The notes under the pieces: model-generated
Seen by the model: the letters and a program-made list of their open reading frames with translations, nothing else
Database searches by the model: none
Told to the model about the DNA's origin: nothing
From: Ptychodera flava
Lineage: Eukaryota > Hemichordata > Enteropneusta > Ptychoderidae
NCBI RefSeq assembly: GCF_041260155.1
Contig: NC_091946.1
Span: forward strand, 34,873,620 to 34,937,619
DNA: 64,000 nt
Reading direction: 5' to 3'
Made by a program: the position numbers and the translations under genes
In this document: positions 1-64,000 of the stretch, piece by piece
How positions within the stretch are numbered: the stretch's first letter is position 1
How the letters are laid out: every line of letters begins with the position of its first letter

Positions 1-110
1 TGTGCTTGTACAGACCCCGAACTGGATTGGAGAGACTGAGTGACCCTGTGATCCTTCAACGCTACGTTTCTAAAACAGAGTTTTCTATCTCAGTCGCTTA
101 AATAAATTTT
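1..110 (-). repeat. Remnant of a Penelope-like element terminus with hammerhead-like core
   Basis: Read on the minus strand, this stretch resembles the ends of the Penelope-like element at 57.5-61.4 kb. It shares a short stem-loop GAAAACTCTGTTTT followed by GAAAC, then GTAGCG. The hammerhead core CTGATGA is present only as a degraded CTGAGAT (about 87-93). It is probably the truncated end of another copy that continues to the left of the window. Confidence 0.4.
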
Positions 111-159
111 TGGTTCGTGAATGATACGGAATGATTGACTGATTGTATGTGTTACCGTG

Positions 160-279
160 TAAGTCGAGCTTGGCCAGATCTTTAAGGTTGCAAAATCTCC
201 GATATGTATCGGCAAATATTTATTCGCGATTTGACAAATCTATTATAGTGTCGTCTATTTTTCGAAGCTGGTGTCGAAC
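160..279. repeat. Satellite-like unit with TCCGATATGTATCGG palindrome
   Basis: This single unit (AAATCTCCGATATGTATCGG, then a TTGACAAA...AGTGTCGTC segment) matches the units repeated at 8.37-9.06 kb. The TTA-flanked element at 283 and the LTR element at 1742 lie between the two satellite parts, so both probably inserted into one older satellite tract. Confidence 0.45.
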
Positions 280-282
280 TTA

Positions 283-1674
283 GGGACTGGTCAGTTTCTT
301 CGGCCTGGGGGGGGCGGTGGATTATTTTTTGCCGACGTCAAAAAGTGGCTGACCCCCCCTATTCCAAATTTTGAAAACAGGGTGACCCCCCCCTATTCCA
401 AATTTCGAAAACAGGGTGACCCCCCCCCCCGGCGCGCGACATAGGTAAAACAAAAGGTGGATATATATATATAATATATATATATATATATACGTATATT
501 ATATTTTACATTTTACATATATTTATATTTTAAATAGTCATTCTATGTTTTAATGAAATTGTTGACATGTCAGTTGTAAGATAGGAATTTCAAAGTGTCA
601 ATCTTAAGTTTGAATACAGTACATTTTGAATGAGCTGTATTTTGAATGAGCTGTGAATGTATTTCACACTTTCTATGCTTAACCAATGTCCTGAACTGTT
701 GTACAGAAATGGATGTCAATCATTAATATCAAAGAGGAAAAAGCAGTGAATCAAAAACTTTGATGGGTGTTAAGACTTGCCAACCATCCAATTAAATCTC
801 CTGAGGAGCCATAGAGAGCTTTTTTAGCCAAATCTGATGTGTACAGTGTCTGGGAGGACCTTTTCTTGTAACATTGAAACCATAAAAGCACAGCTAATAA
901 TGACAAAAACTGCCTTTTTTAACTGTTATTTTGTTCATAAAAAAGCATCTTTCTACAGAAAACCTGTGAAGCAAAGGAAATAATTGCATCAATGAGAAGG
1001 AAAGATATCTTGTCATTTTTCTATCTCTAAAATAAGTCACTGTATCAAATATATATTGTGAAATATTTGTGCATGTTGCTTTCTCATACTGAATTCTCAT
1101 AGAGAGAACAGAAAAGTATCAGGAATTTGTCATCCTTTTCATATGAAATGCAGATTTCATAATGGTACAATTTCACATAGCAACATCAAGATATCTCTGA
1201 TTTATTAAAGTATGGCGCCCGAAGGGCGCGCCGAAAAATATGAAACACCCTGATATCTCTGATATATATGCCTTGTATATTAAAGTCATGCACCTGAAGG
1301 GCATGCTGAATAATGTCTGATATACTAAAGTAATGCGCTCGAAGAGCACGCTGAAAAATATTGAACATACAGATATCTCTGATGTATGTATGCTTGATAT
1401 GTTAAAGTTGGGCGTGCTGAAAAATATGACTGATTATTAAAGTTACGCGCCCGAAGGGCGCGCCAAAAAATACAACTGAATGATGAAATTTGTGGCTGAC
1501 ACTAGCATTTTAGGCAATGATGAGCCTGTGTCAAAATTCAAAAACACACTGACCCCCCCTATTGGGCATTTCAAAAACATGATGACCCCCCCTATCACCA
1601 AAGTCAAAAACAGGGTGACCCCCCCCCCCCATGAATCCACCGCCCCCCCCCGGCTGAAGAAACTGACCAGTCCC
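283..1674. mobile_element. Non-autonomous inverted-repeat DNA transposon, copy 1 (TTA target duplication)
   Basis: The element begins GGGACTGGTCAGTTTCTTC and ends with the reverse complement. The inverted ends run about 45 bp including a G-rich tract and GGCGGTGGATT. TTA flanks both sides (280-282 and 1675-1677), a 3-bp duplication as made by PIF/Harbinger-type transposases. Inside each end are direct repeats of about 33 bp of the form TGACCCCCCCTATT...AAAACAGGG. The centre holds a (TA)n tract (about 463-492) and, at 1190-1470, degenerate 65-70-bp repeats each carrying a GCGCCCGAAGGGCGC hairpin. No transposase is seen. A second copy lies at 9698-11103 in the same orientation. Superfamily assignment is inference from the 3-bp TTA duplication only. 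Confidence 0.75.
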
Positions 1675-1741
1675 TTAGGAAGTCGGGCTTACTCAGATCT
1701 ACAAAGAAATCGCTGATATAATGAATATTTGCCCGCTCTTT

Positions 1742-2313
1742 TGTTACGTGCAGAGAAAACGAACAAAAGGGTGAACTCAGCAGTTAACGTTTTAAACAAA
1801 ATTTATTACGAAAATAAAACTAATTGCTAAGTCAGGGATAGAGTACAAGCTTAAAAGTGTACAGACTACTTATCTCAGCTGGGACGGCAAAGCTCCAGTC
1901 TCAGAGTTGTAACAGTCAGTCGGATGAATGAACAGTCCTTTGGCTTGCAGGCTTGAAGCTGCACAAAGTCCACAGTATAAATCCAGCGTTGGCAGTGAAG
2001 GTCTTGAAAAGTCTTGAGAATGACTACTGCTGGAGTTTAGTAACACACAAGAGACACGATCCCAAAAGTCTGACTGGAAACTGAGCACGTCCCTTTTATA
2101 AAGGCATATAAGAACAATCTAGAACTTTTATTGACATGCTAATTACTGTTCTAAAATTATCTCCCTTACACAACTAATCAACTTTCCAGAACATTCCAAA
2201 CATGACTAATTGAATTCAAGGTTGTGAGGTCATCAAGGGCAGTGACCTTGAGAATGTTCTAGACTAATTGAACTCAGGTCATGATGAGTGTGGGGAAATG
2301 ACCTACATACACA
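1742..2313 (-). repeat. 3' LTR of the Gmr1-like element
   Basis: This is nearly identical to 7456-8026, with TG...CA ends. It is adjoined inwardly by the polypurine tract. Confidence 0.88.
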
Positions 2314-2470
2314 CCCCCTCTTCAAAAAAGAAAATTTTTCAAAGAAAAATCTTTCTTTTACAAATGTAATCTTGAAAAGGATTTAAGTACTCAAATTTTG
2401 TTTTACTCTAAAGTAAAATTTCTTGAAAGTGAACACAATAAAATTTCTTGAAAGTGAACAACAATAATTT

Positions 2471-3851
2471 CTAAATACGAGAGAGACAGTCTGCAATTAA
2501 ATTGTCTCTGCCTTTGATATGTCTAATGTCAAGATTAAACTCCTGTAACATTAAACTCCATCTTAGCAATCTCTGATTTTTGCCTCTAAATTTCTGCAGA
2601 AAAACAAGAGGATTGTGATCAATATAAACCACTATTGACTGATTTGAAGAAGTAACATAAACTTCAAAATGATGTAAAGCTAATATCAAAGATAAACACT
2701 CTTTTTCAATTGTAGAGTAGTTTCTCTGGGATTTGTTAAATTTGCGTGAAAAATAGCAAACAGGATGATCTATACCATGGCTATCCTCTTGCAATAAAAC
2801 AGCACCAGCAGCCGTATCACTAGCATCCACAGCTAATTTGAATGGCAAGTGAAATCCGGTGCAGACAACACTGGGGCAATTTGAAGTATGGCTTTAAGTG
2901 TATCAAATGCCTGTTGGCATTGCTCTGACCAAACAAACTTTACTTTCTTGTTAAGTAAGTTAGTCAAAGGCTCAGTAATTGTGGAGAAATTTGGACAGAA
3001 TTTTCTGTAGGAACCAGCCATACCGAGAAAGCGCATCAGTTGTCGTTTGCAATTTGGTATGGGGAAACTTGAAATGGCACTGATTTTGGCATCAACAGGT
3101 TTTACCTCACCCTGTCCTACAGTATGTCCGAGGTAAGTTACCCTCGCCCAACCAAACTCAGATTTGGCAAGGTTGACAGTCAACATTGCTTTGCTCAGTC
3201 TCTCAAAGAACTTCCGCATGAGCTTGATGTGTTCCTCCCAGGTGTCACTATACAGGACGACGTCGTCAACGTAGGCTGCACACCCGTCTAGCCCGGATAT
3301 GACGTCGTTGATCATCCGTTGGAACGTTGCCGGAGAGTTCTTCATTCCAAATGGCATCACCTTGTACTGGAACAATCCGTCTGGTGTAACAAAGGCGGAT
3401 ATTTCACGAGCACGATCCGTCAGAGGGACTTGCCAACATCCCTTCAGTAGGTCAATTTTGTCACATACTTGGCTTTTCCCACTCGGTCGATGCAGTCATC
3501 AATCCTCGGGATTGGGAAAGTGTCTGTCTTTGTTAAAGTGTTGACCTTCCTAAAGTCCGTGCACATACGATAACTGTGGTCTGATTTGGGAACAAGTATG
3601 CACGGCGAACTCCAGTTACTTTTACTGGGTTCAATAAAGTCATTGTCCAGCAGGTATTTGACTTCTTCCTGGAGATATTTCGCTTTTGTTGGATTCAGTC
3701 TGTATGGATGTTGTTTTACAGGCTTACTGTCCCCAACATCAACGTCGTGATAGATGACGTTTGTCCTCGTTGGAACATCTTGAAACAGGTGTTTATATTC
3801 GTGGAGCAGTTCTTTCACCTGTTGTTGTTGTTCTGGCTGGAGGTGTGCCAA
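2471..3851 (-). pseudogene. Reverse transcriptase and RNase H region of the Gmr1-like fossil
   Basis: Recognisable Gypsy-type RT segments include RMCTDFRKVN, MPFGMKNSPATFQRM and AAYVDDVVLYSD. RNase H segments are KLAVDASDTAAGAVL and NYSTIEKECLSLILALHHFE. The region is broken. It lies downstream of integrase, unlike most Gypsy elements. Confidence 0.88.
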
Positions 3852-3916
3852 CTTTGTAGACTCCAGCTTCTCCAGGATTTCTGAGTTCTGAAGCTTGACC
3901 GAGCCCAGCTTTGAGT

Positions 3917-5350
3917 TTAGAGTATTTTCACTCGAGTCAGTTTCAGTATCATTATCTTCATAATGACCAGAACTGACTGTACTGACAGGCTTGTTTTAGT
4001 AGGATTATCCCTATCCAAATATGGCTTAAGCATATTTATGTGACATAGCTGTTTTTGTTTTCGCCTGTCAGGTGTTATTATGATGTAATTTAAATCACTC
4101 AATTTCTTATCAATTAGATATGGCCCAAAGTAACGAGCATGGAGTGGTTTGCCAGGAACCGGAAGTAGAACAAGAACTTTTTGACCTGGTTCAAACTTCC
4201 GTTTTGAAGTGCTTTTATCATATTTGATTTTCATTGACTGCTGAGATGACTCAAGATTTTCTCTGGCTAATTCACATGCTTTAGAGAGTTTTGTACGAAA
4301 TCTGACACATATTGCAAAATATTCAGACAATCATCATCGTCTGATAGGAATTTCTCTTTAACGAGCTTAAGTGGGCCACGGACTGTATGTCCAAATACAA
4401 GCTCAAATGGGCTAAAACCAAGAGACTCTTGAATTGACTCTCTAACAGCAAAGAGCAGAAAATGAATTCCTTCATCCCACTGCTTCTCTGTGTCAAAACA
4501 GTAGGTCCTAATCATGTTTTTCAAAGTTTGATGAAATCGCTCAAGAGCACCCTGACTTTCTGGATGATAGGCGGATGACCTATACTGTTTAATGCCTAGC
4601 TGATCCATTACTTGTTGAAAATTCCAGACATAAAGTTGGAGCCTTGATCGGACTGGACACATTTAGGGAAGCCAAATAAGTGAAAAATTTGACTAAAGCT
4701 TTCACTATAGTCTTTGTCTTTATATTTCTCAGTGGTATGGCTTCGGGGAACCGAGTTGATGTACACATAATTGTCAACATGTACTCATTTCCTGATCTTG
4801 TTTTTGGTAGGGGCCCAACACAGTCTATTAGTATCCTACTAAATGGTTCTTGAAATGCAGGAATTGGCTGTAAAGGGGCCTTTGGAATGGTCTGATTTGG
4901 CTTTCCTACCATTTGACATGTGTGACAAGTTTTACAGAAATGTGCTACATCCTGCCTGAGATTAGGCCAATAAAAGTGACTGAGAATTTTATGATAAGTT
5001 TTCCTTACTCCCAAATGACCAGCCCAGGGCGTTTCATGGGCCAGGCGCAATATTTCAGCACGATAGGGCTTTGGAACCACAATTTGATGTTTTATAGCCC
5101 AGTCGTCATCAACCAAGACATCTGGAGGTCTCCATTTACGCATGAGAATACCAGACTTTGTATAATAGGAAACAGAGCTATCTGAAGTTTTATCTTCATC
5201 ATCTACCCTGTCAAACAAAGACAAAATATCTGGGTCTTTGTGTTGTTCTGCAATGAGATTTGATCTAGAAAATGTCTGACTTTGGTCAGCAGAAGTTTTA
5301 CTGGAAGTTTCAAATCCACGAGGGATAACGGAATGCTCCGTGTCAAACAC
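3917..5350 (-). pseudogene. Integrase region of the Gmr1-like fossil
   Basis: The HHCC zinc domain is visible (HETPWAGHLGVRKTYH ... CKTCHTCQ), then the DDE core (ILIDCVGPLPKTRSGNEYML; SAYHPESQGALERFHQTLK) and a C-terminal domain. The region is broken. It lies upstream of reverse transcriptase. Confidence 0.88.
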
Positions 5351-5781
5351 CTGACTGAGAAAGGTGTCATTTAAGTCAACATCTGTGACATTATTTTTGA
5401 GAGTATTTGATTCTCAGAAGTTTTCTTTGACATGGCTCGAGTAATGGCACATGATGGGAAAAGGCCGGGGATGTCTTCCTCTATTGGCTCTGATTTTGAT
5501 CTAAACTAGGATTATCAGTCACAAGTGGATTAGTGATGACCTTGTCCCCAGCAAGGTCGTTTCCAAGAAGAAGGTGAATCCCTTCGAAAGGCAAAAAAGG
5601 CCTAATACCTAAAGCCACAGGTCCAGAAACAAAGTCCGAAGACAAATAGACATTATGGAGAGGAACAGGAATGTAGTCATTACAATCTACCCCCTTAATA
5701 AGAACTTTAGAACCTGAAAATGACTTTTCAGAAAACGGCAGGGTATCTGCAACAAAAGAGACTGGGAAGCCCCGGTATCTC

Positions 5782-7374
5782 TTAAAATTTTGACAGGGGT
5801 AGCGGAAGAGAATTCACTAGAAAGTGATATAAAACCATCATGAATAAATGGTTCGAAAATACCCATAATGCTATCTTGAGAAGAATTGACCTTGACCTCA
5901 TTATTGGGGATAAGAGGGGTTTAACCTCAGAAAATGTGTTGCACACATTATTAGACTCTAATTGAGTTGATGAAGAAATAAAGCCGGTGGGCTTAGATCC
6001 ACTTTGACTACTTTGACCTTCACGTTTTCTTTTCAATTTGAAACACTCTGACATTAAATGGCCGTCTTTCTTACAATAATTACAAGAAAGTGTACCGAAC
6101 TGTTTGTCAGAAGGAGATTGAGACTTGGGATCTGATGATGTGGAAGTGTTACTTGAATTCTGTGAACTGTTGTCATTTGATTTTCTACTCTCCTTTGAAA
6201 AATTTTTGGATGAAAAGGACGAGTTAAATTTACCTGCATTGTTTCTGTGTGAAAAGGACTGGGATGGTTTGTTGAGAAAGGAAGATTTGTGGGTCAATGA
6301 ATAATCATCGGCCAAACGTGCAGCAACCTCTAATGTATCTGCCTTTTGTTCATTGATAAACGTCTTGATGTCACTCCGGATGCACTTTTAAATTCCTCAA
6401 TCAAAACAAGTTGTCGTAATTTGTCATAATTCTGACTGACCTTTTCCGAGAACACCAACGATCAAACAGTTGTTCTTTTGTTCGAGCAAATTCAACGTAA
6501 GTTTGATCTTTCACCTTCTCACAATCCCTAAATTTCTGACGGTAAGCTTCAGGCACCAACTCATAACCCTTGAGAATTAATTCCTTCACAGATCATAATC
6601 TGAAGCCTGCTCTACTGACAACTGAATGTAAATTTCTCTGGCTTTACCCACCAAAGCACTCTGCAAAAGCATAGACCAGGACTCCTTAGGCCAATTCAGA
6701 CTCTGAGCAATTTTCTCAAAATGAAGGAAATATTTATCAACATCCTTTTCTTGGAAAGGGGGAACTAACCTGAAATGCTTAGTGATGTCAAAATTGTCTG
6801 AAGGGAAGAATTTTCCTGACTTTCCAAGCTCTAAACGTCTCATTTCTAACTGCAGTCGGTGTTCAGCTAATTCTCTTTCCTTTTCTTTTTCCTCTCTTTC
6901 TTTCTCCCTTTGTCTTTCTTCCATTTGCAATTCTTTTTCTTTCATTTCCAATTCCCTCTTTCTGTCTTTCTTCCATTTCTAATCTTTCCTGCCTTTCTTT
7001 TTCTTCTGTCTTTCTTCCATTTGCAATTCTTTTTCTTTCATTTGTAATTGCATTTGTATTTTTTCTTTTTCTAATGCCAATTTTTTAAGCTCCAAATCTG
7101 CCTGAATTTCTAATTCTAATTTTCTTAGTTCAAAGGTAGACTCGGGCTCATAATCTTTCAAGGTGGATTCCTCAAATTGGCCTAAATTAACTAAATGTTT
7201 TGCAATGTGGTACTGTATTTCCCGCTTGCGCATAGATCTTTTGACATCTACTTTAAGGAAATTTGCCAGTGCTATGAGGTTGTCTTTTCTGAGGGAATTA
7301 AATGTGTCCTGATCAAGGTCATCCATAAATTCGTCTGGCTTAAATTCCGCCATGATTAATTTCGCTGAGTTCAC
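5782..7374 (-). pseudogene. Gag region of the Gmr1-like fossil
   Basis: This begins with a Glu/Lys-rich coiled coil (ELQMEERQ-type repeats), continues with a capsid-like region (KHFRLVPPFQEKDVDKYFLH), and has a CCHC knuckle of the form CNYCKKDGHLMSEC. The region is broken. Confidence 0.8.
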
Positions 7375-7433
7375 AGTATATAGTAGTTTTTGAAAAGGCT
7401 GTCAAAATGTTGTCAAACGGCTCAAAATATCGT

Positions 7434-7451
7434 ATCCCGGACAAGCCCCCA
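7434..7451 (-). other. tRNA-Pro-type primer binding site of the LTR element
   Basis: On the minus strand it reads TGGGGGCTTGTCCGGGAT, next to the inner edge of the 5' LTR. It is complementary, with one mismatch, to the 3' end of metazoan tRNA-Pro as I recall it. Confidence 0.7.
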
Positions 7452-7455
7452 ATTT

Positions 7456-8026
7456 TGTTACGTGCAGAGAAAACGAACAAAAGGGTGAACTCAGCAGTTA
7501 ACGTTTAAACAAAATTTATTACGAAAATAAAACTAATTGCTAAGTCAGGGATAGAGTACAAGCTTTAAAAGTGTACAGACTACTTATCTCAGCTGGGACG
7601 GCAAAGCTCCAGTCTCAGAGTTGTAACAGTCAGTCGGATGAATGAACAGTCCTTTGGCTTGCAGGCTTGAAGCTGCACAAAGTCCACAGTATAAATCCAG
7701 CGTTGGCAGTGAAGGTCTTGAAAAGTCTTGAGAATGACTACTGCTGGAGTTTAGTAACACACAAGAGACACGATCCCAAAAGTCTGACTGGAAGCTGAGC
7801 ACGTCCTTTTATAAAGGCATATAAGAACAATCTAGAACTTTTATTGACATGCTAATTACTGTTCTAAAATTATCTCCCTTACACAACTAATCAACTTTCC
7901 AGAACATTCCAAACATGACTAATTGAATTCAAGGTTGTGAGGTCATCAAGGGCAGTGACCTTGAGAATGTTCTAGACTAATTGAACTCAGGTCATGATGA
8001 GTGTGGGGGAAATGACCTACATAACA
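7456..8026 (-). repeat. 5' LTR of the Gmr1-like element
   Basis: This is nearly identical to 1742-2313. Few differences, mostly run-length changes, indicate a recent insertion. Confidence 0.88.
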
Positions 8027-8262
8027 CTTTAATTTATAGTATCGTCTTAAAGCTTGTTGTAAGGAATGTGTTTCATACAAGACCAGCCCAAACTCCCGAT
8101 GATTTCCGATATGTCCTCTGTTCAAGTCCCGATCGCCAAGTAAAAATGTTTACATGTAAAGAATGTAATTTGTGTGCAAGGGCCTCCCGAGTCCCGATGA
8201 TATCCGATCGGCCCTCTCGACGAAGTCCCGTGTGGACATTTAATGAAAAAAATGCTTTACAT

Positions 8263-8952
8263 GTAAAAAATGTATTTCGTGCATTAATAAATCTAATAAT
8301 GTAAAACATACAGTATTCTTGACTACCGGCCATGGATGCTATTTTTGAACTAAGAGTCGGACAGAGGTAGTCGGGTGGTCAGATCTGTTAGGTGGTGAAA
8401 TCTCCGATATACATCGGATATTTACCCACAATTTGACAAAGTATCGTCCAGTATCAGTGTTAAAGTCCTAAGTCACCGATATTTATCGGATAAATATCCA
8501 TGATTTCGTACACCCGGCGTGCTGACACCACACAGTGCAAGTAAATCTGGGATCGTCTGGTATCGATATTAGCCTAGGAGTCCCGGCGCAATTGATATTT
8601 ATCGGGTAAATATAATATCGGCGATTTCTCAGACCCGGCGTGCCGAGACACATGCAGTACGCTTGGCAAGAAGTCATTCCAGTATCTTGTAATATCAATA
8701 TTACCAGGTATAGTCCCGAAATTGCCTATATTTATTGGTTATATATCGGAGATTTGGCAGACCCGGGATGTCAAGATAAGAGACGCTTTGTGTAGTTTCG
8801 TCTTCGGATTTTAGAGTCCCGAAATCGCCAATATTAATCATATAGTATAATCTGTCCGACTCTTAGTTCAAAAATAGCATCCATGGCCGGTAGTCAAGAA
8901 TACTGTATGTTTTACATTATTAGATTTATTAATGCACGAAATACATTTTTTA
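8263..8952. mobile_element. Foldback element with about 101-bp inverted arms
   Basis: Arm 8263-8363 and arm 8852-8952 are near-perfect reverse complements, containing TTGACTACCGGCCATGGATG on one side and its complement on the other. The roughly 490-bp centre consists of satellite-like units. No coding region is seen. Confidence 0.75.
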
Positions 8953-9060
8953 CGTGTTAATCTGGTTAAAACCGGCGATAGTAGGCTGACTCAGCATGTC
9001 AAGATACGAACCGCATTGTGTAGTATCGTCTTGTATCGGTATCAGAGTCCAAAAATCCCT
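8364..9060. repeat. Degenerate satellite, about 100-135-bp units
   Basis: AGTCC(CGA) boundaries recur near 8465, 8578, 8712, 8814 and 9047. Each unit carries a CCGATATTTATCGGATAAAT-like palindrome, a GGCGATTT..CAGACCCGGCGTG segment and a TAGTATCGTCTTG segment. Part lies inside the foldback and part continues to its right. Related units occur at 160-279 and about 17.7-17.9 kb. Confidence 0.6.
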
Positions 9061-9694
9061 TATAAAACAATCATCCTGAAAGAATTAGAACATAACTTTG
9101 TATCTTTTACAGATTTTAAAACTCGCCCGACTTTCTTTAGCCACTGTCTTCGAAAAAGCTGTTCTGTGGGAAGACGGTAAAAGCTGACTCCGTTTGTTCT
9201 TCCTTGAGTGATTTTTGCACTCAACTGAACAACAGTTAATTATTTTTTATGCTACTGAGCATTAAAGAGTCGTAACGTGCAGAACTGCACTCCTGCAGTC
9301 ATAGACTCCAATGCTTTGGTAGGCTGTCACACACGTTCGTGTATCGCCGATGACGTCACGCACGCTCCTCCCATGAGCCCTTTCGCGCCCATGGGATTCC
9401 GAGCTCATTTCCATAAATGTCGTCTACTTCAACGTCTCTTTTCGTTGCTCCGTAGTCGTCGGCGCTTGCAATTATGTTGCAAATTTGAGCTGAATTTTAT
9501 TCAATGGTGATTTTGGAAGGGATAAACGGTCAAAGTCGCTGGACTTAGGTTTACCTTTAACTTCATACACAAAGAATACCCATCACTCGAATTTGACGCG
9601 TCATCGATCATCGGACGTCGAATGCCATTGATGAATGTACTGTACACCTATGTCGAGTCCTATAATTTTTGGCAAATAGGCGCTTGTTTAATAG
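9061..9694. other. Intergenic, no gene seen
   Basis: There is no convincing ORF or repeat. A locally CG-richer patch is present around 9340-9470. Confidence 0.5.
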
Positions 9695-9697
9695 TTA

Positions 9698-9884
9698 GGG
9701 ACTGGTCAGTTTCTTCGGCCGGGGGGGGGGGGCGGTGGATTATTTTTTGCCGACGTCAAAAAGTGGCTGACCCCCCTATTCCAAATTTTGAAAACAGGGT
9801 GACCCCCCCTATTCCAAATTTCTAAAACAGGGTGACCCCCCCCCCCCGGGCGCGAAAAAGGTAAAACAAAAGATGGACATAAAT

Positions 9885-9954
<70 letters not shown>

Positions 9955-11103
9955 ATATTTTACATATATTTATATTTAAATAGTCATTCTATGTTTTAGT
10001 GAAATTGTTGACATGTCAGTTGTAAGATAGGAATTTCAAAGTGTCAATCTTAAAGTTTAAATACAGTACATTTTGAATGAGCTGTATTTTGAATGAGCTG
10101 TGAATGTATTTCACACTTTCTCTGCTTAACCAGATGTCCTGAACTGTTGTACAGAAATGGATGTCAATCATTAATATCAAAGAGGAAAAAGCACTGAATC
10201 AAAAACTTTGATGGGTGTTGAGACTTGCCAACCATCCAATTAAATCTACTGAGGAGCCATAGAGAGCTTTTTTAGCCAAATCTGATGTGTACAGTGTCTG
10301 AGAGGACCTTTCTTTCTTGTGTAACATTGAAACCATAAAAGCATAGCTAATAATGACAAAAACTGCCTTTTTTAACTGTTATTTTGTTCATAAAAAAGCA
10401 TCTTTCTACAGAAAACCTATGAAACAAAGGAAAATAATTGCATCAATGAGAAGGAAAGATATCTTGTCATTTTTCTATCTCTAAAATAAGTCACTGTATC
10501 AAATATATATGTGAAATATTTGTGCATGTTGCTTTCTCATACTGAATTCTCACAGAGAGAACAGAAAAGTATCAGGAATTTGTCATCCTTTTCATATGAA
10601 ATGCAGATTTCATAATGGTACACTTTCACTTAGCAAACATCAAGATATCTCTGAAAGTATGGCGCCCGAAGGGCGCCCCAAAAAATATGAAACATCCTGA
10701 GATCTCTGATATATATGCCTTGTGCCTGAAGGGCATGCTGAAAGATGTATGATATATTAAAGTAATGAGCTTGAAGAGCACGCTGAAAAATATTGAACAT
10801 ACAGATATCTCTGATGTATGTATGCTTGATATGTTAAAGTTGGGCGTGCTGAAAAATATGACTGATTATTAAAGTTACGCGCCCGAAGGGCGCGCCGAAA
10901 AATACAACTGAATGATGAATTTTGTGGCTGACACTAGCATTTTAGGCAATGATGAGCCTGTGTCAAAATTCAAAAACACACTGACCCCCCCCCTATTGGG
11001 CATTTCAAAAACATGGTGACCCCCTATCACCAAAGTCAAAAACAGGGTGACCCCCCCATGAATCCACCGGCCCCCCCCCAGGCTGAAGAAACTGACCAGT
11101 CCC
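9698..11103. mobile_element. Non-autonomous inverted-repeat DNA transposon, copy 2 (TTA target duplication)
   Basis: This is a close relative of 283-1674 along its whole length, with the same inverted ends and TTA on both sides (9695-9697, 11104-11106). Its (TA)n tract is longer (about 9896-9950) and a piece of the central hairpin-bearing repeats is missing. It sits about 170 bp upstream of the SLC27 terminal exon, in what should be that gene's last intron. Confidence 0.75.
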
Positions 11104-11179
11104 TTAAGATTCGCCAGCTTTAAGAATATACACTAGTTAATAATACCTATGTTGTACAAAGATCATATCTCTCAGATGA

Positions 11180-11233
11180 TCAAATCAAATCAAATCAAAT
11201 CAAATCAAATCAAATCAAATCAAATCAAATCAA
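11180..11233 (+). repeat. (CAAAT)n microsatellite
   Basis: About ten copies of CAAAT end roughly 42 bp before the splice acceptor of the SLC27 terminal exon. Confidence 0.9.
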
Positions 11234-11275
11234 GTGTTGTGATGGAGAAATGTCAAATTTACATTTCCATTCCAG

Positions 11276-11583
11276 GTCAAGATGGTCGTGCTGGTATGGC
11301 TGCTCTAGTCCTAAAAAAAGGAGAAACGTTTGAGCCTACAGAGTTCTACAAACATGTAACAACTTCACTACCAATGTATGCTTGCCCACGGTTTTTACGT
11401 TTGATGGATAAACTTGACAAAACGGGAACCTACAAGTACAAGAAAGGAGATCTCGTTAAACAAGGATTTAATCCGAAGGAAATAAAAAATAAGATGTATT
11501 ATATTGACATCGCCGGTGGAACATACAAACCTTTGCACGAATCAGCATATTTGCACATTGTAACTGGAAAAGCAAAACTATAA
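11276..11583 (+). CDS. Terminal exon of an SLC27 family fatty acid transport protein / very long-chain acyl-CoA synthetase
   Basis: This is the C-terminal piece (about 102 residues) of an SLC27/FATP protein. These membrane-associated AMP-forming enzymes activate long and very long-chain fatty acids to CoA esters and aid their uptake. The exon starts after a TTCCAG acceptor in phase 1 (G|GT) and ends at TAA. It shows the family's GRAGMAAL, then LPMYACPRFLRL, then TGTYKYKKGDLVKQGFNP, corresponding to the C-terminal lid subdomain (family form TGTFK...L..EGFDP), and ends with the usual A/GKAKL-type tail. Earlier exons are not found in the window and must lie to the left, beyond the mobile-element nest. 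The paralogue (SLC27A2/A3/A6-like) cannot be set from one exon. The upstream ATG at 11149 lies in the intron and is not a start. Confidence 0.85.
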
Positions 11584-14500
11584 AGCAAACATAGCTACGC
11601 ATAGCATTCAAAAAAATGTGTGGTTATTTACAAAAACAGTTTGCGCCAAAGAAATGCGTTGCCAAAAGTAAGCATAACAACGCTGACGCCTGCACAGTCG
11701 ATTCTATGCGTGATCATATTCAATATCAAGGCAGTGCCGATAATAAGTCGATCTGAAGGATGTAATATTTCATATGATATTTATTTGAATGTTCAAAAGT
11801 CTCACTCATCACAACGGTTTGAATATAAAGTTTCTCCCAGTAATGCTCATTCATACATGGCGTTCTCTTCGAGTAGCATAAATAATATATCTGTCATGTA
11901 ATGCCCATTGGCTGTATCTGTTTGCATTTTAACTTACAAAAATTACCAAAGGGACATAAGCTGTGCAAGTTTTTTAGTATTCTGCTTCCGTATATCAACT
12001 ACCATGTCTGACCCCAGTCCGTTTGTCATGCTGAAATTTCGAGTATTCTTTTTGTCAACACAGCTTGTATGTGTGTAGTGATCATTGTTTATTGTTTACA
12101 AATGAATTGTATACAATTTGAATACAATTTTCAACATTAACAATGGAGATTATACTCATAAAGGTTGTGTTGATATGCTAAATACTTGGCATTAACAGTT
12201 TAGGGATTCAAAACAAAAGTCCTGAAAGAATAGCCGACAGATAAGCTTATGGAGCTTTAAGTGTTGTCTTAATGTCTTTAAAGAGTCACGTATTGTCTTT
12301 TAAAAGTCCCTATTATAATCCTTGGTAATGAATTTGGTAAGTTAAATTCAGGCTCTTACAAGTAAATTTACGGAGGCCGTATTTGAGTTGCAACTCGAAA
12401 ATTATTGTTGTTAAAATCTAAGTTGTGCGTTCATCGCCAATCATTGACAACTGTTCTGTGATCACACTTTGGTGAGCATTTTTACGTACGTTACATATAT
12501 GAATTTTAATCATCCGATAAAAAAAAAATTGCACAAGGATACAATAGGACTCTAAGTCGGAAGTTTTGACAAGATAATCTATAGAGGTGACAAGGGATGA
12601 GAACAATCGACAACTATATGGTGGAGGCCTTTCTACAAAGGGTGGTTATGTCATTACTTTTGGTGTAAGTGGTGTGCTTAGTGGTAAATTCAGGAAAAGA
12701 TAAGAGTGATAATAAAATTCAGTATCATAAATCACTTGAAAAGCATACAATACATGCGTTTAATTTCTTAAGTTAGAGGTTCCACAGAGGTCACAACTCG
12801 GCCTCGTTGTGTTTTACCCTGTATTTGAATGAATTTCAAATTTTTGTCAACTTTAAAGGCGGAGCCTCCCTTTAAAAGGGGGCCAACCTATGGCGGCGTT
12901 CATTGTGTAAGTGGACACCAAACATGTAACATGAGGGCACACGCTCCAGAAAATGCCACTTTTTAGTTTTTTCCGACCGCAAAAATGCTGACAGACTGCT
13001 AAGCGGTCAGCACGAAGCTGCTGCCGATCGAACTCAGTGGTTATATTCATATTCTAACGTGACTGGAAGACGTTTTTTAAGGAAATTCGAGTGTGGTGCT
13101 GGGGAATAAATGACCATTGGCAATTTGAACCGACCGTCAATCAAACGGTTATATAAGCTCTGTTTGCAGGATTAGCAAAAGGTGACAAAAGGTTGAAATC
13201 AGTTTGTGTAATTAATGTTATAGAAATCAAACATCATACTGGCCAAATGTTTGACTGGGAGGAGAACTCCACTAATGCAAGAACCAGGGATTGAAAAGTG
13301 CGGCTTTAAGTATGGTCATCAGGCTTTTAGAAACTTCAAGATCATTCAATGCTCAATGTTACTACATCAATCACTTACATGTATTCAGATGTTTGAGAAA
13401 TGGATAATGTAACTTAGTTATACAAAGTGTGTAGTACTTCGTCTTTTTCTCAAAAGATCACCAATTAACAGGATTTACAATATTAATGCACTCAACATTT
13501 GTGACTAATTACTCTTTACTTGGCTGTGTGTTTTTATACAATTCGATTTCATAGCTCTATTCTTGATTGTCAACCGATTTTCGATTTACATACTACTGGG
13601 CGATCAACAGGATAGAAAAGAACATTTCATGAACTCGGTGGTAGGGGTAAATTCACCAGCAATTCATATTTTAATCGCATTCCAAGGCGGTATAATTGCT
13701 GTTTTTAAAAGATTACATATTTTAATGTTTCTCCTTTGAGTTTTAAAACGTTTTGTTTTGGTTGTTTGTCACTTGTTTTAACTATCTTTTTGTCTTGTAA
13801 TCTATAATTCTTTCATTTTAGCGTGGATTTATATAGTTTTAAATTGTATGTATATGTTTGACTTCGGAAACGCTGATCGTTATAAACAGGTTCTGTACCA
13901 AATTGGAGCAAATTATCAATAAACTGTACAATACACCAAACAATTATTGAATAAATTTGGCGATAATGTATCCGATTAGCCAGCATTGTTGTCCAATTCA
14001 CCAGTGTTGACAAAGCTATAATGTATTATACAAAAAACCATCCAAACAAACAACCAATTAAAAAATCAAACAGAAATAATGATTTAATAAATAAACAAAA
14101 CCCTAACAAGCAAACAAACAAACAAACAAACAAACAAATAGATGGATAAAAAAATTAATTTATTAAAGTACGAGAAAACAGTAAATTGGGTATGAATTGA
14201 AATAGTCGACCGAACAAGTACATGCAACTTCTTTAAAATGCGACATCAGTATCACTTTCCACTGTACTGACGTCGCGTGTTGAATATGCTGCATGTGTGT
14301 TCCGTCAATTATTTCAATTTTTATTTAGTTTATTGTTTTCTCTTATATTTGTTTATTTATTTATTTAGGGTTTGTTGGTTTGTTTGTTTATTATCTATAA
14401 ATTTATGTTTTATTTGATTCGTTCGTTGTTTATTTGTTTTTTTGTTTTTGTTTTTTATTTTTATTTGTTCGTTTTTGTGTTGTTGGTGTTTTGGTTGGTT

Positions 14501-15285
14501 ATATTTGTTTGGTTTGTTTGTCTGTTTGGTTGAGTTTTGGGGTATTGTTTTTGATTGTTTTGTATCGTGACTTCCCTGTGCTTAGAGCACTCAACATCGA
14601 GTTTAGGCGCACACATTGAACAACATTGGTTAACATCATGGCAATACTCTGTGACATGTAAAACTAGCTCTCCGAAACTTCTTTATATAATCATGAATTT
14701 GTCGATTTTCAATAGTTAAAGCATGATTTCTCGCCTCCATGGAATCGCGCCGAGTAAAGTGCGATTGGCCAATGAAGAGACAGATAAGTTATCATTCTGC
14801 ACTGCAGCACTGCAACCGGTGCAGTGCCGTTTTCACCCCTGTCAATCTTCTCCGTGCACATGCTTCGCTGCGATCAATCCATCGGTATCTCTAGCTGCAT
14901 GCCAATTCGGTTCTGTTGCCGATTTCAACCCACGTCACAAAATCAGAGCTATTGTTACTCTTGTATATTCAGTGATCTATAATGTTAAATTTCTACTTTG
15001 TATTAAAATATGTTATACTTTTAAGAACTGATACAAGGTTATAAAACGGATGAAAATCTGCCCAGGGAATTTGCCATGACTATCGCTTTTCAATGACTGA
15101 TACATTTTCAGTCATTGTACGCGGAGGGCATTTGTTGACAGTTTGATTGGACATAGCTATTAGCCGAAGTGTCAGCAATTTTCTGACTTAGAGGAGAAAG
15201 AGATGCAAGACAAATACACAATTTCCAAAGTCGCACCATTCTTATTATCACGCCAGATAGTTTTTACATTAGTAGGCCTATATAC
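11584..15285. other. SLC27 3' region and intergenic spacer
   Basis: The first few hundred bases should be the SLC27 3' UTR; no clear AATAAA could be assigned. No gene is seen in the rest. Simple repeats include (CAAA)n near 14109-14139 and a T/G-rich low-complexity stretch at about 14330-14560. Confidence 0.5.
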
Positions 15286-15848
15286 GGTCTACAGGCCCGG
15301 CGGTGGCAGTCTCTGCATGGGTGGGTACCCACGCTCGTTAGCAGAGTTTGAAATGTACCCCTTTTGCCAGAATTTTTCTCTGAAAAACACCCCCTTTTTG
15401 GGAAAATCTGGGAGAAAATCACTGCGAAAAACACCCCCTTTTTCCGATATCTGGGAGATTTTACCTAAATGTTTACCATCACAGGGACGGTCACTGGATT
15501 TTTAAACAGCCAGAACATACTAAATTTTAATCGAACTGATTTTAGGGGTGGGCACGTAGTTACAATCACCTTCACGATGTGATGTACGGTTCTCCCGGGA
15601 CGGTTCTGGATCATGGCTTGGGGGGGGGGGGGACCGCTGCTGGGTTTTACTCTATCGAGTGAGAAAGCATCTTGGGAGAAGAACCAGACCTATTCTCGGA
15701 GGGTGATCTGAAAAAGTACCCCTTTTTCTCGATTTCACGGACCTAGATGTCTCCGTGATGTCCGACGAAAATCACCCCCTTTTCCGCGAAATTTCTAACG
15801 AGCGTGCGTACCCGGCTGCTCCGAGACTGCCACCACCGGGTCTACATC
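15286..15848. mobile_element. Non-autonomous inverted-repeat element, about 560 bp
   Basis: Imperfect terminal inverted repeats of about 55-60 bp contain GGTGGCAGTCTC and ACGCTCGTTAG on the left and their complements on the right. Inside are subterminal repeats of the form ACCCCCTTTTTC...GGGAGA. No target duplication was identified. Confidence 0.6.
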
Positions 15849-15991
15849 GGGCGGCACGTACGTACGCGGGTGAGGTTGCTGCAATCGTATCTGTTACCGA
15901 TCTGTGTATAGGATTGGTAAACAACGTTAACAACCATGACTTCGAAAGATAGAGATCCATCAAAAAGGATGAGCTTTGTAAGTTGTCGTTT

Positions 15992-16311
15992 CACAGGGTC
16001 CGGCGAGCAATATTCGTCTAGAAATTATGAATATGATCAATAAATGTTACTACCTTATGAGCTGCTAACGAGGTATTTGGTCAGGGCGATAAGCCCCCCG
16101 CGTTGGCGATCGGCAGAACAAATTAATGAAGGGGATTAGGGAGGGCAATTAACAGATATAGACTGTTTTCTTTGAAATACTATCCACAGATAGCTAGGGG
16201 TAAAGTAATAGGCACACACTAGACACAGGTACGGCTTGTGTAATGAAAAAAAAGTTTAATACAAGACATTTATAATAATTTCTAGACGAATATTGCTCGC
16301 CGGACCCTGTG
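15992..16311. mobile_element. Inverted-repeat element, about 320 bp
   Basis: The left end CACAGGGTCCGGCGAGCAAT continues for about 37 bp and is matched in reverse complement at 16274-16311. CAGGG-type ends suggest a hAT-like MITE, but no 8-bp duplication was seen. Confidence 0.65.
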
Positions 16312-16394
16312 GTCTACAGGACCCCAAACTACGATGAGTAACTTCAGGTTCTGGCACCGTTTTATGGCAAGCCAAACGTTGCAATATTCTAGAA

Positions 16395-16770
16395 AAACTA
16401 CTTTCTTTTTACACAAAACATTTTCTTTGTGCAAACACCTATTTTCGTTTTGTGAATATGCATTTTCTTTGTGTTATAACCTATTTTCTTTGCATGAAAA
16501 CCTATTTTCTTTGTGTAAAATCTATTTTCTTTGTGTAAAAACCTATTTCTTTGTATGAAAACCTATTTTCTTTGTCTAAAAACCCATTTTGTTCGTGTGA
16601 AAACCTATTTTCTTTATGCAAAAAAAACCATTTTCTTTTTAAAAAAACATTTTCTTTTCGTACAAAACATTTTCGTTTTGTAAAAAAACATTTTCTTTTT
16701 GTAAAACCAATTTTCTTTTTGTTCAAAACATTTTCTTTTTGTACAAACCTATTTTCTTGTTGCACAGCCT
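16395..16770 (+). repeat. Minisatellite, about 20-21-bp units (left arm)
   Basis: About 17 degenerate copies of a unit like TTTTCTTTGTGTAAAAACCTA occur. They give meaningless open frames (FSLCKNLFSLC-type) on both strands. Confidence 0.8.
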
Positions 16771-18299
16771 TCATTCATGTTGCAAAACGTATTTTTTTGT
16801 TGCACAACCTTCATTCATGTTGCAGAGCCCATCCTAGTATTCCAAAGCGACCATTCGTATTGGTCACGTGTCACATCTGTTTGTGCTTGTTCAACTCACG
16901 TTTGTCTTTAAAAATGTGTTATTATATATTTGAAATATCTTCTTCTATATTAATAAAATAACATACGCAAGTTTGTAAAACTTTAATTCCTGTAAGTATA
17001 ACCTATGCTTGTATTCCAAAACGGTCATTCGTATAGGGTCATGTAACCTTCGAACTATGGCATTTTGGTCAAAGGTTATTTGCAGGCGCCACCAGTTATG
17101 TGCTATCTGTGTTACCGCAGTACTGGTCGGCTCTTCTACGCGCATCTTCGCTTGCCCAGGTCTCGTGTCAGGGCAGCTGGATGCTCTCCGATGAGGTTGT
17201 TATTGGGAGACGCTAGTCGAAGTAACGGACCCGTGCGAGCGGACGATGTGTTACGCGTGGTCAAGGTTTCGTGTGTTCCGTGCCACAGTGGATAGAGGGA
17301 CTGTGTCCGTGCACACCGTTCGGTGCACGGTATAATTATTTCTTTTAGCGTCATTATGTAACTGGAAGGTTAAAATAGTACATCAAATTAACGATTTCAT
17401 CTCTGAAATTTTGGATGTGATAATGGCAAATTTGGTAAAAATGATTCCATTTAGTCACACATCTTTTCATTTAAATTAAAGTCTTTACTTTTCAAAGTTT
17501 TACTTTTGTCATTGTACGATGAGAATGTGAAACTTTCATTCACAGCATGAACTTGCAATGAATGGTTTTATATATTGCTTTAAGCGAATTCATGAAAAAC
17601 AATTACTTTTCATCGTACATTTGTAAAAAGTCAAGCATGGTGACCCATCTTTTTCTTTAGTATTTTATTATTCTAGTATGCCAGAATTCAAAAATCCTTG
17701 ATAAATAAGGACCCAGTCAAAGTCGTCATAAAGTATCGTCCAGTTGGAATACTTAGACGATACTAGATGATAGTATCGGATAGCATCGATATTAATCATA
17801 AAGCGTATTATGTAACGAGTTCTAAGCGGTCATATTAAACTATACTAGACTCTAAGATCGATATTTTCTAGCATCGATACTAGACGATACATATCAAATA
17901 TCGCCATTAGATGTGCAATGTCGCACTGCCCTCGCGCTAGGTAGGCTGGCGCTTAGATCGTGGGGTGAAGCAAGTCTACTGTAGGTGGGAGTGACCGTTC
18001 GCGTCATTCTCCAAAGCGGTGTTGCTCGATCGTGTGACCTGGTAAAAACTATATCCGCAACGTAGATTAAAACAGTTAATACGAATAGGGGGGGACAATT
18101 AATTACTCAATAAGTTGAAAAATATTCATTTAAAAGTCAAAAACAAAGATTCTAAGCGACTAGTGGGCTAATCTACTCGTGGCATCTGCAAATAACCTTT
18201 GACCAGAGCACATTTCACTAGAGCGCCATCTTTATTCGAAGGTTATGTGAACAATACAACATGAATGAAGGTTGTGCAACAAGAAAATCCGTTTTGCAA

Positions 18300-18640
18300 C
18301 ATGAATGGAGGTTTTGCAATAAGGAAATAGGTTTTTCGACATGAATGAAGGTTGTGCAAAAAGAAAATAGGTTTGTACAAAAGGAAAATGTTTTGTACAA
18401 AAATAAAATAGGTTTTACAAAAAGAAAATGTTTTTACGAAAAGAAAATGTTTTTTTTAGCAAAAAATGTTTTTTTACACAAAGAAAAATAAGTTTCTATA
18501 CAAAGAAAATGGATTTTACTAAACGAAAATAGGTTTTTATGCAAGGAAAATAGATTTTTACACAAAGAAAATGGACCATTACAAAAAGAAAATGGTTTCC
18601 TACACTAAGAAAATGTTTTATGCAAAAAGAAAATAGGTTT
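18300..18640 (-). repeat. Minisatellite, about 20-21-bp units (right arm)
   Basis: These are the same units as in the left arm, reverse complemented (AAAGAAAATAGGTTTTTACA). Confidence 0.8.
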
Positions 18641-18670
18641 TCAAGAATATTGCAACGTTTGGCTTGCCAT

Positions 18671-19035
18671 ACCGTTTAGATACTTGGGCTGTTTTATGTA
18701 TAGAAACCAGGTTAGATCGTTTGCACATGCGCAGGGATAAGATCGTCTAGCGACAAAATCGGCACTGCACCGGAAAAAGAACGTGAATATGCGAGACTAC
18801 TATAGCGAGAACTCATACGAGAGTTTATCTCATGTTCAAATGTTTGGCGGTACGCGGTATCCGAAACTCATGAAAAGATCGCATTCGAAGTCATCAGCTC
18901 CTGAATCAACAGATCAGCTGAGTTTGATCACAAAACTTATACTATTTTAGCAAAATCTTCACTGTAACTGGACATACCCTTGGTAGTGTTCGACTCAGGG
19001 TCAAATCACCATCGGCTCTGCCTCTCGACATCGAA
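18671..19035 (+). promoter_or_regulatory. 5' flank and probable promoter region of CENP-I
   Basis: About 365 bp separate the foldback from the first ATG. No TATA box stands out. The start and 5' UTR cannot be placed from sequence. Confidence 0.3.
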
Positions 19036-22000
19036 ATGGCGGAAGTGCCAGTGGACGCTGCAGCAAAACAAACTTCGACACATCCCAAGCTAAAGGACGC
19101 TGTATTGTACTTCACTAGTGGTAAGTGCTTGCATAGAGGTCTGGGCATTGTGACACAGGTTTCAAGTATTTGGAGAAAGGGGGACAGTGCTTCCGTTCAG
19201 GTTATTGTGAAAGTTTGCACAGTTTTCGATCTGCAAGCCTGCACCCCGGACCTCCACGATACTATCCAGTTTCCTATACTAGAGCATAGTTGCATTTATG
19301 GCCAGCAAATGCTGTACAATACATCATCATGTTTATACTGATTCAAGTTTATCTTTTCACAATGTCACTAAATACTTACGTTGAGATTTATGATGGTAAC
19401 TATGCAGTGCCATGATTTATATTCATAAGACTGTGTCTGTAGGAGAATTCAAACAAACCCAGTCACTTTGATTTGAAGTGCATCGTCTTATGTCCAAATG
19501 TCACACTGCACATCTCCTTTGCACAATCCCAGCGTACTAGGGACATTAGAATGCTGGTACGATTGCTCACCCTGTACCAGTAACTTATTGAAAACAATTA
19601 TCATTAAAACAATTATTATTAACAATTTTTTCTCCATATTTTTCATCTCATGGCAGAAACTTCTAGTACAAAGACAAAGGGAAACGTGAAACTACAGTCA
19701 TTCTTAGAAGCCATCGAAACAAAAGCACAGAAGGATGGACTTGCACCAGAAGTCATTACGAGTCTTGCAAAGTGTGCTGCAAATGCCAGATTTTGTGAGT
19801 ACAGTATGCAGTACTGCCTTTGCAAAAATAGGAAAATTATTATGTACCTAAAGTGACAGATTCATCTGTCGCTGTCAGTGTCAGGTCAAGTTGGTAAGGT
19901 TCAAAAATATTTGAAGCCTAACATGCCCAAAATACTGTTTAAAATGACTGGGGAACCCTGGTGACTTTTATGCACTCTCAGCTGCCCTCAACAAATTAAA
20001 ATGTAAATTCAGTAAGGCATATGGCCAGAGAGCCTTTTCAGTATTCACGCCATCGTTGTGGAATATGTTGCCTATAGAGATGTGTACTGTGAGAAATATT
20101 GAGTCTTTTAAACATGGTTTGAAAACTTATCTTTCTAATCTGTATTATCAGTGATTTGTTTATGCTTTGCGGTACATTTTCTTTACCACAGGACTACTCG
20201 TGTGGTGTGTTCTTATCCATGATACTTGTATCAAGTATTTTGTAACTTTGCATCTTGTGACAATGTGTGTGTTCTGTACAGCGCACTGTGATGTATGTGT
20301 AGAGCTTTTTTAAAGAAATTTTAATAATAATAATAATAACAAAATAAACATTGATAAATGTAGATTGTGTTGGTTCTTTTCCCCTCTATTGTCTACATAA
20401 AAAAGGAACTGTGAAGTACTTTATTTTCCTGGCTAGGGTCAACCATATTTGCATGTTGGTGTTTTTGCTAAGGTTTGGGAACATAGGAACGTGGTTTGGC
20501 AAACCCCAGTACCACTTCTTATATCCCTATATGATTGCATTTATACATGTAACAAGGGGAACCCTGATACCATGACATAGGAACTGCTTTGAGATTTACC
20601 TGGGTACTGCCCTCAACAAAAATACTAAATTGTCCAAGCTAAATCCTTCAATCCACCAAAGTTGTACCTACTATCATTACATGCAACAACTGGCCCAAAT
20701 GGTCTTATTTTCCAACTTGTTCATTAACTTGATCATTAAGATCGCCAAGTCGTCAGTTTTTTTCAGGATTGCACCAATAATATGTATTCCAATATTAAAA
20801 TCACAATTGTCCCGTTAATATCAAGATCTCATGTAATTACATCACCATATGACAACTTCTTAACAAAGCTTTGAATCATCTGTCCGTTAGATGTTGTTAT
20901 TTGTTTGTGTTTCATTTCTCAGCTGAGAATGTCTGCATCCGCCTCATCAAAGCTTTGATTCCTGCAAGATCTGTTCCAGAGGAAGCAATTGTACATGTGA
21001 TTTCTTGGATGTGTACAAACAAACCGTCAACTACTATTCAGGTTAGTGTTACAATAGCCATTACCTGTCTTCTACTAGTACTACATCATCATGTCAGTAG
21101 AAATCTCTGTATGAAGCAGTTGTGCCAGATAAAGTCAAAACTTCCTTTGTTCAAGTGGAAGTCAGAAAATAAATACGGAAAACACACTTTCAAATATTCA
21201 ATAATAGTCTTACACAGGTCAGATTTCTGAAAGGTTAAAGGTAGAAGGTTCCTCCAGGACAGATTCACGCTCTCCAATTTCTACAACTCTTTTTTGATCT
21301 ACCACTTGTGGAGGCTCATGTAAGCTCTTGGTTTCACCATCTTAGTTTTTCAAAAAATCAAAACTTTTCATGATGACTCTTGAGTTTTATTGGTTTTTTT
21401 TTTGGTAATAGAATGGTTGAAAGTTTCATGTTGGAACTTTTGAACAGAATTTAAGTGTTTTCACTTTTGACGTGCATACTTCCATAAGCCAATTTCAGTA
21501 AAATCTGCACAGACTGTATCAGACCCAAACCTATACTTGTTACAATTACAGTCTTGTACAGTATGTTAAGTACCAGTAGCATACTTGTACTTGTATAATG
21601 TGTATTGCCAAGAGAAATCAACTGATGTACATGTACTGGTATCATGGTATGTAAATTTGGCTTTTGGGTTGTTGTATGTTTGTATGCAATATTGAATCTA
21701 CCGTACATGTATATGTGTATTGTATACATATCTTGTATACATCTCTGCACTATGTATCATGGTTGAACGTACATTTATCTTCCAGATGTGGCTTGTGAGA
21801 TGGATCATCCTGGTGTATGAATACATTGATCAGAAAGACAAACTGCATGCACTTTATGGAATTCTATTTCTCTTCATAGACAATGAAAAAATGGTAAGTG
21901 CTACATTACACTGCACCGCATACATTTTAGCTCCCCAGAGCCACAAATGAGCGCAAATCCATACACTATTTCACATACTTCACCAGTAGGATGTCCATCA

Positions 22001-25000
22001 GTACTCATCAGTATGTAACAAGTATGAAGTCTAATGTCACTGCGATAACATTTGAACTCATATCATCAACAGCATGGATTAACAGAGGGGCAGTTAATGT
22101 ACATGAAAGTGAACAATTTGTGTATCTCTTTGGTGTGACATGTATTCTCATGTATGGTTATTAAGACATGAATAGGTACCTGGTTGCTCCATGAACAGGC
22201 AGGATGGCCAACCTAGCAAAATCCTCTATTGGAGAACCCTTTGCAATTTTTTATGTACTGGTTATATTCCACAAGTAATCCTAAGTTTGGAAGAGTTACA
22301 CAGATGTACATTTCCCTCAAGGGAATTTGAATGGTTGGTGTCCCCTCTGTTTTTTTAAACAATCTATCAAAGAGAATATATTTTCACAAAAGGGGGATAT
22401 GCAAATTATGTATTTCTATTTAAATTTGTCTGCCCTCTGTTTTTCCAAGCTGTGCAGAACATGACAGTACTGGTAGGTATCCTCTTCCTAAGTGTTGTTG
22501 AAGTACTTTCTTGAAGTAATTCCGTCAAGATACTTTTTATTAAGTTGTAAATCCCATGGTACTGTTGCCTACTACACTATGCCATCGATATGTGATTTAC
22601 CACATCATATTTACCAGGGTATTGCTGGTGAAAATTAATCTGATTTGTCAAGACAAAAAACTTACAGTGCTATAATATTTGTGATACATAATAGTTGGAA
22701 GAAGCAGCTTCTGAAAATTAATTATTTTTCTACAACGTAAATACTTGATCAATAAATTTGGAGTGGGGGTTATTGAGAAGGGAATTACAGCTTTATTTCC
22801 TAAAATATTTAAATAAAGGAATGAAAGTTAAGGTGGTTGGAAAGGCTAGAGCGTCAGTTATAAATTTCAACAAAAACTATTAAAATATAAAAGTAGTCAA
22901 CATTCTCTGTGGAATAAAAAAACTAGACAGTTGGGCACAAAGGCATTGCAGAGTTATAGCCTGTTAAAACTTCTGAAAAACTGACCAAATAAGAAGAAGT
23001 TGGGGAGTCCTTAGTGTATTAACTATGGTAGAAGTCCCCTAGCTTTTATTAAAATGTTTGAAAAGGGAAAGTCATTATTTGCTGTTTTTCAGGAAAGTTT
23101 GACAAGGCGGTGCTGGCATTCAGAGTGAGTGACTGCTATTGTAAATGAATTTTTAGATTCTTTGAGTGTCAAAGAGGTGTCAAAAGTGAGATTAACAAAA
23201 AAAACTGCTCTATGACTTCAAAAGAAGGGTGCAAATATGGCTTGTTTTCAACATTTTTGACAGAATAACAGTTTTCCTACATAATTGTATACCAATTTAA
23301 TCCAACTTTGAAATGAGATATGGACATGGAATTTTTACAGCCTATTAACAAGGTTACAGATATTATTATTAGATTTGTACGGCACAATTTTCCTGTATTT
23401 GAAGTACTTTTTGAAAAATCACATTTGAAATTTGAAAGAATTTTTAATAATTTTTGATATACAAACCCATGTAAAATCATAAAAACAAATTTTATTTACA
23501 AATCCTGCCGTACAAATCTTACAATAAATAGTGTCAACATATTTATAACTAATTTGGTAATATTAATACTATCCAATTATTATTAAATTCAAATATGTAA
23601 AAAAAATATGAAAAATTAAATTTTAATATTTACTGGTGTCATATTTCAAAATCATGGCTGCAAATATACAATTTTATATTCTTTAGAGAAAATATTAACT
23701 GAGGGAGTTATACTGAAAATTTGAACTCAATATCTTGATTCTAACACTTGAAATTTGACATTAACTCTGAGAAAAGAATTGGTGCAAAAATAGCCTTTCC
23801 AACCACCTTAAAGGTATACTGTTACCTGTTCCAATTTTGCCACAGTTACCATGTAAAGAGAAAGTCTAACCAATCACAGATTTTAAAGGGTAGCCGCTTT
23901 TTAAAAACAGCGCCCTCACGTGGGCATTTTGAATACCAAGGAATGCCCCTTTGACCATATATGGGCAAATTTAGATTACAGGTGACTGTATACCTTTAAA
24001 CGCTTCGTTTTAAACAATTGTGCATGTAAACTTTTGATTATTTGTATGTCATCTTCCATGATGGAACATCATGTCTATAGAACTTTACCAAAATCCATGC
24101 GCAGAAATAAATGACAGCAATGCAGAATGTCAGTCTACTGTAAATATTCATATTCTAGGGCCTATGTAATCTAAAGAACTGACCTGGAATCTTCTGATTT
24201 GTAACATGTGTTCCAAACATGACATTTTGACTGATGTTTCAAAAGCTTCTCAAGTTCAAATGTCACAGAGCATTTTGATCTTCTGTGTACCATGTACTTG
24301 TGGACAGCTAAGGTAATCCATGTTGATCAAAACTAAATGAACATGGCTCAGTTTATAATGCAGTACAACGTTTTAAACTCTGTCCATAATTCATGCATAG
24401 AACAGTCTCTAAAATAATAAATAATATTTTATACTATTAATTGTGTTGATGAATGGCAATGCTTTCCAATGCACATGAGTTTTGAATATTGGCTTGACCA
24501 TGAAAAGAAAATTCTGATGTATGTAAATAATACAAGTCTAGTCTATGTGATACTATTGTTTCCCGGTCTTTTTTCTCCCTACAGTGTCCATACTTGTGCC
24601 ATCTTTTGTACCTGATGACAAGGAAGGAAGATGTCAAACATTTCCGGATACGAAAACTGATCCAGTTCCAGGCAAGAGCAGTAAGTGATGATCAAAAACC
24701 TCCTTCTACAAATACCCCTCTAGGGTAGATATTTGAACTCTCATATTTTCATAATACTTTTCTGACCTGCTGGTCTCCAGAACCTCTTTTGAAGTGTGAA
24801 GTAAATGAAGTTTTACTGTCTTGTCATGTAAAAATGAAAACATGAACCTTTTCCCATACAGTTTATAACAGTATATACTTTAATTTTAGAAAAATTGTTC
24901 CTTTAATCCCAAGTTTTGCAGCCTGACCTGTGATTTTTTATCCTCAATTATGAAAGAAGAGGGTTTAAGGTTTCCTTTAGGAAAGTTTGATCAAAGTCTT

Positions 25001-27187
25001 TGTAATTCAAGGTGAATATTACCTTAATAATAAGTCCTCGTTCTGTATGTGGTAATTTTCACATCTTCACCATTGTTGAATATAATTTGTAAATTTTCCT
25101 ATGTTTTACAGGGTCCTCAAACACACATTCTTGGACTTCTGTCTGTCTACAAACTCTACTGCCCAAACCTTGTCACCGTTTCCACATCGGTGGGCAACAA
25201 GCCGTTCTTCAGGCAGACTGATCGCAAGTGGTCGGAAACCATACGCAGGGTAGTTGAGAAGGGTCTTCAAGACAGCGACAGAATAGAAGAGGTTGGAGTT
25301 GTGAGGGAAGCAGAGTTACAAGCTACAAGTGGCCAAAAGGTCAGAAATAAATTTTCAGCATTAAACTGAATTGCTGTAACTGTTGTATATTGTGTTAGCA
25401 CAACCTCCGTCATTTATCATTGAAATTACAAGGTTTGACAATTTAGCACAAAATGGTCCAATTGACTTTGTACCAGTACCAGTAGATATTGATCGCTTGT
25501 GTGTTTCTCTGTCTGTCTGTCTGTCCACAGTGAAAGTGTGACTGCCCTGCCTGATAGCTTCCTAAAATGATATGCTTAACTGTCATATTGGTGAATGAAT
25601 ACTAAATCATCAGTTTATCATATTAATATTGTATTATTGAACTGGGCATGCATTTCTTGATGTACTCAAGGAGGGGATATTAAAATGTTCACAGTGTAAT
25701 TTGCATTCTGTGTACAAATATACTACCAGGTAACAAGCAGGAATATTTCAGTGGGTACAATATTGTACCCACTGATGTTAAAACTATGAAATCTGAAAAG
25801 TTGCAGCCTCTGGGGCTTTAATGAGTCAATTGTAAATGGATCAGGCAGAGTATGGCAAAAATTCTTTCACAACGAATACTAACTTAAAAGATATTTATGC
25901 AAAATTATCTATTTAAATGCAGGCAAAGCGAAGAAAAATGGAAGTAGTACCCAAGGTGCATATGTCTGCATTGAGCAGGGGACGGCCTGGTAATCTTAAA
26001 GTGCTGCAATTCACCATTGACAAAGTACCTGTGGAGCAGATACAAACATTTCAACAGCTGCTGAAAAATTTTGACAGGCTAGAGGTATTGTAATGCTATC
26101 AGACAGTGTCTTTATCAAGACCGGTAATCCAGGAATTTTATTGGAGTTGAAAATTTCAAAATCCTGGAAAAATGAGTAATAATTCTGGAAATTATAAGGT
26201 GTTAAATTTTATATTATTTCAAACACAAACGTTAATATTCAGATAGTGGTACGTAGTACGCATCAAGTAAATTGGAACTTATGTATGGTAGTAGGGATTC
26301 AACAGTAAGTTTACTCAATATTGGTTTCACGGTTGACTTTATGAAACCTGGCATTTGTAAAGAATAATCACAAGGTAAATAGAGAAACTGATGTTCTGGA
26401 TGTCAGCTGATTCAGTGAATTTGGTAGGGAATGTAGAGTAGTTAAGGTGTACATGGTGAGACCAGGGAAAGAGGTCATTTTTGGTCTGTGTGGATACCAC
26501 ATACACAGAAGCTGATACTATGCTAATGTTTGTGTCTGTCTGTCCGTTGTATGATTGAACAAAACTTGTAAAGTTTTACCTGAAATTTAGTTCATAAGTA
26601 CCAGTGGTTTTCTGAATACAAAATTAGCATCTTATTTCAGTGGACATGGCCTTGTATGACTCATCCCTACCCTACATGTATTATGATTGTTTCTTTCAGT
26701 TACCAAGTCAGATAGCCTCTCTTTTGAGGTCTCCACATCTACAGCAGGTCTTGTCTTGCATGTCAGAACAGACGGTACTTCAGAGATTAAGTAACTGGCT
26801 TCATATGACTCTTTATACAGGTAAAATTGTGACAAATTTCAGAATCCATTTGATTGTGAGATATGTAAATACCTGACCTAATCACTGATCTAGTCCAATA
26901 ATTTTGATTCTCAGTGCATAGAAGTTGCTCTACTTATTGTCTGCTATTTGCTGGTTTAGTGTCAAGTCACATGTTTTGAACTCTGTAGTTTTGAGTTTGA
27001 GATAGATAACTAGATACTCCATTCGTCATCGGCAGATTCTCACAGGCAACAATAAAAAATGAAGTCCTTATTATATGTTATGTAGAGGATTGCAAAAATT
27101 AGACCTAACAGTTGATTAGATTTCCATTTACCAAAATACCATTACAGTAAAATTAAATTGCAATAGAATGACAAAATTACGAAATAT

Positions 27188-27235
<48 letters not shown>

Positions 27236-30200
27236 ATCTAAGAGATATAATGAGACAATACAAAACGTATTTTGACATTGAGTTCACGACGGAGAGAATT
27301 ATTGTCAAACAAAAGTTAAACTCTTGGTGCCATTGACTCTTCATTGACTTTCTATATTTGACAGAAATTATTGACTATCCGATGGAAGGTAACAGCCCAA
27401 GAGCTGAGTACCTGTTACAGCTGCTCATCGACTTCACAGATTTCCTTCAGGTAAGCATATCTTTACAGAGGCCTGTTCTTCCATTGAATCAAAACTTTCA
27501 AGGTATTTTCACACCAGTCAAATGCAAGTTACAAACTCGTGAACATATCTTCTCCAGGCTTTGTTAGACAATTCACTTTTTGCTGTTGTCAAAAATGAAA
27601 TTTGGTGCAAAGTCACTTTTATTTTGATATGTGAAATGGCCACCATTCGTTTTAAGGAAATATGCGCCTTGAAAGTGAAAGACTTAAACTTTTGCCCAAA
27701 CTTTCCTCGTGAAAATGTTCACCCATTTTCTTTCAAAATCAAAACTAAAAAGCAACTGTCACAGTGCAAATTGTGGTACCACTGTCACAGTGCAAATTGT
27801 GGTACCAGGAGAACAGTTAACAAATTTAATATAATCAAATGCATGCCACTTCTGTATTAACTTTCCAGGGAAAAAAAAGTTAATTTCTGATTTTCACAAC
27901 AATTAGATGGTGATATTTTCATTCACTACAAGAGCCTCAAAATGAGCTCAAAGAAGTGTTATATTTTTAGAACAGTATTGTAAAAGTTTTAGAGTCAGAA
28001 TATGTGTCCCCAAGTTAGCGTGCATTCTACCTTAGTTTTATGCAAAGGAATTAAATTTGATTTTACAAGAACAAACAAGATACGGACCTTGAAAAAGAAT
28101 CATGAGATTTTAATCGTCTTTCTACCAGGCTCCATAGACAATCCACAGAAATAAATACAACTTGGGAGAAAGAGGATTAAGTGTAAATATCAACTGTTGA
28201 TGTTTACCTTGAAATTGAAGAGTGATAGAGCACAGATTTACATCAAATTTCATCTCAGATTTGGCGATATGTGTCATAATAAGTAATTTACTTTATCTTC
28301 TTAGTTTCTAAGTGTACCTGCCTTTCTATGGAAGCATTGTGGTCTGAAATCAAGACTACGATAATCTTTGATATTTTTTTCTCTATTCTGTCATCACAGG
28401 AAAGTATACCTGTATGTGAGTTGTTTCTCACAAAGTATCTATACACATGGAATGGCTCTGACTACAGACCATACATTCTACAGCTTATCACAAGATTCAG
28501 AATATGGCCCTTTGAAAGTAGGTACTCTGTGAAATGTTTGATTTTTAACACATCACTCTTGTTCCATGGTCCCTTAAAATACATGTAAACCAAGAACTAT
28601 GCAGATATGAATTTTTAATTTGTGTGCCTGTGTGCCTGATAACCCATTCAGTACCAGACTTGAGTGTAATACATTGTTTTGTAAAGGATGGGTAGACCTG
28701 TATGCAGAGAAATGGAGTGAGAGCATAAAACCAGCATGACCATAGATAATGGATTTCTACAGGATCTTAGGCATAACCTGGGTCAAATGCCATGATTTAT
28801 TGGCTTGAGGGGAGCAGATTAACAATTGCAGCCTTGACACTGACTTATCTTACTTTGTCTTTGACAGAAATGAATGGTCTTCAGATTGACATTGGCAGCC
28901 TTGACACTTATTTACCATACTTTTTTTTTGCCAGAGATGAATGATCTTCTTCTGGAACCACTGCGGAAGTTGTTCTTCTGCTCCTCAGTGTATTTCAAGT
29001 GTCAGGTGCTCTATAGTTTCACAACATTACTGAGGAACTTTGTCAGCATTGAGTGGCCTCGCTACAAGGGCAGACCAGATGGAGATGGAGGCAATATAGC
29101 AGGGAGTGCGCTGGACATCAACGAGTAAGTACGATAACACTCCCTACAGCCCCTTTCACAGCCATTTTCTTGGTTGAACCACAGGGTACAGGGGAAAGTC
29201 CCCTGGGGTGGGGAGGAAGGTGTTTTTTGTGCAACGGTTTACCTTATTTGATTTTATTAATTTTGACTGTGATATTTCAAATAAAGAGTTCAACTCTACA
29301 CCGTCTGACTGCTTTATTATTACCGACAAGTCCTTATCTCCTCTCCAACTTGTGTATACACCACTGTAATTGCTCCGAAAACATTGCCAACTCGCTAATC
29401 CGCTGTCCGTATCAGCGGATTAAGTGATTGAGTCAACACCACAGCAGTCCTACACGCATTAAAATAAGGAAAGGGTTGAAGATCTCAGACACAGTGTCAC
29501 GATGTCGTATGTAAAACTAGTGGACGCTTAAAATATTCATGAATTCGTAAATAAACAGGAAGGTCAAAACTTATTATTCATAAATAAACAGTAAAGGAGC
29601 TCCCTAGTGACCGGCCATTGAGAGAAATTACACACACACCAGGCTATAGGGAGGAAAGGGCTTGGTGACAAAGTGAAAGGGGAAGAATAAAATCAGAAAC
29701 AAGGAAAGGGAACTATGAGACTTGAAATATTTGGTATTGATAGGAAAATGATTTGTTATGAAGGGTATATAATTGTTACAAGAGATGCCATAAGATAAAT
29801 AATTTTCTCAGGATTCAATTTCACCATTTTGATATTGGAGACCTTTCTGCTGAGATTTAAACTCACTGACTTTGCAAGTAGTACATGAGAATCTATCAAC
29901 ATTTTCAGTGGGATTTTCATTTTAAAAGCGAATTTCATCCATCAGGGGCAACAGTGAAATTACATCCCAGTGAACAGTTTATGCTTTTACAGAATTAACT
30001 AATGTCATGAACTCTGCCAGTTTTAAAATTTTTTCAATCATAATTACATGTCCACTATCATATTGACATACATGTGTTGCTTATTTGATGGATGTGAGGT
30101 ATCATTTATATTTCTACTTCCAGAACCTTTGCCTTTGGTGAGCCGCTTGGTGAATTCAGTGCCATGAACACAATTACAGAGTTCATAGGTTTTGTAGATA

Positions 30201-33200
30201 GTCTCTGTGCGTTGGGTCTGCTGGTAGAGGGCAGTAATTCCCTGTTGCTACATCATTCTTTAGCCTTCTATGAACTGGTGAGTAAACTTGAGATCCACTA
30301 TTTGTTTCAGACCATGTAGAAACTTTCAATTGATGTAAAAATAGTTAAAGAGGAAAGTCCCCTACAAAAGGGGGATTATGGTAAAACTATGCAGATGTGA
30401 AAAAGCCATGCTACAGGTAAGACGCACTGGATTTGCTCCGAGATTTCCAGAAATTCGACGGGTGAATGGCGTTAATTCCGTCCAATCTCATACATGACAC
30501 CTGTGAATGTATAGCGACTGCCTTTATGTCGAAAAAAACGTTGAAAAACACTGTTATTTAATACAGAGAACGCATATTTTCACAAAGTGTGGGTCCAGAA
30601 TGTCCATTTGACCTCTGTTCTAAATGTTAATGTATGCTGCCAATCATGATTACTCAAATTCAAATTGCGGCCTAGGCGATCTTGATCCCTGCCGAGCACA
30701 ACAAACAAAGCGTACTGACTTATCACTAAAATCACCGTTATGTACGTACCTAAACACACGCATACACAACCACATACAACGTAAACGATACGACACATGT
30801 AATGAACACGCAAGAAACGGCATTTTCTTTTTGGAGTGATTGGTGGTCTTGAAAAAAAAACGTTTTGTATGTGTTCCTGTAAAAAGTTATGAACATTGAG
30901 AGTCTTCACACGTCGTTTTGAAGGCAATCACAATTTCATTTTTTCCTTCAGGCATCGAAACTGAATCTTTTGGCTCACATTTTGAGGAAGTACCTTTAGC
31001 ATTGTGACAAGTTTGGTCATGTTTATATCAGTTGATTCAATTCAGTTGAGCTGAGTGGAATTGAAATTTCAGTGTCGATTACATCGTTGCCACTATTGCG
31101 TTGTAGATCGATCATCCATGATCATCCATACTCGAGTACTCATCGACGACGACCACGGCCCTGCACAGCTGTCCTGGGGGACTCATCAGCGTCATTTACT
31201 TTCTTTACCAATGTATTTCAAAATATTTGGCTGATCATTGTCACAGATTACTAGTAGTTTCCTTTTGTTGAAGATTCTGGCTTACATATCGGAACAGCAA
31301 GCAGCGTATGTATAGTATGCAAATATGCAGGCTCATCTATGGAACTACGGCAACTTTTCCACTACGTCTCAGTCACATGTCATTTGCATATTACGAACGG
31401 TCGTCGATGTTTTCCGAGGTTACCTATCCGAGGTAACCGGATATGCAATCTGCGCTCACTACACTTCGGGTCATGCATACCAAACTCTAAACTGGGGGTC
31501 GTAACGTTTTAAATCAGTTTTACTCAAAATTTCTTCACCCTTTCCTCTGATTTGTTCGAAATGCCAAAATTACACGGAAAATAAGCTTACGAATGGGTGA
31601 AGATTTGTTTTTCAAATTCACAAGTTTTTTTCCCGTTGCAAGCTGCGTGTAACCCGGCCGTGCGAAGTACCAGTGACCGGCTATTATCTACATCACTGCC
31701 AACCAAAAAAGCCGTAAAGCTACAAACAGTAGAAGGTTCTAACTTACGATTGCTTACGATCACAATCTACTACCGTCCTTAGAGACTATCATCTATTTGC
31801 TAGACTTTCCCCTTATTTTTTACATGTCTAGTTTGCGCGCTTGTACCGAACACGAGATGTTCAGGGCTAGATTTAAACTCAATACAGTGCCCGAGGAAAT
31901 TCTCTCCTGAACTAAGTCAAGACCTTCGTTTTCTATCTTCCTTCCGAAACTCGTAATACTCTGTCCATTTCAACTACTGGCTTCAATCACAGCGCCTTCA
32001 CATTCAAATCACCCGCTGCTGTTGTGAGAAAGTATCCGTTCCGTGTTGATGAAAGCCGGGGTTGAAACCAGGGGGTTGAAAACGGGTCCCATTTGAAATC
32101 GCAACGGAATATGCACACATCTACTTAGACGCAAAAAGGTTAGCAGAAATTCAGAGATGTATTGAAAGCCATACACCGTTGCTGTTTATTGAGCAAATTG
32201 TATGATGGAAATTCGTCTCCGAACTCGGCGATACATGAGCGGCCATTCTGTTTCATAACTTCCTATACATGTATTTCTATTGCATACCACAGCGGTCATC
32301 GCATCGCTGTCTATCGAACCGCAAAACGACTGTGATTTGAATAGGGCCGTTCACAGTTTACGTCACTGTTCTCTCATTAATATGCAAAAATAAATATTTG
32401 TCCGCATTTTAGATTACGCTTTTGAAAATTACGCATGCAAGAACGACGAAATACATCTCAGAGGGCGACTGCTAGTGTAACAGTGAATACTAAAAAACAT
32501 ATTCACGACTCAGAGTACAAGCTGTAAAAACAGCCACGCATGCAACGTTGATAAAATTTGTCCGCATTTCAAGCTGCGTGTCCGATGTCGCGCGCATACA
32601 GCTATATTTAGTAACAAACCTGTAACCGTGAACAGCGCTATTCAGTAAATTTTCGATGAAATTCGAACTCACAGCGTACGGCATACAGTCACTTAGTAGC
32701 GAAGAAATCACAGTCAAGGAAGGTCTCAGGCTGTCGACCAGACCACAGCCCCTCGACCAGTAGGCCTACTCCACCCTAGTTATAATGTAGTCTCGAATTG
32801 TGTGAACCCTACACACTTCCGTAATATTCAGGCAGAGGTGATAATCGGTAGTTCCTGGTGTAAAAGATAGTTTATGTTTCTCTGATAAGCCAACGACTAA
32901 GCATCCCGCCCAGTGTTTGCCATCAACCGACGTCACTACGACGTTGCCTATTGTGCGCCCACGGCACTGGACTTTCCTCTTTAAGGACGAAGTCCCTTTT
33001 TTTGATTTATGAAGAAAACAAACGACCATAAACACTGTACTAATAGAGTCTGTGTACCATATGATATGATGAATAATATAGGGGTATAACCCTATTATTA
33101 TACACCTCCCTCAATTAATCGTCCGTATAAACTAATTCTATGGTAAATTTTGAGGGATGCGGCACGCGCGATATGAGTGAAATGCGTGCGATTATTGAAA

Positions 33201-36200
33201 TAAAACCCCTGAAAATTTGCGCGTCACGTGTCTCCCGTATTCGGGACTCCGCGTACTATAGAAAATACGGAAAGTTATTGGACGGTCAAACTCCCATAGG
33301 TTACGGCAGTAGGTGTATAATAATGAGTTTCATGTGTCAGATTAAGCATTTGTTCATTGGGATATATTTCTGTTTGTTGCTAGGAACTATGACCCTGCAG
33401 TTTCTATATCCATACTCTAAATCTGTACCAAGAAATTCAAAATGTGCCCATTTATTGGAATTATACGACAAGTCTGTGCAGACAAAGCAGAGTTAAGGGT
33501 TAGATCAAATTCGTAAATGGCAGTTTTGTTGACCAACCTTTGAGGTAGAATACGCCTGGGGCAATAGATGTTAGGATTTTTCACCAATTTGCTGCTTGCC
33601 TGGACACAGTATTGCAGCTTCTGCAGCTTATGTTTTCAAGGAAGACATATATATTACTTGGATTTAGAAACAAAAACTGTTGCCTGTACCGCACAAAGAT
33701 AAAAATATGACACTGTCATGAGAGAATCCTTTCAAATTCATGCCTTGTATTTAAAGCCCCAACTCAGCCTTTAAAACCAATGACAGATTTTAAACTCTGG
33801 CAGCAACAATTGTAGCGTCACCTCTTCACTGTCCAATTTTGGATCAGCAGGATTGTTTGTTGTCACAAATCTATACCTCTATATAAAGAATTGGGGTTTG
33901 TGGAAAGCATGTCCTTTGTGACGCATTCACTTCATGTTCAAGGCTCTCATCAAGTTACCGGTGCAAGTACTCAGTTCTGATACACTACTGGTATAGTTGA
34001 ATTGTACCATTGCGTCTGAAATGATTTGCTAGTTGAATGATTGATTCATTGATCTTTTCCTTAACTTCTCCTTTTTTCCCCTTCAATCATAGGTATCAAA
34101 GATCCACACAGTGTACAACTTTCCCTATGTATGTCTGCCATCGGAGGGTATTGCATTGCGAGCCATGTACAGCAGTGATGCTATGGTGCTTTCCAGAATA
34201 TGCCAACTCCTCTGCAAGTATGTCATATTAATCCCTTCTTTACATCAATCTGAGTTACTCTTTTTTCATTAAAGTTAAAATTCAGAGAAATATCATTTGT
34301 GCTCATGATGACTAAGAACTTTGAAAAATTCAATTTTAAAATATTTTTTCCATAGTCAGATTATCAGTTTACACTGAAATAAAACTTGTGCAAGATAATG
34401 TAATGTGCAAGGTCATACAAGCTACTTTTGACAAAAGTTTAACAAAATTACAACATTTACAAAAAAAATGCCTTACAAGATCACCTTAGTTTCCAAAAAA
34501 TTGCCAGAAATTGCTGTTAGACGTAATTTTTCAATATAAGTTTTACAAAAGACCCTATTCAGATTTGTCAAATTGAGATATTACTATAAGAAGAAGTTTA
34601 TTTTAACATGGTCATTCCAGTGAATTGTTTATCACTTTACATAATGTTTGATACTGGAATGTATCAGATCATCCATAACTATATAACTTTGACTTGCATT
34701 TGTTTCATTGTTATACATGTATCTCATAGTTTACATGAAGTTGTTGTATGCATTCTTAACACTGGCCAAAAATCTTGCTTTGCTGTATACAAATCCACTC
34801 AGATCTTATTTTTTGTCGACAAAAATCACAGCGACAGCTGTGCAATGCATGTACTATTGATTTTATTGAGGCGTCTTGTGTAAATCTTTTTTGAACAGTT
34901 ACAAGAAGGAGATAGACCATCTGAAAACTCTACAGGATGATGAGGTTTGTATTTCTTTCCTTTGTGATCTGTATTTTTACCCAGGCTTATCCTGTATAAT
35001 ACTGGTAGTTTATCGTAGTTGGGGAACTTTGGCAAGGAGACTTTGTCGTAGCATGTTCTTGTAGTCAGCAGTGAGATATTTTTGATGACTGTGTAGTGTG
35101 AAGACAAGTGTTTGTCAGTTAGTTTTGAATTTTTTAAATTTTTAATTCTTGATTTTGAAAGGAAATAATATAAATTTCCAAGTTTAAGTCTTTCAGTTTC
35201 GAGATATATGGAAAAAGTTTTAATAGAGCAGAGAGGTTTATGCAGCTTATTGGCATCCATTAACATAGAGTGAACATTCATTTGTTGCATATAAAACTGA
35301 CCTTTCCAAGATCAAACACTAAAAATGCTGATATGCCAACTTTCTGATTTATCTATCTTTTCGGTATGTGGTAGGAGACACTTTCAAATTTTAAATGAAT
35401 GAATTGCAACAATTTAATTTTCAAAATAATTTTTTTCATTTTTTCCCCCAGCATGCTACAGCATCAATGGCCATTATTCCACAAATGAACAGCTACATTT
35501 TACATCTTTGTAATTTGCTGTGGAGAGGCAAGGCATTCCATGCTGATTCATTACTGTCTGTCACTGCTAAAGATGTACCACAACTAGACCTGAGTGACTA
35601 TAATAGTATTTTTTCCATCTGGGAACATCCAGCTTTACAGTGGTGTGCGAGTCTGTATGACATTGAGGTATGGTCAGAGGTAGTTTTGCTCTTTTCATTT
35701 TGAGTTTCACAATTACAGATGGTATTATGGGCACATAAAAACCTTGAAACTTTATTATTACATGTGATGATATGTGAATCAGAGCAACTAATGATATTTG
35801 AGAGGAGAGAAATACGTTACTAAAGTCTGTTTTCAATTTTGTCCTTACTTTAATGCAGCCAATGCCAAATTACAAGTTTTTATTTGTACATGTATGTCAA
35901 AATAAATAGCTTTTTACAAGATTTTTAGAACTTGTGAGAATGACAACAATGATACCATAATTGTTACCATCAATGTCAGAAATAGGATTGCTGTAAGGAT
36001 TGTTACAAAACATATTACTATCAAAATGTATTTGGCTTGAAAACATATCTTTACAAATTATGCCCTATTTCCTTTGTTGTATCCTGTATCCTTTGGCCAT
36101 AATGTTTGTTGTTTTTAAATTTTAAAGTGAAAAAAGAAATAAAATTTAAAGTTGTTAGGCTGTGTTACTGATGATAAGACGGATTAACTGTAATCTTGAG

Positions 36201-39044
36201 GTGGTAAGCGCCTCGAAACTGAAAGCTTTGAACTTGTGCTCATACTTTGCTTAAAGAAATGTTTAATTATTCTCATAATCAATATTGAAATCAGGGTCAC
36301 CAAGCACAGTTCAAGATTAAAGAACCAAATTACCAAAATGCGGCTGACATTTAAAACTCAGAATGGCAGCCATACCTTGTATAAACTATATGGGGAAACC
36401 TAATCATGCTATTTTCACAAAAATACAACCATAAAAATTTCATCTTTTCCAAAGGCTTCAAAATCAGTGCACACAAGCAGCAGACCAGAAAACAAAACGT
36501 AAAATTTTGAGTGTCCAAAAATCTGTCCCCAGGCAGATTAAGTCGTTAAGGCCAAAGTAAGTAAATTCTTTGTTTTGCGTCCGCGCGCCTAGGTTTTTGG
36601 AGATTTTTCGGAAAAAAAACACAAACTTTCCTTTCAAAATTTCGCCGTTGGTGGTGCTATTTTATCGCAAAAACAAGTCGTGGCTTTTAACTTTGCGACG
36701 AAACACTCCTTTACGGCAGTCAGATTTCACTAAAGGACCATGCGGTGACGTAAAACAGTACTCTCTACACATTTACACCTGTCGATACTTACAGCCTCAC
36801 GCCGGTGCCTCATGTTCTCGCTGTCTGTTGTGGCTTTGCCTAGGCCTGTTGTGGCTTTGTTGTCACAATAAAAAATGGATGAAAGCGGGGAAATAATCGA
36901 AGTTAAAAAACAGGAAACCTTTGCACGGCAACTAGAAGGCATGGTCATTGCGAGCAATCGGGACTTGAACAGATAGAGATTCAGTCGGCCGATTGGACTT
37001 GGGTACCACGACTCAGAGAGTATGGCAGACGGAAAAATCGGAAAGTGTCGAGGCCTATCCTAGTTAATTGGTCTTTAAGGTTTGCCAAAAATTTGGTTAA
37101 TTCGTCCATTCTTAACTTGAAGCAATAATAAACCAGTGATCAGTCCTGCAAACGAAAGGCCTTTACGTACTTTTTTGTTCAGTTTGGGTATGTGAAAGTA
37201 TATTAGAATCCCTCTGTGAAAGTTCAAACTTGTAGTAGGCAGTCGTAGCTGCTCTCGAAGGAGGTCACACTTTCTGCATTAATGACATCGGCTGGTAATT
37301 TATTCCAGATGTCCACAACTCTTGCTGAAAAAAGTACTTTTAGTTTATGAAGTTTGGGACAGTGTCCTCAAGATCTCGAGTCGGCTGCTAACTCAAGTGA
37401 AAGGTTACAGTGATCATGGCCTTTGATAACTAATTCTAGCGTTGAATCATGTCGCCGCGAATTCTTCTTTGTTCAAGTGTTATTAAACCAAGCTGTTTAA
37501 GTCTATTTTGATAATTGTAGTGTTGGAGTTTAGGTATTATTTGCCGTGCTAAGATTTTTATGTCCTTTTGTAGCCATGGTGACCAAGCTTGTACTGCATG
37601 TTTGAGCTGTGGTCTCACAAGTTGCTTGTAAAGACAAAGAATGACATTTTTTTATTTGATCGACAATGATCGTTTGATGAGATCAACATTCTGTTTGCTT
37701 TTTTGCAAACTTATCACATTTGCTTGAAGGTTTTAAGGTAGAATGAAGATCATTTTCTTCAGTCGTACGTCCCAGTGAAATATTGTTCATTGAGTATTTA
37801 TTGAAGGGGTCGTTGTAGCCAATATGCGTGCACCAGTGTTCACTCATTTTTTGTAGCTTGTCCAAATCAGCCTGTAGAATTTCAGGATCACTACAATTTC
37901 GCAAGGGATGATATGTCTTGGTATTGTCAGTAAATTTTTTAGTTCAAAACTAATTTCACTGCCAGTATGATTGATGTAGATTAGAGAGAGTATATATTGG
38001 TCCAAGAACTGAACCCTTTGGGACACCACTTGTGACGTATTCTCCATTCAGATGATGCTCCATTTATGACTACTCGCTGTTTTGTATTTGTCAATCATGC
38101 TTTGACCCACTGTAGAATATTTCCATTTATGCCATGCTACTTCATCTTTTCAATCAATCTGGGGTGTGGTACTTTGAAAGTGCAAGGAATATAGATGTGA
38201 AGCTTCCACCTAAATTTGGAGTGGAGACTGACAATTGCGAAATGCTTTCTTTTATTTGATGGAAAGGAAAGGTGCTGGTTTTACGGATTGTCATGAAGAA
38301 GCTACAGGGAATAATTTTTGTCAATTATATCATCAATTTCTTCTTCTATCTGATGCCCTATCTTTCTAAAATTGAATGCGGAGGCTACTAGTTACCATTT
38401 CTGTTTGGTGTTTTCTTTCAAAACACACACCTTTCAGCAAAACTATGACATTCCATCAGAGCATAGGCATTACAAGAAACTTGAAAAAACGTACAAGAAC
38501 TTGAGGACCAAAGACTGCTACTGTATACTGTTATAGTGTAACCATTCCCAAAACTGTCAAGGCTGTCAAGTTGCTGGGCAATGGTATTGACATGTGGACA
38601 CTTAGAATGCATAAGAAAGAAATCTAAAACTAATAAGAGAAAAGCAAACGTCAAAGAATGACTGTTTATTTTGATCCATTTGTTATGAAAATGCATACAG
38701 TGATCATACAGTGTGTCACACTGTGACAGGAGTATTCATGTGGTTTGAGAAAAATTGTCCGATAAAGGCAAACAAATTTTGTGTTAAATTTTCTGTGTGT
38801 GTTTTTTAGCCGCTTACCCGCGTACCTTTTAGGATTTTGAGTGGACGCAAAACAAAGAATTTACTTACTTTGGCCTTATCAATAAATACTATTTTTTGAC
38901 TGATTTTGATTTCAGAGTGGAGGAGCACCCCAGGACAAGAATACAGCCAAGGAATATCTGAATTACTTACAGTCCCTTCAGCTAGGTGGTATTGACACAT
39001 TCTTAACAACGTATATTCAACGCTATGCCAAGAAATCTCCATAA
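19036..39044 (+). CDS. CENPI: Centromere protein I (CENP-I, Mis6 family), 16 coding exons
   Basis: CENP-I is part of the CENP-H/I/K/M block of the inner kinetochore CCAN and is needed for CENP-A chromatin and kinetochore assembly. Exons: 19036-19120, 19657-19794, 20923-21041, 21786-21893, 24585-24680, 25112-25339, 25923-26084, 26700-26820, 27365-27450, 28400-28517, 28935-29124, 30124-30277, 34093-34217, 34899-34944, 35452-35667, 38916-39044. All junctions are GT-AG with matching phases, totalling 2121 nt (706 residues; human is about 756). Similarity to the vertebrate protein runs along the whole length, for example PYLCHLLYLMTRKEDVKHFR, HILGLLSVYKLYCPNLVTVS, LPSQIASLLRS, FFCSSVYFKCQVLYSF and IWEHPALQWCASLYDIE. 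The start is the first ATG, in context GAAATGG. Introns hold several mobile elements. No breaks were seen, so the gene looks functional. Confidence 0.93.
20010..20340 (+). mobile_element. 5'-truncated LINE 3' end in CENP-I intron 2
   Basis: The frame KAYGQRAFSVFTPSLWNMLP ... ESFKHGLKTYL ending in TGA (about 20017-20153) is the typical C-terminus of a CR1/L2/Jockey-type LINE reverse transcriptase. It is followed by a short 3' UTR and an (AAT)n tail at about 20325-20340. It lies in the same direction as the host gene. Confidence 0.75.
22832..23807. mobile_element. TTAA-flanked inverted-repeat element, about 976 bp
   Basis: It starts GGTGGTTGGAAAGGCTA after TTAA (22828-22831) and ends with the reverse complement before TTAA (23808-23811). 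The interior is AT-rich with no transposase. TTAA duplication suggests piggyBac-like mobilisation, but this is inferred from the tetranucleotide only. Confidence 0.65.
23812..23995. mobile_element. Short MITE directly abutting the previous element
   Basis: The ends AGGTATAC.GT.ACCTGT and their complement are flanked by TTAA (23808-23811 and 23996-23999). It shares its left TTAA with the element to the left, so the second probably inserted at the first element's target duplication. Confidence 0.6.
27190..27230 (+). repeat. (GA)n microsatellite in CENP-I intron 8
   Basis: About 20 GA units. Confidence 0.95.
27660..28030. mobile_element. GCGCCTCG-family short element, copy A (CENP-I intron 9)
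   Basis: It opens ATGCGCCTTGAAAGTGAAAG and closes with GAGTCAGAATATGTGTCCCC then GTGCATTCTACC. Related ends are found at 36.2, 42.4-44.5 and 52.3 kb, forming a dispersed family with short inverted ends. Confidence 0.55.
28820..28935 (+). repeat. Duplicated splice-acceptor segment before CENP-I exon 11
   Basis: GCAGCCTTGACACT followed by a T-rich tract, an AG and (A/G)ATGAATG occurs twice, about 67 bp apart. Use of the upstream AG (28867) would soon meet a stop, so exon 11 is placed after the downstream AG (28934). Confidence 0.6.
30278..34092 (+). other. CENP-I intron 12, no gene seen
   Basis: The largest CENP-I intron, about 3.8 kb. Short open frames on both strands look random. A small hairpin GGGGTATAACCC with AT-rich flanks lies near 33080. 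No clear element ends were identified. Confidence 0.5.
36204..36540. mobile_element. GCGCCTCG-family short element, copy B (CENP-I intron 15)
   Basis: It opens AAGCGCCTCGAAACTGAAAG and closes with CCAAAAATCTGTCCCCAGGC. It directly precedes the inverted-repeat element at 36547. Confidence 0.5.
36547..38878. mobile_element. Inverted-repeat DNA element, 2.3 kb, in CENP-I intron 15
   Basis: 36-bp perfect terminal inverted repeats (TAAGGCCAAAGTAAGTAAAT... at 36547-36582; complement at 38843-38878) enclose 2.3 kb. A minus-strand LINE fragment occupies 37.2-38.1 kb and may be a later insertion. The right end lies 37 bp before the last CENP-I exon. Confidence 0.7.
37224..38060 (-). mobile_element. 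LINE reverse transcriptase fragment, minus strand
   Basis: Minus-strand pieces include SGVPKGSVLGP (RT motif), LQADLDKLQKMSEHW ... YSMNNISLGRTTEENDL, MRPQLKHAVQAWSPWLQKDI ... LGLITLEQRRIRGD, and a C-terminal VVDIWNKLPADVINAESVTS ending in TGA at 37224-37226. The order is that of a Jockey/CR1/Rex1-type LINE. It is broken into several frames and 5'-truncated. Confidence 0.75.
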
Positions 39045-39249
39045 AATGGATGGTGAAATTATGCCATGATAGCCATGACAAAAATCCACCCCAAACTTCC
39101 ATATCTGTCATTGTATACGTGTTCATTTATCACTGCCAGTTTTGCGAGACTGAAGTTTGAAAAGTACATGTGGTCAAGTTGATAATGATATACCGGTAGT
39201 TTACAACCGTATTGTGAATCATATATCATGCAAATAAATTGTAAATATA

Positions 39250-39255
39250 AATAAA
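39250..39255 (+). terminator. Probable CENP-I polyadenylation signal
   Basis: AATAAA lies about 206 bp after the CENP-I stop; another AATAAA is at 39233-39238. Confidence 0.55.
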
Positions 39256-39336
39256 ATGTAACTACAGTTTGTGAAAGTAAAAATTTTAACTAGCTTTTGT
39301 TTGTTTTGTATTTCTGTTTAGAGTAAGCAAGGCCTT

Positions 39337-39570
39337 TGCTCCTCGAAAGTCCTTGAATTTTAAAGCCCCTCAAAAAGTTCTTGAATATGATATTGAGTCC
39401 TGGAAAATTGATATTATCCACCCGTGATTTCCAGATGATCAGTCATGAAATAAAAAAAATGGTATATAAAAATGATATCTGGAAAATGATATTTTCAACC
39501 TCAAAAAATCCTTGAAAATTACTGAAATGTCCTTGAATTTTAAGTTACTTAAGTGTATGGACCCTGAGTA
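39337..39570. repeat. Dispersed repeat (AAGTCCTTGAATTTTAAAG family), copy 1
   Basis: It carries internal repeats of GTCCTTGAATTTTAA and ends near GTGTATGGACCCTG. A related copy is at 51615-51925. Confidence 0.55.
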
Positions 39571-39699
39571 TGGAAACAGCAAGCTTCCATTTGTCTGAGA
39601 CCTATAATAGTCCGTGGGCTAGAGGGGGTCTACGTGCACCCCCCCCCCCCCCCCAGGATAACAAACCTGTATTTTTCAGAACCCTTGGGATCCCTAGAA

Positions 39700-42420
39700 T
39701 ACGAAATGGAATTTTAACAGGAAAAATATAGGGACGCAATAGCTGTTATGGTCATGTTTTGAAGGGTACCGCAAAATCACGATTTTCCAAGCCAAATGCA
39801 TTTTCGTCAAATCTGTCTTCTTGTAAGTCATGTGCTGAGCTCATTTTTAACATAACCTCACTTGTTTGGTATCATTAGAAAGGGAAGTTATTCCTCTTTA
39901 AGATGACATATTGCACTATGCAATATCTTCTACAGTTTTTGTCAAATATAACCAAAACTTACCCCTTACCCCAAAATTTAACATTGCAAATTACAGTAAA
40001 ACTCAAATTCTACCAATTTTTTAGCTAGGCATAATAAAATATGCATTGCTTTGTCTGAAATCTGTTTTATTTGATACAGGGACATGTCAGAAATATGAAA
40101 TAGACTTAACAGAAAAAATATTGGGAATCTACAGCTGTAACAGTCATATTTTGAAGGGTACCGCAAAATAACAGTGTTGCAGATTTGCATGCATTTTTGT
40201 AAAAACTGTCTTCCTATAAGTTATCTGCTGAGCTTGTTTTTGAATATAACCTGGCTTGTTGGGTATCATTAGAAAGATAATTCACTAGTCTTTGAAATGA
40301 CATATTGTAACATGCAATATCTTGTGTAGTTTTCATGATATATAACCAAAATTTACCCCATTACCCAAAGTTTACATTGAAAATTTCAGTCGTAGCTAAA
40401 ACCAAATTCTACCATTTTTAGCTTGACATAAAAAGTCTGGCTGTTTTTGCTATTAAATCTATTTTATTTGGTACAGAGACATGTCAGAAATATGAAATAG
40501 ACTTTTAACAGAAAAAATATTGGGAATCTACAGCTGTAACAGTCATATTTTGAAGGGTACCGCAAAATAACAGTGTTGCAGATTTGCATGCATTTTTGTA
40601 AAAACTGTCTTCCTATAAGTTATTTGCTGAGCTTGTTTTTGAATATAACCTGGCTTGTTAGGTATCATTAGAAAGATAATTCACTAATCTTTAGAATGAC
40701 ATATTGTAACATGCAATATCTTGTGTAGTTTTCATGATATATAACCAAAACTTACCCCATACCCCAAAGTTTACATTGAAAATTGCAGTCATAGCTAAAA
40801 CCAAATTCTACCATTTTTTTAGCTTGACACAAAAAATCTGGCCGTTTTTGCTATTAAATCTATTTTATTTGGTACAGGGACATGTCAGAAATATGAAATA
40901 GACTTTTAACAGAAAAAATATTAGGACTCTACAGCTGTAGCGGTCATATTTTGAAGGGTACCGCAAAATCACAGTGTTGCAGATTTGCATGTATTTTTGT
41001 TAAATCTGTCTTCTTATAAGTTATCTGCTGAGCTTGTTTTTGAATATAACCTAGTTTGTTAGGTATCATTAGAAAGATAATTTACTAATCTTTAGAATGA
41101 CATATTGTTACATGCAATATCCTCTATATTTTTCATGATATATAACCAAAACTTACCCCAAAGTTTACATTGAAAATTGCAGTCATAGCTAAAACCAAAT
41201 TCTACCATTTTTTTAGCTTGACACAAAAAATCTGGCCGTTTTTGCTATTAAATCTATTTTATTTGGTACAGGGACATGTCAGAAATATGATATAAACTTT
41301 TAACAGAAAAAATATTAGGACTCTACAGCTGTAGCGGTCATATTTGAAGGGTACCGCATGTATTTGCATGTATTTTTGTTAAATCTGTCTTATTATAAGT
41401 TATCTGCTGAGCTTGTTTTTGAATATAACCTAGTTTGTTAGGTATCATTAGAAAGATAATTTACTAATCTTAGAATGACATATTGTAACATGCAATATCT
41501 TCTATAGTTTTCATGAAATATGACCAAAACTTACCCCATACCCCAAAATTTTCATTGAAAATTGCAGTCAAACTAAAATCAAATTCTACCATTTTCTTTA
41601 CCTAGACATATAAAATCAGGCATTTATTTGTATGAAATCTATTTCATTCGGTAATGGGTCATGTCAAAAATATAAAATAGACTTTTAACAGAAAAAAGAT
41701 TGGAATTCTGTAGTTGTAACAGTCAGATTTTGAAGGGTACAGGAAAATCTCAGTATTCCTGACTTGCGTGCATTTTTGTTGAATCTATCGTCTTTTAAGT
41801 CATCTGCTGAGCTTCTTATAGAATATAATGTAAGTTGTTAGGTATCATTAGTAAGATTATTCACTAGTCTTCAAAATGACATATTGTAACATGCAATATC
41901 TTGTACAGATTTTTATGAAATATGACCAAAACTTACCCCATACCCCAAAATTTACATCGAAAACTACTGTCATAGCTAATGTCAAATTCAAGCTGCAATT
42001 TTACGCAGACATAAAAAATTAGACAATTTTTTTGTATGAAATCTGTTTTATTTTGTACTTGGCCATATCAGAAATATGAAATGAACTTTTAACAGAAAAA
42101 ATATTGGGATTCTATAGCTGTAACAGCTGTATTTTTAAGGGTACAGCAAAATCTCAGTATTCCTGATTCGCATGCGTTTTTGTTAAATCTGTCATCTTAT
42201 AAGTCGTCTACTGAGCTTGTTATTGATTATAACTGGGTTTGTTTAGTATCATTGAAAAGTTAATTGAATAGTCTTTACAATGACATATTGTAACAGGCAA
42301 TATCTTGTATATTTTTCATGGAATATGACCAAAACGTACCCCATACCCCAAGGTTTATATTGAAAGTACTGTCATAGATAACGTGATCAAATTCCGTGAA
42401 TTTTTAGCTAGACATGATAA
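39700..42420. repeat. Tandem array, seven units of about 395 bp
   Basis: The marker GAAGGGTACCGCAAAAT or close variants recurs at 39761, 40153, 40552, 40953, 41345, 41732 and about 42137, giving spacings of 387-404 bp. Each unit contains GACATGTCAGAAATATGA, TAGGTATCATTAGAAAGATA and AACATGCAATATCTT. The central units are the most alike and the outer ones more diverged. No coding frame persists. Confidence 0.85.
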
Positions 42421-42609
42421 AAATAGTAGTATGCGCCTCGAAAGTGAAAGACAAACTTTTGCTCAAACTTTCCCTTAGGAATCTTTCAGCCAGTCTCTTT
42501 CAAATCAAGAATAACCAGATATGAACTGAATGTGCTGACGTATTTTTCAACAGGTTCATTAATAGAAGTACGCTTCAAAGAACAATCACATATCCGTTAT
42601 ATCACTATA

Positions 42610-43900
42610 TGTTAGCAGGTTTTATCAACTTAGCACAGTACTCTCAGAGTTTAATCACTAATTACAAAACTTTATTTAATATCAAATGAGCTGTTAATTA
42701 ACTTGACACTGCTCAATGCTTCATGGATCAATCTGATATCCATCAGATCAACATTTGCAGCACGTTTAATGAAATTGAAAGGTGTAATTTTAGAGTAATA
42801 TCACTAATTACAAAGTTCATTGAATTTGCAAATAAACCCTAAATTAACTTGACACTGTTCAATGATTCATAGCACAATTAAATATTTATCAAATCAATAT
42901 CTGTAGCACATTTCACAAAATTTTGGTGCCGAAGTTTCAGCGTTGTATATCTAATTACAAAGTTAATTAAATTTGCAAATGAACCCTTAATTAACTTTAC
43001 ACTACTAAATGCTTTACAACACAGTTAGATATCTGTCGTATCAGTATGTGCAGCAGTTTTCATCACATTTGATGCAGTTATTTCGGAGTTATATGACTAA
43101 TTATAAGACTTCATGAAATATGTAAATGAGCTAATTATTAACTTGACACTGCTCAATGCTTCTCAGTACAATTGGATATTTATCAGATCAACATCTGTAG
43201 CAAGTTTCATGAAATTTAATTCTGTAATTTTGGAGTAATATCACTAATTACAAAGTTCATTAAATATGCAAATGAACCCTTAATTAACTTCACACAACTA
43301 AATGCTCTACACCACAATTAGATATCTGTCGGATCAGTCTCTGCAGCAGATTTCATCACATTTGGTGCAGTTATTTTGGAGTTATATCACTAATTACAAA
43401 ACTTCATAAAATATGCAAATTACCTATTTGTTAACTTGACACTGCCAAATGCTTCTCAGTACAATTAGATATTTATCAAATCAATATATGTACCTAATTT
43501 CACTGACTTGGGTGCCGTAATTTCAAAGTTATATACATAATTACAAAGTTCATGAAATATGCAAATGAACCCTTAATTAATTTCACACTACTAAATGCTT
43601 TACACTACAGTTAGATATCAGTCGGATCAGTATCTGCAGCAGATTTCATCACATTTGGTGAAGTTATAACGGAGTTATATGACTAATTACAGACCTTCAT
43701 AAAATATGCAAATGAGCTTTTTATCAACTTGACACTTCCTAATGCTTCTAAGTATAATTAGATATATATCAGATCAATATTTGTTGCAAGTATCATCAAG
43801 TTTAATGCAGGAAATTCAGAGTTATCTCACTAATAACAAAAGTTCATTAAATATGCAAATGAGAAGATAATTGACATGACACTCACAGTATCATCATAAT
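42610..43900. repeat. Tandem array, about nine units of about 148 bp
   Basis: CACTAATTACAAAGTTCAT and variants recur at about 42654, 42803, 42951, 43099, 43247, 43390, 43532, 43680 and 43828, giving spacings of 142-149 bp. Neighbouring units alternate between two flavours (TTGACACTGCTCAATGCTTC versus CACTACTAAATGCTTTACA), suggesting a dimer of about 296 bp. Confidence 0.85.
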
Positions 43901-44145
43901 GTTCTTAGATTGTCATCTGTGAAAAGTTTCATGAAATTTTGTGCAGTATTTCTTGATATATGTCTACACTGTCATTACCGTTTCCATAGGGAAACCATTG
44001 TACGGAAAAAACGATATTGCATAACTTCATTAATATGCAAGCACACTAACCAAAATCTAATCAGTTCTTGCAAGTAGCATATGGTACCTGTGTACCAAAT
44101 CTGACGTGAATCCGTTCAGGCGTTTTTGAGTTATCGTGTAAACAG

Positions 44146-44195
44146 ACAGACACACACACACACACACACACACACGGACAGACAGACAGACATCG
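44146..44195 (+). repeat. (CA)n / (GACA)n microsatellite
   Basis: CA repeats run from about 44152 into GGACAGACAGACAGACA. It follows the conserved-looking TTTTTGAGTTATCGTGTAAA and precedes CCCACGTGTTTACACACGTG, a hairpin at a likely element end. Confidence 0.8.
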
Positions 44196-44510
44196 CTATG
44201 ACATTAGCCCACGTGTTTACACACGTGAGCTAAAAATCAGGAATCACCATGCAAATTTTGATACCAGAGAAACAAACAACCCAAGAATTACCGATATTTA
44301 AAATTCAAAATGGCTGCCATATGTGTGTTAACTCTATGGAAAAAAAAAATTTTGAAAGGATTTCGAAAAAACTAAGCTGGTTTATAGTAGTTTTCTTACA
44401 CCAAGAGCTTTAAAATGAACACCCACAAGTGGTATATCAGAAAAGAATTGTAAAAGTTTGAGAGTCTGAATATCTGTCCCCGAGGTGCGATCTCTGCTTT
44501 TTGACAAGTA

Positions 44511-45564
44511 TCCATTTCAAATATAGTCGCTAGATGAGCCATCTGTTAAATTCAGAAAATGAATGCCATTTACTTGGCATGCATACTGAACCTGTTTCTA
44601 AATTTCAATTTGTTTTTTTGCCAAACCTCATAAAAAACTCTGTTGTGATTGTCAATTATTTATAGTGGCATAGCATGCATCATTATGGTGCCTATGTACA
44701 CGTACAAAGAGCAAGTTATTGGTTGCCAAGTTTTGGAACTGTTACCTGACCAGGTAAAAGTTGAGAAAGCTTTTGCCTAAGTAATTTGGAAAACAGCATC
44801 TATACATGTACACATTCCAGAAAATGTATGGAGTGGTCTGTAACAGAGAAAAGAAATAGCAAAGGAACTTCGCAATTTTTCAGTGAGAAAATGCATTAAC
44901 CGTGTTCAAAATACACATAATAACTGATCATTTTTGAAAGCAGCATTTCCACTGCCTACTTGCCAAAATTATACCAGTACTAATTTACAACTACTAACTC
45001 AGTGAAAATAAACGTCTCTGCAGTAACTTCATAAATCGGTTATTTTCATTTGATGGTTGTACTTTTTTTTTATTTCAATAGTGTAACCCTGGTAACCAAC
45101 ATATTTTAAAAATGACCCACTTCCATGACTAACAAGTTTGTAAAATAGGACCCGCCCCACTACTTCTGCACTGGTCCACCCTAATAATACACGTACCGAT
45201 TTACATTAACTGAAAGCTCCCTTAGGCCTGCAGCTAATACGAAGACCACCAGGTGGGCGGATAACGCGACGGTATTTTGTACATACCATTTCATCGAAAA
45301 TTTAAAAAATGGAACAGAGCTTCACAAAGCTTACATTAATAGGTAAAATGTTAATCCGACACCGACGATTCTTTCAAATATCGGACGCATGCAACCCGTT
45401 TCGGTCCTTTTGACCCGAGAGTGACCTCTGTCGCGATATTTTCACTGAGCTGAAGAGTCTTTGATAAGAAGCATAAGATCCAGGCCAAAGTACGCCACTC
45501 GTCAGTCGAGCTACGCAAACTGGACCAATACGTTGCGACTGATTTACTCCGCAAATTTTGTAAA
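44511..45564 (+). promoter_or_regulatory. 5' flank of the DsbA-like selenoprotein gene
   Basis: No gene is seen. The last 200 bp before the ATG are CG-richer. The frame upstream of the start stays open from 45454, but contains no earlier ATG. Confidence 0.35.
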
Positions 45565-48500
45565 ATGGCGTCAAAACCGATGATCAACATTGACGTAGTT
45601 AGCGATGTTGTATGACCCTGGTGTTGGATCGGTAAGAGGAAACTCGAGGCCGCCATGCAGAAAGCTCAAGGTAAAGACCTGGTGTAGTGTACTGATGTTC
45701 ACTTTACAGTAACTTTCAATGCAATTGTGTTACATGTAGTGCCAACTTCTGGTAGCCAAGGTGGTGTGGCGAATGCTATTCGTGTTACTTGTAGTATGGC
45801 GTAAATGTCTATCTTCAAGTATTTATAGGTCTTGTACGCGGACGTTGTTAGGCGCCATGATCTATGTTTTTTTAATTACTCAAGCTAAGATGTCACAACA
45901 GTTTTAATTTTAAATGATACACACTATAGTATCCAATGTTTGTTGTAAACCAGGTGGTATCACTAGTATATGATGATGATAATGGATGACGTCATTTTTA
46001 TATATCCAGCATATGTACCTGACAGAACGATTGGACAGAACCCATCATATCATATTAGGGTTTACTCTTGCAATTTAGCTTTCAACACAGGACGTGACAT
46101 CATCGTTCTGTGCATGGGTAAAAATAATGGAATCAGTATAAATTTGCCCAGAAAGGTTTGCTGAGTCATGGTGAAACCACAATTCTCAAACCGAACGCGG
46201 CTGACTTACATCCTTCAATAATCCAGAATTAATAAGTGACATTAAAGAACAGATGCAAAGGTCATATCTTGCCTACAATTGGAAGGGTTGCTACGGTTGT
46301 CACTTGGAGACACATATCTTGCACAGTCATCGTTATTTTTGTCCATGCAGGTGTTATGTTCTAGGACTCCCAGTCTCCTTACCATCCAACCTCACATTTG
46401 AGCCTGAATCTGTTTTCAGCAACATTTCAAAATTACTTGCAACCATTTCCCTGGTGTGAAATCTGTTTTATTCAACATGTGACATAGTTTGACATCTGAG
46501 GCTCTGATTGACATTATTTCTCTGTTTAGATAAGTATGAGTTTCGCGTGAAGTGGGAGCCATTTTTCCTCCGACCCGACACCCCGGAACAAGGACTGAAG
46601 AAACCGCCGGATGCTCCATACAACCCGAGGTAAGGAAACTTACAAAAGGCTGATAATTCTTGCATTGCTAAAGACAAAATTATTTTTGTAGGTATTTTGT
46701 GTTATTAGTTACTTCCCCGTCATGGCAAGCTCAGGATTAAGCTCTGAGTACTTTACCATAGTATTCTCGACCGCGGAGTGACGTCAGTAGGTGAAACGCA
46801 TACGAGCGAGGTGAATGAGAGATCAGACGATACAGAAGAGCGAATGATACAGAAATTGTGTAGAAAAAAGCAGAACTAAAAGTTATGTCATATAAGTATA
46901 TTGAAACTTTGAATATTGTTTTGGTGGTTGAAAAATCCGAACCCCTTCACGGTGCTGTGACGCAAAAATGACGTAAAAAACCGCAAGTACCTGGAGACCC
47001 GCGGTCGAGAATATTACAAGCAGGTCTTAAAGAGCAGAGTTGTCATGTTGTACAGAAGCAAGTAGCGTTGATTGCACTTTCAGGTTTGTTACTACATATA
47101 GCTGGACGCGTGCAACATCGGACAACGCTGCTTGAAATTTGGACAAATTTTGTTGTTGCATGCATGGCTGTTGTTGCAGCTTGTAGTCTGAGCAATAAAT
47201 TCATAGGAATTAGAGTGACTTTTAGTAGCCATTGTAACACTATCAGGTTTTATTTCCGTCACTTATGTGGAAAATGTGGACAAATATTTATTATTTATAT
47301 TCATGAAGAAAAAAAATGACGTCATTTGCGACCAGCACTATTTCAAAAAAGATAATGGTGCTCTTGACTGTACTAAAGTGAAGGAAGAATCATGAACTAA
47401 ATCAGATCAACAAAAAATGACTTTTGACCCCATCACCGAGCACCAAGCTCCCTGTGATGCCCAGTCCTTCCATGGTATTTTTTTCATCCTTTAAGATATG
47501 CATTGTTTTTTGATCAGTTCTAAACCAGTCAATATCACCAAAGTTTTGAGCCTTTTCACCATAGAGTCTCTGAGGATATCAATACTATCATATGAGGGGA
47601 AGTAGAAATGTTACTGTCCGTTGCACACAAACTTTTTCAGTTGAGGACATCTCTAACAAGTTCAAATATAGATAATTGATGTAAGCTATGTACATGTTTT
47701 CAAACTATGGTAAAATATTTTTGTCTTTGTTATCACAGAGTCAGCCCAAGACTAAAAGCTGCTGGGGAGGCTGTCGGTATCAACTTTACCGGTGCCAGTG
47801 ATGTCTTCCCCAATACAACCCTGGCACACGCAGTGTTAGAGTTTGCCAAGGAACAGGATGAGACTGGCAAAAAACAAGATGCTCTAGCAGAGCTGCTGTT
47901 CAAGGTGTGTATGATTTCTTGATGAATGCGTCCCAATGAACTATAGTCTATAGAAGCTATTGGGATGGGTATCCGTCCGGCGTCAGTCTGTATGTATGTA
48001 TGTATGTATGTATGTATGTATGTCCGTTTGTGAGGCGTCCGTCCACTCAAATATCTTGACAACCGCAGTAGTTACTGATTTGATATTTGTTGTAGATGAA
48101 AAATATGATTTTGAGAAATTAATTTTTTTAATTTTTGATATTGTTGAAAATAGGCAAATTAATGCCAAAAAAGGTGTTTTTGGTAAAAAATCTTCTTCTT
48201 CATAACCGCTGGTCAGACAGCTTTGTTATTTGGTATACAGGTCCCTAGGGGTAACCCAACTTAGATTTGTTCAATTGTGATGAAATATGCAAATGTGTAT
48301 TTTTAAGGAATTTTTTTTTCAATTTTGGTCAAAATTTGACTTACATGGTATGTAATTCTTGTACTGTATAAACCCCAGGGTTTCGCTAAGTTTTGAAACA
48401 GGGGGCCAAGCCGTACCAACGTCAAAGAATGAGGATTTTGGATATGGCAGCTGATATTTATATGCCCACAGAGTTGAAGCAAGTCAACGTTTGGCTCCCA

Positions 48501-51500
48501 GTCATTAAAATCCAAGAACGAACGCGAACGTTGACTACATTGACAAGCAAGCCATTGTTTAATACAATCCGCGGCCACGGATAGCTGTGGGCGATTGCTG
48601 ATGCATTCAAAGAAACCTTTCCCGAGACACATTCATAAAACGCCGCATAAGTATCAATATGATCTGAGACATTGCCATCGATTGTACCCTTCTTAATCAA
48701 CCAACCCGTCTATCTGTTTCCATTTCGACCGAACTGAGTGACTTCAACCACGTATGGCCGACATTATGTTGCGTTACTGCACACGCTCAATGACCCCTAA
48801 CCTCCAACCACCCTGTGTACGTTGTACAGACGGGTTCAGTGCTGTACAGTATCGCACGATACACAAATGCAAACCAACGAACACAAAATTTTCACTGAAA
48901 ACCCTGCAAAAGCGTTGAAAACAAGTAATTCAGCATGAAGGATACAGATCATTGTAAACTTTTACCGATATGCTGTATTTGTTACCAGCTATTCATTCCT
49001 GTAAGCGGCACAACAATTACATGATTTTCAGGTAATTACAGGCGGCCGTGATCGCCTTACAGCCGGCCATATGGCCGGTGGCCGGCTTTTAACGAAACCC
49101 CTGAAACCCTATCAATTCACCCAGAAAAAAATAATTAATATGATTTTAAATAATTGAATTAATTAGGAAATCATCAAAGCCAAAATAATTTTATTGTCAG
49201 AAATGTCAGAAAGTTCAACTTTTTCTGACAGTTCATAGTGAAATGCTTACCATCTGGGAGGATTAAAACATGTAAAGGCAACTTTCCTGAATCCCAACTT
49301 TGACATATTCTAAACCGTCATTTATTGTGCCCTGTATGTTATCTAGAAGAAATTGCTCAAAATAGTCAATAGAGATAGAGATAGAGAAAGTTCTAATTTC
49401 CATTTATGGTTGACTTGGTAAGGATAAAATAAAATTATGTTTTGAGGAAAAAAATAGAGTGGTTCAATTAAAAGAGTGGTCAAAGTGATAGGGTTTTATG
49501 GTAAAGCTGGGTTGTAAGATTCCTCATGTGCTATTTATAGCAATTATGCAATCTGTGTAAACAGTACAATGAAAGTTACAGATTCCTTATAATGCTTTTG
49601 ATGACCTTGAACTTCTTAAGTTTCAAACATTTGTATCTTCAGTGTGCTTTCTCTGAGTATGTACAGTCTCAACTTATTCAACAGAACTCACTTACAATGT
49701 TAATCAAAGATATCCACCTTCATCAATACATGTGTCACAAAAGGTTATTCTCTACATAACACAGCAGAGCTCCTGTCAACTGTTGAGTTGCTTGTTTCTT
49801 TCAAAACTGCTGGTCAGACATTGGTTTACAAGTCCCTAGGATGACCTAAGTGAGATAATTTCATACAGTCAGGAAATACTTAATTTTGTATCCATGTCTA
49901 TAGTAGCTTCAGGGACATTGGCCCTATGTTTATTTGAATGTCAACCATAATTCCTTGATCTACTCCCCAAGGCATGTTGATATACACAGTACCCAGCTTG
50001 TCAACTCAGCCCATACATGTGTAAACTGCATTGTTATTGTTGAAAAGTGACTTCTGGTCCAGACTAGAATTCAAATGTAAACAATAACAACGCATTTTAC
50101 ACATAGACGCTAAGTTGACAAGCTAAATAGTGGGGGTTTCAACATTCTTTGGGGAGTAGAATAAGAAGTTGCAGTTGACATACAAACTAAAAATAATGAA
50201 AAAATCAATAAAAAGTTGGCATTACTGGCGTTTTAAGAATATACGGTATATTTAATGGTAGGTAGCCTGGCTATGGAAAGACGCAACCTGTCAGGATTCT
50301 GCAGGAAATCAACTGTGGATCTTAACCTCATAATAATTGATTGGAAAGTCACCAGCAGTACTTTGTGAAATATTAATTAATTGGAGCACACTTTAATTTA
50401 CAACCATTTTTGTCGTCATTTCATCAGGGCAAAAGCTCTTCCTTTTGCATTAATGTAGAATTTCTGCTTGAATGTAAAAACCAAGTACCAGACACTATTG
50501 CCAAAAGATAACTGTTAGTTCCTTGGGACTGAAGTAAAACCAACAGCTGCAGTACACTCTAGACTTCAATAGTAGAGACACATTTCCAGACCATGTTGAC
50601 AAGTCACAAAATTAAGTATTTGTATCGTACGGAATAAGTCAGGAAACCATGTCATTGAGCTTAACTTCTGAAAGAATGCCAAATTTACCAGTACTTTTGC
50701 TGTATTTGGCAAGAAGTGCATTCCTTTTAAAGGGAAATGGTTGTCTGAACTGTGCCTGTGCGAGTTTCTTGTTTACAAACAATGTATTTCGTGCACAATT
50801 TCTAGATGCACCTCATCATCATAACTGCAACAATTAAATTATACGATGTAGATTATGACAGACATGTTTTAACTTTCATCAATCACCATCGTACCTTGGA
50901 TACAGTGTTTACATTGATCGTATGGGTCCCGTGCAACCTTTGAGTGCAGTTCCAATGACTGTATCCCCTTTAATGTATTTGTACGAACATAGCATAAGCA
51001 AGTTGGTTGCATATAATCTGTTTTCCTTTGACACCAAAAGGCTTACTTTACGGATGGTACACCATTTACCGAGGACTTCCTGTTGAGTTCGGCAGAGTCT
51101 GCTGGTTTGCAAAAAGATGCCGTGCAGCAATATGTGTCTAAGCAGAAAAACAGAAGAAAGGCCGCAGACAAGGCCACTGCATGGAGTTTTCATGGTGTCA
51201 GTGGTAAGCATGTAAACTTATCATCTTGTACAGAGTGTTTAATTGGTCTGAGCCACCCAATATTGCAATAAATGGAGTGTTTTTTTGTTAGGAAAAAGTG
51301 GACCCCTTTCAGGGGGAGCTGGATGAATGGATGTAAATGATGTGTATCAACACATCCTAGCATGAACAAACCAAGCAGTCCACTAAAGCCATTAACCCTT
51401 GCACCCTGACCCCCTGGTGACCTATGACATCATACGGACATTTTTTTCTGAGCCGGGTTCAAAGGGTTAATGTGCCACATTTAACCTTTTTGTCACCACA

Positions 51501-51510
51501 TTGTGTGGGG

Positions 51511-51561
<51 letters not shown>

Positions 51562-52145
51562 CCCCCCCCCCCCCCCCCCAAAGACGGTGTTTCTCCACTT
51601 TCTTTGCCTTAACCTGCCAGGTCTGTACAGTCCTTGAAAGTCGTTGAATTTTAAAGCCTCCAGGAAAGTCCTGGAAAAGTGCTTGAAAATGAAATTGGGT
51701 GTTTGAAAGTCCGGGAAAATTGATAATTCAACCTCAATTTTCAAAATCGACAAGATGATTAATTGTGATATCATACAAATTATATGTAAAATGATGAATA
51801 AAAATGATGTCTTAAAAATGATATCTGGCAAACTATTTTTGACCTCTCAAGTTCTTGAAAATTTGCTGAAAAGTCTTTGAAAATTCCCTGAATTTTACAG
51901 TAAATGACTTGGAGTGTATGGACCCTTGCCCTGTCTTCTTGGACAAAGAAATTTCCCATTCATGTATGCTTTTTAATGTATTCTATAATATTGTAAATGA
52001 CATTCTTAAACCTTCAGGTGTGCCAACATTCTACATGAATGGACAGAAGGTGTTCTCTGGAGCTCAGGATGAGGCCACCTTTGTCAAAATGTTCGAAATA
52101 ATCACAGAGAAGCACCCGGTCACCGCAACAACGTCAAACATGTGA
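45565..52145 (+). CDS. DsbA/FrnE-like thioredoxin-fold selenoprotein (Sec at codon 17), five exons
   Basis: Exons are 45565-45670, 46530-46629, 47739-47904, 51041-51203 and 52018-52145. All are GT-AG and in phase, 663 nt in total, 220 residues, the normal length for the DsbA/FrnE (PF01323) family. The start is the only ATG in the open frame (AAAATGG, good context). Near the N-terminus, strand residues INIDVVSDVV lead into TGA-Pro-Trp-Cys, where the family has Cys-Pro-x-Cys, then WIGKRKLEAAM. The helical insert follows, then the cis-proline loop GVPTFYMNG and SGAQDEATFVKMFE. So every hallmark is present except that the first active-site Cys codon is TGA, and C20 is the only cysteine. Two SECIS-like hairpins in the 3' region support decoding as selenocysteine. 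Likely role: soluble thiol-disulfide oxidoreductase; the substrate is unknown. No signal peptide is seen. The alternative is a Cys-to-stop mutation, which the SECIS pair argues against. Confidence 0.88.
45613..45615 (+). other. In-frame TGA, proposed selenocysteine codon (Sec17)
   Basis: The flanking codons are GTT GTA TGA CCC TGG TGT, giving V-V-U-P-W-C. The TGA replaces the attacking cysteine of the CPWC motif. The frame is intact on both sides and no splice arrangement avoids it while keeping DVVSDVV and PWCWIGK together. Confidence 0.88.
46759..47016. mobile_element. Short inverted-repeat element in intron 2 of the selenoprotein gene
   Basis: ATTCTCGACCGCGG near the left end (46763 on) and its complement CCGCGGTCGAGAAT on the right give ends of about 17 bp; TA flanks both sides. 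There is no ORF. Confidence 0.6.
47941..49928 (+). repeat. Dispersed 1.3-kb repeat, copy 1, with a 0.73-kb insertion
   Basis: It starts CTATAGTCTATAGAAGCTAT, contains a (TGTA)n tract (about 47988-48023) and GTGAGGCGTCCGTCCACTCA, and ends near TATAGTAGCTTCAGGGACAT. A reverse-oriented copy lies at 57910-59182. Copy 1 is interrupted at 48376-49103. It lies in intron 3 of the selenoprotein gene. Confidence 0.75.
48376..49103. mobile_element. CAGGG-ended insertion, 728 bp, inside the 1.3-kb repeat
   Basis: The ends CAGGGTTTCGCTAA and the complement of TTAACGAAACCCCTG are inverted repeats, and AAACCC flanks both sides (48370-48375, 49104-49109). The related copy at 57910-59182 has the uninterrupted site TATAAACCCTATCAATTC (in complement). 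hAT-like ends are inferred. Confidence 0.7.
49960..50159. mobile_element. Small hairpin MITE, about 200 bp
   Basis: CTACTCCCCAA..ATGTTGA and AGCTTGTCAACT.AGC form inverted arms of about 50 bp around a short loop. Confidence 0.6.
51512..51580 (+). repeat. (CT)n followed by poly-C
   Basis: About 47 bases of CT repeat, then an 18-C run, in intron 4 of the selenoprotein gene. Confidence 0.95.
51615..51925. repeat. Dispersed repeat (AAGTCCTTGAATTTTAAAG family), copy 2
   Basis: It has the same layout as 39337-39570, again ending at GTGTATGGACCCTTG. Confidence 0.55.
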
Positions 52146-52184
52146 GGCAAGGACAAATCTGCATGTGCTGCTAAGTGTTGTTAA
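52146..52184 (+). other. In-frame extension after the terminal TGA (possible second recoding)
   Basis: If the TGA at 52143-52145 were read through, the protein would gain U-GKDKSACAAKCC before TAA at 52182-52184. The tail would supply three cysteines to a protein with one. This is a hypothesis; a plain TGA stop remains the simpler reading. Confidence 0.3.
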
Positions 52185-52263
52185 ATCAACACAAGGGTAT
52201 CAGCACATGTAGATTGATGATGGTATCAGGTTGGTCTTGGAAGGAGCATAGTATATGATTCTT

Positions 52264-52340
52264 GTAGTATGCGCCTCGTGGTAGATAAGAAAGTACTGTA
52301 AACATTTGAGTCTGAATATCTATCCCGAGGCGCATTCTAT
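52264..52340. mobile_element. GCGCCTCG-family short element, copy D (internally deleted)
   Basis: GTAGTATGCGCCTCG and, 60 bp on, CGAGGCGCATTCTAT form the inverted ends with only a short interior retained. It lies in the 3' UTR of the selenoprotein gene. Confidence 0.6.
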
Positions 52341-52369
52341 CTTAACTTTTTCTTCTGCCTGTGTTGTCA

Positions 52370-52375
52370 AATAAA
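52370..52375 (+). terminator. Possible proximal polyadenylation signal
   Basis: AATAAA lies 225 bp after the stop and before both SECIS-like hairpins. If used, it would yield an mRNA without SECIS. Confidence 0.3.
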
Positions 52376-53267
52376 GGCAAGTCTACAAGAACATCTAATG
52401 CCTTTCAAAGGCAGGATTGTACATAACTATATGCATGCATCAAATCTTTCAACATTATTTTAATATCCAACTGAAAATGAAATTTTGTAATCAATGATTA
52501 CAAAATTTTTCTGAAATTTACACTGTCATGTCCATTGATGCAAGGGCCGCCATAGTCTATGAAGACCTCTTATACAAATATGCAAAACAATTATTGTTGA
52601 AATTTTTGTACAAATTATCACTATTTTTGTTCGTATTACATTAAAGGCCCAGAAATTGCCACCTTTGGCTATTTCATTATTTTCAGACTATCTGTTTCCT
52701 GTGTAAACCAAAGTTTGTTGGTATACTCTCTGAAGAATTTTGAAATACCTAGTATTTGGCTCATCACTGTATTGTTTGTATGATGTTTTTGTTGACAGTT
52801 GAATTCAATGCGGAACAGAAATCAGGTCGTCAGTAACAACAAGTGATGTATGCTAGTTTGTATCAATAAGGTGTAAGAAAACAGTGTTATTTTCTCACGC
52901 CCTATTGATACAAACTACAAACTGTGTGCCCATTTCAACTTACGTTTGACATTTTCCAGTATATGTTAATCGTAAAATTTGTTTTGCGCTGTAACCCAGA
53001 ATGTATGTGTTTATTGTTTGCTTGAGTGAATATGGTATAGCGACAGTACTGAAATTTTACAGACAGGGCGCCCTCTGTGGTGAAAAGAGAGTGCAGAAAA
53101 TTTGTGAGATTTTTTATTAAAAAGGCTCAGAGGGACATGATAATGATTGATTTGGTTCATTAAAATGAACTTGATTGTAACTCATTTGTAACAATTTTAA
53201 TTCTTTTGTATATTTACTCTTGCATACTTCCAGTTTTGTAATGTTGAACAGAACAATCAGCGGTTCT

Positions 53268-53383
53268 GTCTTGCCATGTCAGTGTTCTTATTGGAGATGC
53301 AGTTTATGATAGCTCTGAGTTAAAACTTAGGATTCAGTGCTTGAGAATTGTCTGCACTAAAAGTAGTCATTACCTGGCAAGAC
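53268..53383 (+). promoter_or_regulatory. SECIS element 1
   Basis: The outer stem GTCTTGCCA (53268-53276) pairs with TGGCAAGAC (53375-53383). TGCAG (53298-53302) pairs with CTGCA (53352-53356). The quartet is ATGA at 53306-53309 and TGA at 53342-53344. Helix II is AGCTCTGAG (53311-53319) with TTCAGTGCT (53333-53341). The apical loop begins AAAA at 53322, 12 nt after the UGA. This matches the eukaryotic SECIS plan that recruits SBP2 and the Sec elongation factor. Confidence 0.85.
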
Positions 53384-54108
53384 TCAAGTGATAACAAACA
53401 AACAGCCAAAGTCTCAAAATTCATCCATTCTTTGTGTTATAAATAGGAATTTTTTAGCTATTTTGTTATCCTCAAAGGTGAAAATTTCAATATCCTCATA
53501 GGGGAAAATTATTACTTGTATAGGTATGTCAAGATAATTGATATTGGAGAGAGTTTGTCTTGTCCTATAAAAAATTGCATAATTGTTATATTCTGTCTCA
53601 TCTTATTGATAGGGGTAGATAGTGCACAAGTTTAGGTCAATGAATATTGCCCATTGAGTTGCATACTTGGTACAATCGCCAAATACACTTTTTACAAATG
53701 AACAGATTGACTTCCAACTATGCCGCTGAAAACAATGGGCTTTACCATTTCTGATTCAGGGGCAAGTGTGAAGTGTGAACCTTTTCCTTTAAATGAGTAG
53801 AAGAATCGGATATCTGATTTCAATATTTGATTTTTGCATATATTTGCTAATGGTAGAGTTTCCAACTGATGCAGTAACCCAATGTATACCAAGATTGTTT
53901 GCTTGGGTGAATATGGTATAGTAACAGTACTAAACTTTTACAGGCAGTGCGCCCTCTGTGGTGCAAGAGGGTGTAGTAAATTCGTGAGATTTTTTAAAAG
54001 TCTTGTATATGTAATGATTGATTTTGTTCACAAAAGTGAATTCGATATCAAATCTTTGAATTCAAAACTTAATCTTTATTACTTTATTATAGTTTCACAA
54101 TCAGGTCT

Positions 54109-54225
54109 GTCTTGCCATGTCAGTGTTTCTTATGAGAGATGCAGTTTATGATAGCTCCGAGTCAAAGCTTGGGATTCAGTGCTTGAAAATTGTCTGCATT
54201 TAAAGTAGACATTACCTGGCAAGAC
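54109..54225 (+). promoter_or_regulatory. SECIS element 2
   Basis: It has the same architecture: outer stem 54109-54117 with 54217-54225, TGCAG 54140-54144 with CTGCA 54194-54198, ATGA at 54148-54151, TGA at 54184-54186, and an AAA apical loop. Compared with copy 1, one U.G pair became C-G and one U-A pair became a C.A mismatch. Confidence 0.8.
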
Positions 54226-54574
54226 TCCCAGTTAGTACGTTAGGAGCCAAATTCTCAAAATTCATCGATTTTTGAGTTGTAAATATGAATTTATTAGCTT
54301 TTTTAGTATCCTCAAGGGTTAATAACTGGTATAAGTATATATATCAATATTATTGCTTTAGGAGAGATTTGTCTTGTATAAAACCACTGCACAACTATAG
54401 GTTCTGTGTCATATTATTTGAAAGAAATGATAGTGCCTGATTTTGGGCCAATGAAGATTATGCATTAATAATTACACATGATTTGCAATCTGTTAAATTT
54501 TCATACCAGACAATCTCAGTAAAACCTTTTTTCTTGTTTATATCACAACACCATTGTCAAATCATTTATTCTGG

Positions 54575-54580
54575 AATAAA
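54575..54580 (+). terminator. Probable distal polyadenylation signal of the selenoprotein gene
   Basis: AATAAA lies downstream of both SECIS elements, giving a 3' UTR of about 2.4 kb. Confidence 0.6.
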
Positions 54581-54599
54581 GATTTTTATGATTACCTTT

Positions 54600-56965
54600 T
54601 TCTCAATGGCATGATATTTATGATAACTATATTAATGTTTTTTATGAAAGTTATCTATTGACATTGCAAACTGCAGAATGATGACAATATGCATGTCTTA
54701 TTGTATGTAATATATGTATGTGTGTCTTTGTTTATGTGTAAATACGGATGTACTGATGTCTGTATGTGTGTAATGTAGATTATGGTAACTGATAAACTAT
54801 TGGGTAGTGTGTCGTGTTTGGACACTTTGCAAATTGCCGAGGTGTACTTGATGCACAATCATTAAATTAGACACTTGGTACTTACTAGTGGACTAGTATA
54901 TGTATCTAGATGAAGACATGGAACTTCTGCATGTTACCAGGTGTTGTTGGCTGTCACATGACATCAAGGGGCAGAGGGACTACAAACTGCCACATGCACA
55001 GACGTATGCTAATTTAGGACAACCATAAAAATGACCGTGATTTTACTAAAACCACTGGAGGGCATTGAACACTAGATGCATGGTCAAAGTCAAGTTTACA
55101 TTAATAACATGGGGAGTCAGACTTCAATGTAATTCCGGAAAACACCCTACATGTAATATCTGCAAATGTTTGATTTATTCAGTCAGGGTAATTTTGTCAT
55201 CTAAATTCAGCAGAGCAGCTGTCACAATGGTGTGGTGACCTCTGTCAGAACATTACTGAAACCTTTTGAGTCAACATTTTCTTGTGAGTCAAATTATTTA
55301 GAATACAGTCTGTGTTCTCAAACAAACTGTAATAAGAAATACTGAGAATCAAGTGTTTTCCACATTTGAATTTCTGATGCTCTCTGTTACTTGAATAATT
55401 TCAATATGAAGACTTCAGAAGGCTTTGCCTGAGCGGTGAGCCAGAGCAGTGTAAAGGCGCACCTAAATGGACCACGATACAAACAAAACCGCTTGCACAT
55501 ATGCATGTAAAAATACCTATCTCAATATGTGTACATGTACACTCGAGCTTGTACTGCCATCATGCTATCTTTTGTACGTACTGGGTCTTTTTGTCTGGGA
55601 GTAGAACCATTAGGTAATTTGAACTTGTACATTTACCACTAAGCTTTACCTCTACATGTTGCTTTCAATAGCTCTCAGTAGATACAGGCTTACAGTGGTT
55701 TGTGTTGAACTGTTGGCTACACAGGAACTAGACATACTCTCTTAATTGGGGAGTTGCTAACACTATCAGGTGCATTGAGTGTCTAGGTGACATATATAAT
55801 TCAACCCAGCGAAAGGTGAAACATTGTACAGAAGGTGGTCAGATATAGTCAAACCAGCACCGTCGGATCTGCACAAGGCTTGCAAATGATGCGTTCTGAA
55901 CAGCTAACTGGATGTGTGTTGTTGTTTCGACTTTATCATATACCTACATTCACGTGCCTGTGTAAAGCTATGGGAGAAAGCGCCCTCAGATCCGTGCATT
56001 TTTTTTACGTATCACGCCCCGGCCCGGTGCCCAAATATGGGCAATCGCGTGCATTTCTGAACTATTTCGATTCTGGTTACTACGCGCGTTGCTATCTGCA
56101 AACGTTCCATTCGTACACAAAGCCAGCGCGAGATTAGGAAAACGTCTGCTCGCTCAGATCGTAGTTGCGCGTGGCGACAGTGGAGCCGTGCAGGTGACAT
56201 CGGCTTTTATTTCTAAATTCTAGTGAAATCCTGTGCATACTAAGTGCGTGCCTGTTCAGTATAAATTACCAGAAACTGACAACACGCTTTTGTCCTTCTA
56301 ACACCTCGATTTCAGCCTTGATCTCTGTTGGTCACGTACAGTACGGATGTTGCTTTGCGCGTTCTAGAATTCTGCAGGTAAACAAATGACGTCATTATGT
56401 ATGTCAATCCGCGACGGGAAGCGGTCATCGTATTTCTGAAAAACTGACACAAATGGCGATGAATTTTTGATATCGCACGCATTTTTATCTCCGAAACAAT
56501 GTTGAATATTATGTAAACTACATATTTACCATTTCATAAGGTATATGATAAAACCTTTACGGCCCTGATACGGCTTTTGCGGCCCTTGGTCGTACGGCGT
56601 ACGGGCCCTCGCACGCTCGGGCCCTTCCGCCGTACGACCTCGGGCCGCAAAAGCCGTATCAGGGCCGTAAAGATTAACGCATAACTTCCTCCCTGACAAT
56701 GTTTCAACTTTTGCAGAGTTGATTTCTGTTATTGACTGATATTACGCCAAGGTGATAATTACGCCTCACTGTGTTGTCATCTCCTCAATTTCGACGTCAA
56801 GTCTACCTCCTGCATTGCCAATGGTTCAATGCAAACCACAGCAAAAGGACAGCTCAAACAGGTCCACTTTGACCATGTTTGTCACATTATGCCTATATCT
56901 GTGTATGGCTAGACACAAATGTAAAATTTTTGAAAATGTTGGTTTTGAGCTGCTACCATTTCTGT
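54600..56965. other. Intergenic spacer
   Basis: No gene is recognised. A stretch around 55.8-56.4 kb is CG-richer but gives no convincing exon. It contains the hairpin listed next. Confidence 0.5.
56555..56672. mobile_element. Near-perfect 118-bp hairpin MITE
   Basis: CTTTACGGCCCTGATACGGC ... TTTTGCGGCCC, then GTCGTACGGC, is mirrored by its complement up to GGGCCGTAAAG. Arms are about 50 bp around a short loop (TCGCACGCTC). It is far richer in GC than its surroundings. Confidence 0.7.
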
Positions 56966-57419
56966 AATATTGGTAGTAGGTCCCTTCCCAGGGTAATATT
57001 AGTCCAGTCATTTTAGGCCAAAAAAGGGGTAACCCACCACAAATTGCAACAGAATTTATTTTTCACCATTCATCTCAGAAAAACCAAAGTAAAACAATAT
57101 CAAAAGTCTTCCTAAATCCGAGGAGTGGAAAACCGCCTAATTTGCATAAATCCAAAATGGCCGCCCCGGTATTATAGTTTCAACGCTTTTGGCCACTTAC
57201 TGCCCAATATTGGTCCGATTTTAATAATTTTTTTTATTTCCATATACCTTGTACATTCCCTTCATATTTTAGACATTTTTACAATAATTCCATCGTTATT
57301 ATTTACAAAACAGGGACATGAGTCCGAATTTTACTGTAAAACAATAGTATTCTCACACACTATGTCTTGTAATCAATACTTGTTTTATTTTATACTTAAC
57401 GAATGTCTGTAATGTGAAA

Positions 57420-57540
57420 TAAATAAATAAATAAATAGATAAATAGATAGATAAATAGATAGATACATAAATAAATAAATAAATAAATAAATGAATAAAT
57501 AAATAAATAAATAAATAAGAAAGAAAGAAAGACAAGAAAG
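57420..57540 (+). repeat. (AAAT)n/(AGAT)n/(AAAG)n microsatellite
   Basis: Mixed tetranucleotide repeats lie between the outer arm and the Penelope-like element's left end. Confidence 0.9.
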
Positions 57541-57554
57541 ACAAAATTATTCAT

Positions 57555-57811
57555 CAGTTGTTGTTCGTCTTTGCTAGTAAAGGGAAAGCAACTCCACTTC
57601 ATATTTGGGTTGTTTGCGTTTTGTGTGTGATATTGTGTATAATATAAGTGTATATAATGTTTGGCTGTTTTGGGTAAAATGTTGCTCAGCCATGGCAAGA
57701 CGTACCCGTAATCTACGTGTCTTGTGTTTATCCGCACTGGAGCGGAGAGATTGCTGTGACACTACGATACTTTGGCGCTACGTTTCGAAAACAGAGTTTT
57801 TCTTGGGTCAG
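57555..57811 (-). repeat. Left inverted terminal repeat of the Penelope-like element
   Basis: This is the reverse complement of 61182-61430 (shared GTAATCTACGTGTCTTGTGT, AGCGGAGAGATTGCTGTGAC). Its hammerhead region on the minus strand is degraded (CTGACCCA in place of CTGATGA). Confidence 0.75.
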
Positions 57812-57909
57812 TTGGGGACACACTTGGAGATAGGTTCGGATTAGAGAGAGACAGAATGGCCGGAGAGAGCTTTGTATTGTGTCTTAGTATGACCAAGTTC
57901 AAAGATAAA

Positions 57910-59182
57910 ACATAGGGCCAAAGTCCCTGAAGCTACTATAGACATAGATACAAAATTAAGTATTTCCTGACTGTATGAAATTATCTCACTTAGGTCATCC
58001 TAGGGACTTGTAAACCAAATATTAAAGCTGTCTGACCAGCGGTTTTGAAAGAACAAGCAACTCAACAGTTGACAGAGCTCTGCTGTGTTATGTAGAGAAT
58101 AACCTTTTGTGACACATGTATTGATGAAGAAGGTGGATATCTTTGATTAACATTGTAAGTGAGTTCTGTTGAATAAGTTGAGACTGTACATACTCAGAGA
58201 AAGCACACTGAAGAGACAAATGTTTGAAACTTAAGAAGTTCAAGGTCATCAAAAGCATAAGGAATCATGTAACTTTCATTGCACTGTTTACACAGATTGC
58301 ATAATTGCTATAAATAGCACATGAGGAATCTTACAGCCCAGCTTTACCATAAAAACCCTATCACTTTGACCACTCTTTTAATTGACCACTCTATTTTTTT
58401 CCTCAAAAAGTAATTTTATTTTATCCTTACCAAGTCAACCATAAATGGAAATTAGAACTTTCTCTATCTCTATCTCTATTGACTATTTTGAGCAATTTCT
58501 TTTAGATAACATACAGGGCACAATAAATGACGGTTCAGAATATGTCAAAGTTGGGATTCAGGAAAGTTGCCTTTAAATGTTTTAATCTTCCAAGATGGTA
58601 AGCATTTCACTATGAACTGTCAAAAAAAGTTGAACTTTCTGATAATTCTACACTAAAATTATTTTGGCTTTGATGATTTCTAATCAATTCATTTAAAATC
58701 ATATTAATTATTTTTTTCTGGGTGAATTGATAGGGTTTATACAGTACAAGAATTACATACAATGTAAGTCAAATTTTGACCAAAAATGACAAAAAAAATT
58801 CCTTAAAAATACAGATTTGCATATTTCATCACAATTTGAACAAATCTAAGTTGGTTACCCCTAGGGACCTGTATACCAAAAACAAAGCTGTCTGCCCAGC
58901 GGTTATGAAGAAGAAGATTTTTTACCAAAAACACCTTTTTTGGCATTAATTTGCCTATTTTCAACAATATCAAAAAATTAAAAAAAATAGTTTCTCAAAA
59001 TCATATTTTTCATCTACACAACAAATATCAAATCAGTAAGTACTGCGGTTCTCAAGATATTTGAGTGGACGGACGCCTCACAAACGGACATACATACATA
59101 CATACATACATACATACAGACTGACGACGGACGCCGGACGGATACCCATCCCAATAGCTTCTATAGACTATAGTCTATAGTA
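57910..59182 (-). repeat. Dispersed 1.3-kb repeat, copy 2 (reverse)
   Basis: This is the reverse complement of 47941-49928 without the 728-bp insertion. It lies between the left terminal repeat and the coding part of the Penelope-like element, so it inserted there. Ends carry AGCTACTATAGAC in inverted form. Confidence 0.75.
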
Positions 59183-59214
59183 GCTAAAAAGGAAACACAT
59201 AAAAAAGAATCATA

Positions 59215-60975
59215 GAATGACAAAAATAACGAAAAGTCACAATTGAACAAATTGAGCACTGCATCAAACAACTCAGATTCATTAAGAACCTATCAACACA
59301 CAAACTCACAACATTGAAATCAACGTACTTAGCAAAGGCTTAAAATTCATTCCCACAACAAATCGTCCTAACAGAATCCACCTGTTAGGGGACATAAAAT
59401 ATACATTCCGAAAATGAGACTCCGATATATCATGAGACACAGACCGTACAACACCCTGTCAAAATGAACTTGAAATGGATCCCACATACAACCGAGAACA
59501 CAAAACTAGAAATTATTTGGAAGCAACAAAATTGGCTATTGTTAACACACCTATTCGAAACATAAAAAAAACAACATGACACGTGCAGAACAAATAGTGT
59601 TCAAAACGCTATCAAAAACAAGAAGATAACCATCAAACCGTTTGATAAAGGACGGGGGACAGCAAGTTTAAACACTGATGATTACGTAAGGGAATGTCAA
59701 CTTAATGATCAACAATACTACACAAAATTGGCAACAGATGACACAAAAAATACAATAGAAGACATACCGGTACACAATCTCATAACAGAAATGAACAATG
59801 GAAAAAACATTGACCATCACACATATGAATATTTGAATCCAGTCGATAGAAAAATACCGAAAATACACAAAGTGCCGCCACCAGGAGCTATGTTTGTAGT
59901 ATGGCCAATCATAAGTGGATGCTCCAGTCCAACATTTCACATATCAGAATTCATTGACCATTTTCTCAAATAAATCGTCAAGAAACAACCAACATACATC
60001 AAAGACAACATACTTTATATGGAAAATTGAGACAATCAAAGTTCCGGCCAAAGCAACTCTAGTAACACTGGATGTAATTTCCATGTACATGAATTCACCA
60101 CATGATGAGGTAATTGAATCAATCGGCAGAGCATTAAATCAGGAAAGATCATCAAACAATTACATAATCAAGCAACCACCAAAGAAACACATGATAGCTC
60201 TGCTAGAAGTAATCTTTAAAAAACAACACATTCGAATTCAACGATGAATTCTACTGGTAAATATGGGGATGCTCGATGGGGTCCCCGTCTTCTCAAGAAA
60301 TAGCAGATATTACATTTCATGAGACAGAAACGAGAATAATACAGAAACACAAACAACAAATATCGACCTGGCTGAGGTTCAGGGACGATGTTTTTCTGAT
60401 TTTCATCGGAACACAACACGAACTCAATGAATTCATATCAAACATCAACAAAATGCATCCTACTTTCAATTTTTCGTTTGAAAGCTCCTCTCAAGAAATC
60501 ACATATTTAGACCTATCTACAAAGGTCGTCGATACAACAAAGAGAATATTCTCGACATCAACACACACACAAGGCCAACAGATACATTTCAATTCTTACA
60601 AAGAAACTTATGCCATCCGGCAGCAAAGGTGAATCATTAGGATAGATCAGAACATGTAAGAACGAAATCGATTTTACACAAAAGTCACACAATTTAGTGA
60701 AAAATTACAAGACCGACAATACAAATAAATTAAATAGAAAGCATTATCAGAGAGATAGATCATAAAAGCAGAAAAAGACTGCTTGAACAACAAAAAGGAA
60801 GCAATAACGCCACCAACAATACCAACATATAGCCTGTTCATAGAAACGACAAAAATCAAGCAAGCCCTGACAGAAAACTGGAGTGAACTTGAAAAAGACG
60901 AAACACTAAAAAAACTGTTCCAAAATCCAACTTATAATCGCATATATTTATTAGAAGGAACAGAAATATAGGTGG
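59215..60975 (+). pseudogene. Penelope-like reverse transcriptase, decayed
   Basis: Penelope-type segments appear in order: KIPKIHKVPPPGA and SGCSSPTFHISEFIDHFLK (59860-59970), ATLVTLDVISMYMNSPHDE (motif A, about 60050), MGSPSSQEIAD (motif B, about 60276), RFRDDVFLIF (motif C, about 60371), TYLDLSTKV, and a thumb-like NPTYNRIYLL. The frame changes several times. No GIY-YIG endonuclease was recognised. The nearest type within PLEs (Penelope, Neptune, Poseidon) was not resolved. Confidence 0.8.
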
Positions 60976-61181
60976 CACACTTATAAGAGCCAGACTTCAC
61001 AAAAACTACAATAGCTCAAACTCAGGGTCACACGAACCTACACAAACACAACGAGATCAACTGTAGACATTCTAGCTTCCCTACTTGTGAACAAAAAACG
61101 TAAATGGAACAACATATTACCAAATTAAAAAATCTAACAATCAATCAATTGTGCTCACCAATCAAAAATGATTTTAAGTGG

Positions 61182-61233
61182 CTGATGAAGAAAACTCTGT
61201 TTTCGAAACATAGCGCAAAAGGATCGTTGTGTC
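61182..61233 (+). ncRNA. Hammerhead ribozyme-like core in the Penelope-like terminal repeat
   Basis: CTGATGA (61182-61188) is followed by stem II GAAAAC/GTTTTC (61190-61195, 61199-61204). GAA then leads into stem III ACATAGCG (61208-61215) with CGTTGTGT (61225-61232), and C at 61233 is the expected cleavage base. Stem I is not convincing in this copy. Hammerhead motifs are known in Penelope-like terminal repeats. Confidence 0.6.
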
Positions 61234-61430
61234 ACAGCAATCTCTCCGCGCCAGTGCGGATTAACACAAGACACGTAGATTACGGGTACGTCTCGCCATG
61301 GCTAAGCAACATTTTACATAAAACAGCCAAACATGATATACACTTATATTATACACAATATCATTCACAAAACGCAAACAACCCAAATATGAACGATGTG
61401 TGGAGTTGCTTTCCCTTTACTACCAATACT
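61182..61430 (+). repeat. Right inverted terminal repeat of the Penelope-like element
   Basis: This is the reverse complement of 57555-57811, including the hammerhead-like core and a stretch through CCAAATATGAA. Confidence 0.75.
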
Positions 61431-62645
61431 ATTTAATTCCCATGTGATCTGTACACCTTCCAGGAGACTTTAAAGCCCCTCTCCCTTTGCTCGGCTCTCC
61501 CGCGCTGGCACACTTTGTCAATTCAGGCGCGGCTGTTTATCTACAATTTGGGTAAAATAAACATCATTTGGGAAACTGGTAATTTTACAATTACCAGCTA
61601 GTATTGAACCTCATGTTGAGTTTCACAACTATGATGACAACCAGTGTACCCTGGTAACACAATATCAACACACTAGATATAACTAGACTTCAAACCAGGT
61701 TGACTGTGTTTGATATGAATAACCGCCAACTTTTTATAGGACGAATGTTCTAAAAAATGCGTAAGTTCAGCCGGTGGCTTTTAATGTGAAATAGGGAATA
61801 GGTTATTGGCAAATTAACAGCCAAAAACAAAATGGATAATATTCTGTATTAGTTATACTGAGATTGCTTTCAATATATTTCACACCATATATGTTATCAT
61901 CTTGCAAAATTAGACCAGTATTGATTGGAAGGTGAAGTGTGTGTTTGTGTACCATTGTTTTATTCTGAAATTCAGACTTGTGTGCCTATTTTATTAATAA
62001 CTACAATTGGAAATGCCCTAAAAATGTTGGAAATTGGAAGAGAATGTACAATTTATAAGAAAATAAAAAAAATATTGTCCAAATCGGACTGATATCTCGT
62101 AATATGTGGTAATAAGTGTTGATTCCATAATACCAGGGCGACCATTTTGGATTTATGCAAATTAGGCATTGTTCCACTCCTTGTGTACTTATGTATTTAC
62201 TTATTTAGTTATTTATTTATTTATTTAACATTACAGACATTTGCACCTTATACAATCATGAAACAAGTATTGATTAGAAGACATAGTGTGTGAGAATACC
62301 ATTGTTTTACAACTATGTTCCTGTTTTGTAAATAAAAACAATGGAATTTTTGTAAACATGTCTAAAATATGATGAAAATGTACAAGGTACATTGAAATAA
62401 AAAAAAATTACCAAAATCGGACCAATATTGAGCAGTAAGTGGCCAAAAGCATTGAATCTATAATACCGGGGCGGCCATTTTGGATTTATGCAAATCAGGC
62501 ACTTTTCCACTCCTTGGATTTTGGAAGACTTTTGATATGTTTTTCTATGGGTTTTTCTGAGGTGAGTAGTGAAAAATAAATTCTGTTGCAATTTGTGGTG
62601 GGTCATTTCATATTTTGACTGGACTATATGGGTAGTAGGTCCCTT

Positions 62646-63466
62646 CTACGGCACTCATATAAGCAATATTTTCAGGTTCCTGTATCTTCATATGAAATGT
62701 GACGCAAGATGGTGTGACATTAACAAATTCAATTTTATTACGCTATCAGCGATACATAGCAATGCAACAATACTATGCATGCATAAAGAAACTGATTTAC
62801 ACTTGCTTAAGTGTCATGTTGACTGCATAAAGTCTAACTTTCCCCTTCTATAGTTTTTACTAGGAAGTATATAGCATAAAAACAATCATTTCTCAAAAAT
62901 ATATATACAAGGTAAAAATTGTGAATCAGGTGTTGAGTCTTTCTTTTTGTTTGTAACTGTGAACTAAGTGAATAAATGAAAAGGACTTTGAATCTGCATA
63001 TGACTGCATGTGATGCTTGCAGAGAAGGAGGGTCTATGAAATATACACTGTACATACGCAAACATCCACTATGCAATGAACAACCCATTCTGAGGCACCT
63101 ACACAACTGAAATCTACAATTCTGAAACCAAAACAAACATGCTAAACTGCTGTCACAGCGGGCATAAAGGTTTGCAAAGCTGTATTGTAAACACCTGCAC
63201 TGTATGCCAAATGTATCAGCTAAATATTTTTAAACTTTTCACTTTCTTAAACTTTCATGACGCTAGTCTGGGTGTTTTGATGCATGAGAAACTGCTGTTG
63301 ATTGTTTGACTTCACATCTGTTTAAAATAAGACTGTACTTGAGTCCTTGCAGTCATCTTCTGTTTCAAAAGAGACGGTCAGAATTTAGGATATCAGTTGT
63401 GAGTGGTTGTAGTTGTTACGTATTCTGTTAAAATGCTGTTTTTGGTGGATGTACTTGGTCCTCTGT
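62646..63466 (-). other. Probable 3' UTR / downstream region of NME7
   Basis: No gene on either strand. TTTATT at 62734-62739 would be AATAAA on the minus strand and is a candidate polyadenylation signal. Confidence 0.35.
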
Positions 63467-63715
63467 CTACTGCGACAAGATCCTGAAGAAATATTCCGTC
63501 TCCAGCACACCATCTTCTGGGAGATCAGTACAGTGGACAGCGTTCTTGATTTTGTCAGTGCCAAAGATGGCACGCAACGTACGTGGTCGCAAGTGGCGGG
63601 CAATTTCTGGATCAGCAGGGCCAACGAATTCCCGGAAGCTAGCAGGGGTCTCGCCGCCTTTGCCAGTGACTTCAAGCGCGATGCTTGGCCCAGAAATCAG
63701 CTCTGTTACCATGTC
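63467..63715 (-). CDS. NME7: Terminal exon of NME7 (nucleoside diphosphate kinase 7)
   Basis: NME7 is a ciliary/centrosomal member of the NDP kinase family with two NDK domains, associated with gamma-tubulin complexes. This minus-strand exon follows a CTTCTCAG acceptor, encodes 82 residues and ends in a stop at 63467-63469. It carries the end of the second NDK domain: MVTELISGPSIALEV, FREFVGPADPEIARHLRP, TLRAIFG and NAVHCTDLPEDGVLE (the His is the family's phospho-acceptor position), ending YFFRILSQ. The match to vertebrate NME7 is close and colinear. Upstream exons lie beyond the right edge of the window. It faces the other genes. Confidence 0.92.
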   Translation of the reverse strand, partial: DMVTELISGPSIALEVTGKGGETPASFREFVGPADPEIARHLRPRTLRAIFGTDKIKNAVHCTDLPEDGVLETEYFFRILSQ

Positions 63716-64000
63716 CTGAGAAGCAATGAAGGGATAATGTAGATTGATCCAATGATGAACAAACAGTATCTCTAATAATACAATCCATTATGATTGGTAT
63801 GCTAATAGGCTTTGCAGGGATCACACAAATCCTGGGGTTCACAATATGAACTCAAGGTACATGTACTAAACTGTAAGCTTGGACGCGTAAATTTGCTTTT
63901 TTCCTGGTGACATATTACATTAATTGTTGTGCCGTAAAGATGTTTACAGGCAAAGCAATATAGGCTGGGTATCTTTAGATTTTGGTTGACACAGAATATC
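63716..64000 (-). other. Partial NME7 intron
   Basis: This is intron sequence upstream of the terminal exon; nothing else is recognised. Confidence 0.6.

Follow-up and report, generated by a model that had tools for sequence, protein, structure and literature searches.

The locus examined here, in a 64-kb stretch of Ptychodera flava DNA referred to below as the window, raises the question of whether a TGA that stands at the catalytic site of an otherwise open gene is a stop or a codon for selenocysteine (Sec). The sequence-only reading of the window had placed this TGA at the first cysteine position of a CPWC redox motif, in a gene whose five exons joined in phase to a 220-residue protein with a GVPTF loop, and splicing bore out both points. 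The TGA is codon 17, all four introns are GT..AG, and the spliced coding sequence of 663 nt yields 220 residues and a stop, with an SGVPTF cis-proline loop whose GVPTF spans the junction of exons 4 and 5 (Table 1). Codon 17 is the sole internal stop of the spliced frame, and frames 2 and 3 contain 10 and 9 stops, respectively. A search for splice sites up to ~12 nt from each internal exon border gave 27 in-phase combinations that have the two TGAs as their sole stops, are 214–223 codons long and all include codon 17; the model used here was chosen by eye for its 220 residues and SGVPTF, the remaining combinations being left unscored. The open frame at 45454-45615 is without a further methionine ahead of MASKP.

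Table 1. Positions in the window of the coding exons, the in-frame TGA and the features of the 3′ flank.
Feature	Position	Strand	Remarks
Coding exon 1	45565..45670	+	start ATG, putative Sec codon, UPWC active site
In-frame TGA, codon 17	45613..45615	+	inferred selenocysteine, first Cys of CPWC
Coding exon 2	46530..46629	+	
Coding exon 3	47739..47904	+	
Coding exon 4	51041..51203	+	
Coding exon 5	52018..52145	+	cis-proline loop; terminal TGA stop at 52143-52145
Duplication unit 1, 3′ flank	52988..53648	+	72% identical to 53871-54459
Larger hairpin around SECIS candidate 1	53268..53387	+	outer stem GUCUUGCCA/UGGCAAGAC; includes the stretch best conserved between the two units
SECIS candidate 1	53298..53356	+	core AUGA at 53306-53309, apical AAAA, UGA at 53342-53344; Rfam, fold, descriptor
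Duplication unit 2	53871..54459	+	72% identical to unit 1
SECIS-like copy 2	54140..54198	+	core letters kept, two mismatches in helix II; SECIS_1 14.9 bits
AATAAA	54575..54580	+	first canonical poly(A) signal past both SECIS copies

The spliced protein matches Pfam DSBA (PF01323) over residues 9-202 with an E-value of 8.5e-33 and, more weakly, Thioredoxin_4 (E 6.2e-6); a search with NCBIfam profiles gave no match near the cut-offs. In the PDB, where three sequences matched at E up to 0.001, the closest was FrnE (5cnw/5cp1; E 2.6e-19, residues 4-216), which we take to be from D. radiodurans, followed by SCO1869 (E 2.3e-8), presumably from Streptomyces. The TGA codon falls on the first active-site Cys of both proteins in the PDB alignment, and the resulting UPWC at residues 17–20 matches the CP(W/F)C of the FrnE subfamily. 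Bacterial relatives were also collected, 361 encoding stretches being found in genome contigs, and in all 80 of those that were kept (29–40% identity in the best segment) the residue aligned with codon 17 is the Cys of CPWC, a count that is biased towards Cys and disfavours Sec forms, since the search patterns included CPWCWIGK. The C-terminal CX4C found in many, although not all, FrnE proteins (PMC8945050) is absent here, Cys20 being the sole cysteine of the protein. That the gene encodes a FrnE-type DsbA with a putative Sec in place of the attacking Cys, as had been proposed, is the best reading, and it is supported by the DSBA and FrnE matches and by a SECIS candidate downstream.

Ordinary gene finders would start the protein after the TGA, at Met31 (ATG 45655-45657), which would leave a real gene with a truncated product and place the TGA in the 5′ UTR or at the end of a short upstream frame. 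The sequence-only reading had anticipated that annotation would lose exon 1, and precisely this has been reported for the DsbA genes of Ciona intestinalis and Branchiostoma (amphioxus), in which the Sec part of exon 1 was annotated as 5′ UTR (PMC2874816). The conservation of the family, however, extends upstream through the TGA, and a DsbA-fold protein deprived of its CXXC loses the active site, which makes a genuine start at Met31 extremely unlikely.

A recently inactivated FrnE pseudogene, or an error in the assembly, would present a TGA at this codon as well, as TGA is one base away from the cysteine codons TGC and TGT and the sequence derives from genomic DNA only. Against this stand the absence of a second lesion in the 220 codons or the four introns and the position of the TGA itself: with Cys assumed at codon 17, the TGA found there is one of 83 one-step nonsense changes, so that a random pseudogene stop at this codon, with the frame otherwise intact, would be rare. 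The SECIS-like structure downstream, which lies in a block conserved between two duplicated copies, and the Sec-DsbA genes reported in other animals (both described below) also argue against inactivation or misassembly, and the chance of either is considered slight.

If codon 17 is a Sec codon, a SECIS is expected 3′ of the coding region. The sequence-only reading had expected one without locating it, and a candidate with the core AUGA/AA/UGA (SECIS candidate 1) was found starting 1.15 kb past the stop codon. It scores 22.9 bits against Rfam SECIS_1, for which the gathering score is 35, and the search of 4.9 kb with 4227 families gave it an E-value of 0.49 (~1.2e-4 as a single-family test). 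In the same search, two miRNA models outscored SECIS_1 elsewhere in the 4.9 kb, and the Rfam scans of the whole window, at the gathering threshold and at E up to 10, did not list the candidate. Its centroid structure is a SECIS fold, i.e., helix I, an open core, a helix II with 10 pairs and a single mismatch within it, and a 9-nt apical loop, and its MFE structure is the same fold with two weak pairs inside the core. The 66-nt core alone gave a z of -1.32, with 24 of 200 shuffles folding equally well, and the 127-nt hairpin with the GUCUUGCCA/UGGCAAGAC stem gave -38.5 kcal/mol and a z of -2.94. A SECIS descriptor, written after candidate 1 had been seen, matched once in both strands of the 64-kb window, namely at candidate 1, in the correct place and on the correct strand; in 40 shuffled 64-kb strands, which served as the control, it matched 13 times.

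Two other hairpins of the 3′ flank were tried as SECIS and rejected, both having no SECIS core and miRNA-model matches below the cut-off. The one at 52854-52917, ahead of the SECIS, is a MITE-like palindrome with 28-nt arms, and the one at 56562-56665 is a 104-nt hairpin of 69% GC (mir-2545-like with 53.8 bits on the minus strand, cut-off 94); both are probably mobile-element palindromes. Several poly(A) signals precede SECIS candidate 1 (AATAAA at 52370 and ATTAAA at 52640, 53116 and 53159), and use of a poly(A) site at any of these would remove the SECIS from the mRNA.

A stretch of ~660 nt in the 3′ flank is tandemly repeated, so that it carries two SECIS-like copies. The two versions of the 118-nt block around the SECIS (53268-53385), whose limits were set after the copy alignment had been viewed, are identical at 108 of 118 positions (92%) as opposed to 328 of 462 (71%) in the flanks (Fisher p 1.2e-6; gap columns excluded, 1 in the block and 80 in the flanks), and the block ties for best of the 538 overlapping windows of the alignment. 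Gene conversion could be an alternative source of this conservation. The motif GCGCCCTCTGTGG is present in both duplication copies. For copy 2, an alternative fold of -16.3 kcal/mol is preferred over the SECIS fold of -10.6 kcal/mol, and the 126-nt hairpin around it, although stable (z -3.09), is not SECIS-shaped either. Copy 1 is presumed to be the SECIS in use, and copy 2 is considered doubtful.

It is conceivable, if rather unlikely, that the single Sec codon is served by both duplicated SECIS, each in a larger conserved hairpin and both under selection, and that alternative poly(A) use would yield transcripts that carry neither SECIS, one of them or both, thereby tuning full-length FrnE versus early termination. 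A duplicated SECIS on a DsbA/FrnE gene was not found in print in the selenoprotein and two-SECIS literature searched, the available text of which describes two SECIS for SelP, SelW1 and Sep15 and not for DsbA (PMC3473315, PMC2874816). Ciona SelW1, SelP and human Sep15 resemble the present gene in that a single coding region is followed by several SECIS candidates (PMC2874816); they differ from it in that the copies here lie in an evident tandem duplication, of which the second is weak. In Ciona, SelW1 is reported to be the only selenoprotein with two SECIS (PMC2874816), in contrast to the tandem-duplicated SECIS block found here downstream of a DsbA gene, the orthologues being compared by description.

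Whether the family had been described before was a point left open by the sequence-only reading, and the literature shows that it had. A DsbA in which Sec takes the place of the upstream Cys was reported in 2010 from Ciona intestinalis, C. savignyi and Branchiostoma floridae (PMC2874816), and a list of 2012 gives two Sec-DsbA genes in Nematostella and one each in Lottia, Capitella and Branchiostoma, as well as Cys forms in a sponge and in Trichoplax (PMC3473315). SelenoDB 2.0 includes FrnE (DsbA) (PMC3965025), and algal forms are also in print (PMC6627142, PMC7539508). As far as these accounts describe them, the animal proteins share with the present one the DsbA family, Sec (putative here) for the upstream Cys of CXXC, the position of the Sec codon in exon 1 and a downstream SECIS, for which the present gene has a candidate (PMC2874816, PMC3473315, PMC3965025). 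DsbA is counted among the selenoprotein families lost in vertebrates (PMC3473315; absence also in PMC2874816), which agrees with the earlier suggestion that mammals lack it. No report of a hemichordate DsbA selenoprotein was found in the literature searched, and for Saccoglossus the search led to work on SECIS-binding proteins. The gene is very likely a further member of the known Sec-DsbA/FrnE family, and the apparently duplicated SECIS is the only part of it not found in print in these searches.

The surroundings of the gene contain four CENP-I (Mis6) frames upstream, at 19623-26873 on the plus strand (two of them below the Pfam cut-off, at 22.2 and 18.1 versus 23 bits), an AMP-binding_C exon at 11137-11580 (E 1.9e-6), which by eye resembles a fatty acid transport protein, and retrotransposon frames at 2474-7401 on the minus strand (RVT_1 at 4.9e-27 for 2836-3495). 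The repeats at ~353-654 and 9771-10101 look alike by eye and may be retrotransposon LTRs. Frames at 59566-60629 look by eye like a Penelope-type reverse transcriptase, and for two of them a Pfam search with E allowed up to 0.01 found nothing; two satellite arrays, with periods of ~401 nt and ~147/293 nt, occupy 39698-43862. The neighbouring CENP-I, AMP-binding and reverse-transcriptase frames, together with the introns, fit an animal chromosome and not a bacterial contamination. Marine bacterial DsbA-like selenoprotein genes have no introns. Nine DsbA-like selenoprotein sequences from Sargasso Sea bacteria are similar in having UXXC in a DsbA-like protein, a likeness drawn by description only, but their SECIS lies directly downstream of the in-frame UGA (PMC1088965). 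A search for bacterial Sec forms with the DNA pattern UPWC[FY]xG, a narrow pattern that is silent on differently spelled forms, gave one match in 398 genomes (reversed-pattern control 0) and one in 392 (control 2), and both were rejected as chance matches, having many stops around them and no convincing FrnE alignment. A longer version of the pattern had zero matches in viral contigs.

Given the intact spliced frame, the DSBA domain, the TGA at the catalytic Cys codon and the SECIS-like hairpin downstream, the locus is very likely a working animal gene for a selenoprotein, a DsbA-fold thiol oxidoreductase of the FrnE subfamily. The SECIS candidate, as part of the 3′ UTR, would recruit the animal Sec machinery (SBP2, eEFSec, Sec-tRNA), leading to UGA 17 being read as Sec; Sec17 would then attack oxidised substrates such as disulfides, and the selenenylsulfide would be resolved by Cys20. 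The use of Sec would raise the reaction rate and the resistance to over-oxidation. As the protein has a single cysteine and no CX4C, regeneration of the enzyme would need an external reductant, i.e., glutathione or thioredoxin. This sets it apart from D. radiodurans FrnE, whose CPWC aligns with UPWC here but in which the active site, with Cys in the Sec position, is proposed to be regenerated by the C-terminal CX4C (PMC8945050). FrnE proteins are described as predicted cytoplasmic thiol oxidoreductases, and a D. radiodurans mutant shows stress phenotypes (PMC8945050). The hemichordate protein is probably a cytosolic reductase or isomerase in oxidative-stress defence, the cytosolic location being suggested because inspection by eye reveals no obvious N-terminal leader.

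Since the family is already in print, the gene comes as a small surprise. It is nevertheless a clean example of a gene broken by ordinary annotation, in a selenoprotein family reported as absent from vertebrates (PMC2874816, PMC3473315), and its duplicated SECIS would provide a natural test of the role that a second SECIS plays beside a single Sec codon.
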